Below are positions 1-64,000 of a DNA stretch of 64,000 bases, piece by piece. Numbering within the stretch: the first letter of the stretch is position 1; each line of letters begins with the position of its first letter. A program made the translations under genes and the position numbers. This stretch comes from a virus, in the IMG/VR virus record IMGVR_UViG_3300050821_017570, positions 62,001 through 126,000 of that record, one strand, 5' to 3'. The notes under the pieces are model-generated. The model made no database searches and had not been told where the DNA came from. It saw only the letters and a list, made by a program, of their open reading frames with translations.

Positions 1-614
1 CGTCGGAGCCAACCCGTTAGCCTCATCACGGCATCCTGGTGGGCCTCAATATGTCGGGCTGGAGTCCATTCAAACCTATCCCGCATGATGAGGTTCGGGC
101 TAAAGTCGCTCACCCCTACCGAGGTGAGCCAGCAGTTGAGCCCAACCTCGGTGAGGCCGCCAGGTGGCGTCACCTGAATGGGAACCAACGGGTTCAGTGG
201 GTTGACCAGTCTGAGGCCGTCACGCTCGATCCGCTGTCTCAGATCGGGGTCCAGCGATATGGTGAGGCCGCTCCACAAGGGGGTTCCGTAGATCTCATAG
301 GGTTGGCCCCCAACCATCAGGGTGGTGGCCTCGTTGTGAAGCAACGTCACATGCGGACATTCCTGAAGTGCGGCCTTGAAATACGGTGACAGGAGATCTT
401 TATGCCGGAGATCCTGAGAGTCGGTGTGGTAGAAGTCATGGTTACCGAGCACCAAATAGACAGGCCGTTCAATCTGGTTGAGAAAATCGATCACCAGTTT
501 GGGTTTAGACCAGTGGCCCAAATCCCCACATACGCAGGTGATGTCGGCCTCCACCTCCGGCAACCCAAGGTAGCGGCCCTCAAGATGGAGATCACTAATG
601 AGGTGAAGCCGCAT
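1..614 (-). CDS. Calcineurin-like metallophosphoesterase (3' end cut by window edge)
   Basis: Reading leftward from an ATG at 614, the first residues are MRLHLISDLHLEG, followed by GDLGHW and GNHDFY. These are the metal-binding D-x-H, GD and GNHD blocks of calcineurin-like phosphoesterases. The frame is open to base 1, so the C-terminus lies outside the window (about 204 residues seen). The start abuts the stop of the upstream gene (TAA then ATG), so translation is probably coupled. The substrate is unknown; a phosphodiesterase or nuclease role is inferred from the family only. It differs from the Mre11-like gene at 55.0-56.2 kb. Confidence 0.9.
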   Translation of the reverse strand, partial: MRLHLISDLHLEGRYLGLPEVEADITCVCGDLGHWSKPKLVIDFLNQIERPVYLVLGNHDFYHTDSQDLRHKDLLSPYFKAALQECPHVTLLHNEATTLMVGGQPYEIYGTPLWSGLTISLDPDLRQRIERDGLRLVNPLNPLVPIQVTPPGGLTEVGLNCWLTSVGVSDFSPNLIMRDRFEWTPARHIEAHQDAVMRLTGWLR

Positions 615-869
615 TTAGCCTTCTGGGTTGTAGATAAGGGTTATGAGATCAAGCCGTTGAGGATCGGTGGTCCCAAGATCATCGAAACGATAATAGGAGC
701 CATCAGGCGATGGAACCCACCTATACGTTAGATTAGCTAGTCGCATACCATCGGTATGAAACCATCGACACTGTATCCGACCATCTGGCCATGGGTTTGT
801 ATCTACTTTCAGACGCCAATCCTGATCCCTAGAGAGCCAAATCTGCCCGGCCTTAAGCGGAGCTAGCAC
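615..869 (-). CDS. GQIW-family small protein, array copy 1 (last in array)
   Basis: 84 aa from a GTG at 869 (MLAPLKAGQIW...). It has the family signature: an N-terminal GQIWLSRDQ box at about residues 7-15 and a C-terminal DLITLIYNP box. The GTG sits 6 nt after GGGAG, which is part of the upstream gene's codons for WEPP. An in-frame GTG 12 nt upstream has no SD and is rejected. The fold is probably a small beta-barrel of SH3-like type, judged from the pattern of short strands and aromatic residues; the function is unknown. Confidence 0.85.
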   Translation of the reverse strand: MLAPLKAGQIWLSRDQDWRLKVDTNPWPDGRIQCRWFHTDGMRLANLTYRWVPSPDGSYYRFDDLGTTDPQRLDLITLIYNPEG

Positions 870-1120
870 GGTGGCTCCCACAGCAGAGTGATGAGATCGT
901 CCTGTGATGGATTACTCGGCAGGAACGCCCAATAGGCATTATTATAGGATGGTCGCCAATGAAGTTTTGTGGCACCGAAACCAGCAGACCCGGTCGAACG
1001 ATCCCGAAACGTGACTTCAAGCCAACCCTCAGTCGACGTAACGGGCTCACCAGTTACCTGGATACGACGATCCTGTCTCCGGCAGAGCCACACCTGGCCC
1101 TGTCGTAGTGGTACTAACAT
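863..1120 (-). CDS. GQIW-family small protein, array copy 2
   Basis: 85 aa, ATG at 1120, SD GGGG about 8 nt upstream. N-terminal GQVWLCRRQ box, C-terminal DDLITLLWEPPC. The last codons (TGG GAG CCA CCG) hold the SD for the next gene, with a 7-nt gene overlap. The middle is divergent from its neighbours, rich in W, Y and N. It follows the metallopeptidase-like gene by 10 nt. Function unknown. Confidence 0.87.
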   Translation of the reverse strand: MLVPLRQGQVWLCRRQDRRIQVTGEPVTSTEGWLEVTFRDRSTGSAGFGATKLHWRPSYNNAYWAFLPSNPSQDDLITLLWEPPC

Positions 1121-1130
1121 GCAGGCCCCT

Positions 1131-1871
1131 TTAGCGTGGGGTTGTGTGCCTCAAACTGCCAGACAGACGGAAGCTGCGACGCTCCCGTCGTGACCCCACG
1201 GGGGCCGCATGAGCCATCCGGAATCTGCGGACCTCAGCATCGCTCACACCCTCTAGGGACGCGAACTCAAAATTCGTCGCTTGGTTCCACCGCATGGTAT
1301 GCAGGTCGAAATACCCAATGTAACCACCCTTGGCCAACTCAAACGCTCGGTGAACGTTCTGCCGGAAGCTACACGGGCCGACAAACCCAGGTTCGAACCA
1401 CTGAGGGGTCACGAAGTCACTCACGAGGGTGTTGTTGATCTTATACCCTAACGAGTCGTCTTCGACCGCATCAGCTACCTCGTAAGCCATGATGCGTGCG
1501 GTATGTGGGTCCAACACCGAGAGATTAACGTAGGGGTCTAAAATTTGCTCAAGAAGTTCGTGACTCACCGTAACTGACAACGCGTCGCCCGCCTGCTGGT
1601 CCGCCCGGGCAAACACCTTGCCGATCGGCTTGCCTGAGCTACTAAGGTCGTGGTATCCAAGCGCTCCAGCCTGATCCGCATCGTCCAGAATCAGCAGCTG
1701 CCAACACGCCGGGTCGATCGGATCGGTTCGACCGCAGAACTCCAGATGTGCATCAAGATCCCAGATTGGTGCAAAGTCCCTACTGATCTGGGTTTGAAGA
1801 TCTGGCACCATTGCCGCCACCACCGCATCTGATGTAATGGTCGAATGGTTAATCAGGCTGATACAGATCAT
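1131..1871 (-). CDS. Putative metallopeptidase-like protein with HELLE motif
   Basis: 246 aa, ATG at 1871 with GAGG 7 nt upstream. Residues 104-108 read HELLE, followed by DPY, and residues 130-137 read YEVADAVE. The spacing of His/Glu and the later acidic Y-E-x-x-D-x-x-E block recall a little-studied group of phage and bacterial zincin-like proteins with a SHE-x-x-E-x-x-x-DP helix. It lacks the canonical HExxH, so proteolysis is not proven. It interrupts the GQIW array and is unrelated to it. No signal peptide or membrane segment is evident. Zinc binding is an inference. Confidence 0.8.
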   Translation of the reverse strand: MICISLINHSTITSDAVVAAMVPDLQTQISRDFAPIWDLDAHLEFCGRTDPIDPACWQLLILDDADQAGALGYHDLSSSGKPIGKVFARADQQAGDALSVTVSHELLEQILDPYVNLSVLDPHTARIMAYEVADAVEDDSLGYKINNTLVSDFVTPQWFEPGFVGPCSFRQNVHRAFELAKGGYIGYFDLHTMRWNQATNFEFASLEGVSDAEVRRFRMAHAAPVGSRRERRSFRLSGSLRHTTPR

Positions 1872-1886
1872 GTGGGACCTCGCCGG

Positions 1887-2171
1887 CTAACCTACTTGGT
1901 CGATTGGGTCCCACAAGAGGGTGATGAGGTCAGTTATGCGTACAATGTCCGGCAGCTCGTCTGAAGAGCACTCGTGCCAATAGTCGCCGGTGCGGCCGAC
2001 TTGGTATCGGAAAACCATTGGCAACCAACGCCGTCCAGGTTGCTTCCACGAGTAGGGTTGCATCAGAGTATCAAACGCATCGTCATGCGGCGTAATCTTT
2101 ATGATCTGAAACGTAACATGCTGGCCGCGCACCAACCAGATCTGCCCATCCCTAAGCGGCGTGAGGGTCAT
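1887..2171 (-). CDS. GQIW-family small protein, array copy 3
   Basis: 94 aa, ATG at 2171 (MTLTPLRDGQIWL...). C-terminal ITDLITLLWDP box. Unusually there is no purine-rich SD: the place where one should lie is taken by five tandem GTCT units (see repeat at 2173-2193), so its translation may rely wholly on coupling with the overlapping upstream gene. Confidence 0.85.
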   Translation of the reverse strand: MTLTPLRDGQIWLVRGQHVTFQIIKITPHDDAFDTLMQPYSWKQPGRRWLPMVFRYQVGRTGDYWHECSSDELPDIVRITDLITLLWDPIDQVG

Positions 2172-2415
2172 ACAGACAGACAGACAGACAGACGATCATT
2201 GTGAGATTAGCAACCCCTGGGATGACCAACGTACCGTCCTGCTCATGAACAGAGCCCCAGGTCAGCTGCCTGCCACGCTGCACGCGGCTCAGTAGGTCGG
2301 TCGTGGTCACGTAGTAATGGGTACTACGGTCTTCCTGTACCTGTATGGCGTCGATTCGTAACCACGTAAATTGTTCGAGCGTCTGCCAGATTTGTCCGAT
2401 TCGGATTGGCGTCAC
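2152..2415 (-). CDS. GQIW-family small protein, array copy 4, with tetranucleotide repeat near its 3' end
   Basis: 87 aa from GTG at 2415 (SD GGGAG 5 nt upstream). N-terminal RIGQIWQ box. Near the C-terminus the family motif is stretched to TMIVCLSVCLYDP because of a 21-nt CAGA tract on the plus strand; siblings read simply VCLYDP. Gain or loss of a single 4-nt unit would shift the frame of the last residues. The gene overlaps the next start by 20 nt. Confidence 0.83.
   Translation of the reverse strand: MTPIRIGQIWQTLEQFTWLRIDAIQVQEDRSTHYYVTTTDLLSRVQRGRQLTWGSVHEQDGTLVIPGVANLTMIVCLSVCLYDPHAA
2173..2193. repeat. CAGA tetranucleotide tract (5.25 units)
   Basis: Plus-strand bases 2173-2193 are five CAGA units plus C. 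The tract lies inside the last codons of the gene at 2152-2415 and ends two bases before the ATG of the gene at 1887-2171, where an SD would be expected. Tetranucleotide tracts in coding or translation-initiation regions are classical slipped-strand phase-variation sites in bacteria; in a phage this is an inference. Confidence 0.9.
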
Positions 2416-2651
2416 GTGGGCTCCCACAGCAGGTTGGTGAGTACGAAGTTGTCACAATGGTAGTACTCACCCTTCGGCACAAACGTACGTTCAAACGTGG
2501 CTTCATCTAACCGAGCGTTGTAGTCGTCACTGTATGTGAAGCTGAGCCAGATGTTGTGCCGGACGTGCTGGCCAATCAGGACACGGGAATCGTGACCCGA
2601 CAGGCCAAGCCGGTGGATCAGCCAGCGCTGACCCGTCTGCAGTCGTATCAT
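2412..2651 (-). CDS. GQIW-family small protein, array copy 5 (IGxHV subgroup)
   Basis: 79 aa from the second ATG at 2651 (GGAG 7 nt upstream); the first ATG at 2663 has no SD. The box is TGQRWLIHRLG, followed by VLIGQHVRHNIW. This IG-x-H-V-x(4)-W block marks a subgroup shared with copies at 4643, 6423, 6719 and 6949. Ends NLLWEPT. Confidence 0.85.
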   Translation of the reverse strand: MIRLQTGQRWLIHRLGLSGHDSRVLIGQHVRHNIWLSFTYSDDYNARLDEATFERTFVPKGEYYHCDNFVLTNLLWEPT

Positions 2652-2920
2652 GGTGGGCTCCATAGTAGGTAGGTTGGGTCGCCAGGGACGGGGTTGAAAT
2701 CATCATGGTGGTACCAACCATAGTGGGCTGGATCACTGTGAAAGCGAATCAGCAGCAACGTTGTGCCTGGCGTACCGTCCTCACGGGGCAACCACGATGA
2801 CTCGGCTTCACACCACCAGTGGGTTCCATCATACGATTGGAACCCAACCGTTCGTATGAGTCGGCGGCCACACTGATTCCGGCTCAGCCAGATCTGACCT
2901 ACTCGTAATGGTTCGGTCAT
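2648..2920 (-). CDS. GQIW-family small protein, array copy 6
   Basis: 90 aa from ATG 2920, GGGAG 6 nt upstream. VGQIWLSRNQ box at residues 8-17; C-terminus PTYLLWSPP. Four-base overlap with the next gene, which takes its SD from the TGG AGC codons. Several Trp and His residues (GWYHHDDF) in the C-terminal half. Function unknown. Confidence 0.86.
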   Translation of the reverse strand: MTEPLRVGQIWLSRNQCGRRLIRTVGFQSYDGTHWWCEAESSWLPREDGTPGTTLLLIRFHSDPAHYGWYHHDDFNPVPGDPTYLLWSPP

Positions 2921-3204
2921 GTGGGCTCCCACAACAACTGCATGAGGTCCCACGGCTGGACATCGGATTCAGCCCAACGGTGACAGCTAGGGTCGAGGTC
3001 ACTCACGTACCACCAGTTCTGTTGTCCACAGAACCCACGATCCGTCCCACCAGGCGAGCAACGCATCGCCTGGACCGCATACTGGGCACGCTTCCTACCA
3101 TCCATACCTGACGGACGGATGACTCTGAAGACCTGAACCCGTAGGTTGGGGTTTCGACACAGCCAGACCTGGCCCTCACGGATCGACACCAGCTCACCTG
3201 TCAT
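2917..3204 (-). CDS. GQIW-family small protein, array copy 7
   Basis: 95 aa, ATG at 3204 inside the 3' end of the mazG-like gene (overlap 11 nt). EGQVWLCRNPN box; ends WDLMQLLWEPT. Follows the MazG-like gene in the same message. The longer in-frame extension to 3291 overlaps mazG and carries no family residues, so it is rejected. Confidence 0.86.
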   Translation of the reverse strand: MTGELVSIREGQVWLCRNPNLRVQVFRVIRPSGMDGRKRAQYAVQAMRCSPGGTDRGFCGQQNWWYVSDLDPSCHRWAESDVQPWDLMQLLWEPT

Positions 3205-3520
3205 CGCCAGACCCACGGAGCGTGCCGCGTGCGATGCGGCCCTCGATTTTCTGTTGTGAAAGTTCCAAGATGGTAGACATGCTGACTCCATAGTGGGTCG
3301 CTAGACTAGAGATGATGATCATCAGGTCGCCCAGCTCCAACAGCAAGTGGGGCAGGTCGATTGGTGTCCCATCCCTCAGGTGCTTCTTAATCAGTTCGAT
3401 CGCCTCTCCGGCCTCGCCTCCGAGGTTCAGACCCAGGAGCGCCAGATGGGGAAGCCCTTCGGCCTGTGGGTGTGGCTTCGCCGCCATCCAGGCTTGGTAC
3501 GTATCGATGTTAGGGTCCAT
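3194..3520 (-). CDS. mazG: MazG-type nucleotide pyrophosphohydrolase
   Basis: 108 aa from ATG 3520 (MDPNIDTYQAWMAAK). The all-alpha NTP-PPase signature is clear: GGEAGEAIELIKKHL gives E-x-x-E and LLELGDL gives E-x-x-D about 20 residues later, the Mg-binding acidic residues of the family. Known relatives hydrolyse NTPs or dNTPs to monophosphates, clean up the nucleotide pool, and some phage versions lower (p)ppGpp effects. It sits inside the GQIW array and overlaps genes on both sides by 11 nt. An upstream in-frame start at 3583 would overlap the previous gene much further and is rejected. Confidence 0.92.
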   Translation of the reverse strand: MDPNIDTYQAWMAAKPHPQAEGLPHLALLGLNLGGEAGEAIELIKKHLRDGTPIDLPHLLLELGDLMIIISSLATHYGVSMSTILELSQQKIEGRIARGTLRGSGDDR

Positions 3521-3821
3521 GGATGTCCGGATCGTAAATGAGATGAACCAACTGCAGGGGTCGGGTATGCCGTCGGTAGTCAACCAGCCACTGTGGGGTA
3601 AAGAACTGATGGTTGCCGGATAGCCGGAATCCCAGCCCGCTCACCACACAATGCCGGTCACCCAGCGCGCCGCCTTCATAGACCGGCTCGTAATCGTGAC
3701 ACCATCCGTCACACAGGTAGGTTTGATGGTCCGGTACGTAGGTGACCCGCACCAGCTGATAAACAACCTGCTGGTTTCGACACTGCCAGACCTGACGGTC
3801 TTTGAGTTGCTTCGGTATCAT
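3510..3821 (-). CDS. GQIW-family small protein, array copy 8
   Basis: 103 aa from ATG 3821, GGGGG 6 nt upstream. The box is degenerate (DRQVWQCRNQQ, G replaced by R). Long His/Tyr-rich middle; C-terminus LVHLIYDPDIHGP. The 3' end carries the mazG start. Confidence 0.83.
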   Translation of the reverse strand: MIPKQLKDRQVWQCRNQQVVYQLVRVTYVPDHQTYLCDGWCHDYEPVYEGGALGDRHCVVSGLGFRLSGNHQFFTPQWLVDYRRHTRPLQLVHLIYDPDIHGP

Positions 3822-4090
3822 GGTGGCCCCCACAGCAGGATCATCAGGTCGTCCGGTGCAAAACGTTCGGTCTGGTGATAATGCCAGGTCTGATCAGTTG
3901 GATCGAACCGAAAGGCGTGGTGGTGTATGCTACCCCACCCACCCTGCTTACCATTCCAGAAGTTAGCCTGCTGATAACTCACCTCTGCTGTCATGTCCTC
4001 TACGGCGATCACGGGGTCGGTGACGATGAAACAGCGATAGTGCTGGTACCGTAGCTGCCAGATCTGACCCACCCGGAGCGGGACTAGCAT
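3818..4090 (-). CDS. GQIW-family small protein, array copy 9
   Basis: 90 aa from ATG 4090 (GGGAA 6 nt upstream). VGQIWQLRYQHYR box; C-terminus DDLMILLWGPP. His-rich stretch IHHHAF in the middle. Overlaps both neighbours. Confidence 0.86.
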   Translation of the reverse strand: MLVPLRVGQIWQLRYQHYRCFIVTDPVIAVEDMTAEVSYQQANFWNGKQGGWGSIHHHAFRFDPTDQTWHYHQTERFAPDDLMILLWGPP

Positions 4091-4347
4091 GGCGGTTCCC
4101 ACAGCAGGATCACCAGGTCTAATGACCGATCCATAGGGCTATAACGGTTCCCTGCTGCCTGCAGCTCACCTTGATAGTAGTCGCCCCGGTCGCTCCATCG
4201 GATCCAACTGGTTCCATAGGTTTGGACCGGATTATGGTCGACCTGCTCGACAAAATAGCCTCCTGACGGCTCAGCAATCTGCTGAAAGTGGTAGCGATAT
4301 CGCTGATTCCGACACATCCAGATTTGTCCTGCTCTCAAAGCTAGCAT
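4084..4347 (-). CDS. GQIW-family small protein, array copy 10
   Basis: 87 aa from ATG 4347 (MLALRAGQIWMCRNQ). C-terminus LDLVILLWEPPC. Both of its junctions are clean examples of the array's coupling motif: SD inside the WEP codons, then ATGCTAG, where TAG ends the upstream gene. Confidence 0.88.
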   Translation of the reverse strand: MLALRAGQIWMCRNQRYRYHFQQIAEPSGGYFVEQVDHNPVQTYGTSWIRWSDRGDYYQGELQAAGNRYSPMDRSLDLVILLWEPPC

Positions 4348-4361
4348 GGTGGCTCCCACAG
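4341..4361 (-). promoter_or_regulatory. Representative coupling junction: SD embedded in the WEPP codons
   Basis: Read on the minus strand, the upstream gene ends TGG GAG CCA CCA TGC TAG (W E P P C stop). GGGAG (plus 4353-4357) is the SD for the ATG at 4345-4347, 6 nt downstream, so the stop lies within the first codons of the next gene. The same design is at 863-881, 2412-2427, 3818-3833, 4084-4102, 6423-6441 and others. Confidence 0.85.
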
Positions 4362-4649
4362 AAGGGTTATGAGGTCATGTTTCAGATCAGGCAGCCCTAT
4401 GAGGCCAAACCAACGGTAGTAGGTCTGGCAATCGGAGACACAGAACGTTACGCCGCTGGTTTCATGACTCAGCGTCCGCTCGTCTAGGATGACGCGAAAA
4501 TGACCGCCCCACACCTGTTCTGACATCTGGTGCTGACGTCGATGATCGGCACCATACTGAGCAGGCCCGTACTGGAGCCGTAGGATTTGATATCGTGCCG
4601 ATTGGTCTCGACACAACCAAATCTGATCTGGTTTCAATGGGGCTAGCAT
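4341..4649 (-). CDS. GQIW-family small protein, array copy 11
   Basis: 102 aa from ATG 4649 (MLAPLKPDQIWLCRDQ; the usual G is D). C-terminus HDLITLLWEPPC. Longer middle region than most copies. SD GGGAT in the upstream gene's WDPP codons. Confidence 0.86.
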   Translation of the reverse strand: MLAPLKPDQIWLCRDQSARYQILRLQYGPAQYGADHRRQHQMSEQVWGGHFRVILDERTLSHETSGVTFCVSDCQTYYRWFGLIGLPDLKHDLITLLWEPPC

Positions 4650-4897
4650 GGTGGATCCCAGAGACAGACGATAAGGATTCGGTCAGGATGGAGGGTTGAC
4701 AGCTGGTAGTACCCATCAGGATGTGGGACAAACTCTCGCCACGTCTCTATCTGCTCAGGACGGGGTGGTCGCTCCCGTAGTGGCGCGTACAGATAGCTGC
4801 ACCAGATGGTATGCCGTACATGCTTACCGATATGGATCCGTATGCCCTCGCGGTCACTCATCAGCCAGATCTGACCCTGTCTAAGCGGTGGGGTCAT
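4643..4897 (-). CDS. GQIW-family small protein, array copy 12 (IGxHV subgroup)
   Basis: 84 aa, ATG 4897. QGQIWLMSDREG box, then IHIGKHVRHTIWCSYLY, very close to the block in copy 5, which indicates relatively recent common origin or gene conversion. Ends IVCLWDPPC. Confidence 0.86.
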   Translation of the reverse strand: MTPPLRQGQIWLMSDREGIRIHIGKHVRHTIWCSYLYAPLRERPPRPEQIETWREFVPHPDGYYQLSTLHPDRILIVCLWDPPC

Positions 4898-5129
4898 ACA
4901 TCAGCCCCATGAGGTCAAACCCACGATAGGATTGGCCCTTCTGCTCCCAAATCCCTTCGTTCCACCGGACGTTCCAAATGAGATTGCCGGTATAGCCGCC
5001 ACTAAACTGGAGATAGGAAAACCTGATGTTGTAGCCGCTACCATCGGGTCGCACCTCCTCAAGCGTCAAACGATACTGCTGGTTACGGGTCAGCCAGACT
5101 TGGCCGACCTTCAGTTGGATTCGATCCAT
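4881..5129 (-). CDS. GQIW-family small protein, array copy 13
   Basis: 82 aa, ATG 5129, SD AAAGG about 8 nt upstream, formed by the last codons (PKG) of the upstream gene. VGQVWLTRNQQYRL box; C-terminus FDLMGLMYDPTA. Beta-rich middle with many aromatics. Confidence 0.86.
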   Translation of the reverse strand: MDRIQLKVGQVWLTRNQQYRLTLEEVRPDGSGYNIRFSYLQFSGGYTGNLIWNVRWNEGIWEQKGQSYRGFDLMGLMYDPTA

Positions 5130-5132
5130 AGG

Positions 5133-5420
5133 TTAGCCTTTGGGTTCCCACAAGAGAGTTATGAGATCACAGTTACGATAGTCATGAAGCTCGTTTTGAG
5201 CCGCCGTCAGCGCGGCATTATGGTAGCGATAACAGAGTGGCTGACGGATCCAGCAGACTTGGTTAAACGGGCCGAACCTCTCATCAGGCGTGGTCCACCA
5301 GCCGTACCCATCAACCAGGTATCGATCTGGCTGTGGGGCAGCCACCACCCTATGGAGTCGCACGCGCCACCAACCCGATCGGGCCATCCAGATCTGACCC
5401 GGTCTAACCTGGGGGATCAT
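5133..5420 (-). CDS. GQIW-family small protein, array copy 14
   Basis: 95 aa from ATG 5420 (MIPQVRPGQIWMARSG). Ends CDLITLLWEPKG. The 45-residue in-frame extension to 5555 overlaps the upstream gene and does not look like the family, so it is left out. Confidence 0.85.
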   Translation of the reverse strand: MIPQVRPGQIWMARSGWWRVRLHRVVAAPQPDRYLVDGYGWWTTPDERFGPFNQVCWIRQPLCYRYHNAALTAAQNELHDYRNCDLITLLWEPKG

Positions 5421-5700
5421 ACCGTAGCCAGACGAGGTCGTCGATATCGGCCCGAAACGCACCATCGGCATTGCAGTAGCAGATCGACTCGCCTCGTGGG
5501 CACCAATAGACACGATCAACCGTACGGTCAACCGTCTGGGTGGCAAAATCCTCACTCAGCCGGATGATTTCGCGCTGCACCCGAACCATCTCTCCGTCTG
5601 ACGTATCGGATTCTACCCACACGCCCAGTACCCGCAGGGTAGCGAGACTCCTCGGGTTCCGAAACTGCCAGATCTGCCCGACCCTAAGTGGATGGCTCAT
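5404..5700 (-). CDS. GQIW-family small protein, array copy 15
   Basis: 98 aa from ATG 5700 (MSHPLRVGQIWQFRNP). C-terminus DDLVWLRYDPPG. Middle region has RTVDRVYWCPRGES. Overlaps both neighbours by 17 nt. Confidence 0.85.
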   Translation of the reverse strand: MSHPLRVGQIWQFRNPRSLATLRVLGVWVESDTSDGEMVRVQREIIRLSEDFATQTVDRTVDRVYWCPRGESICYCNADGAFRADIDDLVWLRYDPPG

Positions 5701-5932
5701 ACAGGCACGTGACGAGGTCATAGTTTTCTGACATCCGATTGGTTCGGGCCCAACAGTCGGGCTGATCACAGTAGCTGAACTGTTCGCGCGGCCACTGATG
5801 ACCGTCATACATGTCATACGTCGTTACCGTCAGCGTAACGGTCCGATTCGAGTGAGTCGTAATCTCACGGATCAGGAACCGCCGGTTCTGGCCGCGGTTC
5901 ATCCAGATCTGGCCAATCTTAAGTGGGGTCAT
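5684..5932 (-). CDS. GQIW-family small protein, array copy 16
   Basis: 82 aa, ATG 5932 (MTPLKIGQIWMNRGQNRR). C-terminus YDLVTCLYEPST. The N-terminus is nearly the same as the distant copies at 57441 and 60931, showing that dispersed and clustered copies belong to one family. Confidence 0.87.
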   Translation of the reverse strand: MTPLKIGQIWMNRGQNRRFLIREITTHSNRTVTLTVTTYDMYDGHQWPREQFSYCDQPDCWARTNRMSENYDLVTCLYEPST

Positions 5933-6191
5933 AGATCAGACTCGTGAGATCGTATTCATCGTTTTGTGACCCCACCCGATCGTAGTGGTAGACCGGCGAA
6001 CCTGATCGTTGGTACAGCGTTATATCAAGATCCATGTCCTCCATTCCCTCACCGAGATCGAGGTGGTCCCAGCGACCCTGAATCCGGTAACGAACACATC
6101 GGGTGAACCGCCGGACCGTGACGCGTTCGATGTGGTAGCGGGCCTGCTGATCCCTACTCAGCCAGACCTGACCCACCCTAAGCGGGCGCAT
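5919..6191 (-). CDS. GQIW-family small protein, array copy 17
   Basis: 90 aa, ATG 6191 (MRPLRVGQVWLSRDQQARY). Acidic GEGMEDMDLD segment in the middle. Ends YDLTSLIYDPT; 14-nt overlap with the following gene. Confidence 0.87.
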   Translation of the reverse strand: MRPLRVGQVWLSRDQQARYHIERVTVRRFTRCVRYRIQGRWDHLDLGEGMEDMDLDITLYQRSGSPVYHYDRVGSQNDEYDLTSLIYDPT

Positions 6192-6429
6192 ATAGCATCT
6201 GCACGAGGTCTAACGGTGGTGCGTGCAGCCCACGTCCAAGCGCATTGATCCACAATTGCCAGCATCGGGTTGGTTCATCCCACCGGTGGCATCGTTCGGT
6301 TGCGTCGTCATGCAGTATGAGACCGTTATCGTCAACCCACTCGTAGTACCCCTGATCAGGGCCGGTGACGCAGAAGGTATAGCGTTGGCCCCGACACTGC
6401 CAGATTTGTCCAGCTCTTAAAGCTAGCAT
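6178..6429 (-). CDS. GQIW-family small protein, array copy 18
   Basis: 83 aa from ATG 6429 (GGGAG 6 nt upstream). AGQIWQCRGQRY box; C-terminus LDLVQMLYAPA, with W/E replaced by Y/A. Confidence 0.86.
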   Translation of the reverse strand: MLALRAGQIWQCRGQRYTFCVTGPDQGYYEWVDDNGLILHDDATERCHRWDEPTRCWQLWINALGRGLHAPPLDLVQMLYAPA

Positions 6430-6722
6430 GGTGGCTCCCACAGCAGGCTGATGAGTCGATACGCCATTGTCAGTTCACATTTTAATGGTCCAATGGGAAA
6501 TCCGTCGCGCGCACCCGGAACGGTGGTCCACCAACCACCCTCATACCAGCAGAACGGCCGTCGAAATTCGGTCTTAATGTGTCGGCTGGTCTCTAGGCTG
6601 CTACCCACGTAACTGTACCAGATCGAGTCGGTGTCATGGGCGCCAATGAAAATCCGATTACGATGGTTCTGGTCCATCGCTCCACTGAGCTGCCACTGCT
6701 GACCCATCCGCAGGGCAATCAT
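6423..6722 (-). CDS. GQIW-family small protein, array copy 19 (IGxHV subgroup)
   Basis: 99 aa from ATG 6722 (MIALRMGQQWQLSG). Contains IFIGAHDTDSIWYSY. Ends YRLISLLWEPPC, where D of the DLI box is R, a trait shared with the next two copies. Confidence 0.85.
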   Translation of the reverse strand: MIALRMGQQWQLSGAMDQNHRNRIFIGAHDTDSIWYSYVGSSLETSRHIKTEFRRPFCWYEGGWWTTVPGARDGFPIGPLKCELTMAYRLISLLWEPPC

Positions 6723-6952
6723 GGTGGATCCCACAGTAGCGTGATGAGCCGATGAGCCTGATCGATTCGCCAGAAGCCGTTTGACTCATAGATACGTCGC
6801 ATGGTCCAGTCCTCAAAAGGAATTCGGTTACGATCCATTCCATACCAGGTCCTCCATACCTGCTCTTTCACATGACAACCGACAAACAGCCGGTTTGGAT
6901 GAAGGTCCAGTACATCGACCAGCCAGATCTGACCTTCTCGTATGGCAATCAT
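6719..6952 (-). CDS. GQIW-family small protein, array copy 20 (IGxHV subgroup)
   Basis: 77 aa from ATG 6952 (MIAIREGQIWLVDVLD). Contains LFVGCHVKEQVWRTWYG and ends HRLITLLWDPP. One of the shortest copies. It shares R-T-W-Y-G and H-R-L-I with copy 21, so the two look like a local duplication. Confidence 0.86.
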   Translation of the reverse strand: MIAIREGQIWLVDVLDLHPNRLFVGCHVKEQVWRTWYGMDRNRIPFEDWTMRRIYESNGFWRIDQAHRLITLLWDPP

Positions 6953-7188
6953 GGTGGGTCCCACAGCAGGTTGATAAGTCGATGACTCAGGTCGAATGCC
7001 CACACGGGGCCAGCCCTACGGATCGTGCGGGTCGTCCAGATTCGGGTATTTGGGTCTGGGTCGATCCCATACCAGGTTCGCCAGTCCTCACCCGTCACGT
7101 GTGCGCCAATAAACAGCCTATTCGGATGGTTGGCCCGAATGGTGGAATCCACCTGCCAGATCTGGCCCGACCGGATAGGACTCAACAC
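6949..7188 (-). CDS. GQIW-family small protein, array copy 21 (IGxHV subgroup)
   Basis: 79 aa from GTG 7188 (GGGAG 6 nt upstream; an earlier in-frame GTG at 7200 lacks an SD). SGQIWQVDST box, LFIGAHVTGEDWRTWYG block, end HRLINLLWDPP. Closest sibling is copy 20. Confidence 0.85.
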   Translation of the reverse strand: MLSPIRSGQIWQVDSTIRANHPNRLFIGAHVTGEDWRTWYGIDPDPNTRIWTTRTIRRAGPVWAFDLSHRLINLLWDPP

Positions 7189-7445
7189 GATCGCTCCCAC
7201 AGTAGGATCATCAGATCGTTAGGGCCAGGCCCGGTGCTGTAGTGGTGGCAACCAAGCTGATCGTCTGGCCACCAATAGATGGTACTCCATCCGTTTGACC
7301 CACTGGATCGGTTCAGATGGGCGTGAAATTGGTGCCAAATACGTGTGCCATCGTCGTGATCACCAATGTAGCGGCCAATGGTGGCTCGATACGCCTGAGC
7401 CCGGCACAGCCAGATCTGACCCTCTCTAAGCGGCGGGAGGATCAT
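7182..7445 (-). CDS. GQIW-family small protein, array copy 22
   Basis: 87 aa from ATG 7445 (MILPPLREGQIWLCRAQAYR). C-terminus NDLMILLWERSC. His-rich middle (WHQFHAHL). The in-frame extension to 7547 overlaps the upstream gene and is rejected. Confidence 0.86.
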   Translation of the reverse strand: MILPPLREGQIWLCRAQAYRATIGRYIGDHDDGTRIWHQFHAHLNRSSGSNGWSTIYWWPDDQLGCHHYSTGPGPNDLMILLWERSC

Positions 7446-7704
7446 ACAGGCAAACCGTGAGATCGAACTCGTTGGGGTGACCGGAGCGGTTGCGGCACCA
7501 GGCCTGCCCGACTCCGCTGTATTCCCAATCCGTGCTACCGGCGTCACCGTTATCGTGGATCCGATGGACGGTAAAGCTGACCCTCAGTTGGGGCGGACTA
7601 CCACGCTGATCGGCGATGCTCTTGATGTGAAATCGGTACTGTTGGTAACGGGTCATCCAGATCTGACCGGGCCGAAGCTGTACTGGCGTATCAGTGGGTT
7701 CCAT
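7426..7704 (-). CDS. GQIW-family small protein, array copy 23
   Basis: 92 aa from ATG 7704, which overlaps the 3' end of the oligoribonuclease gene by 14 nt. PGQIWMTRYQQYRF box; C-terminus FDLTVCLYDPPAA. Confidence 0.86.
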   Translation of the reverse strand: MEPTDTPVQLRPGQIWMTRYQQYRFHIKSIADQRGSPPQLRVSFTVHRIHDNGDAGSTDWEYSGVGQAWCRNRSGHPNEFDLTVCLYDPPAA

Positions 7705-8257
7705 AGGTGGTTTCCAAACTAGAAAGGAAGGGGCGAAACATCTCAATACTTGCCAAACAGTCATCAAGGCTCCGGTGGGCCGGATTACCCTTCGGGCGCG
7801 GCACACCCGTCACCATCTCCTTGCCGATCTCAAAGCTACTAACGTCGAGTAGACGGTAGCTGAGTTCTGACAAGCAGTTAGGTGTGTGCCAGCGGAGCCA
7901 CCGAACGTCGAAATGTACGCTGCTGCCGGCCAGGTAGGTTTGCTGGCGATCCACACGATGCGAGCGAATCCACTCGATCAGATCGGTATCACTGAAGTAG
8001 TGGCAGTCACAGATACCCTGCTCGTACCGCTGGACGATCTCACCGATCAGACCCGATTGGGTATGCAGGCGGACGCACTGGTGGTCCATCCCCTCGACGC
8101 ATTCATCATACGGCATGCCGGCCAGCCAGTGGAAGCGGCCCAGCTCAGTGAGATGTCGATCCGTAACGATACATCCGACCTCACGGATCTGGCCATCTTC
8201 GGGCTCAAGTCCCGTGGTCTCCAGATCCAGCCATACCAAACGTAACGGGTCAGTCAT
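7691..8257 (-). CDS. orn: Oligoribonuclease-like 3'-5' exonuclease (DEDDh)
   Basis: 188 aa, ATG 8257 with AGAAAG upstream. Exonuclease motif I is WLDLETTGLE (D11, E13); AGSSVHFDVRWL matches the Orn motif II region; LLDVSS and AHRSLDDCLASI supply the late H-R-x-L-D-D block. Length fits Orn (about 180 aa). Family members degrade 2-5-nt RNA and other short nucleotides to mononucleotides; a phage copy could recycle RNA for DNA synthesis or clear nanoRNA or cyclic-oligonucleotide breakdown products. It lies inside the GQIW array. DEDDh DNA-proofreading relatives are an alternative, but the Orn-like DVSS block favours this call. Confidence 0.93.
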   Translation of the reverse strand: MTDPLRLVWLDLETTGLEPEDGQIREVGCIVTDRHLTELGRFHWLAGMPYDECVEGMDHQCVRLHTQSGLIGEIVQRYEQGICDCHYFSDTDLIEWIRSHRVDRQQTYLAGSSVHFDVRWLRWHTPNCLSELSYRLLDVSSFEIGKEMVTGVPRPKGNPAHRSLDDCLASIEMFRPFLSSLETTYGTH

Positions 8258-8266
8258 AAGTTCTTT

Positions 8267-8530
8267 CTAGTCAGGCTGATAGATCAGCCAGACGAGGTCA
8301 TGCGGGTCAGGTCTCAGATCGCGCCACCAGCTATGGATGGCAGGTATGCCAACATACCAACAGTAATGGTCCGAACGGTGTGCGGGGTCAAACCCAGTGT
8401 GGGTGAACCATACAGTCGAGCCATCGGATTCGAACGGAGGCCGCGGTAGGGCTACGACCTGTGTGATCCGAATCCTCCAGGCCTGTTCCCGACACAGCCA
8501 GACTTGGTTTGCCTTGAGTGGTTCTAACAT
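8267..8530 (-). CDS. GQIW-family small protein, array copy 24
   Basis: 87 aa from ATG 8530 (MLEPLKANQVWLCREQAW), one base after the TAA of the upstream gene and 5 nt after AGG. C-terminus HDLVWLIYQPD. An ATG at 8548 also exists but has a poorer ribosome site. Confidence 0.85.
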   Translation of the reverse strand: MLEPLKANQVWLCREQAWRIRITQVVALPRPPFESDGSTVWFTHTGFDPAHRSDHYCWYVGIPAIHSWWRDLRPDPHDLVWLIYQPD

Positions 8531-8531
8531 C

Positions 8532-8801
8532 TTAACCTGCAGGCTCATATAGCAGAATCATGAGATCCAAATCGGTCGGGTCGTCGTCTCGTTGGCTCAT
8601 ATGACAGGCACGAGTTGGGTTAAACCAATAGGTACAGCGATCGTTTCGGCTGAACCTCCCATCCTGTTCAACCCGATAGCGTATGGGCTGTCGATGCTGG
8701 CCTTCATCACTCACATGTGGGTCACCCAGCTCGGTAATGATAATGCGTTCGGTCTGATCTCTTCGGAGCCAAATTTGTCCGACCCTCAGTTGTTCCAGCA
8801 T
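8532..8801 (-). CDS. GQIW-family small protein, array copy 25 (first transcribed)
   Basis: 89 aa from ATG 8801 with a strong AAGGA SD. VGQIWLRRDQTERI box; C-terminus LDLMILLYEPAG. It is the first gene downstream of the hairpin at 8817-8843, so the array transcript may begin here or run through from upstream. Confidence 0.87.
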   Translation of the reverse strand: MLEQLRVGQIWLRRDQTERIIITELGDPHVSDEGQHRQPIRYRVEQDGRFSRNDRCTYWFNPTRACHMSQRDDDPTDLDLMILLYEPAG

Positions 8802-8816
8802 AGTGTCCTTAAACAG

Positions 8817-8843
8817 ATAAACCCAGGCAGAGCCTGGGTTTAT
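8817..8843 (-). terminator. 12-bp perfect hairpin, likely terminator ahead of the array
   Basis: A 12-bp perfect stem (8817-8828 with 8832-8843) and a 3-nt loop, followed on the minus strand by a short T-rich run. It lies between the 3' end of the gene at 8866 and the first array gene. Its shape closely matches the hairpin at 19339-19365. Confidence 0.65.
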
Positions 8844-8865
8844 GACAACCAACCATCATATGGGT

Positions 8866-9216
8866 TCAATCAGTCCGATTATGCAGACGTCCCGCTAGAT
8901 CCCAATCCGGTCCCCACACCGGATCCTCGGTCAGCCAGCGGACCAGCGGTTCCGCCCCTTCGCCCCGCCAGGTCAGATCGACCTGCTGGCCCTGACTGGT
9001 CACAATCAGCCGAACCTCCCAATCGTCACGGCAGGTCTGGTCCTCGGACACCATGGGGGTGATGTCAAAACCGTCTGGGCAACGTCTCGACAGATGCGAT
9101 ATAAGTTCTCCACCTGCAGAGACTTGTGTCGCCGCGCTAAACAGGTGGACCCTATATCGGAGGTAGCGGGCCACGCCGTCGACCGGATGTCGAATCCGTA
9201 GACTCGTGTGGCGCAT
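8866..9216 (-). CDS. Hypothetical protein, 116 aa
   Basis: Not recognised. 116 aa, ATG 9216 sharing one base with the upstream TGA (TGATG). Basic N-terminus (MRHTSLRIRH), soluble, with strand-forming stretches such as WEVRLIVTSQ. It is the last gene before a hairpin, so it probably ends a small transcription unit that starts near 10-11 kb. Confidence 0.75.
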   Translation of the reverse strand: MRHTSLRIRHPVDGVARYLRYRVHLFSAATQVSAGGELISHLSRRCPDGFDITPMVSEDQTCRDDWEVRLIVTSQGQQVDLTWRGEGAEPLVRWLTEDPVWGPDWDLAGRLHNRTD

Positions 9217-9605
9217 CAGTCACCCGTCGCGGCTTCGGCAGCCAGGCTGGCCAGCTTGGCGGTCTCGAACTCCGTCTGAGGCCAAATCATCGCGCTGTAC
9301 TGGGGCTCAAACGTCAGGCCGGCAACGATCGGCTTGACCGTGGCGGTCACACTGGTCCCAACCGGTCTACCAACCACCGCCGACACCACACTACGGAGGT
9401 CGTACCAAAGTACCGTCTGGGCCGACAGGTCACCCGTGGTGGGATCGATCTGACTTGGGTAGTAGATATGGACGTTGCTAATCACGTGAAACCGCCTTAT
9501 GCGCGAAATGCCGTCTTGGGCACTATTTTGGGATTTTGAGACTGCGGGGGAGCTGCCCCCGCTGGCTTTCTTTTTGCTATCGTAGGGACTAACCGGTTGG
9601 GTCAA
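9216..9605 (-). CDS. Hypothetical protein, 129 aa, TTG start
   Basis: Not recognised. 129 aa from TTG 9605, overlapping the upstream TGA as TTGA; no ATG or GTG gives a sensible product. The N-terminal 35 residues are Ser/Lys/Gly-rich and likely disordered; the rest has strand pattern (FHVISNVHIYYPSQ) and an Ala-rich C-terminus. Translation is probably coupled to the upstream small gene. Confidence 0.7.
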   Translation of the reverse strand: MTQPVSPYDSKKKASGGSSPAVSKSQNSAQDGISRIRRFHVISNVHIYYPSQIDPTTGDLSAQTVLWYDLRSVVSAVVGRPVGTSVTATVKPIVAGLTFEPQYSAMIWPQTEFETAKLASLAAEAATGD

Positions 9606-9769
9606 TAACCAAGATAGGGTTGGTCATCGGGTTCGTCCTCATCGGGGAGCCCCAACCCATCCTTACCCATCAGTGGGCCCTCGTCCGCCCAATCTAACTC
9701 AGAGGCAAACATCTCGTCGGGTGACGTGATAGGTGACTCATCATCATACTCGTACAGTAATGGGTCCAT
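9602..9769 (-). CDS. Small acidic protein, 55 aa
   Basis: Starts at ATG 9769 (MDPLLYEYDDESP), stops TGA 9602. Over a quarter of the residues are D or E, including GLPDEDEPDDQ near the end. It overlaps the start of the next gene by 4 nt. Strongly acidic small phage proteins sometimes mimic DNA or bind basic host proteins, but nothing here proves that. Confidence 0.65.
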   Translation of the reverse strand: MDPLLYEYDDESPITSPDEMFASELDWADEGPLMGKDGLGLPDEDEPDDQPYLGY

Positions 9770-9848
9770 AACGACTCCATAGGCTGGTTGCGGTTACACC
9801 GGTCGGTACTCCAGCTGCCAGGTTAGGGAATCCCTACGGTCCGGGCAA

Positions 9849-9929
9849 CTACAGGTTATGTCTCCAGAGGCAATAGATTCGGATGCTGACAAACCACGCA
9901 CACGTCAGGGCCATTCCGGCAACCGTCAC
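9849..9929 (-). CDS. Possible small membrane peptide, 26 aa
   Basis: GTG at 9929 overlaps the upstream stop as GTGA, with CGGAG 6 nt upstream. The 26 residues are hydrophobic (MALTCAWFVSIRIYCLW region) and could form one membrane helix. The frame can be read longer upstream, but that part overlaps the zinc-ribbon gene. Low certainty because of its length. Confidence 0.4.
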   Translation of the reverse strand: MTVAGMALTCAWFVSIRIYCLWRHNL

Positions 9930-10138
9930 AGCCGCTCCGTCCGATCGATCCTCGACTGCAGGACCCGACAGAATCGGCAGATCTGAGAGCGTGGGCGCCC
10001 CGGGTCGGGCAGAAACCAGAGCCTGCATTCCAAGCACTTCTTTTTCAGATCCGTCTGGTCATCCTGGTCCGCATATCGGCACCACGGCTCTTCCAGATCG
10101 GCCAACTCGTCAGACAGATGATCGGCTTCGTCTCCCAT
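9926..10138 (-). CDS. Small zinc-ribbon protein, 70 aa
   Basis: ATG 10138 shares one base with the upstream TGA. The C-terminal half has two CxxC knuckles (KKCLECRLW and QICRFCRVL) about 18 residues apart, a likely zinc ribbon; the N-terminus is acidic (GDEADHLSDELADLEEP). Function unknown; nucleic-acid or protein binding is possible. Confidence 0.78.
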   Translation of the reverse strand: MGDEADHLSDELADLEEPWCRYADQDDQTDLKKKCLECRLWFLPDPGRPRSQICRFCRVLQSRIDRTERL

Positions 10139-10563
10139 CAGGTGGTCTCACCACAATGGCGACAGACCCGTGGTTCCACATACACCATATCGGGATCAAG
10201 CGCGTCGCCCAGGACGCTTTCCGAAACCGCATGTTCATGGAGTTCAACACCCGTAGCGGTAAGCAGGCCGGCGTCATTAAGTCGATCCAGGTCCGGAGGT
10301 ATACGAATCATATCAACCGCTTGGACCGCGTAACTGAAGTAATAGCGCCAACTGATACCGCTGGTTGACTTAAAGGGCTCAACCCGGTTCAGATGGGCCT
10401 CCCCAGTCTCACACATCTGGTCCAAGATGGCTTCCAAGTCATCCGGTTGGATCGGCTCTTCTGAATCCAGCACAAGCCGCCACACCAGATAGGTGTCGAC
10501 TTCAACCGGTGATGGTTCCGCTACGGGCTTGGCCGGAGCTGATTTTGCTTTCTTGTGCGTCAT
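10138..10563 (-). CDS. Hypothetical protein, 141 aa, with C-terminal CxxC
   Basis: Not recognised. Lys/Ala/Pro-rich N-terminal tail (about 20 residues), a predicted alpha/beta middle with WRLVLDSEE and WRYYFSYAVQAVD, and a C-terminal VCRHCGETT that could pair with another Cys pair for metal binding. Overlaps the next gene by one base. Confidence 0.75.
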   Translation of the reverse strand: MTHKKAKSAPAKPVAEPSPVEVDTYLVWRLVLDSEEPIQPDDLEAILDQMCETGEAHLNRVEPFKSTSGISWRYYFSYAVQAVDMIRIPPDLDRLNDAGLLTATGVELHEHAVSESVLGDALDPDMVYVEPRVCRHCGETT

Positions 10564-10566
10564 ACC

Positions 10567-11034
10567 TTATCCTTGTGACATGTAGGGGTGGTCCATCTCC
10601 GGGGCGGCAGCCGCCTCACCGGTTGGCTTGGGTCGAGCCGTGCAGAACGACGGGTCCGGCCGCTCCATCGTGGCCACTAGGTCTTCCATCTCCAGCTCGG
10701 GAACAAAGTCGTCATCATCCTGATCCGGGGCCTCACCCATACCCTCGTAGGGCTCGTCGGGGGCCTGATCGGTCATCTCGAACGGCATGAGGTCCTCGTT
10801 CGTCAGCTCATCCCGCACCTTCTCGACCGCCATGAAGAGACGATCGATCTCGATCTCGATCTCCTGACGGATCTCACGCCGCACCGGCTGTGGGTCCACC
10901 AGGTTGAGGGCCGCGATGAGTCCTTCCAGGCGACCCGCCAGATTCGCCAGCTCTGAGAGCGCGAACTGCGACTGCTGGGTATCCACGGCCGTGTCGGGCG
11001 CCGTATCGGTGTCATCCGTGCTGTAGAAATCCAT
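10567..11034 (-). CDS. Acidic hypothetical protein, 155 aa
   Basis: ATG 11034 chosen (MDFYSTDDTD); the in-frame start at 11106 would overlap the previous small gene further. Helical middle (LANLAGRLEGLIAALN and a long EIEIEIDRLF helix) and an acidic C-terminal half with DQDDDDF. Not recognised. Possibly an oligomeric scaffold or inhibitor; no direct evidence. Confidence 0.72.
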   Translation of the reverse strand: MDFYSTDDTDTAPDTAVDTQQSQFALSELANLAGRLEGLIAALNLVDPQPVRREIRQEIEIEIDRLFMAVEKVRDELTNEDLMPFEMTDQAPDEPYEGMGEAPDQDDDDFVPELEMEDLVATMERPDPSFCTARPKPTGEAAAAPEMDHPYMSQG

Positions 11035-11176
11035 TGGTTTGCTTTCTATCGGGCTGTAGCCCTTCGGGTTTTGCTCGCTTTGATCGCTGGAGCGCGCGAC
11101 TAGCACATTCGTGGGCCCTTCGGACCAGCTCAGCGTCGCGCTGCAGCTGGTGGGGATCGTGGGTCAGACGGCCCAT
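11012..11176 (-). CDS. Small basic hypothetical protein, 54 aa
   Basis: ATG 11176 overlaps the upstream stop (TGATG). 54 aa, helical and Arg-rich (ELVRRAHECASRALQRSKRAK). Overlaps the start of the following acidic gene by 23 nt. Supported only by its start-stop coupling and fill of an otherwise empty 70-nt gap. Confidence 0.5.
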   Translation of the reverse strand: MGRLTHDPHQLQRDAELVRRAHECASRALQRSKRAKPEGLQPDRKQTNGFLQHG

Positions 11177-11367
11177 CAGAGCCTATCTTCCAGATAGGGA
11201 GTTTCCGTAGGGGTCAAACGAGCGACCTCCCGTTGCAGGAGGTCGACTATCATCAGATGATCCGCTAGCTCAATCCATTTACCCGTATCGTGGGGCCGCA
11301 TGGCCACCAGAACGAACGGGTCATCCACCGGGCTAGGCCGGTACCGAAATATCTTTGGCAGTTGCAT
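11176..11367 (-). CDS. Hypothetical protein, 63 aa
   Basis: ATG 11367 with GGGG 6 nt upstream (MQLPKIFRYRPSP). Not recognised. The C-terminal half looks helical (ELADHLMIVDLLQREVARL). Overlaps the zinc-knuckle gene by 35 nt. Confidence 0.65.
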   Translation of the reverse strand: MQLPKIFRYRPSPVDDPFVLVAMRPHDTGKWIELADHLMIVDLLQREVARLTPTETPYLEDRL

Positions 11368-11680
11368 GTGGCCCCACCAGGTAATCCAGACAGATGTAGG
11401 TAACCTCATCCGGCAGATCGGTCGTCGCGGTGACGAAGCAGAAGCCTTCCTGAATCGTCAGGTTGGTAACCCGATAGAGCTGGCCAGCCGTCCAGTACTG
11501 GACGCCAGTCAGCCGATACGAAAGGTCCTGAGCCGCTTCGACCCAACAGCCAATGAATAACCGGTCTCGGTATTCGGTTTGGTTGCGAGGCCTGACGACC
11601 ACGCGGGGCGGTGCGGTCCTGTCAACCGCACACGCCCCCCGATCGTGCCCTAACCGTCCACAGTCAGGGCAATAGTGCAT
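11333..11680 (-). CDS. CCHC zinc-knuckle protein, 115 aa
   Basis: ATG 11680 overlaps the stop of the previous gene (TGATG) and gives MHYCPDCGRLGHDRGAC: a C-x2-C-x4-H-x4-C spacing, the classical CCHC knuckle that binds single-stranded nucleic acid. The rest (about 90 aa) is beta-rich with RDRLFIGCWVEA, which faintly recalls the IG-x-H-V block of the GQIW family. Predicted RNA- or ssDNA-binding adaptor; the beta domain is unassigned. Confidence 0.75.
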   Translation of the reverse strand: MHYCPDCGRLGHDRGACAVDRTAPPRVVVRPRNQTEYRDRLFIGCWVEAAQDLSYRLTGVQYWTAGQLYRVTNLTIQEGFCFVTATTDLPDEVTYICLDYLVGPHATAKDISVPA

Positions 11681-11814
11681 CAGAAGCCCTGACGGAACCG
11701 ACGGGTCTGAACGGCCTTGAAGGCTGCCTGACGACGGATGCTCATCTGGCGGGCCTGATTGGCCCGACGGGTGATCCAAGCCTTCTTGGCGGCGCGGCTA
11801 TACTTGGTTGACAT
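11680..11814 (-). CDS. Small Arg/Lys-rich protein, 44 aa (paralog of the next gene upstream)
   Basis: ATG 11814 with AAAGGA SD; product MSTKYSRAAKKAWITRRAN... It shares TRRANQAR and the spacing of basic residues with the gene at 11840-11989. Short basic peptides with an A-x-K-A-W-x-T-R-R motif occur in many phages and probably bind nucleic acid. No known enzymatic role. Confidence 0.75.
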   Translation of the reverse strand: MSTKYSRAAKKAWITRRANQARQMSIRRQAAFKAVQTRRFRQGF

Positions 11815-11839
11815 GGTTTGATTCCTTTATTCGTGTTGG

Positions 11840-11989
11840 TTACTTGGTCTGCAGATACTTGGAAATAGCATCTGTGATGCGATTCAGTTCGCGCGTAAAC
11901 GCGGCCCTCTTCGCAATATTGCTGCGACGGGCCTGATTGGCCCGACGGGTCGCCACAGCCTTGTGGGCTGCCAGCTGACGCTTACTCAT
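11840..11989 (-). CDS. Small Arg/Lys-rich protein, 49 aa
   Basis: ATG 11989 overlaps the upstream stop (ATGAGTAA). Product MSKRQLAAHKAVATRRANQARRSN... ends in a helix and KYLQTK. Paralogous to 11680-11814: the shared TRRANQAR stretch is conserved at DNA level (gacgggccaatc on the minus strand), so a tandem duplication is likely. Confidence 0.75.
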   Translation of the reverse strand: MSKRQLAAHKAVATRRANQARRSNIAKRAAFTRELNRITDAISKYLQTK

Positions 11990-12440
11990 CTGTCTCATCG
12001 TACGTCACTTCCGTGTGGCTGTCGGTTTGACAGCGTTGACACAAACATGATAACCAGCCGGTGCGATGCGACACAATCCGGGCGGGCTCACCGCCACAGG
12101 ATTGGCAATGCTTGCCGGCTGCGTTTTCGATCTCGGTAGCTAGCTGCCAGAACCGATCGTAAAGCGACTCAGCTAATGCCTTATCAGCCTTACAGGCCTC
12201 GGTAAGCGGAACTCCGTCGAGATAGAAACGGCATCCACCGAACTTCTCTTTGATCTGTGCGATCGAGATAGGTTCGTCAAAATGCTCTTTTAGTTCCAGA
12301 TAGAGGGCCCACAGGGTGCGACAACCGGTCCGAATCGGTTCATGCCACCCAGGTGGATACTCTACCCGGCACGATCCGAGCATCTCAGGAAACTCAGCGA
12401 CCAATTCCTTGTAGGGAAGGTCGTATTCTTCATCATCCAT
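11982..12440 (-). CDS. Hypothetical protein, 152 aa, C-terminal zinc finger
   Basis: ATG 12440 overlaps the upstream stop by 8 nt (MDDEEYDLPYKELV). The N-terminal 120 residues resemble small bacterial/phage proteins of unknown role, with IKEKFGGCRFYLDG; the C-terminus has CQSCGGEPAR ... CLCQRC, two Cys pairs 21 residues apart, probably a zinc ribbon. Co-transcribed with the RNA-repair-like genes. Function unknown. Confidence 0.75.
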   Translation of the reverse strand: MDDEEYDLPYKELVAEFPEMLGSCRVEYPPGWHEPIRTGCRTLWALYLELKEHFDEPISIAQIKEKFGGCRFYLDGVPLTEACKADKALAESLYDRFWQLATEIENAAGKHCQSCGGEPARIVSHRTGWLSCLCQRCQTDSHTEVTYDETDE

Positions 12441-13170
12441 ACGGTGGTGGATCCTTTGCTTGTTCCTCACATAGCTCACGTGCTAGCCAAATATGGTAGT
12501 CGATCACCACTTCCTCCCAAACCCGCAGATCGGGTTCTCGTCGGAGGCTACTTCTGATTTCGGCCAATCCGGCAAGCTCGGTAGCTTCTCGGAATCGATC
12601 TTGCCATTCATTATAGCTAAGACCCGCCTGTTTCACCTGCATGAGTGACTCTGCCATCCTTCGGTCAAAGTCACTCACTCGAACCGGCCAGGTGCCGTTT
12701 TCGAGACAAAACCACAACTGCCACAGTGTCCTAAGCGCATGGTGTTGGGCTTTCCGGCACTGACGCTCGCCTGGAGCGCCACGCTGGAACCACTTCTCCA
12801 CATCACGCTGTTGACCCTTGCAGAACCCGTGGATCGCCTTCGTCATTGGGTCGCTAGCGAGGCTGAATCGCTTGAGACTCAAGAGTTTGTCGCCCCACGG
12901 ATCACGTTCTACGATACATTCGTCTGGCGCCCAAAGGGTATCCAGATGTGTGAAGCTGCTTTTGCAGCCCACTAGGAAACAGAATTTTCGGAAAGACTCG
13001 AAACAAATATCAAGTTCCCCTTCGGGACGATACTGCTCGAATGCACTAAACCCTACCAGGTGAGAAAGCGTGCCCTGCCAACAGACGCCTCTATAATCGA
13101 AATCCGACTCAGCGGTGTGGAAGCCATAGGCACGCGATCCACCAATCACTTTGAGATGTTGTCGTTCCAA
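12433..13170 (-). CDS. Predicted nucleotidyltransferase (RlaP-like, pol-beta fold)
   Basis: 245 aa, ATG 13170. Residues 10-30 (GGSRAYGFHTAESDFDYRG) form the G-S-x10-D-x-D signature of pol-beta nucleotidyltransferases (D23, D25). The pattern GSRAYG...SDFDYRG is typical of the RlaP-like group tied to RNA repair; the C-terminal half is helical with KQAGLSYNEWQ. Directly downstream (11 nt) of an RNA ligase gene, which supports an RNA-repair role such as end modification before ligation. The substrate is not known. Alternative: antitoxin-like MNT nucleotidyltransferase, but it is longer than those. Confidence 0.88.
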   Translation of the reverse strand: MERQHLKVIGGSRAYGFHTAESDFDYRGVCWQGTLSHLVGFSAFEQYRPEGELDICFESFRKFCFLVGCKSSFTHLDTLWAPDECIVERDPWGDKLLSLKRFSLASDPMTKAIHGFCKGQQRDVEKWFQRGAPGERQCRKAQHHALRTLWQLWFCLENGTWPVRVSDFDRRMAESLMQVKQAGLSYNEWQDRFREATELAGLAEIRSSLRREPDLRVWEEVVIDYHIWLARELCEEQAKDPPPYG

Positions 13171-13181
13171 TCGGCCCCTCC

Positions 13182-14294
13182 TTAGGTGTCGTGAGTGGCT
13201 AGATAGTCCGAGCTACGTTGTTTCAGAATCAACCTGCCAAGCTTCGGATCACGCTGCTCACGCATTGGGCGAATAACTATGCCCTCGCGAAGCGTATCAC
13301 CCAGCACGGATCTACCTGTGCTAGCCTGATCCATACTGGTATAGCCGTTCTCGGTCATCCATTCACGCAGCGTCCGTCCCTTCGACAACACGGGCGCCAC
13401 ATAATCGTAGCCATCCAGGACCTCATAGAACTTCTCGGCATCGATCGGTTCGGAGTCTACCTCGATATCAAAAAGCCTCACATGAAGCTCTTTGAATCCA
13501 TAGATGTTCCCATTCATGCCTGGACCCAACAGCTCACCACGCACGGTGATGAGGTGACGACCAGGGAAGAATCGGGTACTCAGGTGGATCAGAATGTCTT
13601 CCAGGTGCGAAGCTTTGGCACCAACGTGCCAGTTAGTCACCGGGTCAACCAGCAGAAGACGTCGGCTGCAGTAGAGGAATCCCCTGTCAGGATCCAAGCT
13701 AACCGATGCGTGCGAACCTTCCATCTTCTCCGTCGCCACGACCGGTTGATCCATCAGGTCCTCGACCTGCCGTTTGAATCGAGCGCATGACTCAAGGTCA
13801 TACATCGAGACACCCGTCGGCAGCGTCATGGTACGCGAGCCATGGTTGTGGCCGCCACTGATACGCTCCTCTGGTTCCCACTTCACAATGCCCAGCACGG
13901 TAGAGTAGTCGACCGGTTCACCATGTGGGGTTGCGGCAGCTGACGCCATGTCGGCGACCAGACACTGGTGAGCTGCGGTCTGATAGTCGGGGTGATCCAG
14001 CAGACTCGTGTTGGCAACCACACCCTGCGAGATCTCCTGACGCAACCGTATGGTCTTCACACGATTCTTGTCCTTACCCGACAGCTTCCCCGTGAGGCCT
14101 ATCTTGTCCGTCACATGGGTCGGAAGGATCGAGTCGACCGGGAAGTACAGTACCTTGTCACCGGGCTGAAATTGGCCTTTGGCCACGACGAACTGATAAT
14201 CGATATCGGCCAATTTGGCTAGGTCGAGCCTATCCGCATTCGGATGTGGCCATACCTTCTCGATTGTCTCGATACGAATGTACCAGCTGGACAT
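13182..14294 (-). CDS. RNA ligase, Rnl5/DraRnl-like with N-terminal OB fold
   Basis: 370 aa, ATG 14294. The nucleotidyl-lysine motif is TEKMEGSH (K190, G193: K-x-x-G). The N-terminal 95 residues (IETIEKVWPHPNADRLDLAKL..., GDKVLYFPVDS, RLRQEISQGVV) match the OB-type domain that precedes the ligase core in the DraRnl-like branch. Downstream ligase motifs include TVRGELLG and EGIVIRP. ATP-dependent sealing of RNA nicks or breaks, for example tRNAs cut by host defence nucleases, is the family expectation. It shares one base with the acidic gene upstream and precedes the nucleotidyltransferase gene. Confidence 0.93.
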   Translation of the reverse strand: MSSWYIRIETIEKVWPHPNADRLDLAKLADIDYQFVVAKGQFQPGDKVLYFPVDSILPTHVTDKIGLTGKLSGKDKNRVKTIRLRQEISQGVVANTSLLDHPDYQTAAHQCLVADMASAAATPHGEPVDYSTVLGIVKWEPEERISGGHNHGSRTMTLPTGVSMYDLESCARFKRQVEDLMDQPVVATEKMEGSHASVSLDPDRGFLYCSRRLLLVDPVTNWHVGAKASHLEDILIHLSTRFFPGRHLITVRGELLGPGMNGNIYGFKELHVRLFDIEVDSEPIDAEKFYEVLDGYDYVAPVLSKGRTLREWMTENGYTSMDQASTGRSVLGDTLREGIVIRPMREQRDPKLGRLILKQRSSDYLATHDT

Positions 14295-14623
14295 TAGTCG
14301 TCCTCGATATCGCCGTCAGAGTCCGCATCCATGTCCAGATCAGCATCCATGTCCTCAAGTGGATCATGGTCATGGAAGCTAACGAACTTCTCTTCCTCTT
14401 CATCGGGCTCAGTATGCAGGCCATCGAATGGCGGCACCTGCATGGCCGGATGATCGATGAATGCCTGCATCTGCTCTTCGGACATCGTGTCCAGGGCGGC
14501 CGTCAGGGCGGTGGCCATCGCCTCATAGATGAGACCAAGCTCATGGGCCGGCTTCATGCCATCCGTGTGGCCAGCGATGCTATCGAAAACACTCTCAACG
14601 ATACTCTCAGGGGTGAGATCCAT
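14294..14623 (-). CDS. Acidic hypothetical protein, 109 aa
   Basis: ATG 14623. Helical N-terminal 65 residues (ESIVESVFDSIAG..., SEEQMQAFIDHP) and an extremely acidic C-terminus (DEEEEKF; DMDADLDMDADSDGDIEDD). Not recognised; acidic tails of this type can mimic DNA. Adjacent to the RNA ligase. Confidence 0.75.
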   Translation of the reverse strand: MDLTPESIVESVFDSIAGHTDGMKPAHELGLIYEAMATALTAALDTMSEEQMQAFIDHPAMQVPPFDGLHTEPDEEEEKFVSFHDHDPLEDMDADLDMDADSDGDIEDD

Positions 14624-14661
14624 GTGGACTCTTTCCTACAAAGGTAACTACAAAAGGTGAT

Positions 14662-15258
14662 TCAAGCCGCTGGCGGCTCAACAGGTGCGGCCGGCAAAGC
14701 CAGCTGGCGCTCCTGAGCTATCCTGATGAGATAGCGGGTGTCCTCTTCGAGCCGATCGCTCAGAAAGGGATTCGCGTCATGGAGAACCTGATTCAGCTGA
14801 AGCGTTTCCTCCCCATACTGGATACAGAACCCATAGTCGGTGCACTGATCGCGATGCACACAATTGATCGTTTCATTCACGTTGTCGCGACGATCCAACA
14901 GCTTCAGCAGCTTGGAGCGCCGCGGGATCGTACGGATCCGATCCCAGTCTGATTGCTTCTGCTGCTCACGTGTCAAACCAGGCAGCTTGACATTCGTCAT
15001 GTCCTGAACGATCCACCCGACCGCATCGCCAAACAGCATAACGATCAGATCGATCGGGCACTTCTGAGGTTGGTCCTCTATTGAATCGTGAAGCCATGCC
15101 GCCGCTACCATCTCAGGACTGGTGCCCCAGATGATGGAGGCCTGAGCCGCTACCCTGGCGCAGTGGGTGTGGTAGGGGTCCCCACTATATTTACGCTTCT
15201 GGTCAGCATGCACCCACAGACAAAATCTGGAAACCTGTTCCAAGTCAATCGGCATCAT
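14662..15258 (-). CDS. HD-domain hydrolase, SpoT/MESH1-like
   Basis: 198 aa, ATG 15258. Motifs in order: ADQKRKYSGDPYHTHCARVA (first His and the R-x-Y-x-G-x-P-Y lead-in of RelA/SpoT HD domains), AAWLHDSIED (HD), and KLLDRRDNVNE (late D/N). Family members cleave the 3'-diphosphate of (p)ppGpp with Mn; no synthetase domain is present, so the product would only lower alarmone levels. An activity on another nucleotide is possible. Lies near mazG-like and orn-like genes that also act on nucleotides. Confidence 0.88.
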   Translation of the reverse strand: MMPIDLEQVSRFCLWVHADQKRKYSGDPYHTHCARVAAQASIIWGTSPEMVAAAWLHDSIEDQPQKCPIDLIVMLFGDAVGWIVQDMTNVKLPGLTREQQKQSDWDRIRTIPRRSKLLKLLDRRDNVNETINCVHRDQCTDYGFCIQYGEETLQLNQVLHDANPFLSDRLEEDTRYLIRIAQERQLALPAAPVEPPAA

Positions 15259-15632
15259 GGTTTGCTCTGTCGGGGATCATGCCGTGCGTGAGGGCGTCGG
15301 GCCCGCTCCTTGAGCCGACGATCGAGTTCTGAGGAGTCAAAGCTTCCCTCAGGCAGATCGCCAAGCGCCATAAGCCGCTTGCGCAACAGCACCAGAACAT
15401 CCTGGGTTGAGAAGCCACGGAATGGGCTATCACAACCAGGAGCGTCCACCACATCCATAATCATGCTGTTGACCAGCTGAATCGCCTGCTCTTTGGCCAG
15501 ATGTTCCATCTCGGTCAGCTTGGGGCGCGCCGCCTCCATAATGACCCGAACGGCTATCGAACGCTCCTCCGGTGTCGGCTTATCCATGGCTCGCTGAAGC
15601 TCGTGTGTGAGGTCGTTGAAGAAATCATGCAT
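15255..15632 (-). CDS. Hypothetical protein, 125 aa
   Basis: ATG 15632 chosen (MHDFFNDLTHELQRAMDKP); the longer frame to 15743 reads the acidic tail of the upstream gene out of frame as Met/Lys repeats. Mostly alpha-helical, with a basic C-terminus (ERARRPHARHD). Not recognised. Overlaps both neighbours by a few bases. Confidence 0.72.
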   Translation of the reverse strand: MHDFFNDLTHELQRAMDKPTPEERSIAVRVIMEAARPKLTEMEHLAKEQAIQLVNSMIMDVVDAPGCDSPFRGFSTQDVLVLLRKRLMALGDLPEGSFDSSELDRRLKERARRPHARHDPRQSKP

Positions 15633-16116
15633 TGTCGTCATCCTCAGGTTCATCGTAGTCTTCATCCTCATCTTCATCTTCGTCTTGATCCTCATCACCA
15701 TCCGGATGGGGTGTGGCCGGTATGCCGCGGAACCACTCTTCATTACCCAGCTCGGGTTCCCAAATCAGCCGCACGAGTGAGAATGCTATCTCGTAGGTAC
15801 CACGAGCCTCCTCAGATCCGGTTGGGAAAAGGTAATAGGGTACCGATATCCGGGTATTGGGTGGCAGACAGCCAGTTAGCCAGTGGTACTCATCACCCTG
15901 ATAACCTATCCTGAAACCGCCGATATGACTGGTGGCCATTTCGGTTCCGTCGGGAGCCGAACTAAGCAACCAACCGAATACTCGGTCTTCATAGTCATCG
16001 CGATCCGGACTAATTATGACAGCCGTATACCGCTGGTCGAAGCATTGCCAGATCTGACCTTTCGATAGCAGTGGTAACGCTTCGTTTACCGGCTTTACAG
16101 CCCGTGTTCTCGTCAT
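15625..16116 (-). CDS. GQIW-family protein fused to an acidic tail, 163 aa
   Basis: Larger dispersed member: KGQIWQCFDQRYTAVII box at residues 19-35, C-terminal SLVRLIWEPELG at about 118-129, then a 34-residue tail that is almost all D/E with Pro/His (DGDEDQDEDEDEDEDYDEP). The insert between the boxes is also longer than in the array. Suggests the core was reused as a module. Function unknown. Confidence 0.85.
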   Translation of the reverse strand: MTRTRAVKPVNEALPLLSKGQIWQCFDQRYTAVIISPDRDDYEDRVFGWLLSSAPDGTEMATSHIGGFRIGYQGDEYHWLTGCLPPNTRISVPYYLFPTGSEEARGTYEIAFSLVRLIWEPELGNEEWFRGIPATPHPDGDEDQDEDEDEDEDYDEPEDDDNA

Positions 16117-16167
16117 AGGTTGCCCTTATTCCTATTGTATTGGTTTTTTGATTCATATCATATCGCA

Positions 16168-16776
16168 ATGCATACTAAAATTTGCACCAAGTGTAAGACG
16201 CCTCTGCCGCTAAGTATGTTTCATAAGCATACTAACGCAAAAGACGGGCACCGTGCGAGATGTAAAGCCTGCATATCGGTGGCGAGCGAAATTTACTATC
16301 AGAAAAATGAAGCACGTATAAAAGAACGTGTAAACGCGTCTCGCGTTGAACATCCTGACCGTAAACAGGCTACAAATCGAGCATACAGGAAAAATAACCG
16401 TGCTAAGAAAAATGAGTGGGCTAAAAAGTGGTTAGCTGAAAAATATCATTCAGATATCGAATTCAAGCTGACTAGTGGGCTGAGGTGCCGCTTATATCAA
16501 GCTCTTAAAAATAGTCACAAAGCCGCTGCAACATTAGAACTCTTAGGGTGTACTATCAGTGAATTAAAAATACACCTAGAATCGAAATTTTTACCTGGCA
16601 TGACTTGGGAAAACCACACACGTGATGGCTGGCATGTAGATCACATCATCCCGTGTGCTGCATTCGACCTCACCAAAGAGGAAGAGCAGCGTAAGTGTTT
16701 CCACTACACAAACTTGCAGCCATTGTGGTGGTTTGACAATATTAAAAAAGCCGCAACGATACCATATTCACACTAA
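16168..16776 (+). CDS. HNH endonuclease, probably a free-standing homing endonuclease
   Basis: 202 aa from ATG 16168 (MHTKICTKCKTPLP); a TTG at 16120 would add 16 hydrophobic residues and is less likely. N-terminal C-x2-C (KICTKCKTPL) and RCKACI form a zinc knuckle; the HNH core is WHVDHIIPC ... HYTNLQPLWWFDN ... K. Lys-rich linker between. It is on the opposite strand to nearly all neighbours and the region is visibly AT-rich (A/T third positions), so it looks recently acquired. Lies between, not inside, genes. Confidence 0.92.
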   Translation: MHTKICTKCKTPLPLSMFHKHTNAKDGHRARCKACISVASEIYYQKNEARIKERVNASRVEHPDRKQATNRAYRKNNRAKKNEWAKKWLAEKYHSDIEFKLTSGLRCRLYQALKNSHKAAATLELLGCTISELKIHLESKFLPGMTWENHTRDGWHVDHIIPCAAFDLTKEEEQRKCFHYTNLQPLWWFDNIKKAATIPYSH

Positions 16777-17334
16777 TCTAACAGGTGCATAGTGATCTGG
16801 TATATATTGGTCGGCTAATACGAACCTTTCTCCTGTAGGATGAAACCCCCATTTGCGAATACGTGGGCCTGTCGTTACAAGCGACCATGTGTTTGGCTTA
16901 AGCCGGCACACAGAGTGCAGATCCGTTGCTTCGTGTTCAATTGTGTCACCAGCAACATGTTCATGAACATGTTGACTAATACGAGGGCCTAACACCGAAC
17001 CTAGCTTCCACGTCGACACCGGCAACTGTTCGCTATACCCTCCATTTAAAAGATGAGTGCGAAACCACCACGGATGGTCGTGTAGGCTGGGGTCGGTATC
17101 TGGACGAAAAAATCTATGAATCATGGTGGAATTAGCTGACTGCAATCCACCGTCCTCAGAATCAATCAAAGGCTTTGTGAGCCAACAACGAAGCATATAA
17201 GCGTCATTGTCGCTGCGAGATGTAATAATGATAAAATGGTGCTGTTGAATGGCTTGAAATGCCGCCTGTTCCCACCATTTGGCAGAATCAGACCATTTGG
17301 TCTCAGCTAGCTCTAGCACTTGTTCTGGTTTCAT
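16768..17334 (-). CDS. Cupin-fold protein, 188 aa
   Basis: ATG 17334 with GAGGGG upstream. Double-stranded beta-helix pattern: HDHPWWFRTHLLNGGYSEQL carries the first metal-ligand His set, HVHEHVAG and HSVCRLKPNTWSLVTTGPRIRKWGF the later strands. This group (H-D-H-P-W ... W-G-F) is common in phages and bacteria but biochemically undefined; a metal-dependent dioxygenase or binding role is inferred. Convergent with the HNH gene (9-nt overlap of 3' ends). Confidence 0.8.
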   Translation of the reverse strand: MKPEQVLELAETKWSDSAKWWEQAAFQAIQQHHFIIITSRSDNDAYMLRCWLTKPLIDSEDGGLQSANSTMIHRFFRPDTDPSLHDHPWWFRTHLLNGGYSEQLPVSTWKLGSVLGPRISQHVHEHVAGDTIEHEATDLHSVCRLKPNTWSLVTTGPRIRKWGFHPTGERFVLADQYIPDHYAPVRLV

Positions 17335-17351
17335 ATCTACCCCTCAAATAG

Positions 17352-17377
17352 AAAAAGGCCCCCTTGCGGAGGCCTTT
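17352..17377 (-). terminator. Intrinsic terminator
   Basis: Minus strand: stem of about 10 bp around AAAGGCC/GGCCTTT with a GCAA loop, then TTTTTC. It lies 3 nt after the stop of the gene at 17381-18400 and before the cupin gene. Confidence 0.85.
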
Positions 17378-17380
17378 CGA

Positions 17381-18400
17381 TCAGGTTGTCGCTGGCGGTT
17401 GTATAGGTTCAGCAGCTGGTTTAGCCTCACCAGCCGGGACAAGCGTTGCGGTATAGTTGGCCGCAGCCTTCAGGGCACCAAACACATTGGTTGACTGATC
17501 AAACGGTTCCAACACCGGTTGCAGGGCTGGAATCATCGTCATGGCTTCCTTGAGTACCGTGCGGATCAGCTCGGGCTCAGCCGTCTTGTTGGCGGCCAGG
17601 AACTGTAGCTTGGCATTGAAGTTCAGAAGCAGCTCCTCAGCCGTAACCGTCACGGTCGGAACCAGCACGGTCGTCCGGTAGTGCTTACGGGTCGCATCCT
17701 CGTTCAGCTGCATGCGTAGCCACTCACACGCCACGCCTGCCAGGTCCTCAATCTTGAAGTCACCTGATAGGTCAGGCTGCAGCTTCAGCTCGGGATTCTC
17801 CATACCGAACCGAACCAGCCGCATATCGAGCTTAGGACACTGGATGCAGGCCAGCTTCAGCACATTCAGAAGATCGGTCTGGGCCTGCTGGAAAGGTCCC
17901 ATTTCGCCGATGTCACGTGCTGCATTGAAACGCTTGATGTAGTCGGACAGGGCTTCGAAGTTATCCACCATCTTGGCACGCTCGTACTCGGTCAGATCGA
18001 CCGTCGCGTCTGCCGCAGCCCCGCTCTGAACGCCACTGATCAGCTTCTCGACTCGGAACGCGCCTTCGAAATCCGTCATCTTGGCCAGCTTGAAATCCTG
18101 GGCCCAAAACAACCGTGACGCAGTAGTTGGGTAGAAGCCAGTGCCGTCATCCTTACCAATTGGCTGGTAGTGGTTCTCACCCAGCTTGGCAAACACAACA
18201 CCGTTTTCGATCAAGATGCCGGTCTGACGCCACAGGAAGTTCTCATCCTTGCGGGTCACCAGCATCGAGCCCTCATTGGCCGCCAGCACGTCCTGCAGCA
18301 TACCAAGCCACGCATAGAGCGCGGTCCGATTGGTCGCTGCCGTCTCTGGGGTGATGGAGTCGATAACGAGAGGTGTCTTCTTGCCAGTCTGGTCAGTCAT
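17381..18400 (-). CDS. Hypothetical protein, 339 aa
   Basis: Not recognised. ATG 18400. Mostly alpha-helical and soluble; contains LYAWLGMLQDVLAANEGSML near the N-terminus, a CIQCP motif at about residue 190 and a Pro/Ala-rich C-terminal tail (VPAGEAKPAAEPIQPP). It ends at a strong terminator and is preceded by a 43-nt gap after ruvA, so it may be well expressed. A structural or single-strand-binding role cannot be excluded. Confidence 0.8.
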   Translation of the reverse strand: MTDQTGKKTPLVIDSITPETAATNRTALYAWLGMLQDVLAANEGSMLVTRKDENFLWRQTGILIENGVVFAKLGENHYQPIGKDDGTGFYPTTASRLFWAQDFKLAKMTDFEGAFRVEKLISGVQSGAAADATVDLTEYERAKMVDNFEALSDYIKRFNAARDIGEMGPFQQAQTDLLNVLKLACIQCPKLDMRLVRFGMENPELKLQPDLSGDFKIEDLAGVACEWLRMQLNEDATRKHYRTTVLVPTVTVTAEELLLNFNAKLQFLAANKTAEPELIRTVLKEAMTMIPALQPVLEPFDQSTNVFGALKAAANYTATLVPAGEAKPAAEPIQPPATT

Positions 18401-18443
18401 TGGGTACCTTTGGTGGCCCCATCATGACGGATTTTACGCTACG

Positions 18444-19040
18444 TCAACTAGGTTTTGGATGCTTTTCCAACAGCATGTGAATGATCTGTTCGGGCGTTGC
18501 GTGTGGATTGTTCAGCAGGATCTGCTGCATCACCTTATCGAGCCGCACCGCATCAACCCCCAGCTGACCCAACGCTAACGCCACGGTCGTGGACCGTGGG
18601 TCCGAAGGGAGCAGTGAAAGCCCCTTGGTGGCTAACGTTTCGACAATCGCCGTAAGCGGCTTGGGCCCAAATCCCTTAACCACCTCACGCAGCTCATCAA
18701 TCGAACGTGATTGCACCGCACGACCGATTCGCTCGATTCCGGCCTGTGTGACAAAGCTATGCGCTTTAGAGGGTCCTATCCCGTCGGTCTTTGCCACCAG
18801 CTTGGCCAGTTCACGATCGTGTACATCAGGAAACCCAAACAAAACGTCCTGACCTGCCAATTCACTGAATACGTGCCAAATCCAAACCCCAGTATTGGGT
18901 TTGGCGAACAGCTGATCGAATCCTGGCCACACCCGAATCTCGTACCCAACCGCATAACCCGCAACCGAACAGACCTGCAGGATGGCTGATGTTGAATCAG
19001 GCGACACCCAGATAGGGCAACCGATCAGATAGCCGATCAT
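18444..19040 (-). CDS. ruvA: RuvA-like Holliday junction protein
   Basis: 198 aa, ATG 19040; normal RuvA is about 200 aa. N-terminal OB domain starts MIGYLIG and has SVAGYAVGYEIRV; then DVLFGF and HDRELAKLVAKTDGIGPSKA (first helix-hairpin-helix), KGFGPKPLTAIV (second HhH), and a C-terminal LGQLGVDAVRLDKVMQQIL ... PEQIIHMLLE, the RuvB-contacting domain. RuvA binds four-way junctions and loads RuvB. A RuvB homolog is at 29196 and a RusA-type resolvase at 30459. Full RuvA genes are rare in phages. Confidence 0.92.
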   Translation of the reverse strand: MIGYLIGCPIWVSPDSTSAILQVCSVAGYAVGYEIRVWPGFDQLFAKPNTGVWIWHVFSELAGQDVLFGFPDVHDRELAKLVAKTDGIGPSKAHSFVTQAGIERIGRAVQSRSIDELREVVKGFGPKPLTAIVETLATKGLSLLPSDPRSTTVALALGQLGVDAVRLDKVMQQILLNNPHATPEQIIHMLLEKHPKPS

Positions 19041-19041
19041 G

Positions 19042-19293
19042 TTAGACTTTCTTCAGTTTGCGTTTCACTGGCTTTGAAGGTACCTGCACGGGGAGAGCGG
19101 CGGTCGGAAGTTGGACACCTGTATGGTTGAAGACCAACAGGCTCACCACGGGGTCAACCTCGGGGCGCCGCATCGCAATCAGGAGGGCCCCACCCGACAT
19201 GTTGAGTCTCATCGCTATCGTGGCCTGCCACAAACTACCATACCGGGTAACCAGAACGGCTCGTGCCTGCTCAACCAACCCATCGTGTTCCAT
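19042..19293 (-). CDS. Hypothetical protein, 83 aa, basic C-terminus
   Basis: Not recognised. ATG 19293, one base between its stop and the ruvA start, so co-translated with ruvA. Helical N-terminal half (EQARAVLVTRYGSLWQATIAMRL) and a basic tail KPVKRKLKKV. Possibly a nucleic-acid-binding helper. Confidence 0.68.
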   Translation of the reverse strand: MEHDGLVEQARAVLVTRYGSLWQATIAMRLNMSGGALLIAMRRPEVDPVVSLLVFNHTGVQLPTAALPVQVPSKPVKRKLKKV

Positions 19294-19338
19294 GCCTGGC
19301 AGTAAATCACGAGGGGGCTAGATGTCCAACCAAAACAA

Positions 19339-19365
19339 CTAACCCCAGGAACATCCTGGGGTTAG
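19339..19365 (-). terminator. Intrinsic terminator, 12-bp perfect stem
   Basis: Stem 19339-19350 with 19354-19365, 3-nt loop; downstream on the minus strand TTGTTTTGG. Lies between the gene ending at 19393 and the 83-aa gene before ruvA. Confidence 0.85.
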
Positions 19366-19392
19366 ACACTACCTTACATGGATAGCGTTTTG

Positions 19393-19713
19393 TCACTCTT
19401 CTAGCACGGTCACACAGCAGACCGTTTGATCGTCGTAGCGCAGATAGATGTCGTTGGCGGGCATTTCAGGCTCAACCATCAATGTGACACCGCACAGTTT
19501 CCTGGCTTGCTCGAAATCAACGTACTGGTCAGGCACAAGCGTGCTGCTAAGTCGACCCACAAATCCCGGGCTGGTATGCCAGCTACAATGCGTTTCCACC
19601 TCAGGGCGAATGTCCGGGCCTACATGACTGTAGGTGTGCTTCAGTGCGTTTAAGAGAGTCTCTCGTAACGACTGACTCCCCCAACGACACATTAGCTGCT
19701 GGAACGGAATCAT
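19393..19713 (-). CDS. Hypothetical protein, 106 aa
   Basis: ATG 19713 overlaps the stop of the upstream membrane-protein gene (TAATG). Not recognised. Soluble, mixed alpha/beta; contains HCSWHTSPGFVGRL and ends in ICCVTVLEE-like hydrophobic strand (TVCCVTVLEE). It is the last gene of the possible lysis cluster before the terminator. Confidence 0.72.
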   Translation of the reverse strand: MIPFQQLMCRWGSQSLRETLLNALKHTYSHVGPDIRPEVETHCSWHTSPGFVGRLSSTLVPDQYVDFEQARKLCGVTLMVEPEMPANDIYLRYDDQTVCCVTVLEE

Positions 19714-20039
19714 TAGGTCGCCGGAGTCGTAGCGGTGGCAGGGACGGTGGAGGCCGGCACCGCGTGCTTGATCGTCAGGCCCTGCAGGTAGGTCTGGCAG
19801 ACCTGATTCACGACCGCCTCGATGATGCGGAAGATACAGTAGACCTGCGCGCCCCACTTGAGCGTCTCCAGCACAACGGTCTGTTGGCCCCAAAAGAGCC
19901 AGGTACCGAGACCGGTCGCAGCCGCGATGGCCAGAAACTTGGTTGAGAACACGCCGGTCGGTAGATCCTTGGCGACGATCGACTTAATCTTCGCGGAGAT
20001 CGTATCGAAGACCTGGGACAGATGAGGGAAGCTGAGCAT
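19713..20039 (-). CDS. Small membrane protein, 108 aa (holin-like candidate)
   Basis: ATG 20039 (MLSFPHLSQVFDTI). One clear hydrophobic segment (FLAIAAATGLGTWLFWG, about residues 39-55) and a second weaker one (LKWGAQVYCIFRIIEAVV); Thr/Ala/Pro-rich tail. Size, membrane segments and position next to a 3D-domain gene fit a holin, but no family motif is visible, so this is only a contextual guess. Confidence 0.7.
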   Translation of the reverse strand: MLSFPHLSQVFDTISAKIKSIVAKDLPTGVFSTKFLAIAAATGLGTWLFWGQQTVVLETLKWGAQVYCIFRIIEAVVNQVCQTYLQGLTIKHAVPASTVPATATTPAT

Positions 20040-20053
20040 TGGATATCCTTGGG

Positions 20054-20674
20054 TTAGAATTGAATTGAGAGGGAAGCGTATGGCATGAAATGGGAATGTC
20101 CACTGTGGTAGTCCCACACCTCACCCACACCGGCTCCAAGATGCTCCCAGTAATGACCGAACAGCTCAGCTGGCGGAAACACCGAAATCCCAACACCAGC
20201 GGCCTCACGACCAATCAGCAGGTCAGGTGAAAAAAGGTCAAATACGCGAGCGTCTGAGATCCTGACACCTACGTCGACCCGACTATCACCATCAGCTAGC
20301 GAACCATTCAACATGACACCCATGTAGGTGCCGACGTCAAGCCCCACGTAGAGCTGTGGAACCTGTCTGGTGTCCTTAACCGTGTAGTCTTTTAGCGCCG
20401 GATCGTTTGGGTCCGTATAGATCTCACCGGCGGACTCGTACAGCGTGAGGTCTGGCTCCAGGGGAGCCTTGGGGTCCTGATTCGTATGCTTGATCACAAT
20501 CACGTGATCAATGTCGTTGTGGCGGCGTACCCCGACGGGTTTCGATACCGTCGGAACAATGGTCTTGCCATCAATCGTACCGATTGGCTTCGCGATCACA
20601 TTGACGAAGGCGATCCAGCAGCCCACTAGGATCAACCCGATCATTACAACACGACCAATCGCATCCTGATTCAT
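20054..20674 (-). CDS. Membrane-anchored hypothetical protein, 206 aa
   Basis: ATG 20674. N-terminal membrane anchor at about residues 8-28 (VVMIGLILVGCWIAFVNVIA), then a long beta-rich domain (YVGLDVGTYMGVMLNG, SRVDVGVRISDARVFDL) ending in SLSIQF, a terminal Phe as in outer-membrane or barrel-like proteins. Could be a spanin-like or periplasmic protein. Between the holin-like and 3D-domain genes. Confidence 0.72.
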   Translation of the reverse strand: MNQDAIGRVVMIGLILVGCWIAFVNVIAKPIGTIDGKTIVPTVSKPVGVRRHNDIDHVIVIKHTNQDPKAPLEPDLTLYESAGEIYTDPNDPALKDYTVKDTRQVPQLYVGLDVGTYMGVMLNGSLADGDSRVDVGVRISDARVFDLFSPDLLIGREAAGVGISVFPPAELFGHYWEHLGAGVGEVWDYHSGHSHFMPYASLSIQF

Positions 20675-20684
20675 AGGCTGCTCA

Positions 20685-21074
20685 TTATGGAGAGTCGTAC
20701 ACCTTTATCCACATGTGCTTGACCCCATAGTCGACCGCATCATCAAACGTCGGAAGCCGTAGATCGATATGAAGGATATGATGGGCGCGCCAATCACGCC
20801 GCATGGCTGAACCGGTGTCATCGACAACCGTCACCCCGTATCCCGGAACCTCTATCTTGGTGTGATAGGGGATGGCGCGTGGATCGGCAGCCACACCACG
20901 AACGTAACGCCCAGCTATGTGCCGGCCATCACCAGTGATATGGGTCAACGGATAACAGCACTCCTCGCAGTCCGCGTAAGCGGTCACCAGAGCGTATTCC
21001 CAGTGAAACGATGGCTCATCTGCCGCCCACAAACGGGTCAGAAGAACCAGGAGGCTTAGCAGGCTTAATCTCAT
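20685..21074 (-). CDS. Secreted 3D-domain protein (MltA/rare-lipoprotein-like fold)
   Basis: 129 aa from ATG 21074 with AAGGAAG upstream. Signal peptide MRLSLLSLLVLLTRLWAADE. The domain then reads VTAYADCEECC ... RGVAADPRAIPYHTKIEVPGYG ... VVDDTGSAM ... HILHIDLRL, the Asp residues of the 3D fold found in MltA and YuiC-type lytic transglycosylases. Probably cleaves peptidoglycan in the periplasm or wall. It lies next to two membrane proteins, which suggests a lysis role. Confidence 0.85.
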   Translation of the reverse strand: MRLSLLSLLVLLTRLWAADEPSFHWEYALVTAYADCEECCYPLTHITGDGRHIAGRYVRGVAADPRAIPYHTKIEVPGYGVTVVDDTGSAMRRDWRAHHILHIDLRLPTFDDAVDYGVKHMWIKVYDSP

Positions 21075-21600
21075 GGTTCTTCCTTTCAGCGGCACGTTCG
21101 GCCGCAAGCTTGGCAGTTGATCTCTTATGACAGGGCACGCACAGCGTGGCAATACCCTCTAACCCGCACTCACCGCCTCCACGACAAACTGGTACCAAGT
21201 GCTCGGCTTCCCACCAGTCACGCTCAACCGTAGCGGGCCAACCATCTTGTTTCCACTGCTCACCAAGCCGTTTGGCAATCTCGTACCCCTTTGGTGACCA
21301 GACGCGTGGGTTACCCGCTGCTTCGAATGCTGCTCTGAGTTCGAGCCTCGCATCCTGTTGGCGTTTAACCGTGTCTATACCACAGCTCTTGCAAATGCCA
21401 GAATCACGGCCAAACACACAGCTACGCATGTAGCCGACATTGGATCGAATCTGCCACTCATGCACGCATTCGTCGCTACACCAGGATCGGCGAGGCGGTG
21501 TCACTTCCGTCTTACACCACCAGCATAGTAGGTGACCATTGGGCCCCCTGGGCCGCTTACTCATTGGGGGTAGCTTGCGAGCGACCCGGCGGGTACTCAT
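21016..21600 (-). CDS. HNH endonuclease family protein
   Basis: 194 aa, ATG 21600. N-terminal Cys-rich zinc region (CWWCKTEV ... SWCSDECVHEW, ICKSCGID), then the HNH core EAEHLVPVCRGGGECGLEGIATLCVPCHKRSTAKL with three helpers. Minus strand and GC-rich like its neighbours, so unlike the HNH at 16.2 kb it does not look recently acquired. Phage HNH proteins can act in packaging with terminase; homing is the alternative. The 3' end overlaps the signal-peptide gene by 59 nt. Confidence 0.87.
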   Translation of the reverse strand: MSTRRVARKLPPMSKRPRGPNGHLLCWWCKTEVTPPRRSWCSDECVHEWQIRSNVGYMRSCVFGRDSGICKSCGIDTVKRQQDARLELRAAFEAAGNPRVWSPKGYEIAKRLGEQWKQDGWPATVERDWWEAEHLVPVCRGGGECGLEGIATLCVPCHKRSTAKLAAERAAERKNHEIKPAKPPGSSDPFVGGR

Positions 21601-21607
21601 GCGGTCA

Positions 21608-21982
21608 CTATAGGTCAGCTAGAGGGTCTGCAAGCCCGTCTGTGGGCTCCGCAGGCTTCTCTGGTGGCTTTGGTGCTTTACGCGACTTGCGTGGCACCCG
21701 AGGCTTCTGGGAGGGCTTGGCGTAGCCTTCCCAGGGGTCGGTCCACACATCATTATCGGTGTGCTTGGCTGGCAGCCCATCCGCGTACCCCCAGAGCCCA
21801 CACTGGGCCTGGCCCACCAGTGGGCACTGCCGCAGCGTCTCTACCACCTCCTCTGGAGAGATCCCACAGTAGCGGGCCAGCTCTCCAGAGGACCTGCCGA
21901 TGATCCGGTAGTTTCGCGTCTCAGCCAAATGGATGAGACGCTGAATCCCAGGATTATCGCGGGGATGTAATTTTCGGCTCAT
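21608..21982 (-). CDS. Hypothetical protein, 124 aa, possible HTH
   Basis: Not recognised. ATG 21982. Residues 28-50 (GRSSGELARYCGISPEEVVETLRQC) look like a helix-turn-helix. C-terminal half is Pro/Lys-rich and probably disordered (KPSQKPRVPRKSRKAPKPP). Possible small DNA-binding regulator. Confidence 0.68.
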   Translation of the reverse strand: MSRKLHPRDNPGIQRLIHLAETRNYRIIGRSSGELARYCGISPEEVVETLRQCPLVGQAQCGLWGYADGLPAKHTDNDVWTDPWEGYAKPSQKPRVPRKSRKAPKPPEKPAEPTDGLADPLADL

Positions 21983-22292
21983 ACTTCGAGATACTCAGGT
22001 CCTTCGTGAGCCGAACCGCCATCGCGTAGGGGTGTAGGACCGTGCGGCGCTGAGCCGCCCTGTGGAGCAGGTCAGTAATCTCGGGCGGCATGGCCTCGGA
22101 TTCGACATCACAGTCCGATACCGTGCTGTCGTAGTACTGCTCTAGGATCTCAAGATCCGTCTCCTCTAAGTCCGCCGAACCATTCTCGGTCAGATAGACC
22201 AGGAAATCGAACGCCATGGCGGACCGACAGAACTGCACGAGCATCGACACATCACGCGAAATCAACTTGGTTTGAGCGGCTTTATCTTCCAC
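21954..22292 (-). CDS. Hypothetical protein, 112 aa
   Basis: Not recognised. ATG 22292; overlaps the next gene by 29 nt. Helical, acidic middle (SADLEETDLEILEQYYDS), basic C-terminus. No motif seen. Confidence 0.68.
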   Translation of the reverse strand: MEDKAAQTKLISRDVSMLVQFCRSAMAFDFLVYLTENGSADLEETDLEILEQYYDSTVSDCDVESEAMPPEITDLLHRAAQRRTVLHPYAMAVRLTKDLSISKYEPKITSPR

Positions 22293-22295
22293 GGT

Positions 22296-22751
22296 TTAAC
22301 CTTCAGCCGCGGCGGCCATGTTCTCGACCGACGTGGGGATAAAAATGGTACGACGACGAGCCATCAGGCCAGCCATGCGATCACCAGATGCGGTAGGACT
22401 CACATGGTTGGCAAACCACGCGGGAGTGGTTTCGGCAAGGCAACCGATCAGGTCGATATTCTCACGGACCTGACGGCCAGCGCGGCGATAGCATCCTGAG
22501 GTATTCCGGTAGGTATCCCGGTAGGTATAGCTAATCGTACTACCATAGTGGTCACGATTGTAGGGTCTACCGTCGTAATTCCAGGCGAATTCAGCATCGT
22601 AGACGTAGGCCAACAGGGCTATGGGGTCCCCACGCCGCTGGGTCACTTCGGTAATGATGGCCCTAGTGTCCTGCCCACGACATAACCAGATCTGACCAAC
22701 CTTTGGAGTCGGAAGTTCGACTTTTTCACTGCTAGTTCGACGACGAGCCAT
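22296..22751 (-). CDS. GQIW-family protein, long dispersed copy, 151 aa
   Basis: KVGQIWLCRGQDTRAIITEV box at about residues 17-36, preceded by a basic MARRRTSSEK tail. The C-terminal box is weak (IDLIGCLAE at about 99-107) and is followed by a 45-residue extension ending NMAAAAEG. Short DNA repeat of TAYCGGTAGG type encodes YRDTYRNTSG. Only 3 nt from the next gene's start. Confidence 0.82.
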   Translation of the reverse strand: MARRRTSSEKVELPTPKVGQIWLCRGQDTRAIITEVTQRRGDPIALLAYVYDAEFAWNYDGRPYNRDHYGSTISYTYRDTYRNTSGCYRRAGRQVRENIDLIGCLAETTPAWFANHVSPTASGDRMAGLMARRRTIFIPTSVENMAAAAEG

Positions 22752-23094
22752 CTAAGGCTCCTTTGGTTGGATGAAACACGTCATAAAGACGTTGGTAGAT
22801 ATCTTCAATCGACAGACCTGTATCCCAGAGAAGCAGCATATCGTCGACCCACGGGTATTGCTGTGTCATACGATTGAGCCATTCGGCATCGGCTCGCTTG
22901 TAGAGTACCAGGTGGATCAACAGGATCTCGTCACTGCAACGAGACTCTCGCGGATCCCTCGTACCGGCCAGCAGCTTATCGATTTCATAGGCTATCGCGC
23001 CAGGCGCAACGTATGGTCGATTCTCCTGATATACGACTGGCCCACGTTTGGCCAGACACAGTGCATTGAAATCGGGAATACTGTACTCACTCAT
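22732..23094 (-). CDS. Hypothetical protein, 120 aa
   Basis: Not recognised. ATG 23094. Helical with MLLLWDTGLSIEDIYQRLYDVF near the C-terminus. Overlaps both neighbours by 8-20 nt. Confidence 0.68.
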   Translation of the reverse strand: MSEYSIPDFNALCLAKRGPVVYQENRPYVAPGAIAYEIDKLLAGTRDPRESRCSDEILLIHLVLYKRADAEWLNRMTQQYPWVDDMLLLWDTGLSIEDIYQRLYDVFHPTKGALDGSSSN

Positions 23095-23422
23095 CTAGGA
23101 GATCTCTTATCGGATCGGGGGTTGGTTCAACCGGTTTGGCAGCAGCGGGTGGCTCGGGCTCTGGCGCAAATTCCGCGTCCAGCAGGTCAGCCACCACGGG
23201 TGAGTCCCAACCCAGCTGGGCTCCGGCGGTCATGGCTGACACCTGAAACGGTGTAACGCCAAGCGCCTGATTCATCGCTAGGGCTCGTTCAGCCGTTTGG
23301 GCACCCGGGTAGGGTCGATAACCTCGACCGCCCAACATGATGACCCCAACTCGGCCTTCCTCAGGGACAAAAACATAGCAACGCGTTGGCAGACGTGCCA
23401 GCGTCTCGTGTATTTTTGACAT
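23087..23422 (-). CDS. Hypothetical protein, 111 aa
   Basis: ATG 23422, 7 nt after the reductase stop. Strand-rich N-terminal half (RCYVFVPEEGRVGVIMLGGRGY), then AERALAMNQALGVTPFQVSAM and a Pro/Glu tail. Not recognised. Its place just after the reductase gene suggests co-expression. Confidence 0.7.
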   Translation of the reverse strand: MSKIHETLARLPTRCYVFVPEEGRVGVIMLGGRGYRPYPGAQTAERALAMNQALGVTPFQVSAMTAGAQLGWDSPVVADLLDAEFAPEPEPPAAAKPVEPTPDPIRDLLDE

Positions 23423-23429
23423 AACACCT

Positions 23430-25742
23430 TCAGATCAGCTGGCAGCTGCCCCCGCTGCACGCGATGGTCTCGCTGGGGCGTGTGTTATCTTCGGCTTCAA
23501 TCAGATCACGATAGTCGACAGGCTGGTGGTCTCTCGTGAGATCTTCCCATAGCTTACAATTGCTCACATTCTTCAGGCAATACGTCATACGACGAACATC
23601 ACCATCGAAGTAGCGGGCTGCAAACTGCTTGGCACGTCGAATGAAGTCCTGCTGCATGATGACCTGGTTGCAGGTAGCACGGAACTGGGCCAACGACTTG
23701 TCGTCCCAATCACGCGATACATCTAACGCCGGCACCTCCAGCTTGCGCCCCGTACCAAGTACACACGCACAGGCGGCCCAGAGGTCGTCATCAAACGCAT
23801 GGAGCCCATCAACGATCAGACCGGACGCAAACAGCGCCCCGGTGCCAAACTCGTCAACGATCTCACGGTACGTGGGGACCTCACAGAACGGGGCCTGCGG
23901 ATAGTCAAGGTCACCGCCCTCCGGTAGGAGTGAGATGCCTGCAAAGTACTGGCGGTTCTCATAGATATAGTTGGAGACTTCCTCCCACTCGGTCGCCTTC
24001 ACACTGATGGTGTTGGAGACGCTATGACGGAGCCAAGGCTGGGCACATGCCTCGTAGACCGTACCGGCCTCGACCCAGTTTTGCTGAGTCAGCTTGACCG
24101 CCTCCAGGAGAGCCAACGCGGTGACGGACCGCTTGGTCTTCGAATGCGCCTCAGCTTCGACACAGAAGATGATGCTGGCATCGGTCTTATTGGCCGACCA
24201 GACACTCACCTCGGTGGCACGCGGGTTCGTAGCCGCATAGTGGGCATACACGGGATCCGACGTATTCGACTGCACGCGTCTAAAGTAGCGCCGTGCGTGT
24301 CGTGGGTGGATACCAGACGCCGTATCGAGTAGGCAGCTGACCGACCCCTCAGGCTTCACGCACGTCGTGCGAGCCGCTCTCGGGATACCCAACTTGGCAG
24401 CCAGCGCGGCATTGGTCTGCTTGATCAGTTCGGCACCACGCCGCTGGATCTCAGGATCCAACGTAATGTCGGGGGAATCCATGATTCCGGTCATGCTGAC
24501 GCCCAGCAGGGACTCACGAATCGTAATGGCCTCACTGATGGGGCCCAAGTAGTCAAAGCGAGTGTAGGCGGCCTGAAGCGTACCCAACATGGCGGCAGCC
24601 CGACAGGCTAACTGGAACTTCGCCTCCGTCCGACACAGTTTGGCATTGATCGTGCTGAGGTTGCAGAACTGCCAGCCAGTGATCTCGGTCTCCATATCGG
24701 TGTCTGGACTGAGATTCCATTCGCCCTGAGGATGCACCTTTAGCGCCTTGGTCAGGCTGATCTTGGGGCACGTGGTGATCTCACAGCACGGGTTCACCAG
24801 CACTTCGGTCGAGTCGGTAAAAACGAAACCTGGCTCACCAAACTCCTTGACCGACTCCATCAAACGAAGGAATTGCTCCTTTGAGGTCTGGTTACGCACC
24901 AGAATGGCAGAGTTGTTGGAACGACCACGCTGAGGATTATCAACGAACCAAGACCCCGTCTTAGCAGTCGCCATCTCGGTATCTTCGGGGCTAAACAGAC
25001 AGATGGTGGCTGACCGTCTGACCCCACCGGACAGAACGGCGTCGCTGGCGTGCATCATGATGTCGTAGGCATCGATTGGGCGCAATCTATCCGAGACGAC
25101 AGCGCACCGGTCAAGCACCTGTCGGCACAGTTCGAGTGAACGGGCCAGCCCATCCGGTCCAGGCGCCTTCCCCGAGCAGCTACTCAGGTAGGCACCCTTG
25201 GGTCGAATACCAGAATAATCGAATTCAATCGTATGGCCCTTACAGAGGCCGATCGGTTGATTGGAGTCAAAGTAACTCGACAGCAGGGCACCCAGTGCGT
25301 CAGCCCAACCCTCGATCGAATCATCCACCCGATAGACCCGCTTGGGACCCGTGGGGGCTGAAATCGATGGAAGCTGTGCGATATGATGGTGTTGGACGCT
25401 GAACCCAACCCCACACCCACACAGCAACAGCCATAATGCTTCCTGAAAGAATCTCGGACGGTCACAGTAGCTCATCACACAATTGTAAACCCGAGCGTGC
25501 TTACGCTCGATCGGCGCGCCACCGAACTGAAGGGCCCGTTGGGACCCTTGAATCAACTGCCCCAAAAGGGCTCGTTCGACCAGATCAATCTCTGCCCCCA
25601 CATCCTTGTCGGCAAAGTGCCGACGATGCATTTGGACGACACGGTCGATAGCTTCCTCATAAGTTTCCCGGCGGCCGAGTTCGGGCGACCAACGGGCATA
25701 ACGCGACGTGAAAGTAAAATTCTGCAAGTCTTGACGGGACAT
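23430..25742 (-). CDS. nrdJ: Adenosylcobalamin-dependent ribonucleoside-triphosphate reductase (class II)
   Basis: 770 aa, ATG 25742. Monomeric RTPR type: RYARWSPELGRRETYEEAIDRV at the N-terminus, LSGGVRRSATI and NNSAI in the barrel, VNPCCEI and FCNLSTINA supplying active-site residues (N, C, E), GSVSCLLDTASGIHPRH, and a C-terminal redox tail ACSGGSCQLI with two swinging cysteines. Converts NTPs to dNTPs using B12, independent of oxygen and of a small subunit. Supplies precursors for the polymerase encoded at 39-42 kb. Length agrees with the Lactobacillus-type enzyme (about 740 aa). The host must make or import cobalamin. Confidence 0.97.
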   Translation of the reverse strand: MSRQDLQNFTFTSRYARWSPELGRRETYEEAIDRVVQMHRRHFADKDVGAEIDLVERALLGQLIQGSQRALQFGGAPIERKHARVYNCVMSYCDRPRFFQEALWLLLCGCGVGFSVQHHHIAQLPSISAPTGPKRVYRVDDSIEGWADALGALLSSYFDSNQPIGLCKGHTIEFDYSGIRPKGAYLSSCSGKAPGPDGLARSLELCRQVLDRCAVVSDRLRPIDAYDIMMHASDAVLSGGVRRSATICLFSPEDTEMATAKTGSWFVDNPQRGRSNNSAILVRNQTSKEQFLRLMESVKEFGEPGFVFTDSTEVLVNPCCEITTCPKISLTKALKVHPQGEWNLSPDTDMETEITGWQFCNLSTINAKLCRTEAKFQLACRAAAMLGTLQAAYTRFDYLGPISEAITIRESLLGVSMTGIMDSPDITLDPEIQRRGAELIKQTNAALAAKLGIPRAARTTCVKPEGSVSCLLDTASGIHPRHARRYFRRVQSNTSDPVYAHYAATNPRATEVSVWSANKTDASIIFCVEAEAHSKTKRSVTALALLEAVKLTQQNWVEAGTVYEACAQPWLRHSVSNTISVKATEWEEVSNYIYENRQYFAGISLLPEGGDLDYPQAPFCEVPTYREIVDEFGTGALFASGLIVDGLHAFDDDLWAACACVLGTGRKLEVPALDVSRDWDDKSLAQFRATCNQVIMQQDFIRRAKQFAARYFDGDVRRMTYCLKNVSNCKLWEDLTRDHQPVDYRDLIEAEDNTRPSETIACSGGSCQLI

Positions 25743-25802
25743 TGAGACGCAACCTTAGCTTGGATGAAGTGGTTCCTCAGATTCATCTTCTGAGCCGGTC
25801 AA

Positions 25803-25832
25803 ACAACCCGAGGGCCTCTGTGACCCCCGGGG
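25803..25832 (-). terminator. Likely intrinsic terminator before the reductase gene
   Basis: Minus strand stem CCCGGGGG/CCCTCGGG with a 9-nt loop and then TTGTTTG. A second perfect 8-bp stem (25860-25867 with 25881-25888) lies just upstream. The 160-nt gap 25743-25902 holds no gene I can support and may also carry the reductase promoter. Confidence 0.6.
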
Positions 25833-25902
25833 CTTGACTGGAACGCTACTTGGGATTGGGGATCCGAATCCTGACAAGACTCGGATCCAACACAACTATC
25901 TT

Positions 25903-26862
25903 CTAACCCCTCTGATGGGGCGGATACTTCGGAGGCGGTACGTCCATCAGGTCTCGACCGGGTTCGTAGTCACCCTCTGGAAAGTCGATTCCAAATCCGT
26001 CGCCAGGCATCCACGGCAACCGAGCCTCCGTTGCGGGTGGCCCTTCCTGCGTCACCGGTGCCCCAATGGGTCCAAACGGATACACCGTGTCGACCGGCTC
26101 GGGAACCGGCTTGGCCGTCTTGGTATCGACCAGACCGACCACTTCCATCACCTCGGGCGTGAGGACTCGGTGGCGGACCAACGAGATCTCCAGGGCGACC
26201 AGCTTGGTCAGAATGGAGAAGTCGACATCTAGTCCACCATCAGGCTGCTCGTGCCCCACACAGACCCAGCAACGCCCCTCGATCAGCTCAGAGTATGTGC
26301 CGAATATCGTCTTCAGGATCCAGACGTTCTGATTGACCGCACTGCTGGTCTCGGCTTCCGCCCATGCGAGTTCTTCAGAGATGACGTGCCAGAGTCCATA
26401 CTTACGATCCGGGTCATCAGACGAGTCAGCCTTCGGGTGGCTCCGCAGCTGGTCGATCCCACCCTGGAGCCGCTCCAGCATCTGGGCCGCATCAGGCAGC
26501 TTCTGCTTGAGCCGGCCAGCCAGATCGGGTTCGCTCCAGTGGAATCGCGGATCCGACTCGGGAGCCGGGTAGGCCGGATATGGGCTCTGACCGTGCTTGA
26601 GGGCTAGCCTCAGATGGAACTCCCACTGATGGTTAAACCCATACGCCACATGCGCCGCCTCATCAGCCGGCAGGTCTCTAATCCACTGTGGCAGCTTGCC
26701 CTTACAGCTGACACACCCGTAGCCCTTGATCAGTGCGTCCAACTCCCAGGATTTCATGCCGGTGGCGTCATCGAGACTCAAGCCTTTGGGGGCATAGACG
26801 ATGTCTCCACAGCAACGGCAGTACAGACTTACGATTGCATTAGCAGCCATAGCAGTTTTCAT
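25903..26862 (-). CDS. Hypothetical protein, 319 aa, N-terminal zinc ribbon
   Basis: Not recognised. ATG 26862 (a second Met at residue 5). N-terminal YCRCCGD ... YGCVSCKGK forms a Cys4 zinc site. The middle is helical with HVISEELAWAEAETSS and RCWVCVGHEQ (another Cys pair), and the C-terminus is a Pro/Gly-rich tail (MDVPPPKYPPHQRG). Ends before a terminator. No catalytic motif identified. Confidence 0.8.
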   Translation of the reverse strand: MKTAMAANAIVSLYCRCCGDIVYAPKGLSLDDATGMKSWELDALIKGYGCVSCKGKLPQWIRDLPADEAAHVAYGFNHQWEFHLRLALKHGQSPYPAYPAPESDPRFHWSEPDLAGRLKQKLPDAAQMLERLQGGIDQLRSHPKADSSDDPDRKYGLWHVISEELAWAEAETSSAVNQNVWILKTIFGTYSELIEGRCWVCVGHEQPDGGLDVDFSILTKLVALEISLVRHRVLTPEVMEVVGLVDTKTAKPVPEPVDTVYPFGPIGAPVTQEGPPATEARLPWMPGDGFGIDFPEGDYEPGRDLMDVPPPKYPPHQRG

Positions 26863-26969
26863 GCTACCAGATCCTTGTTCCTAGGAAACAAACCTAGGTC
26901 TAAGTTGTGAGTCGCTTAGCAATGGCGACCCAACCACCCTTATGGGTTGGGTTCATAGCACGGTCATCG

Positions 26970-27269
26970 TCATGTTGGTTTCTCGAATTGCTTTTTTAGG
27001 CGCTTGTATTCTTGGAGTTTCTCACGGTGGCGGTCAGCCGCGCGAGCTTCCTGGTCTTCACGCTCCTCCTGATTTGGTGGGCGCTGAAACACGATACTCC
27101 TGTCGATACCGCCACCGTATCCCGTATCGATGCTTAGCTGGAGATTGGTTGCGTCAGGGTGTTCGGCCATGATCTCGGCTTCCAGATCCCTAATGTTCTT
27201 GATCGCCTGATCGAGTGTACAACACTCAAGCTCGATGTAGCGGCTATCGCTTACATTCTCGTATTTCAT
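26970..27269 (-). CDS. Hypothetical protein, 99 aa, C-terminal coiled coil
   Basis: ATG 27269 shares one base with the upstream stop. N-terminal alpha/beta part (IELECCTLDQAIKNIRDLEAEI) and a charged helical C-terminus (QEEREDQEARAADRHREKLQEYKRLKKQ). Not recognised. Followed by a 107-nt gap (26863-26969) with an 8-bp hairpin (ACCCAACC/GGTTGGGT) and two CCTAGG palindromes, no gene. Confidence 0.7.
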   Translation of the reverse strand: MKYENVSDSRYIELECCTLDQAIKNIRDLEAEIMAEHPDATNLQLSIDTGYGGGIDRSIVFQRPPNQEEREDQEARAADRHREKLQEYKRLKKQFEKPT

Positions 27270-28069
27270 CAGAACATCCCTTCACTTCGGTACCTGCTAA
27301 GAAATTCAGTCATGATGGGATCGGTCTCCCGCCCCTCCATCATCTTGCCCATGACCTGCTCGAACGCTTCGTTCCGCCAGTCACGAGGCAGCACACCCGT
27401 ACAGTAGAGGACCCGACCCAGCACAGCGATCGTGTTCAGCACATCGGTGGCACAGTAAGCGGAGATCGTGTCAAGACGACCGGCCTCAAACAACGCTTCG
27501 ACATCGGTTCCATCAACCCCAACCTTACCCGGTGCACCCACCTGGTGGGCCCAAAAACCCAGACTCCCGTGTTTGCCGAGCGTGTCGAACAGATCGATGT
27601 GACCGTTGCGGCACAGGATGTGCCTTGGGTCTTCCCAGGGCGGACACGACAGCTTCAACCACTGGGTCAGATCGGTCCCATAGGCTAGCCCGAGTGCCTC
27701 CATGACCTTCATGTCGAAGCCACGACCATTGAAGGTCACCAGGGTGGGCTGATAGTGTTGCTTCACCTCATTGTACTCACGCCAAAACTCATGAACAATA
27801 TGACCGGGTTTGGTCAAATCGGTATGCGTGAGCGTCTTATGCCCCATGTACTGGAGCTGTGGATCCAACAGGGTCAGCACGATGCAGACCGGCTGATGAT
27901 ACCGAGGAGGGATGAAGCAGTCTTCCGCATCCTTGCCCTGGCAGAGCGTCGCCTTGATCCGAATCAGGGCTTCCTCCCTAGTCTCGGTACCGAGAATGCC
28001 ACCGTTGGTCTGGAGGATGAGATCGTTGTCTGGCACCGACTCTATGTCGGTCACAAAATAGCCGCCCAT
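27269..28069 (-). CDS. Predicted 3'-5' exonuclease, PolB-exonuclease-like
   Basis: 266 aa, ATG 28069. Motif I TDIESVP near the N-terminus, IPPRYHQPVCIVLTL typical of this family, motif II FNGRGFDMKVMEALGL, and a late motif YCATDVLNTIAVLGR. The D-E...D...D pattern marks a DEDD exonuclease related to the proofreading domain of B-family polymerases. Likely DNA repair or processing with the RuvB/RusA genes just downstream. No polymerase domain is attached. Confidence 0.9.
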   Translation of the reverse strand: MGGYFVTDIESVPDNDLILQTNGGILGTETREEALIRIKATLCQGKDAEDCFIPPRYHQPVCIVLTLLDPQLQYMGHKTLTHTDLTKPGHIVHEFWREYNEVKQHYQPTLVTFNGRGFDMKVMEALGLAYGTDLTQWLKLSCPPWEDPRHILCRNGHIDLFDTLGKHGSLGFWAHQVGAPGKVGVDGTDVEALFEAGRLDTISAYCATDVLNTIAVLGRVLYCTGVLPRDWRNEAFEQVMGKMMEGRETDPIMTEFLSRYRSEGMF

Positions 28070-28336
28070 TTAGAATCCTTTGTAGAAGTGCTCGATCAGC
28101 GCTTCCAGATTGTGTTGTGTGTCTGCCGGAGTCTGCCCCAGCACCTTTGGCGCCGGTCCACCCTCATTCAGGAAATGGACGAATGGGTCACTCGGATCAC
28201 AGCCCTTTAGGACGATGATGAAGTTCCAAGAAGCATGATTCTCAAAATAGAAATACTCGAAATCATGATCAAACGTACCTTTGGCCTCGATCTCGTCCTC
28301 TAACGAGCCAATCGAGATAGTGATCCCATCAAGCAT
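28070..28336 (-). CDS. Hypothetical protein, 88 aa
   Basis: Not recognised. ATG 28336, stop directly abuts the exonuclease start. Acidic and aromatic-rich (FDHDFEYFYFENHASWNF), with a helical end. Presumably co-translated with the exonuclease. Confidence 0.68.
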   Translation of the reverse strand: MLDGITISIGSLEDEIEAKGTFDHDFEYFYFENHASWNFIIVLKGCDPSDPFVHFLNEGGPAPKVLGQTPADTQHNLEALIEHFYKGF

Positions 28337-28344
28337 ATGATCCC

Positions 28345-28740
28345 TTAGTTAATAGGGAAATCCGGCGGAGTAGACGCCTGGAAGGCTTCTACCTCTTTCC
28401 TCGCACAGGCATAAAAATGACCAATCTTGAGTTGATCGGCTGAGAAAGCCAACGCCACACCAGCTTCACACAGGATGGGGAGCCAAGGCTCCGCGATCTC
28501 CATGTGGCCTTCACCCGTTGGGGTCAGCTTGAGAATCTGGCAGTCACGGAGCGGCACCCCGATGTGGCTTTTCTGGTGACCCACCAGGTTGGTTGGCTCA
28601 CCAGCCAATAGCCGCTGGTGGTTCCATTCATCGGCTTTGCCGTCGCGTATCACCAGATAGTTGGCCCGCATGTCCAATTTGCTGAACATGAGCACCGCTA
28701 TCTCAGCCACCACTTCGTCAATTTTCTCCGGGCTCATCAT
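28345..28740 (-). CDS. Hypothetical protein, 131 aa
   Basis: ATG 28740 with AGGAAG upstream (MMSPEKIDEVVAEIAVLM). Not recognised; alpha/beta, one Cys pair far apart. The start lies inside the 3' end of the upstream gene (23-nt overlap), so an upstream extension to 28797 is rejected. Confidence 0.68.
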   Translation of the reverse strand: MMSPEKIDEVVAEIAVLMFSKLDMRANYLVIRDGKADEWNHQRLLAGEPTNLVGHQKSHIGVPLRDCQILKLTPTGEGHMEIAEPWLPILCEAGVALAFSADQLKIGHFYACARKEVEAFQASTPPDFPIN

Positions 28741-29194
28741 GATCTTCTTCCTCAGAGGCCTCGTTGGCCCCATCGTAGTTCTCGTACGACAAACCAATCA
28801 CCGTACGGAGCGAAATCGCCAACCTATCCATCATACGAGCGATCTCACCCTGAACGAGAGTAAGGCCGTGCTCGATCAGCCGCGGCTCATCGCCACGGCA
28901 GCAGAACCCGCTGAAGAAAAAATCAAACCCATCACCATTGCAGGTGTCGATATCCTCGATATGTGGGACCCCAAACTCGTAGGCCGGTAACGGCGCAAGT
29001 TTGGTCTGGGCAAGCGGTATGCCGGATTCGGAAAACTCGGAGTCACCCGTGATGAGTGGGATGGGACCATCGAAGCCAGTCACCACCATATGGGTGACCT
29101 GGATAAACGGATCGTCCTTATTCCAGCTATGCTGGTATTTAACCAGCGAGACACGGTCACCGATCTGGAACTTCACCATGCTGATTGCCGTCAT
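28718..29194 (-). CDS. Hypothetical protein, 158 aa, SH3-like start
   Basis: ATG 29194 (MTAISMVKFQIGDRVSLVKYQ). The first 50 residues, QIGDRVSLVKYQHSW, resemble an SH3/KOW barrel and distantly the GQIW family, but the C-terminal box is absent; the tail is acidic (NEASEEEDHDEPGEN). Function unknown. Sits directly downstream of ruvB. Confidence 0.7.
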   Translation of the reverse strand: MTAISMVKFQIGDRVSLVKYQHSWNKDDPFIQVTHMVVTGFDGPIPLITGDSEFSESGIPLAQTKLAPLPAYEFGVPHIEDIDTCNGDGFDFFFSGFCCRGDEPRLIEHGLTLVQGEIARMMDRLAISLRTVIGLSYENYDGANEASEEEDHDEPGEN

Positions 29195-29195
29195 G

Positions 29196-30146
29196 TTAGA
29201 CCTTCGATGCCGCCAATACCTGGCGGCCCTTCTCGGTAATTGTGCGACCCGCTGGAGTCGTCTCGATGTAGCCGCTCTTCAGCAGCCACGGCAGGTATAT
29301 CTCAGACACCGTCAATGCTTCCTCATCCATCACTGAGGCCAACGTATTGAGCCCCATGGTACCACGGGAAGAGCCGGCCAGGCAATCCAGCAGCTGAACC
29401 TCAGCGGCCGACAACCCAGTGGGGGCGTACCTGAGCCGCGTGAGGGTAGAAACCGCCACCTCACGTGTGATAGCTAGCGTGGGAAGCCCACCCGCGGCTG
29501 CGGTCTCGACACATGACTCGATAAGGCGGCCAGCGTGTCGGGCCGTCCCGTGACAGGCGGTCGCCAGCACGGCTGCCGCTTCCCCAGTGATGGCCTCCGC
29601 TTCAGAATTTTGAGCCATCCAGGTCAGCACGTCGATCATCTCACGGTCAGTATAGGATTCGAGGCGAATCGTATGTTTGAACCGATCCAGCAGTGGAATC
29701 GGAAGCAGCCCGTCTCGTGTGGTGCAGCCGACCAACGTAAACGCCGGTAGCGTTAGGTTCAGAACCTGACGCTTATCACCCTCACCCAACACGATCGGTA
29801 AGACCGAGTCCTGCATCACACTGTAGAGGGTTTCCTTGAGCGGCATCAGCAGGCAATGGATCTCATCCAGCACCAGGACCTGACCCTGCTTGACCGTTGA
29901 CAGCGTAGGGAGCAGGTCGGCCGGTTTCTCGATACTGGCACAGTTCACGACCGTGGACTGGCTCCCCAGCTCGGCCGGCAGTACATAGCTGGCCAGTGTG
30001 GATTTACCCAGACCGGGTGCACCCGTGAACAGAACGTGACCGTGAGGGCGCCCCAATCGCTTGGCCGCCCTCGTGGAAACCTTCAGATGCTCAATCGCTG
30101 CCGTCTGCCCGAGAAATGTCTCAAAGCTATTCGGCCGCGGAATCAC
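29196..30146 (-). CDS. ruvB: RuvB-like Holliday junction helicase
   Basis: 316 aa, ATG 30146. PRPNSFETFLGQ at the start matches the RuvB opening; Walker A TGAPGLGKST (residues 41-50), Walker B VLDEIHCL, sensor 1 GCTTRDG, arginine-finger region with LLDRFKHTIRLE, and a C-terminal winged helix (LDCLAGSSRGTMGLNTLA, LPWLLKSGYIETTPAGR) that is the classic RuvB winged-helix end. Hexameric branch-migration motor working with RuvA. The partner ruvA is 10 kb away and a RusA-type resolvase follows, so the phage seems to carry a full junction-processing set. Confidence 0.96.
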   Translation of the reverse strand: MIPRPNSFETFLGQTAAIEHLKVSTRAAKRLGRPHGHVLFTGAPGLGKSTLASYVLPAELGSQSTVVNCASIEKPADLLPTLSTVKQGQVLVLDEIHCLLMPLKETLYSVMQDSVLPIVLGEGDKRQVLNLTLPAFTLVGCTTRDGLLPIPLLDRFKHTIRLESYTDREMIDVLTWMAQNSEAEAITGEAAAVLATACHGTARHAGRLIESCVETAAAGGLPTLAITREVAVSTLTRLRYAPTGLSAAEVQLLDCLAGSSRGTMGLNTLASVMDEEALTVSEIYLPWLLKSGYIETTPAGRTITEKGRQVLAASKV

Positions 30147-30484
30147 GGAGCCGGCTCAGCAGCGGGCGTAGCAGCGGGCGTAGCAGCGGGTGCTGCGGGT
30201 GCTGCGGGGGCCGCGGCATCGGCAGGAGCGGGTGTCTCGACCGGCTTCGCCATCTGAGGATTCTTCTCCAGCCACAAGCTGGTGGTTATGGCGGCGTTGG
30301 CCAGGTGCTCGATGTCGATATGGAAGGTACGATCCTTATCACCATTGAACTGGACAACCAGGCCACCGCCCTTGCGAGCGATCATCACGAGAGCATTCAC
30401 CTCGTCGGAGACCTTTGCCATAAGGACTGGGATAATCATCAGGTCATCAAGATTGAAATCAGCGGGTAGCTTTTGCGTCTGCAT
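30143..30484 (-). CDS. Hypothetical protein, 113 aa, Ala/Pro repeat tail
   Basis: ATG 30484. N-terminal 80 residues form a small alpha/beta domain (DLMIIPVLMAKV, NALVMIARKGGGLVVQF); the last 35 residues are Ala/Pro low complexity from tandem GCAGCGGGCGTA-type repeats. Not recognised. Overlaps ruvB by 4 nt and the RusA gene by 26 nt. Confidence 0.72.
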   Translation of the reverse strand: MQTQKLPADFNLDDLMIIPVLMAKVSDEVNALVMIARKGGGLVVQFNGDKDRTFHIDIEHLANAAITTSLWLEKNPQMAKPVETPAPADAAAPAAPAAPAATPAATPAAEPAP

Positions 30485-31001
30485 GGATGTCCAAAAGAGT
30501 AATGAGGGTAAGGATATGGTCGCGTTCCAGGTCGATGCCTTCGGCGTGGTCCGCGTACCGTACCTGAGAATAGCTCGCAGAGAAGCACTTTATGTTGTCG
30601 TCCTGAATGATGCGATTATCGGTCAACGCATCCACTAGGCCTTTGCAACCACCCACGAGATTCGCATGATCGTAAAAACGACCACGCTTGGGTACCAGGC
30701 GGGTAAAGTGCCAAACCGAGTAGGGGAGTGAGAGCCCAGACAGCTCACGCATCAGTACCGACACGAGGGTTCGCCAATCCTTAGCTTCCCGAGCAGCTTG
30801 AGACCAGTGGCGTCTCGCGTACTGGTTCTGAGAAGGGATTTCGAGCGTCGCTCGATACGTGACCGGCAGCGTAACCGGAAGCGTAACTGACTCTGTCGTA
30901 GCCGTCTTAACAGCTGGGTTACAGGCGCTGAGATGCTTACGTGCACCAGCGATATCATCAATCTCTACGACACGGCCACAGCTAGGGCAACTAAACCGCA
31001 C
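30459..31001 (-). CDS. rusA: RusA-type Holliday junction resolvase
   Basis: 180 aa from GTG 31001 (GGAG 10 nt upstream); an ATG at 31022 adds seven residues and has no SD, so the start is uncertain. An N-terminal CPSCGRVVE ... HLSAC zinc knuckle precedes the RusA core: IPSQNQYARRHWSQAAREAKDW, then KRGRFYDHANLVGGCKGLVDALTDNRIIQDD, containing the acidic residues that bind Mg. RusA dimers cut Holliday junctions. Following ruvB in the same operon, it may replace RuvC. Confidence 0.9.
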   Translation of the reverse strand: MRFSCPSCGRVVEIDDIAGARKHLSACNPAVKTATTESVTLPVTLPVTYRATLEIPSQNQYARRHWSQAAREAKDWRTLVSVLMRELSGLSLPYSVWHFTRLVPKRGRFYDHANLVGGCKGLVDALTDNRIIQDDNIKCFSASYSQVRYADHAEGIDLERDHILTLITLLDIHADAKATR

Positions 31002-31413
31002 GAGCAGGCTTCTCCAGCACATCAGTGAGCTGGTAGATCCGATGAAGCGAGAAGCTCGTCACGGTAATGGGTTCGGCCACCGGTGCACCCTCCATGGGCT
31101 TACCAGTAGCGATCGCATAGACGACTGCACCAGTAGCGCTGGGGACAAACAACCGAATACCGTCGAGGGCCAAAATACTGAAGGGCTGTTGAAGCGAAGC
31201 CTCTGGCTCACGAATCAACTGCTTAACCACCGAAGCAACCAACGGTGGCTTGAAACCGGCCAAGCCAAGTAACACACCCAGAACCCCTATGGCGACCTCA
31301 AGCCTACTCAAGGCTTCAAGGTCGGCGCAGTAGGGGGTCAGCAATCCATCAAAACTATCCGAATGATCACCAAGACCGACTCGGGTCAGCACCTTAAGTC
31401 CTTGTTCAGACAT
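30991..31413 (-). CDS. Hypothetical protein, 140 aa
   Basis: ATG 31413 with GGAGCCAC upstream. A hydrophobic stretch IGVLGVLLGLAGF in the middle could be a buried helix or weak membrane segment. C-terminal part strand-rich (EPITVTSFSLHRIYQLTDV). Not recognised; co-transcribed with rusA. Confidence 0.68.
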   Translation of the reverse strand: MSEQGLKVLTRVGLGDHSDSFDGLLTPYCADLEALSRLEVAIGVLGVLLGLAGFKPPLVASVVKQLIREPEASLQQPFSILALDGIRLFVPSATGAVVYAIATGKPMEGAPVAEPITVTSFSLHRIYQLTDVLEKPARAV

Positions 31414-31444
31414 AGTGGCTCCGATCGGTCTTGGTGATGTGGAT

Positions 31445-31753
31445 TCAGATATTGGCGGTGAGACGGAAGTCGAGCTGGTATCCCTTCACGAGACCACCAT
31501 CTGCTTCATCTCGGAACGGGTGTGGGCCGCCCGCAACCGCGATACCATAGTTGCCGTAGCCCATCTTGGCCGCTTCCTTCACCACCGCGCTCTTGCATTC
31601 GCTGGAGCGCAGGGCCGTAATGGCCTGTGAGATCTGTTCGGGCTTCGACGGATCCACCGTTACGTGGGCGATCAGAATTGCCTTATTCATACTCACGATG
31701 GTATCGGACTTACGAACCTCGAACGGTAGGCCATCAAGCGTCATGTCACTCAT
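31445..31753 (-). CDS. Hypothetical protein, 102 aa
   Basis: Not recognised. ATG 31753 (MSDMTLDGLPFEVRKSD; alternative Met at 22). Alpha/beta; contains SSECKSAVVKEAAKMGYGNYGIAVAGG. Short gaps on both sides (31 and 45 nt), no clear hairpin. Confidence 0.68.
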   Translation of the reverse strand: MSDMTLDGLPFEVRKSDTIVSMNKAILIAHVTVDPSKPEQISQAITALRSSECKSAVVKEAAKMGYGNYGIAVAGGPHPFRDEADGGLVKGYQLDFRLTANI

Positions 31754-31798
31754 AGGATTCCTTTAGGTTGGGTCTAGCATATGGGGTTACCTGGTGAG

Positions 31799-32437
31799 TC
31801 AACCCTCATCCAGGTAGGTAAAGCCGTCACCATAACTCCAATATTTCGGCCCCAACAGGCGCGGGCCAATCCGCTTCTCTGTAACGATCTCCCCATCGGG
31901 CTGAGCCAGTGTGACATCTCTTTCAGTTAACTCATCAGCAATGATGGTCTTCACGTGTGCAATCAGGTTGGTCACATACTCAACCCACTCGTCAAGATGG
32001 GTTGCAAAGCTACTACCATAGTGGTACTGGAATTCTGCTTCAGTCAATAGCCCCATATCGGTGGAGTCGACGAAGATGACACCAGTCTCACTGATTGCGA
32101 TCGACTTAACCAAATGTGAATCAATCTTCTGGATCCAACACAAATTGATGGTCTTCGGATTCCAATGATTGTCCTCATTCAGAATCGATGCCCAGTCCAG
32201 CGCAGCCGCCGACCAAGCCTCATACAGCGCTTCCCCGCCAGCCTGGCAGGCTAAACGAAACCGCTCCTTCTCGGACCAGTCGATGATTTCGTGTACACGA
32301 GCCACGTGCTGTGGCTCATACGGAAGTGCTTCAAAACAACAGGTAAGAAACTCCTTTGATAGGTCATCGGGTAACCCGATCGGCCTTGGGGTTTCTGGGA
32401 TGGCCAGCTTTCCATCCCTAAACGTTATCTTCGCCAC
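31799..32437 (-). CDS. Hypothetical protein, 212 aa
   Basis: Not recognised. ATG 32437. Helical middle, C-terminal beta part with GPKYWSYGDGFTYL. No motif known to me. Confidence 0.7.
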   Translation of the reverse strand: MAKITFRDGKLAIPETPRPIGLPDDLSKEFLTCCFEALPYEPQHVARVHEIIDWSEKERFRLACQAGGEALYEAWSAAALDWASILNEDNHWNPKTINLCWIQKIDSHLVKSIAISETGVIFVDSTDMGLLTEAEFQYHYGSSFATHLDEWVEYVTNLIAHVKTIIADELTERDVTLAQPDGEIVTEKRIGPRLLGPKYWSYGDGFTYLDEG

Positions 32438-32455
32438 AATGTGGCTTTCTAGAGA

Positions 32456-32950
32456 CTAGGTCTCTTGGGGAGCCTCACTCGGGTCGGCTTCTGCCTCCGG
32501 CGCGGTCTCCGGTTCCTGGTCCCGTTTAAAGCTATTCCAGCCAGCTTCCCGCTTACGAGAAGTCTGACCGTACTGGAGCCTAAACGTGGCCTGGTCGATA
32601 AATGGAAATGGTGTCGTGAACCTACGAATAATCTGAAGTGAATCTTGAAGAATACGGTTCAGACGACCGATCTCCTGACAACATTGCGCCGTTGTGAGCG
32701 TTGTAGGGTCTAGCCGAAGCGAAGCCGTGGTAGCGGTCTGAAACCTAACGTACTCGACAAGAGGGTGTTTGGCCCTTCCGACCTTAGCGAGTAGAAAGTG
32801 GATCTCCTCCATCACCCCAACCAGACGAGTCACCTCGCCTGGTAACAGTTCAGCCGGCTGATCTACATATCGGATCGTTTCCTCTCCGATTCGGTAGACG
32901 ACTGGGACGCTACGGGGCTTCTGTTTACGCTTCCGCGACTTACGTGGCAT
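32456..32950 (-). CDS. Hypothetical protein, 164 aa, basic N-terminus and acidic C-terminus
   Basis: ATG 32950 (MPRKSRKRKQKPRS). Very basic first 14 residues, helical core and an acidic Pro/Glu tail (EPETAPEAEADPSEAP). Not recognised. The longer in-frame start at 33052 runs into the upstream gene. Confidence 0.7.
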   Translation of the reverse strand: MPRKSRKRKQKPRSVPVVYRIGEETIRYVDQPAELLPGEVTRLVGVMEEIHFLLAKVGRAKHPLVEYVRFQTATTASLRLDPTTLTTAQCCQEIGRLNRILQDSLQIIRRFTTPFPFIDQATFRLQYGQTSRKREAGWNSFKRDQEPETAPEAEADPSEAPQET

Positions 32951-32954
32951 AACC

Positions 32955-33314
32955 CTACCTATCCAGTTGGGTGGTGAGTTTGACCGAAATCTCCGCGCCG
33001 AGTAACGCCACCACCGAGGCGTGCTCGAACTCAACCTGGTGACCCTTAACAATCGCTAACACAATCTCACCACGGATCAGGTTAGCTAGCTCTCGATGAC
33101 CAGAGTCATCATCCTCATACTCGTGTACCATCGGAACCCCACCCTTGCGAGGGGCCGACATAGCGAACAGCTTCGGCTTGGCCTGAACCGCCATAGGGGT
33201 GGCTGGTCCAACAGCTTCTGACCGAAACGCTTCGAGTTGTTCCGGAGCCAATCCTACCTGATAGGAGGGCTGACCAAGCGGCTCATGTCTGAATCCAAAT
33301 ACCTTACTGGGCAT
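32955..33314 (-). CDS. Hypothetical protein, 119 aa
   Basis: Not recognised. ATG 33314. N-terminal half polar and probably flexible; C-terminal half alpha/beta (LIRGEIVLAIVKGHQVEFEHASVVALLGAEI). Overlaps the upstream gene by 11 nt. Confidence 0.68.
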   Translation of the reverse strand: MPSKVFGFRHEPLGQPSYQVGLAPEQLEAFRSEAVGPATPMAVQAKPKLFAMSAPRKGGVPMVHEYEDDDSGHRELANLIRGEIVLAIVKGHQVEFEHASVVALLGAEISVKLTTQLDR

Positions 33315-33948
33315 GAGGAGTCACATTCTTAGTACGAACCATCCCAATCATAGGGATGGCCGAGCCTAGGGCGGGGCTGGCGACGATCATACCGCGTTGC
33401 TGAGTGATGTTTTGGGGCAGTGCGATATAAGCTCTCACCTTACGATCGCCACTGGCGAACGGATCAACGATTGTGGTGGACTTGAATCGAATCCGCCAGC
33501 AATGCTTGGTGTCGTGACGATTGAACTGGTAACTCTCCAGATAATCGATCAACGACTGCACGTGGGTAGGCTCAACCCCTTGAATGATACCAGACCATTC
33601 GTTCTCTGCCCAGGCGGTAGAGCCATTTACCGCCAGAAGTGGACGCCCAACCTGATAGGTCGAGAGCACAAAACTATGCCCAAGGCTATACCGGTAGGCC
33701 TCCATAAGGGATCGATCGATCCGAATCATGCAGTAGGCGAGCCCAAGGATGAACCAACCCATCTCAGGATTCAGGCTGTTGGGTAGAGCGTCAAACTCTT
33801 CGAACCGTTTCTCCACCTCGATCTTTTGATACCTAAAGGGCTGATCTTCGGGCACCGCCAGGGTTCGGTGAAGCTGTTCGACGTCCTTGGGGTCTACGAT
33901 CGAATCAGGTGGGTTGGTGAAGTCGGGAATACTAGGCTGGCTTGGCAT
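33304..33948 (-). CDS. Hypothetical protein, 214 aa
   Basis: Not recognised. ATG 33948 (MPSQPSIPDFTNPP). Disordered N-terminus, then WFILGLAYCMIRIDRS and a beta-rich domain (CWRIRFKSTTIVDPF, VRAYIALPQNI). No membrane segment that I trust. Start overlaps the upstream zinc-knuckle gene by 55 nt. Confidence 0.7.
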   Translation of the reverse strand: MPSQPSIPDFTNPPDSIVDPKDVEQLHRTLAVPEDQPFRYQKIEVEKRFEEFDALPNSLNPEMGWFILGLAYCMIRIDRSLMEAYRYSLGHSFVLSTYQVGRPLLAVNGSTAWAENEWSGIIQGVEPTHVQSLIDYLESYQFNRHDTKHCWRIRFKSTTIVDPFASGDRKVRAYIALPQNITQQRGMIVASPALGSAIPMIGMVRTKNVTPHAQ

Positions 33949-34673
33949 TCGGTCCTCGTTACGGCGCAGTCGAAGCAATGGTTGGTAAGTCCGTTGGGGC
34001 ACTCAGCCTTCGGGTCTTCGACATCGTAGCGAGTACGTAACCGAATCAACTGCAGGTTGTGCTTTCGAAACGAGGGGGTCAAACCCCACTGGTCGAACTG
34101 TACTTCATCGGAATCCGGCACCGGTCTTAGAAAGCCCCATAGCCGTAGACCGATGAAGTGTCTCGCATCCCCATCAAACTGCAGGCGTCGGGACCATCCG
34201 ACCTGATAGGCCAGGTAGCTGAGAAAGCCTTCTGGAAACTTCCGGCGGATCAGGTGGCCCGCCGGATGCCCGGTGAAGCACCTGAGCCCAAACTCCACTC
34301 CAGCAAATCGTTCTCGCCACAACGCTTCTCTCGTCGTACGTACCTCCATGGCGACCCATTCGTCACGCACGGGGCGATCGTAAGCAATCAAAGGGCCGTT
34401 AGCTAAGTCGGATTCACGACCACCAATCTGGGCAGCCAGCGTTTCGGCCAACTGCCTGGTGAGCGGCTGGCCCACGTACTGAAGCATCGTCTGGGTGCAG
34501 GTATGGTTGTCCTGAAACCCTAGCAGCTCGGCCAGTAGGCCTCCAACGTGGATCGCCATCTCAGGCGTGATCGGACAATCGATTCGCTGACGCAGCAACG
34601 TAAACGCTGTGTCGGTCTGTAGGAGTATGTCGTCAAACCGAATACGTGGTATCGGCGGTAGATCGTTATCCAC
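33894..34673 (-). CDS. Hypothetical protein, 259 aa, C-terminal Cys cluster
   Basis: GTG 34673 with GGAG 6 nt upstream; this SD is formed by the LLDGA codons of the upstream GQIW-family gene, as in the main array. A frame open to 34856 overlaps that gene and is rejected. C-terminus has CPNGLTNHCFDCAVTRTEC, four Cys in a zinc-finger-like spacing. The rest is unassigned. Confidence 0.75.
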   Translation of the reverse strand: MDNDLPPIPRIRFDDILLQTDTAFTLLRQRIDCPITPEMAIHVGGLLAELLGFQDNHTCTQTMLQYVGQPLTRQLAETLAAQIGGRESDLANGPLIAYDRPVRDEWVAMEVRTTREALWRERFAGVEFGLRCFTGHPAGHLIRRKFPEGFLSYLAYQVGWSRRLQFDGDARHFIGLRLWGFLRPVPDSDEVQFDQWGLTPSFRKHNLQLIRLRTRYDVEDPKAECPNGLTNHCFDCAVTRTECQASLVFPTSPTHLIRS

Positions 34674-34944
34674 GATGCGCTCCGTCCAGCAGTCGCACCA
34701 AATCCCACGGATATGGTTGGGTGCGGTCTCGACAGTAATAGGCCGAATCCAAAAGCTCCGGTACCTTATACCAACCACGTATCCAAGATGAATCATACCA
34801 GCGATTGGCGTCTCGCACTCCGCCTCGCGTGGTCGCCTGAATACGGATACACCCATCGAGTCGCAACAAATCTGTCACCAGCCCACGAGACCCATTCCGA
34901 TATTCCCAAGTCTGACCAACCTTGATGGGTGGCATCAGGCTCAT
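34666..34944 (-). CDS. GQIW-family small protein, dispersed copy
   Basis: 92 aa, ATG 34944. VGQTWEYRNGSRG box (I to T, Q lost) and a degenerate C-terminal box WDLVRLLDGAHRG. The divergence suggests an old copy. It still provides the SD for its downstream neighbour. Confidence 0.8.
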   Translation of the reverse strand: MSLMPPIKVGQTWEYRNGSRGLVTDLLRLDGCIRIQATTRGGVRDANRWYDSSWIRGWYKVPELLDSAYYCRDRTQPYPWDLVRLLDGAHRG

Positions 34945-35819
34945 TAGGGTGCCAGATCGGTCATCTGTTCCAGGAGCTTATCCACCACCTGTTTGACCTC
35001 CATGAGGCCGGCTTGTGCGTTCTCGAACGCGGCCTTGTAGTTGGCTTGTGCCTTATCGGAGTCGAACCCGATCTTACTGGCCTCGCCAATCACAATGAAA
35101 ACATCAGGTGCGATGCTCAACAGCTTTGTGCAGGTCGAATCGATCTGCTTGAGTGGCTTCAGCGGTGATTGGCTGAACTCCTTCTCCTGGTGCGCACCAA
35201 CCGATTTTGTTTTTCCATCATCGGGCTGGACTGGGGCCGCGACCCCAACGGCATTGTCAGCCGAACCAGTGTCTCCCACGTTATCTGATGGTTCGGCCGC
35301 CGGCGGAGTCGGCTTAACTGGTGCTGGTGCTCGGGCGGTCTGGATGGCTTCATCAGTAGCCTTTCGAACCGACTGTTTACGATGCTCCTGGATCGTTTCC
35401 TCCAAGGCTTTGATCGTGACAGCCTTACCATCATCACCGTAGAGCTTTTCGACCACCGCTGGACGAGTTTCCTCGTCAACCGAAGCCAGCAGCTTGAGGT
35501 GACCGATCAGGACACCCTTACTGACCATCTCGGGCAGATCTTCCTGTCGGTACATGAGATTGACGGACCGCGCACAGTAGAGGGTTGTGGCACCAAACGT
35601 CGCGCCAGGGATGCGAGCTGTCAACTCACTCGCCAACCGCTCAATGCCGGCTCGGGATGGCTTCTCCCCAGCCGCCTGGATGAATCGAATCACAATCGCA
35701 CCCAGCTCCCAGTAGTAGTTCAGGTGAGACAGCTGAGCAACACTGGTACAGCGGCAGGCTGCCTCTAGGCATTCGTTGTAGATAGCTTCAAAACTAGGCT
35801 GTTCGGCCGGAGTATTCAT
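34944..35819 (-). CDS. Hypothetical protein, 291 aa (DUF1016-like N-terminus)
   Basis: ATG 35819, overlapping the upstream stop by 4 nt. The N-terminal 150 residues are helical with LNYYWELGAIVIRFIQAAG, which recalls the DUF1016/YhcG-type N-terminus (only a weak resemblance), then a Pro/Ala-rich linker (PVKPTPPAAEP) and a helical C-terminus ending LLEQMTDLAP. Function unknown; located beside the RecA-like gene. Confidence 0.72.
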   Translation of the reverse strand: MNTPAEQPSFEAIYNECLEAACRCTSVAQLSHLNYYWELGAIVIRFIQAAGEKPSRAGIERLASELTARIPGATFGATTLYCARSVNLMYRQEDLPEMVSKGVLIGHLKLLASVDEETRPAVVEKLYGDDGKAVTIKALEETIQEHRKQSVRKATDEAIQTARAPAPVKPTPPAAEPSDNVGDTGSADNAVGVAAPVQPDDGKTKSVGAHQEKEFSQSPLKPLKQIDSTCTKLLSIAPDVFIVIGEASKIGFDSDKAQANYKAAFENAQAGLMEVKQVVDKLLEQMTDLAP

Positions 35820-36307
35820 GTAGGCTCCTCTGAAGGTCCCCATCGGTTAGAGAAGAACTTCTCAAACGGCAGGACATTGAAAATGGCCTGGCTGGTAGAA
35901 ACGTGAAGAGAGCAGTCCTCCAGGGTGGTCAGATTGGTAGCCACCCATCGTCCTTGCCCATACACGTAGAATATCAAGCAACACGGCTCTGTTGACGTGC
36001 CGCGGAAATTAAGAAACGCTTCCGTAATGGGGTGGCTGACTGGTTTACGAAGCAAGTCAAAGAAGTTAAATCGAAACTCACGCGTCGATCCAACCCTAGC
36101 GGTAACTAGGCCTTCATCGTTAAACCAGTCCCAGCCAAACCCCTCTTGCAGCTCATGTTTCTGGTGGGCGACCTGACCAGCCGACCAACCTAACTGCTTA
36201 AGAACCGCTCCAACAGACGACTCTTCGAAATTTGTCAGCTTGTGGGTTTCGAGTTCCTTGGCAGCGTCAGATAACCCCAACTGCTTCATCACGTCATCAG
36301 GGTACAT
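35816..36307 (-). CDS. Hypothetical protein, 163 aa
   Basis: Not recognised. ATG 36307, 2 nt after the RecA-like stop. Helical N-terminus (KQLGLSDAAKELETH) and beta-rich C-terminal part (CCLIFYVYGQGRWVA). Because it is coupled to the recombinase, a recombination accessory role is possible but unproven. Confidence 0.7.
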   Translation of the reverse strand: MYPDDVMKQLGLSDAAKELETHKLTNFEESSVGAVLKQLGWSAGQVAHQKHELQEGFGWDWFNDEGLVTARVGSTREFRFNFFDLLRKPVSHPITEAFLNFRGTSTEPCCLIFYVYGQGRWVATNLTTLEDCSLHVSTSQAIFNVLPFEKFFSNRWGPSEEPT

Positions 36308-36309
36308 GG

Positions 36310-37575
36310 TTAGTCACCAAGCACGGTCTGGTCGGTCAGGTCCACTTCCTGGATGTTCGAATACTGAATGATATCAAGGAAGTTGGAGACCTTCTGTCGC
36401 ATCTCAGGGTTCTGCTCGATCGCACGTCCAAACGCAGTGAAGCTAGCTCCATCGAGCCCTAACGCCTCGCACTTGATATGGTTGGGGTCATTTTGGACAA
36501 AGTAGAGCGCGTCATCCAGACGGGCAATATCGTAGGCGAAATTACCGAACTTTTTGTCATACTTCATCTGCCAGAGCAGGTAACCAAGTGCACCTTCCCA
36601 GTCATACTTCATGATCTGGCGACGGGGTCCCTTCAGGGTCGGATCGTCCGGATGCGGGCTATCCACGTACTGCCAAATCAGATCGACCCAAAGCTTGCGG
36701 TGATCGGGTCCCAGGCAGGACATATTGGATTCGATGATGAGCGGATGCCCCGTGCAGGGCACACCCGGATGCGGCATCGCCTCGTGGGTGGCCTTTTCGA
36801 ATCCCGCACACTTGGTTACGCGCAAACTCAGACTGGCCTTGAAGTTAGCTGCCGCACCACCGGTTTCACGCTTCGGAGGCGGCCCATACCCGCCGGTCTG
36901 CTCGATCGCCTGCTTGAGGTGCCGAACATACCCAACCGAACAGGTCGTACCGTGAAGCTGCATAGCCTCCAGATACCGGGTAATCTGCGCGGCAGTGGTT
37001 GGGTAACCACGAGCCTGCGCCATACCTTCCTTCTCGATACGTTCCTGGTCACCCTCCGAGGCTTTACCGGTCAGCGAATCAATACTGACGAATGACGGAA
37101 TACGAGCGCCCTTATCGCGGTATCCGATTCGTCGGGCCAGCTGGATAGCTGCCGTGGCGATTGACTGCCACTCTTCAACTGAAGCCGACTCCTTGAAGAT
37201 GAGTAGCTTTGACTGTGCCTCGGTGAGGCGCCACCACGTCATGGCACTCAACATGGAAGCCGAACTCTTACTCTCATTGTCGATCGCCGTACCGAGCCCA
37301 CCCGCAAGGATATACCAGGTCAGGATCTCAATCATGAGGGTCGACTTGAAAGACTTAGGTTCCCCTGACACGCTTAGATAGCGCTGACATGGGAATACGC
37401 TGCAACCACCGATCACCCACTGAAAGGCCAGACTAGGGATCGGAATCCCCCAGGTGTGCTCGGCATGATCACCCATTGAGTAGGCTTTCGTGGAAGTCGC
37501 CGCCTGGTTAATCGCATCGATAGCAATCTGGGCGAGCTGATCGGGCGCGAAGTCATCCTTGGCTTTTTTAGCCAT
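36310..37575 (-). CDS. RecA/UvsX-like recombinase
   Basis: 421 aa, ATG 37575. Walker A is SGEPKSFKST (about residues 70-79), a variant of GPESSGKT; Walker B region FVSIDSLTG; later GGAAANFKASLSLRV matches the RecA L2-to-strand segment (G-G-x-x-x-K/N-F). C-terminal 150 residues differ from RecA. Catalyses strand exchange in recombination-dependent replication. It follows the SSB-like gene and DNA polymerase in the same operon. A DnaB-type ATPase is an alternative, but the GG-A-x-x-F-K-A-S segment favours RecA. Confidence 0.87.
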   Translation of the reverse strand: MAKKAKDDFAPDQLAQIAIDAINQAATSTKAYSMGDHAEHTWGIPIPSLAFQWVIGGCSVFPCQRYLSVSGEPKSFKSTLMIEILTWYILAGGLGTAIDNESKSSASMLSAMTWWRLTEAQSKLLIFKESASVEEWQSIATAAIQLARRIGYRDKGARIPSFVSIDSLTGKASEGDQERIEKEGMAQARGYPTTAAQITRYLEAMQLHGTTCSVGYVRHLKQAIEQTGGYGPPPKRETGGAAANFKASLSLRVTKCAGFEKATHEAMPHPGVPCTGHPLIIESNMSCLGPDHRKLWVDLIWQYVDSPHPDDPTLKGPRRQIMKYDWEGALGYLLWQMKYDKKFGNFAYDIARLDDALYFVQNDPNHIKCEALGLDGASFTAFGRAIEQNPEMRQKVSNFLDIIQYSNIQEVDLTDQTVLGD

Positions 37576-37604
37576 TTGTTTTCTCGTTTAGTTAATAGGA
37601 AAAC

Positions 37605-37640
37605 CAAAGGGGACCACCACCATGATGGCCCCCTTCGATC
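37605..37640 (-). terminator. Possible terminator or attenuator between SSB-like and RecA-like genes
   Basis: Minus strand AAGGGG/CCCCTT stem with an imperfect inner stem, then TTTGGTTTTCC. Lies 3 nt after the stop of the gene at 37644. Confidence 0.5.
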
Positions 37641-37643
37641 GGA

Positions 37644-38882
37644 TCACTTCTTCTGCTGTTGCTCAAGAATCCGCTTGTAGGCTGCCTCTAAATCCACCGG
37701 TGCAGCCGTTCCCGCAGGAGCTGGCGTAGGCGCGGTGGGGGCAACGGAAGCGGGAGCCTGAACCGCACCCCAGCCACCCGCCGTGGGAGCCGCTACCGGT
37801 GGCGCACTAGGCGCGACAGGTGCAACACTTGCTGGCGTGGGGGCTGCCTTGCCCCAGCCGGATGGAGCCGGCGCCGGCGCTGGTGTCTGAGCCGCTGGTG
37901 CGGCCGTCGGAGCGGTTGGCGCCGCCGGTCTGGCACCCCAGCCCGACGTAGGAGCTGGAGCCGATGCCGGACGGGCCACATAGCCAGTCGTCGCAGGAGC
38001 GGGTGCGCTTGCCAACTTGAGCTGCTCGATTCGGTCCCTGAAGGCTGGCTTCAGTGACACGATGTTAGCCCCATAGGCAATCACCATCTTCTGGATCAGT
38101 TCATCGTAGGTATAGCGGCGCAGGATATCATCCCACGGAACCCACGCGTTCATCAACTCCGCTGGTAGCGGGAACGGCACAGGGGCCTGTCCCGGCGCTG
38201 CCACTGGGTTGATGTTGAAGCTGACCACCTTGCTACCCGCGGTAGCGACCGGATCGATCTGTAGGGCATAACCAGCCTTGGGATCAAACACATCGATACC
38301 CATGCTGGCCGCCTGAGTCAGACAGACCTGAAGTGCCTTCAGCGCGTTTGCACCGAAAACAATCACACCACGCTGGATCATTGGCTCACAATTCTGGCCA
38401 TTCAGCTGAAGTACCATGCCCTGGCCCAGCACGTGGTCCTGAACGTTAGAGAGTGGCGCACTACCCTTCTCGGTCTTGTTGAGAAGCTGACTAACCTCTT
38501 TGAAGACGGCCGGATCCTGGATCCGATTCTTGTTGATATCACCCTTCAGGCTGATGTAGAGACCAGCAAACGGAAGGTCTGGATCACCCAGATCACGGTA
38601 TCCGGCGTCCGTCGGCCGTACCACACCGTGGAACTTAGTATGAGTGCCAGCGTAGAAAGCCATCTTCTCCATCATGAGGTTTGAGAAGATAGGACCATTG
38701 GCATCATGCCCAACCACCATCGGTAGGATGGTGCCGTCCGGCGCCACCTCAGGGAACAGCCGAATAATGGTTGTGGCCCCAACAATACCCTTGGGCTTCA
38801 CTACCGTCCAGCCACAGCTGGGCTTAAGGATGTCTTGGATCTTGTCCTGGTTGCCATCTTGAGAATGAAACGAAGTAGCCAT
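37644..38882 (-). CDS. Probable single-strand DNA-binding protein with Pro/Ala/Trp-rich tail
   Basis: 412 aa, ATG 38882. N-terminal 280 residues form a domain with SCGWTVVKPKGIVGATTIIRLFPE and FHGVVRP, then a long Ala/Pro-rich linker with repeated GWG units (TSGWGARP, PSGWGKAA, AGGWGAVQ) and a helical end (LEAAYKRILEQQQKK). The position between polymerase and recombinase, single-copy and long flexible tail, fits a gp32/SSB role, but no known SSB motif is obvious. Function inferred from context. Confidence 0.8.
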   Translation of the reverse strand: MATSFHSQDGNQDKIQDILKPSCGWTVVKPKGIVGATTIIRLFPEVAPDGTILPMVVGHDANGPIFSNLMMEKMAFYAGTHTKFHGVVRPTDAGYRDLGDPDLPFAGLYISLKGDINKNRIQDPAVFKEVSQLLNKTEKGSAPLSNVQDHVLGQGMVLQLNGQNCEPMIQRGVIVFGANALKALQVCLTQAASMGIDVFDPKAGYALQIDPVATAGSKVVSFNINPVAAPGQAPVPFPLPAELMNAWVPWDDILRRYTYDELIQKMVIAYGANIVSLKPAFRDRIEQLKLASAPAPATTGYVARPASAPAPTSGWGARPAAPTAPTAAPAAQTPAPAPAPSGWGKAAPTPASVAPVAPSAPPVAAPTAGGWGAVQAPASVAPTAPTPAPAGTAAPVDLEAAYKRILEQQQKK

Positions 38883-38985
38883 ATATGCCTTATTTTGTAA
38901 GCGGTCAATGAGCCGTCGGCTCTGCGACCTAGGTAACGCGTTTTGGCGCGTCTTGAATGTAAAGATTCAACAACGAAATCAAGCC

Positions 38986-41900
38986 CTAAGCTGCCTTAGG
39001 CTTCTCACCTAACCGGTTGGGATAGACGCTAATGTCGACACCGAGTCGTCTTCCATTCGTTTTTGGAATGGGGTTCATGGTGCGCATACAGAGTTCGATA
39101 ACGGTCTTCATTTCATTGACTGACTCGTTAGGGACCTCGAAATAGAAAGCATCATGGACCGGTAGGATGATTCGGAATCCGAGTCGTCGACCCGTCTCGG
39201 TATGATACCGGAAGTTGTAGAGATTGATGCCAGCCTGAGCGAGCAAATCAGCTACCGCCCCCTGAATACCACAATTCATCGCTTGTCGAGCGATCGCAGC
39301 CTGAACAGAACGCGACGCCGTAGCGGCGCCTGGAAAGTAACGACACCGATCAAACACCGTCTCCAGGTACTCGTTCTCGACGGCCGTCTTAGCAGCTGCC
39401 TTCAAAAACGCCCAAACCTGAGGGAATGTACTGGCGATGTAATCGATGATCGCTTGGCCTTGTGCCTGGGTAAACCCCGGAACCACCTTGCCGATCTCAC
39501 GGGCCAGCGCACCAGCGGAACGCCCGTACAGGAGTCCAAACAACACAGCCTTAGCAGCCGTGCGTAATGCGTCATAGAGACTCTTAACCCGTTTGGTCCA
39601 TGCTTTGTATGGCTTCGAATCGCCGGCCTCAATTGCGGCCAACGCGGCTGGAAGATCTGCTCCCTCTGGGAGCTGAAAGCATCGAACAGCGGTTTCAGAG
39701 TGAATGTCACGCTCTTGATCGATCGCCTTGGACATCGCTACGTCACCAGAGACGAAGGCCACAATACATAGCTCGGCGGTCTTAAAGTCCGCCTCCATCA
39801 GCGTGTAGCCAGGTGCAGGAACGTAGCACGACTTAAATGGTCGGAGCTTAATCCGATCTTCCTTTGGGATCAGATCGGCAGGAGCCTTCACATCATCGGT
39901 ACGACGCAGGTATTCCTTCGGAGTCATCCCATCGAATTTGTAGTCAACCAGTACTTCCAACGCAGCCGTCTCCTGCTTGTTGGGATTGGTCTGTAGGTTG
40001 GCCTTGAAGCTACGATACCGCCCCGTCTCACTCGTCTGGTGGAAGTGGGTACGAACCCTACCGTCACGGCAGATATTGTTCTGGAACGACTTACCGTCCT
40101 CCTTCTCACCATAACGATTTTGCTTTGGTAGCACCAGGTAGGTCGATAGGAACTTGCTGAGTACGGACAGATGCTTGAGCATCTTCAGTACCTGCAGGTC
40201 AGCTTTCTCTTCGTCTGTCTTAGCAGCCCCCAAAGACTGCGTATACATGAGGTCAAGAATGTTCGCCTTCGTGCAAGGCGAATTCTGCAACTCCTTATGA
40301 TCGGCTACAATATCGGTCCATAACTTCGGATACTTGTCCGTATTGCAGTAGGGGGTAAACGATAACCCCCTAACACCTTCGGGCAGCGGCTTTTTGTCTT
40401 TGAACTTCGAGGTGCTGAACAGCAAAGACGTGCGCTGCTTACTAGACGATGGGTTAAATTTAGGCCACCCGATGGTATCGCGAAATCGCTCCAGTAGTGC
40501 CTCATAGACCGGCTGATACTGATAATGAATTTCACGTAGCCGCGCCTGATCCACCAAAATGCCCTGGCGTTCCACATCCAGCAGATGGAGTGCGGTGGGC
40601 ATGACAAGATTCCAGAACAGCGACTTGAGCTTAGGATGCTGGTCCAGTTCAGCCTCAACCTTGCGAGCTGCCTGCCAGGTCGCATCGGCATCTCGTAACG
40701 CGTATGGAAACAGAATCTCATCTGGAACGTAGCCATAACCGTGAGCCAGTAGAGAAGGACGCCCCGAGAGTTTGATCCCATCGGGTCGAACCGCGCTTCC
40801 GGTTGAAAGCCACTCTTCGAGTTCCTTCCAGTAGTTACCGAACTCTGGTACGTAGGCACGAATCAAGTGGTCGAGACCATCTGATTCATCCCCGGTAGAA
40901 CCGTGTAGGAGATTGCGAGCCAATAGGGTACAGAATCCGGTCGCAAGCTTGTGATCCAGATTGATCTCAAACTCACCAGCCGCCTTGATATCACCGCGCA
41001 ACTGATGGCCTTCAAGCCGCCGTGCCGGATGATCCATAATCTGGCGCAACAGCTCTCGAATCTGGTTCAACTGCTCTGGCGTGTGGATCTCGGTGCAACC
41101 CACACCCCTGATGACTACCAGAGCCGCTTTACCAGCTGCCCATGAAAACTGTATCGTTCGAAGCAACCCATCCTCTTCACGTCCCGTTAGGTTGCCGTAC
41201 TCGGTATCGAAGCTAACAAGGGTTGCCGAGTCAGCCTCCATGTCGTCACGGAGCTTTACGACCTCCTCAACCGTCTGACAGACACGGTAGTCGGGCTTCA
41301 TGAGACAGGCACCCGACACATAGTTACGTAACCCTACATCGACCGCGCGGGCTAGTTCGGATCGGAATACATCGATGCCTGCGGTTGAGCCGACAAACAC
41401 AAATGGATTACAGGTCGGAACAACCGGAATGCCTTTCCACTCATGTACGGATCCACGATACGTGTCAAGCTTCGCCGTCTTGCCATACAGGACCTTCAAG
41501 GCGTCTGACCCAAGCGTCACGATAACCCGTGGCTGGCAGGCTTCGCAGTCCATCCGTGCGTAAACCGCACAGGCTTTTTTATGTGACTCTAAGGGTTTCA
41601 TATCCTTGGTCGGCATAGGAAACCGAACCGCATGGGTCACCAACATGTCGGCTAACGGTAATCCGGCCTCCACCGCCTGCTCGGCCAATAGGTGGCCCCA
41701 GAAATTACGAAGGCAGGTCCGGAACTCGATATCGCTTTGTGAGCAGATCGGCCCAATCAGCATGTAGTCGGCTATCCGCCATCCGAATCCAGTTCCACCC
41801 ATGTAGCCGGGTGTCTGCACGGGAAGGTGCCATCGATAATCAATCCTCGCTTCCGGTAGTGCGACCAGGTCCTTACAGACCTCATAACAGAACCACGGAA

Positions 41901-42036
41901 CATCGAGACCAGCACGCTGAGTGATACGGAACTCATTATGCTCGGGCGACAGGTCAGCCTCAGTGACGGTAGGAATCAGAACCTGATTACGTGGCCGCAC
42001 CGGTAGTGCGACAATTTCAGACAATGCGGTTGTCAC
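38986..42036 (-). CDS. DNA polymerase family A with N-terminal uracil-DNA-glycosylase-like domain
   Basis: 1016 aa, ATG 42036. Residues about 60-245 look like a type-4/5 UDG fold (VTHAVRFPMP, RVIVTLGSDALKVLYG, VVPTCNPFVF). Then a 3'-5' exonuclease domain (VSFDTEYGNL, LEGHQLRGDIKAAGE) and the pol core: motif A LMEADFKTAELCIVAF, motif B RTAAKAVLFGLLYGRSAG, motif C LPVHDAFYFEV. Residue order matches the SPO1-type phage polymerase that also carries a UDG-like domain. Motif C has HDA in place of the usual HDE. Overlaps the primase gene by 4 nt. Main replicase. Confidence 0.96.
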   Translation of the reverse strand: MTTALSEIVALPVRPRNQVLIPTVTEADLSPEHNEFRITQRAGLDVPWFCYEVCKDLVALPEARIDYRWHLPVQTPGYMGGTGFGWRIADYMLIGPICSQSDIEFRTCLRNFWGHLLAEQAVEAGLPLADMLVTHAVRFPMPTKDMKPLESHKKACAVYARMDCEACQPRVIVTLGSDALKVLYGKTAKLDTYRGSVHEWKGIPVVPTCNPFVFVGSTAGIDVFRSELARAVDVGLRNYVSGACLMKPDYRVCQTVEEVVKLRDDMEADSATLVSFDTEYGNLTGREEDGLLRTIQFSWAAGKAALVVIRGVGCTEIHTPEQLNQIRELLRQIMDHPARRLEGHQLRGDIKAAGEFEINLDHKLATGFCTLLARNLLHGSTGDESDGLDHLIRAYVPEFGNYWKELEEWLSTGSAVRPDGIKLSGRPSLLAHGYGYVPDEILFPYALRDADATWQAARKVEAELDQHPKLKSLFWNLVMPTALHLLDVERQGILVDQARLREIHYQYQPVYEALLERFRDTIGWPKFNPSSSKQRTSLLFSTSKFKDKKPLPEGVRGLSFTPYCNTDKYPKLWTDIVADHKELQNSPCTKANILDLMYTQSLGAAKTDEEKADLQVLKMLKHLSVLSKFLSTYLVLPKQNRYGEKEDGKSFQNNICRDGRVRTHFHQTSETGRYRSFKANLQTNPNKQETAALEVLVDYKFDGMTPKEYLRRTDDVKAPADLIPKEDRIKLRPFKSCYVPAPGYTLMEADFKTAELCIVAFVSGDVAMSKAIDQERDIHSETAVRCFQLPEGADLPAALAAIEAGDSKPYKAWTKRVKSLYDALRTAAKAVLFGLLYGRSAGALAREIGKVVPGFTQAQGQAIIDYIASTFPQVWAFLKAAAKTAVENEYLETVFDRCRYFPGAATASRSVQAAIARQAMNCGIQGAVADLLAQAGINLYNFRYHTETGRRLGFRIILPVHDAFYFEVPNESVNEMKTVIELCMRTMNPIPKTNGRRLGVDISVYPNRLGEKPKAA

Positions 42037-43139
42037 ACAAGACTCCTATGGGTAAGTGGTACCTGCTGACTCAGCAGTTGATGCATAACAGCTAAGCCGA
42101 GATCTGCCGGGTCTGGTACCTGAACATCTTCACCCGCAACTTTTCGTCGAGCGGTCTCAAGAATGCCTGGCGCCCAGTTGAACTGATAGACTGGTAGCTC
42201 ACAAAATTGATTCAATCGTCTGCACGCCTCGGCAGCGAACACTTTGTCATGTGCGCGTGGATCCGGCACTGACGTCTCGGGATCCAAACAGACCACACAG
42301 GTACGATACTTGGCTCCGATCTCGCGAGCCATCTTGTCATCAATCGTTTTCCCAAATATCGCCATACCTGAAGGCCCACAAGCGATCGAACTCGTAATAC
42401 CCTCACAGATGATCGGAACGCTCGTTGAGCCTATCCGATCGATTCCATAGGGCGTCTTACGATAACCGGGCGACAGGATCCATCGTTTGGGTTCTCGCTC
42501 AGTTGGCAGAATCGTACGTCCCTGCCAACCAACGAGTTTGCCATTGTGGTGGATAGGAAAGATAATGCGGTCCTGGACGAGTCGGAAATCCGGATCCCTG
42601 CCGTAACAGAAACAAGCACCGTAGTAGGATCCCAAATACGCACCAGTCAAACCTGTATACTTATGAAGCAAAAACAGGTTCGCTGGGTGATCACTCGACA
42701 GTTCCTGAAGCGGCACCACACACGTAGGTAGTCGGGTTTCTTTGTCTGGTTCACGAACCTGAACTGGCTGCGGGGGCTGAATCAATTCGATCACACCTGC
42801 CGTGCTGGTCAGTTCTTTCGCAATCGGCTCCCAGAAAGCAGGCGACCTAACCGGGCAATCGCTGTTGTAGCAGCACGCCAGGTGAGTGAGAAGACCCCAT
42901 CCTTCCCAGTCGGTCAACCATCTGTAGCTGAGCCCGAGTCGCCCCTTCTGATCCCCACAGAGCGGGCAGTTGATCCAATACTGCTCGTGTGATCCATCCT
43001 TCACGAACCGCTTAGCGCCAGCACCGCGGTCAGTCGTCACGACCCGCGCCTGCAGTTGCTCTCCAGGCGCCGTGATCTTTACATTGCCAAATTTGGCCTG
43101 TAGGTACCGGTACAACACCGGGTTAAGTGGACCGCTCAT
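42033..43139 (-). CDS. DnaG-type primase
   Basis: 368 aa, ATG 43139. N-terminal zinc site CPLCGDQKGRLGLSYRW ... CCYNSDCP. TOPRIM domain: VPIICEGITSSIACG (catalytic E), and VVCLDPETSVPDPRAHDK (D-x-D-like acid pair). LVGWQGRTI is the strand before TOPRIM. Makes RNA primers with the helicase encoded by the overlapping upstream gene (4-nt overlap). Shorter than bacterial DnaG (about 580 aa) because the helicase-binding domain is missing. Confidence 0.94.
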   Translation of the reverse strand: MSGPLNPVLYRYLQAKFGNVKITAPGEQLQARVVTTDRGAGAKRFVKDGSHEQYWINCPLCGDQKGRLGLSYRWLTDWEGWGLLTHLACCYNSDCPVRSPAFWEPIAKELTSTAGVIELIQPPQPVQVREPDKETRLPTCVVPLQELSSDHPANLFLLHKYTGLTGAYLGSYYGACFCYGRDPDFRLVQDRIIFPIHHNGKLVGWQGRTILPTEREPKRWILSPGYRKTPYGIDRIGSTSVPIICEGITSSIACGPSGMAIFGKTIDDKMAREIGAKYRTCVVCLDPETSVPDPRAHDKVFAAEACRRLNQFCELPVYQFNWAPGILETARRKVAGEDVQVPDPADLGLAVMHQLLSQQVPLTHRSLV

Positions 43140-44629
43140 ACCCGCTCGACCTGAACCGCATTACGCGCCCGTTCTTCGACCGGCAACGCATGTGACAGTT
43201 TAGCTGGGCTATCCTTGGTTACGAACCGCTTACCGCGTTGTTCCCATCCATCGGCGCGTTTGAAGCAAGTGCCGTTCTCGTTCCGCACCAGGATGTTTTC
43301 ACCCATATTGTCGTCACGAGATTTCGCGATTCGCATCTTCTGAACGTCAGAGCCCTTTGATCCAGGTAGGGCCTTTGGGTTGCGCGCGTTGAGGGTCAGG
43401 CAGTATCGCATCGATTCACAGAATGACTTGCAGTCTTCACCATCGAAATACGAATTATCCGCGAACGGCCCGCGCTCATTGGCTTTCGAACTCAACTGCT
43501 GTGCCACAACCCCAATGTTGTTGTGAGCGGATGCTACCCTAGCAACCCAGTCGGCCACTGCCCGCAATGGTAGATCACGCGCATCACCAAACCGCTTTGG
43601 ATCCATGCCCTTCATGTGGCTGGCTAGTGGGCCAGCCCAGTCGATGCAAAAGATCCCCAACCGGCCACTATGGCGACGTTCGAGATTATGGATCTCATTC
43701 TCGATCTCATTGATACCACCAGGGTTGGCGATCTGATCCAGAATGTGAAAGTTCTTATCCAGAAGGGCAAGCTTAGCCTGCATGATCTCAATCTGATCGG
43801 CTGACCACTGAAGCCGTCGCGCAATCTCCGGCATGTTAAACATGCCATCGGAAATCACATCGAACGGTACACCGGTGCAGCAGCTCAGGATCTTGGCCCG
43901 TATGATGGGCTGAAACCCCTGCTCAGTCATCACAAGGAGCGCCGGTTTACCCAGCAGAGCGTTCGAGATGGCCAGCTGGGTCAAAAAGGTAGTCTTACCC
44001 GATCCCTGGCCTGCCAGTACCGCAATCCCTGCGCCAGCTACCGGTCCAGCACCCTTGCCAAACGATGAATCGACAAAATCAACTCCAGTGCGAACCCGCT
44101 CTACCTGTTCGGTCTCCATGGTGGAGATACCCGAGATGATAGTGGATCCAGATGCACCCGCATACTGGGTACGGATCTTGTGGATGTGATCGCCCAGCTC
44201 GTGCAGGGTGCCTGTCTTCTCAGCCTGCTCGATTTGTTGCTTAATAGCAGCATCTCGGACCACACGGTGACAGATGAACTCAATCGTCTCGCTGGCAAGG
44301 CCACCAGAGCCAGCGGCCAAGTGGTGTGAGTTTTTCAAAAACTCAAAAGACTTTTCGAATATCTCCATCGCACGGGGGTCGCCTCGCTCGGGAAACAATA
44401 GAGAGGTGACTTCCGACAGCTGGTTAAAAAGAATCAAATCACCAGGGATCTCACGATATTGTTGGTAATACCGCTTGATGATATCAAACAAGATGCCCTG
44501 CCAGGTCTCACCGCCTACCAGGGTATGTGTGAGATGCTGCGGAAGAATGTATTGAAATGACCGCTCTGCTACCGCCGGATCATGCAACACATGAGCCAGC
44601 ATCACCGATACCTTAAATGCTGGAGTCAT
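43136..44629 (-). CDS. DnaB-family replicative helicase
   Basis: 497 aa, ATG 44629. N-terminal helical domain (residues 1-160); RecA-like core with Walker A LAGQGSGKTTFL (about 206-215), LLVMTEQG, FCIDWAG as Walker B, and VVAQQLSSKANERG as the sensor-like Q-x-x-S. ssDNA-translocating hexamer. In a phage operon with primase downstream and an unknown possible loader upstream (4-nt overlaps on both sides). Confidence 0.95.
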   Translation of the reverse strand: MTPAFKVSVMLAHVLHDPAVAERSFQYILPQHLTHTLVGGETWQGILFDIIKRYYQQYREIPGDLILFNQLSEVTSLLFPERGDPRAMEIFEKSFEFLKNSHHLAAGSGGLASETIEFICHRVVRDAAIKQQIEQAEKTGTLHELGDHIHKIRTQYAGASGSTIISGISTMETEQVERVRTGVDFVDSSFGKGAGPVAGAGIAVLAGQGSGKTTFLTQLAISNALLGKPALLVMTEQGFQPIIRAKILSCCTGVPFDVISDGMFNMPEIARRLQWSADQIEIMQAKLALLDKNFHILDQIANPGGINEIENEIHNLERRHSGRLGIFCIDWAGPLASHMKGMDPKRFGDARDLPLRAVADWVARVASAHNNIGVVAQQLSSKANERGPFADNSYFDGEDCKSFCESMRYCLTLNARNPKALPGSKGSDVQKMRIAKSRDDNMGENILVRNENGTCFKRADGWEQRGKRFVTKDSPAKLSHALPVEERARNAVQVERV

Positions 44630-45198
44630 AGTTTGGCAACCTCATCGGGAAACAGTTCGGCCGCAACCGGTTGCTGAGCCAGCTCTTTACGAGCCTCACC
44701 AGCATATTGGTTCAACACGCCAGGGATGTTGTACTTGAGGGCAAGTACACATCGGAACAGTGGGCTAAACGACCTGAACTCGTCAAGGATAACGAGACGG
44801 GGCTCCATGACCTTGATGGCGTCTGAAAAGGTGTGCCATTGAGCCATATAGAAGTCAATATGACTGATCCGCTGCTTAGCCTGCAGTCGAACAATGTCAT
44901 CGGCGATCTTGGCCGACTCTAATACCTGTGGGTACCAGATACCGTACTGGATCATAAGAGGAACTCGTTGCATAACGAACTCCTCAGCTGTCTGTCCACG
45001 CTGCCGGCAAAGCCACGCCGCACGGACATAGCTGGAGACTTTTGCACTCACCCGCTTGTCACAATATTGGGCCCTCACTTCAAGAAACAGATCCATGATC
45101 CGCTTAGCCAAGACTTCCAGCTCAGGCGTAACGGCGAAATGTTCCCCATCTGGGGTCAGGTTTTGATCTTTACGTGACCGGCTCAATCTTGAATCCAT
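44626..45198 (-). CDS. Hypothetical protein, 190 aa, possible helicase accessory factor
   Basis: Not recognised. ATG 45198 overlaps the helicase gene at 45170. Helical; motifs such as ELEVLAKRIMDLFLEVRAQYCDKRVSAKVSSY. No Walker motif, so not a DnaC-type ATPase. Position between UvsW-like helicase and DnaB-like helicase suggests a loader or regulator; inference only. Confidence 0.75.
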   Translation of the reverse strand: MDSRLSRSRKDQNLTPDGEHFAVTPELEVLAKRIMDLFLEVRAQYCDKRVSAKVSSYVRAAWLCRQRGQTAEEFVMQRVPLMIQYGIWYPQVLESAKIADDIVRLQAKQRISHIDFYMAQWHTFSDAIKVMEPRLVILDEFRSFSPLFRCVLALKYNIPGVLNQYAGEARKELAQQPVAAELFPDEVAKL

Positions 45199-46636
45199 TC
45201 TGTCGATAGACTTTGAATCGGTTACGTGAACGAGCCTGCAGATCGGGAGAGAACGTATCGTTGAAATCGATCAGTAGCCCTTTTTGCTTCTGACCATCCG
45301 ATCCCAATCGACTCAATCGACCCGGTACCTGTACCGAGTTGATCGAACTACTGGTACCATCGGCGCGGACCAAGATATCGAGATCAAGAAAGTTAACGCC
45401 CTTAGACCATATGAAGGTGGCGATCACGCGGCGCAGCGTACCGGCGCTGAACTGCTCCTTGTAGGCAGCGCGTTCCTTACGCGTACAGGTTCGCTGACCT
45501 TCCAGGATACCGCCACGCTTCGCCAGCCTATCGAGCTGTCTATCATCCGACTCACCCGTCACGACGGTAAAATCGGGCATCAGCTGCTGTAGTCGTAACG
45601 CATGTTCGATCTTGTCGACCATGATGAGGATCTGAGGATCCTCCCGCTCCAGCCGATATCTAGCATACTGCACCGAGTATCGGATCATTTCGTTACGGTA
45701 CTGGTTCTCCCAGATACCTTTACGGTTCTTGAGATCAGGCCGCACGATCGACTGGACGTTGGGGCCATGGTCGACCCGGAAGACCCAGACGTCAATCGGC
45801 ACCACGTTACCCATCTCGACGGCTTCCTGGTAAGGGACTTCGTATATGATGGGTCCAAACAGAGCCTCGATGTATTGGTCTCCGCCATCCGACCGACCGG
45901 TTGGTGAGGCCGTCATACCAATAAACTTGGCTCGTGGAAATTGGACCAAATCCTCACGGAATCGTTCGCTCACCAAGGCATGCGCTTCATCGCCTACCAA
46001 CAGATTAGCGTTACGATGACAGTGCTTGAGCGAATGGGAAACCGCAACCGTTACTCGCTGAGGATTCACAGTTCCATCACCACAAAAGCCAATCCGCCCA
46101 TCCTGGGCCACCAGTGACTGGTAGGTGTCACGCGCGATATCGATAGACGGGACGGTGAATATGATGTTTGCGTCAGGGTACAGGTGTACCAGTTGACGCA
46201 TGATAAAAGTCTTGCCCCATCCGGTTGGACAAACCACTGTGCCACAACGATTTGCAAGAATCGATGCCAATACGGCGGGTTGACTGCCACGCCACTGGAT
46301 GTCGGCAGGAATACAATCGAACCGTGGAGCCGGTAGCTCACACGGAATCCAATCCCGCTCCTCTACAGTGAAGCCAGCATCTTTTAGCCCACCAATGATC
46401 CTTGGGCCGAATCCACTGAAGGTGAAGAACTTGGCCACACCTTGTGGGTCTGTGTCGTACCAGAAGACACGCTGTGGCTTCTGAATGACTTGCGGCTTCC
46501 ATCCATTTCTCGGGTCGGGATCACCGCGCTCGATCAACGTGATGGAAAGGTCAGACTCAAACAACTGCCCTAGGTAGGCGGGTTCAATCGACATCACCCT
46601 ACCCAGGTAGGTCACGATAGCTGTTTTGTCGCTCAT
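45170..46636 (-). CDS. SF2 helicase, UvsW-like
   Basis: 488 aa, ATG 46636. N-terminal 110 residues precede the helicase core: Q-motif-like QPAVLASIL, Walker A CPTGWGKTF, TVPSIDIARD, DEAH-box variant VGDEAHALV, motif III TASPTG, then domain 2 with LIMVDKIEHAL, FTVVTGESD and VIATFIWSKGVNFLDLD and a QVPGRLSRL arginine-finger region. Family role: branch migration and R-loop or stalled-fork processing in recombination-dependent replication. First gene of the core replication operon; the upstream 230-nt gap holds terminators of the Ubl operon and perhaps this operon's promoter. Confidence 0.95.
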   Translation of the reverse strand: MSDKTAIVTYLGRVMSIEPAYLGQLFESDLSITLIERGDPDPRNGWKPQVIQKPQRVFWYDTDPQGVAKFFTFSGFGPRIIGGLKDAGFTVEERDWIPCELPAPRFDCIPADIQWRGSQPAVLASILANRCGTVVCPTGWGKTFIMRQLVHLYPDANIIFTVPSIDIARDTYQSLVAQDGRIGFCGDGTVNPQRVTVAVSHSLKHCHRNANLLVGDEAHALVSERFREDLVQFPRAKFIGMTASPTGRSDGGDQYIEALFGPIIYEVPYQEAVEMGNVVPIDVWVFRVDHGPNVQSIVRPDLKNRKGIWENQYRNEMIRYSVQYARYRLEREDPQILIMVDKIEHALRLQQLMPDFTVVTGESDDRQLDRLAKRGGILEGQRTCTRKERAAYKEQFSAGTLRRVIATFIWSKGVNFLDLDILVRADGTSSSINSVQVPGRLSRLGSDGQKQKGLLIDFNDTFSPDLQARSRNRFKVYRQNGFKIEPVT

Positions 46637-46759
46637 GAGGACCTTAGGTCGGGATAGCTACGATAACAGAGTTCCATCAATCTCAATAGGTTGGTTATGT
46701 CCCCCATCCGGTTGTAGAACCGGGGCCATGACCCACTAGTGATTGATACCAAAAGAAAA

Positions 46760-46794
46760 AGATCCCCCGGCGCCTTTCGGCCACCGGGGGATCT
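46760..46794 (-). terminator. Strong intrinsic terminator after the Ubl operon
   Basis: Minus strand: AGATCCCCCGG/CCGGGGGATCT perfect 11-bp stem (46760-46770 with 46784-46794) with a 13-nt loop, followed by TTTTTCTTTT. Second of two tandem terminators after the ubiquitin-like gene. Confidence 0.93.
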
Positions 46795-46846
46795 TCCTCA
46801 CCCACAACCGGCATTCCGCCGGAGTGAGTTCATCTGATGCTGAAAC

Positions 46847-46864
46847 CTAGCCCTTGCGGGCTAG
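46847..46864 (-). terminator. First terminator hairpin after the Ubl gene
   Basis: CTAGCCC-GCAA-GGGCTAG, a 7-bp stem with a GNRA-type loop, directly after the Ubl stop codon, followed by GTTTC. Weaker U-tract than the next one, so partly readthrough or mRNA 3'-end protection. The gap 46637-46866 otherwise holds no gene I can support. Confidence 0.7.
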
Positions 46865-46866
46865 CC

Positions 46867-47487
46867 TCACTTGTTGCCCTTGATGGGCTCGGTGAGGAGG
46901 ACGAGATCGCCATCCTGGACTTCGGTATCCAGGGTGGCGGGATCGCCGCCGATCTTCAGATCGTAGTTGCCCTTCACGAGACCCGCGTGGCGGAGAACGT
47001 CCGCGACGGTGTCACCGTGGTCGACAGCCACCGGGGTCAGGCGACCCGGGAACTTGCCGACCTGAACGGAGATCTGGTTGCCCTTGATGGGCTCGGTCAG
47101 CAGAACCAGGTCACCATCCTGAACCTCGGTCTCCAGAGTCGCGGGATCGCCGCCGATCTTGAGATCGTAGTTGCCCTTCACGAGACCCGCATGCCGCAGC
47201 ACGTCGGCCACGGTATCGCCGTGATCGACCGCGACAGGCGTCAGACGACCAGGGAACTTGCCGACCTGGACGCTGATCTGGTTGCCCTTGATGGGCTCGG
47301 TGAGGAGGACGAGATCGCCGTCGAAGACCTCGGTGTCGAGGTTGGCGCTCTCGCCACCGATCTTGAGGTCGTAGTTGCCCTTCACGAGACCCGCGTGGCG
47401 GAGCGCATCCGCGACGGTCGAGCCTGCATCGCAGGTGATGGGGGTGAGACGACCGGGGAACTTGCCAACCTGAACGGAGATAGCCAT
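46867..47487 (-). CDS. Triple ubiquitin-like (beta-grasp) protein, poly-Ubl
   Basis: 206 aa from ATG 47487, SD AAGGAAG. After MA, three tandem 68-residue units (3-70, 71-138, 139-206). Each reads ISVQVGKFPGRLTP..., HAGLVKGNYDLKIGG..., then DGDLVLLTEPIKGN: strand, helix and strands of a MoaD/ThiS-like Ubl. Units 2 and 3 differ at one residue besides the last; unit 1 is more divergent (ITCDAG, GESANL). Units end IKGNQ, the last IKGNK; none has the usual C-terminal diglycine. Probable substrate of the E1-like enzyme, with the JAB protease cutting the polyprotein. Lys in each unit could form chains. Two terminators follow. The longer frame to 47535 has no SD. Confidence 0.9.
   Translation of the reverse strand: MAISVQVGKFPGRLTPITCDAGSTVADALRHAGLVKGNYDLKIGGESANLDTEVFDGDLVLLTEPIKGNQISVQVGKFPGRLTPVAVDHGDTVADVLRHAGLVKGNYDLKIGGDPATLETEVQDGDLVLLTEPIKGNQISVQVGKFPGRLTPVAVDHGDTVADVLRHAGLVKGNYDLKIGGDPATLDTEVQDGDLVLLTEPIKGNK
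46870..47481 (-). repeat. Three 204-bp tandem coding repeats (Ubl units)
   Basis: Units at 47278-47481, 47074-47277 and 46870-47073 (minus-strand order). Units 2 and 3 are near-identical in protein but differ at many synonymous sites, so the duplication is not very recent and has been kept under selection. Confidence 0.92.
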
Positions 47488-47506
47488 GTGAAACTTCCTT
47501 GAGAGA

Positions 47507-47525
47507 GGTGGGTTAGAGGCCCACC
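47507..47525 (-). promoter_or_regulatory. Small hairpin and possible promoter before the Ubl gene
   Basis: GGTGGG/CCCACC stem with 7-nt loop, in the 73-nt gap between the E1-like and Ubl genes. Upstream on the minus strand lie TTGTAC and TACAAA hexamers 16 nt apart (about 47523-47550), a weak sigma70-like pattern. An extra promoter here would give more Ubl than enzyme. Confidence 0.3.
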
Positions 47526-47560
47526 TTTGTAACAAACAACATTTTCAGTACAAGCGCAAA

Positions 47561-48274
47561 CTAACCGGCAGCCTTCTTGAGGAAGGTCCGGGGCAACAGG
47601 ACAGTAAAGGCGGGGCTCATAGCGACAAGGACGTCCCACTGTGGGGCTTCCTTCCCTTCCTTACCCTGTTTGTGGGCCCACCACTGGATCAGCGTCCACG
47701 TGGCGTATCCTGCGAGAATCTCGGCAGTCGGACCTACCGTGATCTGCGTCCCACAGGCGCTTACCGTCGCCTGCTCATCCCCATACAGATACCCTTCCCA
47801 GAACTTGACCTGTTCGGGGCTATTGGGATCGATCGCAAAGACACGCGCCTGGTCAGCCCCCATGCGGGTCTCGATCATCAGCTTCAAGTAGGGATGGTAC
47901 TTGATACTGGCGTCCCAAATCTCCTTCCGACTCTTCATCGTGTCGGTCAGGAGGAAAACGAACGATCCGAGATCCTGCTGGCCCTCGTAGGCCTCATTGT
48001 GCGCAGTGATCTCGATCTCGGTCTGGCGCCGGATCATCTCCTTCAACGCCTCGACCTTCGGCTTTCCAATGTCATCGATGCCAAACGCCTGATTTGGCAC
48101 ATTGTGGCCTTCGATCTTGTCGAAGTCCCAACAGTGAAGATTCTTGATGCCGAGCTTGGCCAGCGAAATGGCCACTCGGGAACCGGTTGCACCGCATCCG
48201 ATGATGTCGACCCGCTGCTCGCCAAAAGCATACGGGTCGAACACCTCCAGATGCCGCATCGTATTAAGCGGCAT
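47561..48274 (-). CDS. ThiF/MoeB/E1-like Ubl-activating enzyme
   Basis: 237 aa, ATG 48274. Rossmann nucleotide loop IGCGATGSRV (residues 25-34), acidic D50-F-D52 after the second strand, NVPNQAF (R/N-x-x-x-x-Q position), GKPKVEAL (K71), LLTDTMKSR (D111, R116) and a candidate catalytic Cys in ATVSACGTQ (C174). Family members adenylate the C-terminus of a Ubl, then take it as a thioester. At 237 aa it has only the adenylating half, without the SCCH domain of eukaryotic E1. Follows the JAB gene by 13 nt and precedes the poly-Ubl gene. A sulfur-carrier role is the main alternative, but the linked E2 and JAB genes argue for protein conjugation. Confidence 0.93.
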   Translation of the reverse strand: MPLNTMRHLEVFDPYAFGEQRVDIIGCGATGSRVAISLAKLGIKNLHCWDFDKIEGHNVPNQAFGIDDIGKPKVEALKEMIRRQTEIEITAHNEAYEGQQDLGSFVFLLTDTMKSRKEIWDASIKYHPYLKLMIETRMGADQARVFAIDPNSPEQVKFWEGYLYGDEQATVSACGTQITVGPTAEILAGYATWTLIQWWAHKQGKEGKEAPQWDVLVAMSPAFTVLLPRTFLKKAAG

Positions 48275-48287
48275 ACCTATCCTGGCT

Positions 48288-49343
48288 CTACGGGCCGCGC
48301 GGGGCCTGTGGGTCTGGCTTCACTTGAGTCGACGGAGCTTGCTCCGCCCCTTCAAGAATCTCCGCAACGGCAGGGTAAGTGTCCTTTGCGTTGAATCGTG
48401 AGGAGACTGAGGTTTCGGCAGGAGGGCTGTGGTGCGGGGCTCCGCAAAAGTGCTCCTCGTGATCGAGGACCTCCTGACCCGATGGTGCCACCGGAGTCGA
48501 AGAGGTTGTGCCTTCCAGCTCGATCACCGCAACCGTGTCGCCCAGCGACGGCAGATGGGTGAACGGCACCATCTTGGCACGCACGCCACAGCCCTTCTTC
48601 TTGTACGGGCAGGTCAGCATGCTGAACATCTGGCGACGCTCAACCGTGACCTCCTGCCGACAAGCCGAACACCAAGCCGGCACTTCCTGTTCGTCCCAAG
48701 GCTTATACGGACGATATCCCTTGAAGTCGTCACCATCGCTCCAGCTGGTACGTCTCCAGTCCTGGCTCGCACCGCTCCAGGTGAGAGGCTTGACCTTGAG
48801 GTCAAACTCCGCCTGAAGGGCCGCCCGACGCGGCGAATCCGACGATGCCTCGACCGCCCACTCGATGTCGAGAACCGCATAATGCTTGTCGAAGTCGAAC
48901 AGATCGAGCTTCAACTCACCACGCTTGTTGCCGATCGCTCGGATCAGGAACGGAGCCTCGTTGCGCTTCCAGAGCCCGACCTGAGTGTCGTCCTGACCAG
49001 ACGGTTCCACCCCCATCGTGTGATGGGAATGGAACCAGTAGTAGAGACGATTCACGTCGGCCTTGATGACCGGATTGGCATTCCGGCCCAGCTCGACCGC
49101 GAGCTTACCCAGCCCCTCGGTCGAGATCTCGTTGGTACCGGCGTTGACCTGCTGGTCGATCAGATAGACCCGCTGGACCACAAGGGTCCCATCGGCCAGC
49201 TTCTCCACCGCACCGAGCATCCCCACCTCAACGGTGGCGATGTCGGTGATGATGGCCTGATCCTCAAGAGCCTGGCGGCTGATGATGATCTTGGGAACCT
49301 GAGCCTGAATGTCATTCTTGAACTTGTGCCCAACAAACGTCAT
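48288..49343 (-). CDS. JAB/JAMM metalloprotease (deubiquitinase-like) with C-terminal zinc site
   Basis: 351 aa from ATG 49343 (AAGGA upstream; 2 nt after the E2-like stop). JAMM residues are complete: E39 in TVEVGMLG and H105-S-H107-x7-S115-x2-D118 in WFHSHHTMGVEPSGQDD. The family cleaves isopeptide bonds or Ubl precursors, here plausibly the triple Ubl and its conjugates. After the JAB domain a Cys4 site (C225, C228, C245, C252; WCSACRQ ... TCPYKKKGCG) forms a zinc ribbon or treble clef, then a disordered Pro/Ser tail. The zinc site could bind Ubl, E2 or target; an E3-like function is speculation. Confidence 0.94.
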   Translation of the reverse strand: MTFVGHKFKNDIQAQVPKIIISRQALEDQAIITDIATVEVGMLGAVEKLADGTLVVQRVYLIDQQVNAGTNEISTEGLGKLAVELGRNANPVIKADVNRLYYWFHSHHTMGVEPSGQDDTQVGLWKRNEAPFLIRAIGNKRGELKLDLFDFDKHYAVLDIEWAVEASSDSPRRAALQAEFDLKVKPLTWSGASQDWRRTSWSDGDDFKGYRPYKPWDEQEVPAWCSACRQEVTVERRQMFSMLTCPYKKKGCGVRAKMVPFTHLPSLGDTVAVIELEGTTSSTPVAPSGQEVLDHEEHFCGAPHHSPPAETSVSSRFNAKDTYPAVAEILEGAEQAPSTQVKPDPQAPRGP

Positions 49344-49345
49344 GA

Positions 49346-51043
49346 TCAATCCTTCTTCGCACCAGCGGCCTTCGCCGCCGGCTTGGCCATCTCGGCCAGC
49401 TCAGGGTATTCGGCCAGCTCGGCAGCATAGCGAGCCTTCTTCTCGATCGCCAGGGCAGCGCGCTGCGCCTTGACGACCTCCGGATCGGCCACCGGCCACC
49501 GGTTCACCTTGCTACCCGCGCTGTCGTCCACATTGACCGACTGCAGGTACAGGATGACGGCCACGATGGCCGCCTTGTACTCGAACGACGCCACCAGCTC
49601 GGTGACGGTCGACCCGATGTTGCCCCAGCAGGGCTTACCGCTGGAGAACACGTGCGGAGCCTGCATGCCCGTCTCCTGGGCATCGACGGTCTTGCCGATC
49701 GCGAACATCTTCACATCACCATTGGTGGTGTTGATGTTGATGCGCATGCACCCCACGGCATGGAGCTTGTTGACCCGAGGATCCGTCACATAGAGCGGAT
49801 CGGTCTCGACGGTCAGCACGTCGCCCTTGAAGGTGACGTTCGCCACATGCGCCAGCTCACGCAGAGCAACGAACTCCTTGGTCAGCTTGGCGGTCTGCTG
49901 ATCGGTCGTCAGGCCACGGGCCTCGGCGATCGCCTGTAGATGCTCGATATTGCGGGTCGACTCGATGATCTGACGCTTCGCCGCTGCGAGCGCCTCCTCT
50001 TCCTTCTTGACGTTCTCGACCGCGTTCTTGCGCTCGATCTCGAATCGCTTCATCGACACCGCGACATACTTCTCGCAGAGGTCGCGATAGTTGGGCGGGC
50101 GATACCCACGCGTCATGATCTTGACCGCTTCGGTCAGATAGGTCTTGAGCAGCGTGAGGGTCTTCCCATCGTTCACCGCATGGACGGCATCGAAGGTGAT
50201 GTAGAGGTTGTTGTCGTTGAAATAGCCAACCTCATCACCCTCGGCCGACATGATCTTGCCACCCTGCTCCCACGGCACGAAGTGGCCGGGCGGACGCTCG
50301 GTAACCTGATGCCCCCACATGGTCTCGGGCACCACGAAACGGGAATCCGGGCCACCCGCATCGGGCGCCGACCAGATGAACACGTTGAACGTGTCACCGG
50401 CGATCGGAGCCTGCGCGCGGCCGTGCGGGATGTAGACGTCGATGTTGCGCTTCACGTAAGCGCCCAGGATGTCCTTGAACGCCTTCAGAACCGAGTCACG
50501 GAAGCCCGCATCGGTTGCGATCGTATAGTCGGTCCAACCCTTCGGGGTCACGACGACGGCCGAAGCCTCCATCGTGCCGATCCGCACCTTGTGGGCGGTC
50601 GCCGGCTTGGCCGGAGCGGCCGTGGCAGCCGTGGCAGCCACGGCGGGAGCCGCTGCCGCAGGAGCAGCCGCCTGAGGTGCCGCAGGGGCGGCCTCAGGAG
50701 CTGCGGGCGCGGGAGCCGCTGGGGCAGCCGGGGCCGGAGCGGCACCGGCCGTGATGGCGGTCAGCTCGATCGCATTGATCGAACTGTGCTGCTGGGCACC
50801 GATGACCCAGCCGGCGCGAGCCAGACGGTCGAGACCTTCACGCGTCACGAGGAAGCACTGCTGACCGTCAACGTTCATGCCGTTGGGGGTCATGTTGTAG
50901 GCACCGACGTTGGCCAGGTCTTGCGCCGACACCACATCGGTCCGAATGGCGAAACTGACATCGACGACCGTCGGAACCGCCTCAGGAGTGACTCCCTCGG
51001 GGATCGTGACGGTGGCCGGACGAGGACGAGAAGTACGAGCCAT
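49346..51043 (-). CDS. E2-like (UBC-fold) protein with N-terminal domain and coiled coil
   Basis: 565 aa from ATG 51043, SD AAAGGA. Parts: N-terminal domain (1-100), Ala/Pro-rich linker (101-150), a second globular part (150-320), charged coiled coil (325-395), then a UBC-like end (about 400-520). The latter has NTTNGDVKMFAIG, HVFSSGKPCWGNIG and ILYLQSVNVDDSAG ... RWP. The order H464...C472 and the following helix with the N-V-D block are those of prokaryotic E2 proteins, so C472 is the likely thioester Cys. Operon linkage to E1, JAB and Ubl genes supports E2 function. A long parallel reading frame on the plus strand is only a shadow caused by GC-rich third positions. Confidence 0.85.
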   Translation of the reverse strand: MARTSRPRPATVTIPEGVTPEAVPTVVDVSFAIRTDVVSAQDLANVGAYNMTPNGMNVDGQQCFLVTREGLDRLARAGWVIGAQQHSSINAIELTAITAGAAPAPAAPAAPAPAAPEAAPAAPQAAAPAAAAPAVAATAATAAPAKPATAHKVRIGTMEASAVVVTPKGWTDYTIATDAGFRDSVLKAFKDILGAYVKRNIDVYIPHGRAQAPIAGDTFNVFIWSAPDAGGPDSRFVVPETMWGHQVTERPPGHFVPWEQGGKIMSAEGDEVGYFNDNNLYITFDAVHAVNDGKTLTLLKTYLTEAVKIMTRGYRPPNYRDLCEKYVAVSMKRFEIERKNAVENVKKEEEALAAAKRQIIESTRNIEHLQAIAEARGLTTDQQTAKLTKEFVALRELAHVANVTFKGDVLTVETDPLYVTDPRVNKLHAVGCMRININTTNGDVKMFAIGKTVDAQETGMQAPHVFSSGKPCWGNIGSTVTELVASFEYKAAIVAVILYLQSVNVDDSAGSKVNRWPVADPEVVKAQRAALAIEKKARYAAELAEYPELAEMAKPAAKAAGAKKD

Positions 51044-51066
51044 TTGTATCCTTTGAAACGACCAAG

Positions 51067-53325
51067 TCACGCCTCACCGACGTGAATCACATGGTCAAGA
51101 AAACCTTTGAGTGACGCATCATGTGTGACAATCAGAATCTGTCTGCCCTTGGCTTGCGAAATCTCGCGTAACCTCAGGAGCAGGTTCTGAAGATGGACGA
51201 TGTTTGCCTCGTCCAGATAAGCCGACGGTTCATCAAGAACCAGCAGGCCCATGTTCCGGGCAAACGTATCGGCCATCGCTAGCCTGAACGCAACCGACGC
51301 AATGATCTTCTCACCTCCGGATAGGCGAGATGCGTCTACCTGAACACCCTTCTTCTCTCCACTGATGAAGAGAATACGGAACGCCATATCGGCGTCTAAC
51401 CACATTCGAAACGGAGATTCGAGAAGTAGCAAATACTGCTCGATATGGTTGTTGAGAATCGCAGAGTATTCACGCATCGCCAGGGCTGGATACCCAGATA
51501 CATGCATAGCCTCTCTGACCTGTCGAACGACTGCGACCCACGCGTTATCGTCAGCCTCACGCTGAGACTGCTCAAGTAGGCGTCGCGCCTCACCTTCACG
51601 CTGTGTCGCTAGCCCGCTGGCGACACCAACTTTCAACGTCAGTTCCTGTAATGCGCGGCTGAGACCAGGATAAGCTTCCATCTGGCGCTTAGCCTCGGTC
51701 ACTTCCTCCATAGTTGGAATGTTGTCAATCTGACCTAGCTGATCGAGATACTCCTTTGCCTTACAAGCCGTCGCAGCCGCCTGGGTGATCCGCGTGACCA
51801 ACCCAGCGTAGCGCTCATTCGCTACCGCGACAGCCGTTTGAAGCGTTTGGAACTCCGTGACGATCGCTCGTAACTGAGTCATCAGGACGCTATCCGCCGG
51901 CTCGGTAGGCAGGCCTCGCATCTGACTGGTAATCGATTCGACATCACGACTCAGCAACTGGTGGGCGCGAGCCAGCTCGGTCAGTCGGGTCAACTCGGCC
52001 GTCTGGAGTCGCAGGTTCGTCTTGAGAACGTCGGCTTCACCTTTCAGCAACTTGCTCGTAATCTGATCGATCTGATTCAACTGGCCCTGTACGGTAGCAC
52101 GCTGCTCTTGCAGGACTGCTAATTCGGACTTCTTCCGCTGAACCATCTCTGGCCCGCCATGAACGGTCTGACCACACGTCGGACAGACCCCACTTCCAAG
52201 GTGCTGACACTCACTCGACAGTTGGCGCTGGCTATCCGATAGCCGTGCCAGCTCAACCTCCAGGGCTTCCTGACCTGGCATCTTCGGCCGCGCGGCTGGC
52301 GTCTTAACCATCCATTCGAGTGACTCCAACCGAGCGGTGTCGGCCTTGATCTGATCCGCTAGCGCGGTTTGATCTGCCTGGGAAAATGGTGCCAGCTGGG
52401 TCTTCTGAAGCTCAGCAAGCCGCTGACTCAGCTCAACCCATCGTTCCCATTGTGTGTGAGCCTTCTCCAGCGATTTGATCTGTTCGACCGCACTAATCGC
52501 AAGAGCCTGGCTAGCGTCACGCTGTGCTTGTTTGGCCACCAACGCTTGGTGGGCCTCATCTGCTTCCAGCCGAGCAGCCTCACACTCTTGCGTCATCCGC
52601 TCGTACTGCTGGGTCGCCTGGGCAACCGCAGCCGTATGTCGGATCGCTTCACTGGCCCGCTGAAGCGTCTGCTGGTGAACCGCCAGTCCCTCTAACGCGA
52701 CTTGCGTCCGTTGAAGGTCGGCTTCTGCCGCTACCAGTTCGGCTCTCGCCTTGGTGGTTGCAGCAACCGCCTCGGCCAGAATGTCTGTCAGGTTAGGCGT
52801 GACCTGGTAGAGATTCTGCTCAACCGTCAGGAGTCGATAGACCTGCTCGGTTCGATCGAGCCCAAAGCTAGCCTGGAACTCCTTGAGCCGGCTGGTTGGG
52901 CTGGCACACAAGATGGCCTCAATCTTGGTCTGCTGGATGAAAACATTGTCCAACAGGAGATCGATCGGAGCGCCAAACATGTCCTGGATAAACAGATCCA
53001 GTTCACCGGCCTTGTTGATACGGGTGCCTGGTCCGGTCAGAATCGACTTGGCCGGCAGATCACGATAGATGTGCCGGACGATCTGATACTCGGTACCGGC
53101 TTGATCGAACAGACCTCTGACCTCTGCGTCGGCCTGACCGTCGCGGATGTTGTCCTTGTTGTTGCCGCTGTTGACGCTTCGACCCGTGAACAACAGTCGG
53201 ATGGCGTCGCAAAGATTCGACTTGCCACTTCCGTTGGCACCCACGATACCGTTCAGGCCAGGTCGAAACTCGACCTCCAGACTTCGATGTTGGCAATAGT
53301 TCGTAAGCAGGAGTGATTTTAGCAC
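51067..53325 (-). CDS. Rad50/SbcC-like SMC-family ATPase (T4 gp46-like)
   Basis: 752 aa, ATG 53325. Walker A VGANGSGKSN (about 28-37), long coiled coils with a zinc hook GVCPTCGQTV at about 377-385, signature LSGGEK (about 668-673) and Walker B LLVLDEPSAYLD (about 693-704). Forms a clamp with the Mre11-like nuclease (55048-56184) for resection and recombination-dependent replication. Ends 23 nt before the E2-like gene, so the conjugation operon may be transcribed from the same promoter. Overlaps a GQIW-family gene by 7 nt upstream. Confidence 0.96.
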   Translation of the reverse strand: MLKSLLLTNYCQHRSLEVEFRPGLNGIVGANGSGKSNLCDAIRLLFTGRSVNSGNNKDNIRDGQADAEVRGLFDQAGTEYQIVRHIYRDLPAKSILTGPGTRINKAGELDLFIQDMFGAPIDLLLDNVFIQQTKIEAILCASPTSRLKEFQASFGLDRTEQVYRLLTVEQNLYQVTPNLTDILAEAVAATTKARAELVAAEADLQRTQVALEGLAVHQQTLQRASEAIRHTAAVAQATQQYERMTQECEAARLEADEAHQALVAKQAQRDASQALAISAVEQIKSLEKAHTQWERWVELSQRLAELQKTQLAPFSQADQTALADQIKADTARLESLEWMVKTPAARPKMPGQEALEVELARLSDSQRQLSSECQHLGSGVCPTCGQTVHGGPEMVQRKKSELAVLQEQRATVQGQLNQIDQITSKLLKGEADVLKTNLRLQTAELTRLTELARAHQLLSRDVESITSQMRGLPTEPADSVLMTQLRAIVTEFQTLQTAVAVANERYAGLVTRITQAAATACKAKEYLDQLGQIDNIPTMEEVTEAKRQMEAYPGLSRALQELTLKVGVASGLATQREGEARRLLEQSQREADDNAWVAVVRQVREAMHVSGYPALAMREYSAILNNHIEQYLLLLESPFRMWLDADMAFRILFISGEKKGVQVDASRLSGGEKIIASVAFRLAMADTFARNMGLLVLDEPSAYLDEANIVHLQNLLLRLREISQAKGRQILIVTHDASLKGFLDHVIHVGEA

Positions 53326-53588
53326 GGTGCCTCATACAGAAGTGTAATGAAATCACGTTCTGGCAGGCTTGGATGACGCCAGAGCCCATCCTTCCACGTG
53401 CGATGACAACCACCACTACCGGTTCGTTGCCAGACCGAATTAGAATACGTGACTGATTCCGTCATAGCCTCACACCTCGCGATATAAACGATACCATCAA
53501 CACGGGCTACAACCGAATCGCTCAGAATGGTTATACGTAGGTTCTGGTTCCTACACTGCCAGATTTGACCTCGTTTGCGCGTAATCAT
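53319..53588 (-). CDS. GQIW-family small protein, dispersed copy beside rad50-like gene
   Basis: 89 aa, ATG 53588. RGQIWQCRNQNLRI box; C-terminus RDFITLLYEAPC, overlapping the start of the Rad50-like gene by 7 nt. Core extended with a GGCHR segment. Confidence 0.84.
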   Translation of the reverse strand: MITRKRGQIWQCRNQNLRITILSDSVVARVDGIVYIARCEAMTESVTYSNSVWQRTGSGGCHRTWKDGLWRHPSLPERDFITLLYEAPC

Positions 53589-54019
53589 GATGTGGTTTCC
53601 GGATCATACAACAGAAGTGTGAAATCACGATCCGCATCATGAGGGTGTCGCCATTGGCCATACACAAATTCTCTCGTCGCATGACCGGTAAACGAGAACA
53701 CCGATCCATCGGCACCCGACCGGTACACCTCTACCTGAAAGCTTAGCATATCAACAACTTGATCACCGCGGATATCTACATCTTCGTCATCAAGATGAAG
53801 CAACTTCATCGACACCCGCTGGTCCCGACACTGCCAGACCTGACCGACTCGTAAGCGGCGAGCATCTGGGGCGGCTTCGCGATAAAGGGCCGATAGCTGT
53901 CGGACACGAGGCGAGCAAACAAATCGGCATGCATACCAGACCGCGTACAGACATCGCTTGATAAACCTCACCAGTCGTATGACGGTGGGAAAATCTTCAG
54001 GCCACATACGGTGTCTCAT
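53585..54019 (-). CDS. GQIW-family protein with N-terminal extension, 144 aa
   Basis: ATG 54019, 4-nt overlap with the upstream gene. A 53-residue Arg/aromatic-rich N-terminus (RLVRFIKRCLYAVWYACRFVC, possibly membrane-associated) precedes the VGQVWQCRDQ box at about 57-66; the end is RDFTLLLYDPETTS. Its SD and start overlap the HTH-MTase-like gene. Confidence 0.82.
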   Translation of the reverse strand: MRHRMWPEDFPTVIRLVRFIKRCLYAVWYACRFVCSPRVRQLSALYREAAPDARRLRVGQVWQCRDQRVSMKLLHLDDEDVDIRGDQVVDMLSFQVEVYRSGADGSVFSFTGHATREFVYGQWRHPHDADRDFTLLLYDPETTS

Positions 54020-54948
54020 TCCCTATGCGGAAAATCGCGCTTCAGGTTCTCGATCGTGTCGTGCTGGAGCTGGAACCCAAACCGCCACATCCGATCCATC
54101 GACACCACATGAGGGTCACCGATGATCCGGAACTGCTTCTTCAGGGCTTCTTTCCGAACATACTCCACCACGTGGTGGCGCTGATAAGTGTCGCCATTTG
54201 TACCGAGATACTGGTGGAACTTCCAACGGTTGTCGTCGTTCCGCTCGGCCAGCCCGGTGCCGGGAATGGTCAGCATGATCAGGCTGATCGGCTTGAGTCG
54301 CTTCAGCATCAGTGGGATACATTCCAGGCCGATCAGACCACCGTACGGGTCGATATCACCAGCATCATATTTGGTACCGCTTCCGAGGAGCCTCGGGATG
54401 GCTTGACGCTCCACGTCGGTTTCCGCGGATCCATCGTAGACATTGACAGTCACGGTGCATCCGAGGTCCGCATAGATCTTCGTCAGGTCGCCCATCACGT
54501 CCTGCTCGCCAGGATTGCTGAAGAACTCGAACACCAGGGGATGGCGGTCCTGCTGATACGTCTGACGGGCCGTGAGGATCTCCATCATCAGGGTGGTCTG
54601 GACCCGCTTCTCCGGCACGTGCCGGGTCGCTGGATCCAACTCGGTCTGACGACGTATGATGTTCATGTTCGAGACGGCTGTCTCGCTCATCTGGCAGGCC
54701 GCCGCGACCTCCTTGTTGCTGGCTCCCTGACGGAGCATCTGCTCGGCCCGCTCATATCGGGTCTGTGGGGGCGTTAGGAGTCCCGTCGTGGGCGCCGGCG
54801 TAATAACCTCCAGCAGCTTCCGTCGCCGGTACGACACCACCTGTTTGGGGATCGCTAGCTCTTCGGCGATGTAGGAGTCGCTGAACCCCTGCTGCAACAT
54901 GTGGTTGATCGGAGCGGTTGCGGCAGCATAGCTGTGACGAATTTTCAT
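54016..54948 (-). CDS. HTH protein with C-terminal methyltransferase-like domain
   Basis: 310 aa, ATG 54948. Two helix-turn-helix segments (about 18-47, QGFSDSYIAEELAIPKQVVSYRRR; and 66-98, LRQGASNKEVAAACQMSETAVSN), then a Rossmann-like part with VFEFFSNPGEQDV, CTVTVNVYDGS and DAGDIDPYGGLIGLECIP, where D-I-D-P-Y-G recalls SAM-dependent methyltransferases of the Trm1 type, and LIMLTIPGTG. I infer a DNA- or RNA-binding methyltransferase or regulator. The 5' region has a hairpin that covers its SD (54951-54988). Confidence 0.75.
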   Translation of the reverse strand: MKIRHSYAAATAPINHMLQQGFSDSYIAEELAIPKQVVSYRRRKLLEVITPAPTTGLLTPPQTRYERAEQMLRQGASNKEVAAACQMSETAVSNMNIIRRQTELDPATRHVPEKRVQTTLMMEILTARQTYQQDRHPLVFEFFSNPGEQDVMGDLTKIYADLGCTVTVNVYDGSAETDVERQAIPRLLGSGTKYDAGDIDPYGGLIGLECIPLMLKRLKPISLIMLTIPGTGLAERNDDNRWKFHQYLGTNGDTYQRHHVVEYVRKEALKKQFRIIGDPHVVSMDRMWRFGFQLQHDTIENLKRDFPHRE

Positions 54949-54950
54949 AG

Positions 54951-54988
54951 GAGCCTCTCTAAGCCGCCCAGCAGGCCCGTAGAGGCTC
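54951..54988 (-). promoter_or_regulatory. Hairpin sequestering the SD of the HTH gene
   Basis: GAGCCTCT (54951-54958) pairs with AGAGGCTC (54981-54988), a perfect 8-bp stem with a 22-nt loop. On the minus strand the proximal arm contains the GAGG SD 7 nt before the ATG at 54948, so folding would block translation. The 99-nt gap to the Mre11-like gene has no other gene. Confidence 0.55.
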
Positions 54989-55047
54989 GCTGTGCTGCCA
55001 AGGTAGTCTGAGTAGGGGGAATGGGGTAGAAATCGATCCTGAGGCCG

Positions 55048-56184
55048 CTACGGGGCCTTGGCGACCCCAGTGCGTCTCAGTTGGCAGAACCGTTCCCTGG
55101 CGTCCCTGATGAGCTGGCCGGCATCACCGGGGTCACTCAGCAGGGTGAGGGCGAGCCGATAGGGCACCGGATGCTTGTCCGGGTCGATCACCCGACCCAG
55201 CAGGTCGGGCACGCTGGGGAGGACCTGAGATGAATCCGCCTGGTCGTCTGGCGTGGCGGGACCGGCGTGACTGCCACACTGGTCGTCCGTCACCAGCAAC
55301 CCGAACCGCTCGGTCAGTGGGATGGCGAGCTTCTGGGCCAGCGCGAACTGGTCGAGTGTCTCGTGGTTCCAACGCAGGTGGAGGACCGGCGGGAGCGCCT
55401 GTAGGCCAGTGAGGTCGGCCGTCAGGCTGGCGAACCGGGCCTCCAGGTCGCTGGGCACCCACATCGGCTGGAGCGTCATCACGGTAAACGTTCTGGCCGC
55501 GATGGGGGCTCGGAACCAGCTAAGGTCCCGGCGCACCACCACACAGCTCTTGGGGCCAATCTGGGCCCAATTGCGGGCATGGGTGGCTCCGCTGTAGAGG
55601 ACTTCCGATCCATGGAGGGCCCGTTGGGTCAGCGGGCTGTGGAGGTCACCCACCAGGGTCAGCGGGATCCCCTCGGGGATCCAATCGGCATCGTGGTTCC
55701 AGGCACCGTCGAACCTGAGGAACTGACGGATCGCCTGGTGGAGCATCAGGATCTGGGGAACCGGTTGGTCAACCAGACTGGCCATCTGCTCCTCGATCTG
55801 ATCGCGGACCGCATAGTCGAACGCCCGTACCGATACGCCGGCGATCTCGACCGGCTTCCCATCCCCCACGTGGATGGGGTGCTCGGATGCGGCGCAGTAC
55901 CAGGGCGTGGGTGCCTTGTCGTGGTTGCCCTGGTAGGCGAAGACCTGGATGTTGTGTCGGTGGCAGCGATCCATCTCGTGGCGAAAGAAACTGATGAGCC
56001 CGCTGTCGGGCCGTACGGTGTCGAAGATGTCGCCACCCAGGACGAGCGGAACCTGGTACTCGATCGCCCGGTCCACCACCTGACTGAAGCCGAGGAAGCT
56101 GTCACCACGAATCAGACGGCGATCCGTCCAGATCAGATGCGACAGGTGGAGGTCGCCCATGAAACACAGCAATGGATCACTCAT
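55048..56184 (-). CDS. Mre11/SbcD-like nuclease (T4 gp47-like)
   Basis: 378 aa, ATG 56184. Calcineurin-like metal motifs in order: GDLHLSH (D11, H13), LGGDIFD, YQGNHD, and LVGDLHSPL near residue 190, plus a C-terminal helical capping domain. Endo/exonuclease partner of the Rad50-like ATPase 1.7 kb downstream. Its start is 24 nt from the end of the 51-bp inverted repeat, and no strong SD is visible. Confidence 0.93.
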   Translation of the reverse strand: MSDPLLCFMGDLHLSHLIWTDRRLIRGDSFLGFSQVVDRAIEYQVPLVLGGDIFDTVRPDSGLISFFRHEMDRCHRHNIQVFAYQGNHDKAPTPWYCAASEHPIHVGDGKPVEIAGVSVRAFDYAVRDQIEEQMASLVDQPVPQILMLHQAIRQFLRFDGAWNHDADWIPEGIPLTLVGDLHSPLTQRALHGSEVLYSGATHARNWAQIGPKSCVVVRRDLSWFRAPIAARTFTVMTLQPMWVPSDLEARFASLTADLTGLQALPPVLHLRWNHETLDQFALAQKLAIPLTERFGLLVTDDQCGSHAGPATPDDQADSSQVLPSVPDLLGRVIDPDKHPVPYRLALTLLSDPGDAGQLIRDARERFCQLRRTGVAKAP

Positions 56185-56208
56185 AGGTTTATTCTGACCT
56201 ATCTTTAT

Positions 56209-56343
56209 GGGTCCAAATGGTGAATCATCATCTTAAGCACATACTTTCAGTATATTATATCTTTTTAGATCTCTAGATGGATCGTATGAGAGTATAATAT
56301 ACTGAAAGTATGTGCTTAAGATGATGATTCACCATTTGGACCC
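56209..56343. repeat. Perfect 51-bp inverted repeat, 33-nt loop
   Basis: Left arm 56209-56259 and right arm 56293-56343 are exact reverse complements over 51 bp; loop 56260-56292. The ends are GGGTCC...GGACCC, flanked on both sides by TAT, which could be a 3-bp target duplication of a MITE-like insertion. Each arm contains TATAAT pointing outward. The right end touches the last base of the stop codon of the gene at 56343-57149; the left end is 24 bp before the Mre11-like start. The region is clearly more AT-rich than its surroundings. Confidence 0.95.
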
Positions 56344-57149
56344 TATTTAGGGGCAACACGTCTGTCATTTAAATGACAATAACGTTTGAAATTCATACAT
56401 GACCGAATGGCTTCACCATAATTGGAAGACTCAACCCCACTACCAGGATAGTCACTTAGTGAGACAAAGTAGTCCCACGCTGCACCGCGGTATGGGAACG
56501 ATTGAGTCTCCAAGCCACCAAGATCACGTCTCGTAGACCTTTCATAGATACGATCTGTTTTGATCCCAATGGGGACATCAGATGTCCAGAGACCGACTAG
56601 ATACAGGTAAAACGTCTCGATCCGAACTTCGCTTCTATGGTCCCAGTGGACAACCGTTTCGGTTTCACAGTACCGAAGGCATGGTAGGTATCCAACCAGT
56701 TGATAGGCCGTATGGTTGGCCCGGAACCGAGTCATGATCGCCGGATGTAGTGGCTCAGAAGATACCAATTCGGGATCTGTAACCCGTACGTGCCAGTAGG
56801 GGGCCTCGATCTGGTCGACGAGTGTTCCGAGTCGGTTCTGGTGGACACACCAGCAGCTCGGACAGAACGCATTCCCGCATACGTTGGTTGGACAGATGAT
56901 TGGCTCATCGGATTCGTTGTTTGCCTTCATGAGCCCAACCAACGGCTTGGCAATCGCTCCGATACCACGACACAACCGGCCGCTCGCTCGGTTGTACCGA
57001 TACTGGTCGAGGGTTAGCTTGCCAAACAACCCTGGTGTGATTGCATCCTGGCTGGATTGGATACGCTCCCAAACCTGATATCGGTCGTCGAATTCGGTAG
57101 TCTCGCGGCTAGTCATCACTTTGGTTGGCCATTTGGGAGATTCAGTCAT
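56343..57149 (-). CDS. Cys-rich hypothetical protein, 268 aa (Rep- or transposase-like zinc region)
   Basis: ATG 57149. Zinc knuckle ICPTNVCGNAFCPSCWCVHQNRLG at about residues 86-108 has the C...FCPxCW pattern seen in plasmid replication initiators and IS91-type transposases. An HWDH sequence exists but I cannot find a sound HUH motif or a catalytic tyrosine, so a rolling-circle role is not shown. The stop codon abuts the 51-bp inverted repeat, which makes a link between the two worth testing. Confidence 0.7.
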   Translation of the reverse strand: MTESPKWPTKVMTSRETTEFDDRYQVWERIQSSQDAITPGLFGKLTLDQYRYNRASGRLCRGIGAIAKPLVGLMKANNESDEPIICPTNVCGNAFCPSCWCVHQNRLGTLVDQIEAPYWHVRVTDPELVSSEPLHPAIMTRFRANHTAYQLVGYLPCLRYCETETVVHWDHRSEVRIETFYLYLVGLWTSDVPIGIKTDRIYERSTRRDLGGLETQSFPYRGAAWDYFVSLSDYPGSGVESSNYGEAIRSCMNFKRYCHLNDRRVAPK

Positions 57150-57460
57150 GACGCCTCATACAGACAAACCACGAGATCACCCGACATGTCGTTACGCTGA
57201 TGATAAGCCACTCCATTATGATCGACATGCGCGTAGTAGGTTTGATCGCGCGATTCGATCCAGCGTAGCTCGTTAGAGTGAACCGACCAGGCCAGCTGAC
57301 CGTTATGCCACAGTTCCTCACTACCCGAGCACACCCAGTGTGGATTGGGTCCATCCGAACGGGCCACCGTCTGGAGAGTGAACATGCGCTGGTAGTCCGG
57401 TGCACAATCGATCTTGCCGGCCTGCCAGACCTGCCCCGGCCTAAGTGGTTGGAGGGTCAT
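57146..57460 (-). CDS. GQIW-family small protein, dispersed copy
   Basis: 104 aa, ATG 57460 (MTLQPLRPGQVWQAGKID). C-terminus GDLVVCLYEAS, overlapping the Cys-rich gene start by 4 nt. First of a three-copy mini-array. Confidence 0.84.
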   Translation of the reverse strand: MTLQPLRPGQVWQAGKIDCAPDYQRMFTLQTVARSDGPNPHWVCSGSEELWHNGQLAWSVHSNELRWIESRDQTYYAHVDHNGVAYHQRNDMSGDLVVCLYEAS

Positions 57461-57695
57461 AGATGAGTGTCGTTAGTGCGTAAGGATCGATACCGTGGGT
57501 GGCCCGAGACCACACTCCGCTGACCCACCGTACGTCACCGGTCCACTTGTGTGTATCACGATCTACGCTCGTACACCACTGGTAGGACAGATCGGTCTGG
57601 TAACTGAGTTCGGTCCGTTTGGCAAACCTCACAACTGTCCATCGAACGTTTTGATCATAACCCAACCAGATCTGGCCAATCTTAAGCGGGGTCAT
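57441..57695 (-). CDS. GQIW-family small protein, dispersed copy (recent duplicate a)
   Basis: 84 aa, ATG 57695 (MTPLKIGQIWLGYDQN). It shares KRTEL-x-YQ-x-DLSYQ and DPYAL-x-TLIYDP with the next copy: about half of residues identical, the clearest recent duplication in the family. Confidence 0.86.
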   Translation of the reverse strand: MTPLKIGQIWLGYDQNVRWTVVRFAKRTELSYQTDLSYQWCTSVDRDTHKWTGDVRWVSGVWSRATHGIDPYALTTLIYDPPTT

Positions 57696-57933
57696 AAATG
57701 AGCGTCGCTAGCGCGTAAGGATCCACACCATTACCACGGGCCCAAACCCCATTGATAAAGCGTATCGAACCGCTCCATCCGTATGACCCGTCACTTGTGC
57801 CTCTTGTCGATTGGTAGGACAGATCGACCTGATAATGCAGTTCGGTTCGCTTGGTTAGTTTGACAACCGTCCATCGGATGTCATGCGTGCCAGCCAACCA
57901 GATTTGACCGACTCGGATCGGCGTGGGGGTCAT
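57682..57933 (-). CDS. GQIW-family small protein, dispersed copy (recent duplicate b)
   Basis: 83 aa, ATG 57933 (MTPTPIRVGQIWLAGTHD). C-terminus DPYALATLIYDPA. Starts within the 3' end of the gene at 57930 (4-nt overlap). Divergence from the neighbour is concentrated in the loop before the last strand (SYQSTRGTSDGSYG). Confidence 0.86.
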   Translation of the reverse strand: MTPTPIRVGQIWLAGTHDIRWTVVKLTKRTELHYQVDLSYQSTRGTSDGSYGWSGSIRFINGVWARGNGVDPYALATLIYDPA

Positions 57934-58322
57934 GAGATATCCTCGATGAGGTCGGCAACCGTTTGGTTACCACGTGCGGGTGGGTGACGAGTCAGTGTGT
58001 CGTGGGCCAGCTTGGCCGCCCCGGCGAGTCCGAACCAGCAAACAACGAAACCCCCAATCCCGCCCAGTACGTGATCGTGAACCAGCAGGGTGACGGCCAA
58101 GGCGTGCCAGTAGGACTGACAGGTTGGGCAGGTTGGAAAGTCGGCCAGATCGGCCCAAATTCGATTCAGGGGCCATCGGCTAAGCGGTCTCCGCTCGCTA
58201 ATCCGGCTGAACCATCCCTCCAGCAGCTCCCTTGGGTAGCTCATGATGGTGGACTTAGCCGTCAGTTGGGTGAGCCCAAACACCGCCAGCACACCGATGC
58301 AGAAGACACAAAAACCTGACAT
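57930..58322 (-). CDS. Membrane protein, 130 aa, with CPTC motif
   Basis: ATG 58322. Two or three hydrophobic helices: FCVFCIGVLAVFGLTQL at the N-terminus and GGIGGFVVCWFGLAGAAKL near the C-terminus, with FPTCPTCQSYWHALAV between. C-x-x-C-x-x-x-W resembles DUF1360-type small membrane proteins of phages and bacteria. Function unknown. Confidence 0.75.
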   Translation of the reverse strand: MSGFCVFCIGVLAVFGLTQLTAKSTIMSYPRELLEGWFSRISERRPLSRWPLNRIWADLADFPTCPTCQSYWHALAVTLLVHDHVLGGIGGFVVCWFGLAGAAKLAHDTLTRHPPARGNQTVADLIEDIS

Positions 58323-58358
58323 GCTGACTCCTCGGTTGGTTGGCTGAATTGGTTCTGA

Positions 58359-58568
58359 TTACTTGAAACAACCGCCGCGGCAGGTCAGGCTCCCACAGAG
58401 GCCACAGTGGCCCTCGGAGTCATCATAGACCGTGAACCCGCTGGCGGTTTCGATACGTTGGCTCCGCATGGGCGGACGGCGGTTACCCGCTTCGTCCAGC
58501 ACGTAGGCGCGTCCATCCGCATCATGATGGACGATTTCACCATCACGGTTACGACCGTGGTTGTCCAT
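58359..58568 (-). CDS. Small Cys-rich protein, 69 aa
   Basis: ATG 58568. Hydrophilic; the C-terminus GHCGLCGSLTCRGGCFK has four Cys in a tight cluster (C-x2-C-x4-C-x3-C), likely a zinc site. Not recognised. Confidence 0.7.
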   Translation of the reverse strand: MDNHGRNRDGEIVHHDADGRAYVLDEAGNRRPPMRSQRIETASGFTVYDDSEGHCGLCGSLTCRGGCFK

Positions 58569-58585
58569 TAGGTATCCTTGGAAAG

Positions 58586-58789
58586 TTACTCACCAACCAG
58601 GTAGGCAATCCCACAGACCGCCGCGATGGCGACCACAGGATGATAGATTGCAAGCAGACAGAGAAGTGCGAACCCGCAGATCCTAAGGAGCCGGATGCTC
58701 CGGTACGAAGGGTAGGAGTGTGGGTACAAATGTGACGTCCGGAAGATTTTCCGGAGTCCGCGCTCGATCCGTCGGAAGAGTGCCGACAT
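58586..58789 (-). CDS. Small membrane protein, 67 aa
   Basis: ATG 58789. Basic N-terminus (RRIERGLRKIF) then one or two hydrophobic helices (LLRICGFALLCLLAIYHPVVAIAAVCGIAYLV). Topology resembles small phage inner-membrane proteins; no motif. The 146-nt gap upstream (58790-58935) holds a terminator hairpin and no supported gene. Confidence 0.7.
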   Translation of the reverse strand: MSALFRRIERGLRKIFRTSHLYPHSYPSYRSIRLLRICGFALLCLLAIYHPVVAIAAVCGIAYLVGE

Positions 58790-58900
58790 TGGGTATCACG
58801 CTTTTGAACCGAAGTATCGTCTTGGGAAATTGCAGCTGTAGGTAGATTCGGGCACTCGACATGGCCGTAGCTTAGCCGGTGGGCCGAACATCAAAAGTAG

Positions 58901-58925
58901 CCCCGTGGGGTTCTCTCCCACGGGG
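58901..58925 (-). terminator. Intrinsic terminator
   Basis: CCCCGTGGG/CCCACGGGG stem with a short loop, then CTACTTTTG on the minus strand. Just after the small gene at 58936. Confidence 0.78.
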
Positions 58926-58935
58926 GCAATAGGTA

Positions 58936-59070
58936 TTAGCCCAATACCTCGCAGGTGCATACAATGGCGGCGTAGACAAGCCCAACCAGTGCGAGAACCT
59001 TTAGCAGCGATAACGCGGCTAAAGCGATGCCCCCGAGTACGAGATAGGACGTCAGATCAGCGTGTCGCAT
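58936..59070 (-). CDS. Small hydrophobic membrane peptide, 44 aa
   Basis: ATG 59070 (MRHADLTSYLVLGG), stop TAA. About 30 residues form a long hydrophobic helix (GGIALAALSLLKVLALVGLVYAAIVCTC). Ends before a terminator. Its first 9 nt overlap the GTG start of terminase on the opposite strand, so the two are divergent and share a start region. Confidence 0.68.
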   Translation of the reverse strand: MRHADLTSYLVLGGIALAALSLLKVLALVGLVYAAIVCTCEVLG

Positions 59071-60858
59071 ACAGCTCCAGGTGACCAGGCGAACCCAGTC
59101 AGTCAGCATGATCCATCTGATGTGATGGATGCCATCCAGAGGTATCAGCGACTTCAGGAGCGGTATCCGGACATGCCGGCGGTAGCCATCCTACCGCTGA
59201 TTTTCAAACTGAATGGAAAGCCGTATTCGATCTCAGAAGGCCACTTCCCGATGGAGCCACTGTTCCGGCGAACCAATCTGCCCTTGCAGTTGGTCCTGCG
59301 GTGTGGGCGCCAGGTTGGCAAGAGTCAGACATTCGCATGTTCGACCATCTTGCGGGCCATCTGTAACCCCTACTACAAGCTCCTGACGGTGACGCCGCTA
59401 TTCGAACAGGTGCGTAAGTTCAGCTCCAACTATGTGAAGCCAGCCCTCTCGGAGTGCAGGTTCCGAAGCCAGATCTTGAATCGCGGTCAGGACAACTCGG
59501 TCCTGCAGCGCACGCTGTCGAATGGATCGTATCTTCTGTACAACTACGCCAGCAACTCTGCCGACCGCATCCGTGGTACGCCGTCGGATGAGATCTTCCA
59601 TGATGAGGTGCAGGACTTTGACCTGTCGGTTCTGCCGGTGATTGAGTCGTGTCTTGACGCCAGTCAGTTCAAGCTGCGCAGATTCGCCGGTACGCCCAAG
59701 ACGACCGATGGACCGCTTGACCAGCTGTGGAACAAATCCAGTCAGGCAATCTGGTACATCCCCTGTCAGACCACGGGTTGCAAGGTCGAGAACATCTGTT
59801 CGGTATCCGGTCACCTGCTCAAGATGGTCGACCATCCTAAGACTCTGGTGTGTTACAAATGTGGCCAGCCGCTCGATAGCCGTCTCGGCTACTACGTCCA
59901 CACGTATCCGGACCGCCAGATGGAGTTCGCTGGCTATTCGGTGCCTCAGCCCATCCTGCCGATGCATTACGCGGATCCGAAGAGCTGGCACCGTATCCAG
60001 CGAGCCATGAAGGGGGACAAGCCGACCTTCGCCTTCTACAACGAGATCCTCGGTGAGGCCTACGACATAGGATCGAAGATGCTGTCCAAAGAAGAACTCG
60101 CAGCCGCCGCTACTCTTCCGGTTATGCTGCCAAAGCAGTGGCAGGGGGGCCGCTACCTGAGTGTCGTCCTGGGGGTCGACTGGGGTGGTAAGGGCAAGGA
60201 ACGCCAAACCGATCGTGAGGAGTTCATCTCCAACACCGTGCTGTGTTTGGCAGGACTGCGTCACGACGGGGTCGTGGAGGTCAAGTGGATCTACAAGACC
60301 CCATATGCGGCCAACCATAACCAAGAGGCCGAGATGGTGAAGGACGCGGCGGCGGACGCTCGGGTCAACTGGGTGGCCCACGACTTCACCGGTGCGGGTG
60401 ACGTTCGGGAGACTCTGTTGCGAAACTTTGGCTGGCCGATCGAACGCATCATTCCATTTAGTCTGACCGTTATGGGTCCCAACAACCCTATCGTCTCCTA
60501 CACACCCGCCGGCACCACGGGCGTGCGGTCCAGCTACAAACTCGACAAGCCTCGCTCGCTGCTTTTGCTATGCGAGCTGATTCGACGTCAGAAGGTGCTG
60601 CTGCCTCAGTATGAGGGCGCACGTGAAATGCTGGAAGACTTCTTCCACATCTACCATGAGACGGTTGATTCACCGCGAGGTAAGACCAGTCTGGTTAGAC
60701 GACTCACCGGTACGACCGATGACGTCGTCATGGCGATCAATAATGCGGTTATGGCGCTCTACCATACGACTGAATCGTGGCCCGTACTGGCGGACTCGTT
60801 TCAGACGTTGGTGCCGCCGATCGTGACGGCTATGGATTGGGACGATCGCGACTTGTGA
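59062..60858 (+). CDS. terL: Terminase large subunit (TerL)
   Basis: 598 aa from GTG 59062; an ATG at 59128 is an alternative start. Walker A RCGRQVGKSQT (about 80-90), coupling/Walker B region RGTPSDEIFHDEVQDF (about 171-186), Cys pair LVCYKCGQPL after CQTTGCK (zinc site as in GpA-like terminases), and nuclease motif LGVDWGGKG near residue 375, with DDVVMAINNAVMAL near the end. Cuts and packages DNA into procapsids. Only one of two clear plus-strand genes. Coding DNA is GC-rich at third positions, like the Ubl operon. Confidence 0.96.
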   Translation: MSHTAPGDQANPVSQHDPSDVMDAIQRYQRLQERYPDMPAVAILPLIFKLNGKPYSISEGHFPMEPLFRRTNLPLQLVLRCGRQVGKSQTFACSTILRAICNPYYKLLTVTPLFEQVRKFSSNYVKPALSECRFRSQILNRGQDNSVLQRTLSNGSYLLYNYASNSADRIRGTPSDEIFHDEVQDFDLSVLPVIESCLDASQFKLRRFAGTPKTTDGPLDQLWNKSSQAIWYIPCQTTGCKVENICSVSGHLLKMVDHPKTLVCYKCGQPLDSRLGYYVHTYPDRQMEFAGYSVPQPILPMHYADPKSWHRIQRAMKGDKPTFAFYNEILGEAYDIGSKMLSKEELAAAATLPVMLPKQWQGGRYLSVVLGVDWGGKGKERQTDREEFISNTVLCLAGLRHDGVVEVKWIYKTPYAANHNQEAEMVKDAAADARVNWVAHDFTGAGDVRETLLRNFGWPIERIIPFSLTVMGPNNPIVSYTPAGTTGVRSSYKLDKPRSLLLLCELIRRQKVLLPQYEGAREMLEDFFHIYHETVDSPRGKTSLVRRLTGTTDDVVMAINNAVMALYHTTESWPVLADSFQTLVPPIVTAMDWDDRDL

Positions 60859-60934
60859 GTAGATCGCGAATCTTGACGATTCCGAGCCACCCGAACCACA
60901 TCATCAGTACCACCACACCTTTGATTTTGTTCAT
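60830..60934 (-). CDS. Small membrane peptide, 34 aa
   Basis: ATG 60934 overlaps the upstream TGA as ATGA, with GGAG from the LLWSPE codons 7 nt upstream. Product MNKIKGVVVLMMWFGWLGIVKIRD..., one membrane helix. The 3' end overlaps the terminase 3' end by 29 nt (convergent). Confidence 0.6.
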   Translation of the reverse strand: MNKIKGVVVLMMWFGWLGIVKIRDLLTSRDRPNP

Positions 60935-61200
60935 TCGGGGCTCCATAGCAGGAACATGATTTGTTCGCCATTATTGGTCTGAAGACTGCAGCAACCATCG
61001 GCTAGCTCTCGAATCAACCGGACTGGCCAACCTGGGTTACGACCGGGACTAACATAGTGTTGGTACCAATCCGTAGAACCATACCACCAACCTGAATATG
61101 CGTGCTGGGTATCACCCCGTATGACTACGAGCCGTGTATTAATACCGCTCGTTAGCTTTCTCTGTTCGAACCATATTTGACCGATCTTGAGGCTAGTCAT
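60931..61200 (-). CDS. GQIW-family small protein, dispersed copy
   Basis: 89 aa from ATG 61200 (MTSLKIGQIWFEQRKL). C-terminus IMFLLWSPE, whose codons carry the SD of the small membrane peptide gene. The in-frame extension to 61236 overlaps the upstream gene. Confidence 0.84.
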   Translation of the reverse strand: MTSLKIGQIWFEQRKLTSGINTRLVVIRGDTQHAYSGWWYGSTDWYQHYVSPGRNPGWPVRLIRELADGCCSLQTNNGEQIMFLLWSPE

Positions 61201-61634
61201 GTGATCGCCTCGATATCGTGCCAGCTGGTGAGCCACTGACGGTTCACGTCAGCAAAACTGGCCCCGCAGATGCGAAGCATCTTGACTCCCTGATAGGTTT
61301 CGACACGCCATTTGCCAGGCGGATAGACCCCCTTGAGGAGCCATCGGATGCATCCACGGCCACGTTCAAACCTGACGTAGCAGCAGAACTTGTTCATGTG
61401 GATGATCTTTTCGGCCGCCGGTAACAGCAGCAGATCACTACGATCGAAAAAGAACGTTACGCCTGCCACACGCTCCAGTTGGTTCCACGCCACCACCGGA
61501 ATCGTCAGCCGGCTGCGGAGAATCTGACAGCAGTCGTGCTTGGGGCTTCGGTGATGGACCCGTATCTCCGAATAGTGAACCCACGCCTGTGGGACCACCT
61601 GTCGGAGCTGAGCCGGTGTATAGAGTTGTGTCAT
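61197..61634 (-). CDS. Hypothetical protein, 145 aa
   Basis: ATG 61634 with GTAGGAGCC upstream, right after the hairpin 61647-61670. Alpha/beta; contains EKIIHMNKFCCYVRFERGRGCIRWLL and WLTSWHDIEAIT. Not recognised. The 38-residue in-frame extension is rejected because it crosses the hairpin. Confidence 0.7.
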   Translation of the reverse strand: MTQLYTPAQLRQVVPQAWVHYSEIRVHHRSPKHDCCQILRSRLTIPVVAWNQLERVAGVTFFFDRSDLLLLPAAEKIIHMNKFCCYVRFERGRGCIRWLLKGVYPPGKWRVETYQGVKMLRICGASFADVNRQWLTSWHDIEAIT

Positions 61635-61646
61635 CGTGGCTCCTAC

Positions 61647-61670
61647 CCACCGGCCCCGCGGGGCCGGTGG
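61647..61670 (-). other. GC-rich 24-nt palindrome (hairpin) between two genes
   Basis: CCACCGGCCCC-GC-GGGGCCGGTGG: perfect 11-bp stem, 2-nt loop, no U-tract. Lies directly before the ribosome site of the gene at 61634 and after the stop at 61685, so it may be an RNA processing or pausing element rather than a terminator. Confidence 0.7.
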
Positions 61671-61684
61671 GGCAGCTTGGCTGA

Positions 61685-62221
61685 CTAGCCGGCCGCCTGT
61701 GCGGCCTTGACCCGCTCGGCCGATGCCTGCAGATGTGCGGCCTTCCACTGGTTGAACCAGCGGTGGGCTTGCGCACCGATCCAGGCCTCGAACCAGGGTT
61801 CGTGGAGCGCCAGCTCCAGCACGGGTGGCCGCTCACCGGCCCTGTGGGCCTGCTCGACCAGAACGCACCATTGGCAGTACGAGAGCGCTCGGTTGATCCA
61901 CCTGAGAGCCGCCTCGCCATTCTGGTCGGGCGTCTCCAGTTCGATCACCGCGTGCGTGCCGTTCTCGCACACCACACCACAGAGGCCTCCATCGAATCGC
62001 TCCATATGGCGATACTGGTGAAGCCCCATCAGGGTGACGGTGCAGAAGCCGGTGTTGCGGAGCAGCTGATACAGTTGTGAGGACTTGTCATGGAGAGCTT
62101 CCATGAGCTTCGCCCTCACTCCCATCAGACTCTCAGCCGCGAACGTCGGATTCGGCTCGGTTTGACCGACCGCACACGAATAGGCCCTGAGGGCCAGAAT
62201 GGGAATCTGCTTGGGTTTCAT
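61685..62221 (-). CDS. Hypothetical protein, 178 aa
   Basis: Not recognised. ATG 62221. Helical N-terminal half (ALHDKSSQLYQLLRNTG) and C-terminal half (WFEAWIGAQAHRWFNQWKAAHLQ). One Cys-x-x-Cys-like CQWC. Coding GC3 is high. Confidence 0.7.
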   Translation of the reverse strand: MKPKQIPILALRAYSCAVGQTEPNPTFAAESLMGVRAKLMEALHDKSSQLYQLLRNTGFCTVTLMGLHQYRHMERFDGGLCGVVCENGTHAVIELETPDQNGEAALRWINRALSYCQWCVLVEQAHRAGERPPVLELALHEPWFEAWIGAQAHRWFNQWKAAHLQASAERVKAAQAAG

Positions 62222-62224
62222 GAA

Positions 62225-63031
62225 TCATCCTTCGTCAGTGAGACCGTCCTGAGCCCGCTCATCGGTGAGCGAACCCAACACAGCCTCGGTGTGGATTTGC
62301 TCGGCATGTTGGGCCATCTGCTGGATCTCGCGCTCCAGCTGAGCGGGATCGACGGGTGCGGCCTCACTCGCGGGGACCGCGACCTCGTGGATCGTCTGCG
62401 GCGCCACCGCATGGGTGGGGCCGAGGACCGTGCGGATCTTCCGCAGCAACGCCTCTGCGTTGCGATCGCCACCGATGTAGGTGACGACCATCTCGACCTC
62501 GCTGGCATACCGGGTCAGAAGATTCTGCCGGGCATGCACACGACGACTGTCGAGAGCGCTCTTGATGGCCGCCACGTCCTTGCGGAAGTGCTTGAGCTGG
62601 TCAGAACGCTCGACCCGCTCGTGTGACTGTGAGATCTGCGCCAGCGCATTGACCTGGCGGCACGTATGGATGCCACGCTGGACCAGCGCGTCCACCAGAT
62701 CCTCCAGCATGATCTTCAGGTCGATGCCTGGGATGGGATTGTTGGGATCGTTGGCCGCCAGATGTACTTCGTAGCTGGCATAGCGGGCCAGCCCTATGAA
62801 GCAGTCGGTCAGATTGTTAGCGAATTGACGTCGGCGCGCCGGCAGGGCGCGGAAGGCAGCCACGTAGTCCTGGTGGGACCGCTTCTGCTTGGCACGCGCA
62901 TGTTCCATTTCGCGTACCGAAGGTCGCGGAACCAGAAGACTCGTTGAGTGACCAAGCGACAGAATGCTCATGAGGAGCACCTGAAGATCGGTGTGGGTGA
63001 CGGGGGAATGGGAAGTGGGCGAAGCAGCCAT
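62225..63031 (-). CDS. Hypothetical protein, 268 aa, helical
   Basis: ATG 63031 (MAASPTSHSPVTHTD). All-alpha: EMEHARAKQKRSHQDYVAAFRALPARRRQFANN, then DLKIMLEDLVDALVQRG, and an acidic C-terminus (REIQQMAQHAEQIHTEAVL). A DUF name does not come to mind. Could be a portal-neighbour or scaffold-type protein given its place near TerL, but no evidence. Confidence 0.7.
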   Translation of the reverse strand: MAASPTSHSPVTHTDLQVLLMSILSLGHSTSLLVPRPSVREMEHARAKQKRSHQDYVAAFRALPARRRQFANNLTDCFIGLARYASYEVHLAANDPNNPIPGIDLKIMLEDLVDALVQRGIHTCRQVNALAQISQSHERVERSDQLKHFRKDVAAIKSALDSRRVHARQNLLTRYASEVEMVVTYIGGDRNAEALLRKIRTVLGPTHAVAPQTIHEVAVPASEAAPVDPAQLEREIQQMAQHAEQIHTEAVLGSLTDERAQDGLTDEG

Positions 63032-63059
63032 TGGAAACTCCATCAGCTGGTGAGGAAAC

Positions 63060-63088
63060 ACCCCCACCCTCGATCTGAGGGTGGGGGT
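63060..63088 (-). terminator. Hairpin terminator
   Basis: 11-bp stem ACCCCCACCCT/AGGGTGGGGGT with a 7-nt loop, then TGTTT on the minus strand. Separates the gene ending at 63112 from the one starting at 63031. Confidence 0.7.
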
Positions 63089-63111
63089 CGGTCAGTTGAC
63101 CCAACGTGGGG

Positions 63112-63519
63112 TCAAACGATGTCGTGCTGGCGATTCCCGTCGAGCGAGATACCGTCCTTGTTCCACCGGAAGGTCTCACGACCGTCCGTGCCTTCCATGA
63201 CCCAGTCACCGCGCTCGGCGGTGATCTTGGTGATCTGGGCACTGAAGGTGTTGCGCAGGGCGACGTAGCCCCCTTGCTTGAACCGGGTCACGGCCTCTTC
63301 TGTAGGTGCCACATCGACGACCGGGCGATCGAATCGCGGGGCCGTCTCGGGGGCGGTTTCCACCGGCGCATCGGTCGACGTGGTGGCGGCCCTGACGCCC
63401 AACGCGTCACGAAGGTCATCCATCACGTCGGCCAGTTCGCTGAACAGCTCGTTCACGCGAGCCATGTCGACGGTGGGAGGGGTACGACGGGTACGAGGAG
63501 CACGAGTTTCGGTCGGCAT
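63112..63519 (-). CDS. Hypothetical protein, 135 aa
   Basis: ATG 63519 (MPTETRAPRTRRTPP). Basic/Pro-rich N-terminus, helix (VNELFSELADVMDDLRDALG), Thr/Ala/Pro linker, and a small beta domain (FKQGGYVALRNTFSAQITKITAERGDWVMEG) of SH3-like look. Not recognised. Confidence 0.7.
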   Translation of the reverse strand: MPTETRAPRTRRTPPTVDMARVNELFSELADVMDDLRDALGVRAATTSTDAPVETAPETAPRFDRPVVDVAPTEEAVTRFKQGGYVALRNTFSAQITKITAERGDWVMEGTDGRETFRWNKDGISLDGNRQHDIV

Positions 63520-63566
63520 ATGATTCGATTCTAGGGCCAAGCCCTATCAGGAGAAAAGGGACAAAA

Positions 63567-63586
63567 CCTCGACTGGTTAGTCGAGG
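63567..63586 (-). terminator. Intrinsic terminator
   Basis: CCTCGACT/AGTCGAGG, 8-bp stem and 4-nt loop, then TTTTG on the minus strand. It covers the stop codon of the gene at 63577. Confidence 0.75.
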
Positions 63587-63885
63587 CTAGCCGAGACGGC
63601 CCGGTGGGCCTGCTCGGCTTCCCATTGTTTCAGTTCAGAGAAGGGGTGCTGCCGATCCATTTCTACCCACGCGTGTGGATCGAGCTGGAACAGCGCATCC
63701 TTCGCAACCAGCCAGGTCTGCCTGGCCCGCGCGGTGCGGGACTCCAGACAGACTGCCTTCACATCATCCACAAAATCCAATGCATCGGGCCGTTGGATCA
63801 GGAGAGCGATCGCTTCACGCTTCGCCGCCTGACTACGACCCCTGAGGGCCGCACGGATATGACTTGGGTTATTTTGAATCGGCAT
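63577..63885 (-). CDS. Hypothetical protein, 102 aa
   Basis: Not recognised. ATG 63885. Helical; RAALRGRSQAAKREAIALLIQRPD at the N-terminus, EMDRQHPFSELKQWEAEQAHR near the end. Confidence 0.68.
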   Translation of the reverse strand: MPIQNNPSHIRAALRGRSQAAKREAIALLIQRPDALDFVDDVKAVCLESRTARARQTWLVAKDALFQLDPHAWVEMDRQHPFSELKQWEAEQAHRAVSASLD

Positions 63886-63939
63886 AACGCCTCCTCTGAT
63901 GATGTGGTGGTGTCAGGATGAGTCAGAAACGAGACGGAA

Positions 63940-64000
63940 CTAGCGTGCGCGGAATCCGAGTCGCAACACATTGGCCTTGTCGGCGAATGCGCTGTGGAGG
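63940..64000 (-). CDS. 3' end of an unknown gene entering from the right edge
   Basis: Minus-strand frame open from base 64000 to a TAG at 63940-63942; visible residues end FADKANVLRLGFRAR. Too short to name. Low-to-moderate confidence that it is a real gene; the 54-nt gap before the next start fits an ordinary gene boundary. Confidence 0.45.
   Translation of the reverse strand, partial: LHSAFADKANVLRLGFRAR

Follow-up and report, generated by a model that had tools for sequence, protein, structure and literature searches.

Conjugation of ubiquitin-like (Ubl) proteins in bacteria is known mainly as a host defence against phages. The PRTRC system, found on plasmids, comprises a ThiF protein together with proteins A (JAB), B (Prok-E2_D) and C (Ubl). 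Mobile, sporadically occurring operons coding for a Ubl, an E1, an E2-like protein and a JAB were described by Iyer, Burroughs and Aravind in 2006 as types 6a–6e (PMC1779556). These are cellular, plasmid or ICE operons, in which the E1 usually forms a single protein with JAB or E2 (PMC1779556). Type 6e operons have 1–3 tandem Ubl domains (PMC1779556), together with a JAB-E1 fusion or a special N-terminal E1 domain and an inactive RWD-like E2 (PMC1779556, section 14). The phage Ubls in the same paper are the lambda/T1 tail-assembly proteins TAPI/TAPK, which occur without E1 or E2 (PMC1779556).

The window analysed here is a stretch of 64,000 nucleotides, positions 62001–126000 within a 187,139-base virus record (IMGVR_UViG_3300050821_017570). 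It carries four phage genes that likely form a self-contained cassette for conjugating ubiquitin-like proteins reversibly, with SbcCD or replication proteins as the inferred target.

Organisation of the gene cluster

Inspection of the window revealed all the open reading frames of the four adjacent, co-directional genes that had been predicted, on the minus strand (Table 1). With ATG starts, the intergenic gaps are 2 nt (E2–JAB), 13 nt (JAB–E1) and 73 nt (E1–Ubl), in line with the 2–73 nt first proposed, and 23 nt separate the stop of sbcC from the ATG of the E2 gene (51043). The suggested replication/recombination setting was also found: the surrounding phage operon encodes PolA, primase, a DnaB-like helicase, an SF2 helicase, SbcC and SbcD, and TerL is encoded nearby. 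Observed directly were the gene content, the folds or family profiles of the products, and the conservation of every catalytic residue.

Table 1. Genes of the cassette and its immediate context (window coordinates)
Feature	Coordinates	Strand	Remarks
Poly-Ubl (Ublx3)	46867..47487	-	ATG at 47487; ORF extends to TTG at 47535
E1-like, ThiF-type	47561..48274	-	ThiF model 1.1e-20; profile best match UBA5
JAMM/JAB (MPN+) metalloprotease	48288..49343	-	Rpn11 by profile; BRCC36, PfJAMM1 by Foldseek
E2-like protein, 565 aa	49346..51043	-	AlphaFold, core profile, conserved H/C
SbcC/Rad50-like ATPase (context, directly upstream of cassette)	51067..53325	-	phrog_77 SbcC 2e-39
SbcD/Mre11-like phosphoesterase (context)	55048..56184	-	Metallophos 1.6e-4
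SF2 DNA helicase (context)	45170..46636	-	phrog_16 5e-42

The poly-Ubl and its C-terminus

Ublx3 consists of three ThiS/SAMP2-like beta-grasp repeats, each with the end ..EPIKGN(Q/K). The protein matched the ThiS HMM (8.6e-7), and a profile search matched SAMP2 and polyubiquitin-C, which agrees with the triple beta-grasp protein of the original prediction. The repeats are 84–97% identical to each other in amino acids. Repeats 2 and 3 share 97% identity in protein and 85% in DNA, and thus differ mostly silently, as expected if selection acts on each repeat.

The Gly near the C-terminus is essentially invariant across the viral homologues. None of the Ubls recovered has a lone -KG, -RG or -EG as its end; in most of them the end is G-N/G/A followed by 0–3 residues. 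The KG(N/G) motif of the Ubl ends is also present at the internal junctions of poly-Ubls. The encoded end of the window's Ubl is KGNK, with the KG conserved, so either processing is needed or the mature end is Asn.

The E1, JAB and E2-like proteins

The E1 profile had UBA5 as its best match (1.6e-17) and also matched ThiF, MoeB and Cap2. Residues G26, G28, D50, D52, N58 and K73 are kept in 147 of 147 E1 sequences. C174, a candidate thioester Cys, is a Cys in all 141 sequences that cover the position, the other six being gapped there. The family carries a specific NxxNQ instead of NxxRQ (Arg to Asn), which is present in 136 of the 147 E1s.

The JAB domain (MPN+) comprises residues 1–190, numbered from the ATG at 49343, and is followed by a C-terminal extension with four Cys (CxxC...CPYKKKGC, a candidate zinc-ribbon) and a low-confidence tail. 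The family profile matched Rpn11 (1.5e-9), and the model matched BRCC36 (6e-8) and PfJAMM1 (TM 0.81) in Foldseek. The JAMM motif E-x(n)-HxH-x7-S-x2-D lies within the MPN fold, with H/H/S/D in 100% and E in 97% of 76 JAB sequences. Profile, fold and conservation bear out the proposed JAMM protease with a complete E39/H105-x-H107-x7-S115-x2-D118.

The E2-like protein has a Pro/Ala linker, a middle domain, a coiled coil and a C-terminal UBC-like core with the motif PH-x7-C-x-G (H464, C472). His and Cys are both present in 115 of 117 alignment rows. No Pfam family matched the protein, no member of the family was significantly called an E2 by Pfam, and its matches in BFVD were unnamed phage proteins. 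The PDB search was made with the core alone; the profile of the whole protein was discarded because its PDB matches were mainly coiled coils. Ubiquitin-conjugating enzymes, UBE2L3/W/N among them, made up 21 of the 23 sequences matched at E<=10, with E-values of 0.04–1.9 (best sequence-profile E 0.041). In the alignment with these enzymes HPNIxxxGxxCL falls on HPHVxxxGxxCL, active Cys on active Cys. The AlphaFold model of the core (pLDDT ~97) has a predicted topology that fits UBC, so the outcome named beforehand as refuting, absence of a UBC fold, was not observed, the fold match itself being weak: Foldseek with the whole model had UbcH7 as the top match at a non-significant E=0.11, probably because the coiled coil dilutes the score. 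In hhalign the core gave P 0.013 against PRTRC-B and P 0.0015 against Prok-E2_B, over the catalytic motif region only and with thin reference alignments. Judged from sequence and model, with marginal E-values, the 565-aa protein is probably an E2 with a UBC fold.

The assignment as Ubl, E1, E2 and JAB thus has support at each of the four genes: directly from family models for E1 and Ubl, from profile and fold for JAB, and for E2 from the profile of the core, the topology of the AlphaFold model and the spacing of the motif. The predicted residues C174, C472 and E39/H105/H107/S115/D118 are all present and are conserved in distant relatives, the catalytic residues being near-invariant in 72–77 homologues of each enzyme and in the 147 E1s.

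Occurrence in other viruses

Single-sequence searches with E2 and JAB (annotated phages, PHROGs, Pfam, NCBIfam, PADLOC, PDB) gave nothing usable, so family profiles were required. No relative turned up in a search for related loci in which individual E1, E2 and DNA polymerase sequences served as queries. A search of IMG/VR anchored on the E1 recovered 75 non-redundant viral loci. All four genes of the proposed set are present in 37 of these, always co-directional, and E1, E2 and JAB in 65.

The cassette is also found in dozens of other viruses, crAss-like gut phages among them, and in one gut-phage clade with E2-JAB-E1 no recognisable Ubl was found close by. In named phages with the module the deposited labels are 'thiamine biosynthesis protein' for the E1 and 'metalloprotease' for its neighbour. 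Phages of the Flavobacterium FpV4 type and of the Xanthomonas PhiXhv group, which can be cultivated, are among the carriers. Module neighbours in other phages differ and include primase, uracil-DNA glycosylase, DNA polymerase and reverse transcriptase. A full set had been called unusual and possibly undescribed. It is not unique, since dozens of IMG/VR contigs as well as named phages have it too, but a literature search with subscription journals largely missing from its coverage found no paper describing a phage E1-E2-JAB-Ubl operon. The cassette appears to be unnamed in the phages that carry it.

The retention of an E2-like protein with invariant His/Cys beside E1 and JAB in those 65 loci argues against a sulfur-carrier system, where the Ubl would be a ThiS/MoaD-like thiocarboxylate carrier, the E1 would make the acyl-adenylate, the JAB would trim, and a small molecule or nucleic acid would be thiolated with no protein being tagged. 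Tandem poly-Ubls are, to our knowledge, not typical of sulfur carriers, and rhodanese, sulfurtransferase, ThiG and MoaE are all absent among the annotated surrounding genes. We find this explanation very improbable, even though ThiS and ThiF are the curated families that best fit the Ubl and the E1, and JAB is found in sulfur-carrier operons too (PMC1779556, Table 1, row 4e).

Linkage to sbcC and proposed function

Throughout the window's phage lineage a cassette, where present, adjoins sbcC, and two different positions are used. The order in the window is SbcC-[E2-JAB-E1-Ubl3]-SF2 helicase. Five lineage contigs have SbcD-[E2-JAB-E1-Ubl]-SbcC-[Ubl-E2b-JABb-E1b]-SF2 helicase (helicase end checked in three); in these phages an SbcD homologue lies directly beside the E2, and the second, distantly related cassette is on the opposite side of sbcC. 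Two further members have an empty site, in which SbcC is directly followed by the SF2 helicase.

We infer the following scheme for enzymatic activity, step order and target. The JAB protease would cut the poly-Ubl precursor at the K-G-N junctions. The E1 would adenylate the Ubl C-terminus and load the Ubl onto C174, from where it would pass to C472 of the E2. The E2 would then move it onto lysines of target proteins, and the JAB would strip it off again. The SbcCD (Mre11-Rad50-like) nuclease of the phage itself, or replication proteins encoded in this operon, would be the likeliest targets, since different phages have the cassette beside sbcC, at two positions, and the two relatives without it keep the gene string. 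This evidence points to SbcCD or replication proteins, not virion proteins. The adjacency could also mean that insertions are tolerated at this site, with no functional link to sbcC. A broader version, in which phages at large would have dedicated Ubl signalling with an Asn-type (G-N) Ubl end that reversibly modifies SbcCD and the replication machinery, some with two unrelated systems around sbcC, is possible and is put forward tentatively.

The same location bears on a use as a weapon, either Bil-like tagging of virion or host proteins (superinfection exclusion) or disarming of host CBASS, Bil or Bub conjugation by JAB/E2 (anti-defence). Bacteria use Ubl cascades in defence against phages (PMC10097602; for Bil and Bub, the work that PMC13373217 cites), accessory cassettes of such a kind are common in phages, and within the lineage some members have this one and others lack it. 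It lies, however, within the core replication/recombination operon and not in an accessory region, beside sbcC at both positions, and neither a decoy nor a deconjugase needs a whole cascade that includes a Ubl. A weapon is therefore doubtful.

In a quick tree, from which the E1 phylogeny was read, the sister of the window's E1 clade comprises eight Obscuribacterales/Melainabacteria loci with a ClpA/C-like AAA+ unfoldase directly after the E1. A role in degradation would fit these, with the Ubl marking proteins for a Clp-type unfoldase/protease, much as ubiquitin is linked to the proteasome. Yet those genomes have other Clp proteins, and the conserved neighbourhood may reflect common descent. 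In the window's phage genome no such Clp homologue was found, so host ClpP/AAA+ would be required, and we consider degradation quite unlikely.

If the conjugation cascade works, phages themselves would use ubiquitin-like signalling, with a complete E1-E2-JAB-Ubl set in the replication/recombination operon of many of them. Four small soluble proteins and a natural empty site in sister phages make substrate identity and C-terminal chemistry directly testable. Phage genes labelled 'thiamine biosynthesis protein ThiF' merit re-examination.

Comparison with known systems

Types 6a–6e resemble the window in bringing Ubl, E1, E2-like protein and JAB together, whereas the phage has four separate genes in a replication operon and an E2 invisible to Pfam E2 models. 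The three Ubl repeats fit type 6e, but the separate E1 and JAB and the Cys kept in the E2-like protein place the window outside that type.

The PRTRC system has the E2-JAB-E1 order in common with the window, its Ubl likewise ends in K/R-G with variable tails, and the E1 profiles aligned over the whole domain (hhalign 1.5e-22). In contrast to the NxxNQ of the phage family, NxxRQ is present in 8 of 9 PRTRC E1s examined (the ninth gave no match), and these form their own clade in the E1 tree. The upstream His of the E2 is present in the window's family, unlike in PRTRC. The Ubl profile had no significant match to PRTRC-C, Prok-E2_D did not match the window's E2, TIGR03736 scored far below its cut-off on the E1, and the operon is without ParB and proteins E/F. 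With these differences and NxxNQ, membership in PRTRC was rejected.

CBASS Cap2, Bil and Bub share a ThiF E1 and a JAB deconjugase with the window, and Prok-E2_B proteins have the same PH-x7-C motif. The window is without a cGAS-like enzyme or Cap/Bil/Bub partner, its E1 and E2 are separate proteins, and the E1s belong to different clades. PADLOC and NCBIfam matched the E1 part alone, as a generic E1 domain below system level, and left E2, JAB and Ubl uncalled; identity with these defence systems was rejected accordingly.

By structure or by profile, the Ubl, the JAB and the E2 are best matched by archaeal SAMP2 and HvJAMM1/PfJAMM1 and eukaryotic Rpn11/UBE2L3. We know of no E2 in archaeal SAMP systems, and no proteasome genes were noticed at the window. 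The closest known kin of the cassette are the bacterial E1/E2/JAB/Ubl operons, namely types 6a–6e of Iyer 2006, PRTRC, CBASS, Bil and Bub.

Organization of the cassette in the window

The virus record from which the window derives is 187,139 bases long, and the window covers bases 62001-126000; all results given here are computational. The four ORFs of the ubiquitin-like (Ubl) cassette lie where the original prediction placed them, all on the minus strand, and their tight spacing was confirmed, ATG starts giving gaps of 2, 13 and 73 nt within the cassette. The order of transcription on the minus strand is SbcD, an HTH protein, two small ORFs, SbcC, E2-like, JAB, E1 and triple Ubl, followed downstream by an SF2 helicase, a 190-aa protein, a DnaB-like helicase, a primase and DNA polymerase A.

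Coordinates of features in the window and in related loci (L-numbers, loci collected around E1 relatives)
Feature	Locus	Position	Strand
SF2 helicase	window	45170-46636	minus
Triple Ubl	window	46867-47487	minus
E1	window	47561-48274	minus
JAB	window	48288-49343	minus
E2-like	window	49346-51043	minus
SbcC	window	51067-53325	minus
SbcD	window	55048-56184	minus
TerL	window	59062-60858	opposite to cassette
Second Ubl/E2/JAB/E1 set	L014	11234-16671	
Second Ubl/E2/JAB/E1 set	L015	11416-16665	
Second Ubl/E2/JAB/E1 set	L183	9355-12652	
E2-like core in 1690-aa protein	L036	1802-6874	
Ubl with Lys/Pro/Ala-rich tail	L042	7237-7518	
E2-like, JAB, ThiF genes	L004 (crAss-like cr111_1)	5421-8651	
E2-like, JAB, ThiF genes	L003 (FpV4)	5554-8624	
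Gut-phage/Clostridia clade, examples	L136	6324-7760	
	L133	949-1824	
ClpA/ClpC-like gene	L103	10742-13324	
	L096, L100, L101, L102, L104, L105, L107		

Distribution among viral loci

Single-protein family searches recognised two cassette members only, E1 as ThiF (1.1e-20) and Ubl as ThiS (8.6e-7). Since the JAB and E2 candidates matched nothing useful in these searches, relatives were gathered via E1, on which the searches were anchored. An alignment of the E1s from the window, Xanthomonas phage PhiXhv-12, Flavobacterium phage FpV4 and crAss-like cr111_1 retrieved 206 relatives from IMG/VR, and 80 loci were kept. Iterated profile searches seeded with the window proteins alone located E2, JAB and Ubl genes adjoining these E1s. 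E1, E2 and JAB co-occur in 65 of the 75 non-redundant viral/phage loci, 37 of the 65 also having a detectable Ubl, and the cassette genes share one strand in all 75. The gene order varies (E2-JAB-E1, Ubl-E2-JAB-E1, Ubl-E1-JAB-E2 and E2-JAB-E1-Ubl), which favours functional linkage over mere common ancestry of a block.

No Ubl was detected in a gut-phage clade with E2-JAB-E1. In this gut-phage/Clostridia clade (L013, L055-L093, L123-L161) a reverse transcriptase lies beside E2-JAB-E1 in 51 loci and a DUF6273/Hoc-like decoration protein is present in 13, a neighbourhood resembling that of a diversity-generating retroelement.

The cassette proteins

Among 147 E1s, G26, G28, D50, D52, N58 and K73 are invariant and D111, R116 and R137 nearly so. 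Position 174 is Cys in every row covering it, and C174 is the counterpart of the ThiF C184-type cysteine. In named phages E1 is annotated as ‘thiamine biosynthesis protein’.

In JAB, H105, H107, S115 and D118 are each 100% conserved and E39 97% (n=76). The profile matches Rpn11 (1.5e-9), BRCC36, PfJAMM1 and CSN5. Modelling and structure search upheld the JAB assignment: the AlphaFold model (pLDDT about 95, residues 20-160) matches BRCC36 (6e-8) and PfJAMM1 (TM 0.81 over target). The window protein carries a four-Cys patch at the C-terminus (CSAC...CPYKKKGC) and a long low-confidence tail; its closest homologue, the 222-aa JAB of L015, is without this region.

The motif His and Cys of the E2-like protein are each present in 115 of 117 rows, with a Gly following in 113. 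The model covers residues 170-574, numbered by the 574-aa ORF, and its C-terminal core (pLDDT about 97) is predicted to consist of a helix, a beta-meander, a loop with PH-x7-C and two helices, which is the UBC order. With the whole model as query, the best Foldseek match was UbcH7, at a weak E=0.11. When a profile of the core alone was searched against 177,635 PDB sequences, 21 of 23 matches at E<=10 were ubiquitin-conjugating enzymes, including UBE2L3 (0.041), UBE2W and UBE2N, with marginal statistics. The HPN..C of UBE2L3 aligns on the family HPH..C, intervening Gly included, the second His of HPH taking the place of the HPN asparagine of UBCs; PH-x7-C is likewise present in Prok-E2_B proteins. 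The UBC fold originally predicted for the 565-aa protein is backed by core topology and PDB matches but not by a strong structural match, and the protein is probably an E2. In one phage (L036) an E2-like core lies inside a 1690-aa protein in which no other domain was convincingly recognised.

The Ubl profile matches SAMP2, ThiS-like PF1061 and polyubiquitin-C. None of 84 unique Ubls ends in a single -KG, -RG or -EG; 63 terminate in G-(N/G/A/S) followed by 0-3 residues, a few stop precisely at GG, and long tails occur in some. Internal junctions of poly-Ubls bear the same motif, as KGNQ (window), KGNV (L019) and KGGG (L069). The simplest reading is that the Ubl would be a precursor trimmed by JAB, the mature end being either the first Gly, a pattern seen in PRTRC-C, several members of which finish exactly in KG or RG, or the following N/G/A, comparable to the GG of ubiquitin; in the latter case the Ubl would end in Asn. 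Within the window Ubl, repeats 2 and 3 differ at 2 of 68 residues but at 15% of bases, and all repeats therefore look maintained by selection. The Ubl of L042 has a Lys/Pro/Ala-rich tail (AAKKPAAKPVKKPASKPAKKPAKK) beyond its KGN end.

Cassettes on both sides of sbcC

TerL relatives and the E1 relative L183 yielded seven further sequences of useful length besides the window (G-numbers). Five have the order SbcD-E2-JAB-E1-Ubl-SbcC (L183/G338, L262/G334, L263/G335, L265/G336 and L266/G337), and all five have a second, diverged set after SbcC, its E1 (E1b) being found in 5/5 and its Ubl, E2b and JABb read only where loci extend far enough. E1b directly precedes the SF2 helicase-190 aa-DnaB-primase-PolA string in G336 and G338, and in G334 this gene string likewise comes after the place of E1b. 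In the window a first-type cassette lies between SbcC and the same SF2 helicase. In G332 and G333 the helicase follows SbcC after 6-24 nt, leaving an empty site, and no E1 was found in their records. A quick E1 tree places the first- and second-type E1s of one phage in separate regions. Two kinds of Ubl cassette thus flank sbcC on both sides in one phage lineage, one site being empty in sisters. Mainly because of these positions and the empty site, we propose from gene position SbcCD or co-transcribed replication proteins as targets.

The second-set E2 combines HPH..C with several CxxC pairs, a region for which Pfam gave nothing relevant. The pairs could form a zinc-binding, RING-like part, making this protein a candidate E2-E3 fusion.

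Relatives outside phages

The module also occurs in assemblies of Obscuribacterales/Melainabacteria, candidate phyla, Methylomirabilota, Myxococcales and Clostridia; some of these contigs may derive from phages and have been binned as bacterial. In the quick tree the window E1 clusters with its L014 and L015 counterparts (support 96), with the Obscuribacterales set as sister (joint support 84). In eight Obscuribacterales/Melainabacteria loci, with the operon Ubl-E2-E2'-JAB-E1, a ClpA/ClpC-like AAA+ unfoldase lies directly 3' of E1, hinting at a Ubl-to-Clp degradation link; these genomes also encode other Clp proteins. We found no counterpart of this unfoldase gene in the phage of the window.

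Comparison with known systems

Both cr111_1 and FpV4 keep the gene order E2-like (HSH...CxG), JAB, ThiF, and the annotations of these genes read hypothetical, metalloprotease or thiamine biosynthesis; the crAss neighbour of E1 reads ‘contains metalloprotease domain’. Their JABs were confirmed by profile, and their E2s are candidates from motif inspection only. We found no description of the module as a phage Ubl system in the open literature, of which our coverage was incomplete.

Bacterial operons combining E1, E2, JAB and Ubl have been on record since 2006 (PMC1779556), and systems of this kind function in defence (PMC10097602, PMC13373217). The family found in phages does not belong to PRTRC, as its E1 has NxxNQ instead of NxxRQ, its E2 is not Prok-E2_D and the PRTRC partners are absent. 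Membership of CBASS/Bil/Bub is excluded by absent partner proteins and separate E1 and E2, and that of type 6e by the absence of a JAB-E1 fusion and the retained E2 Cys.
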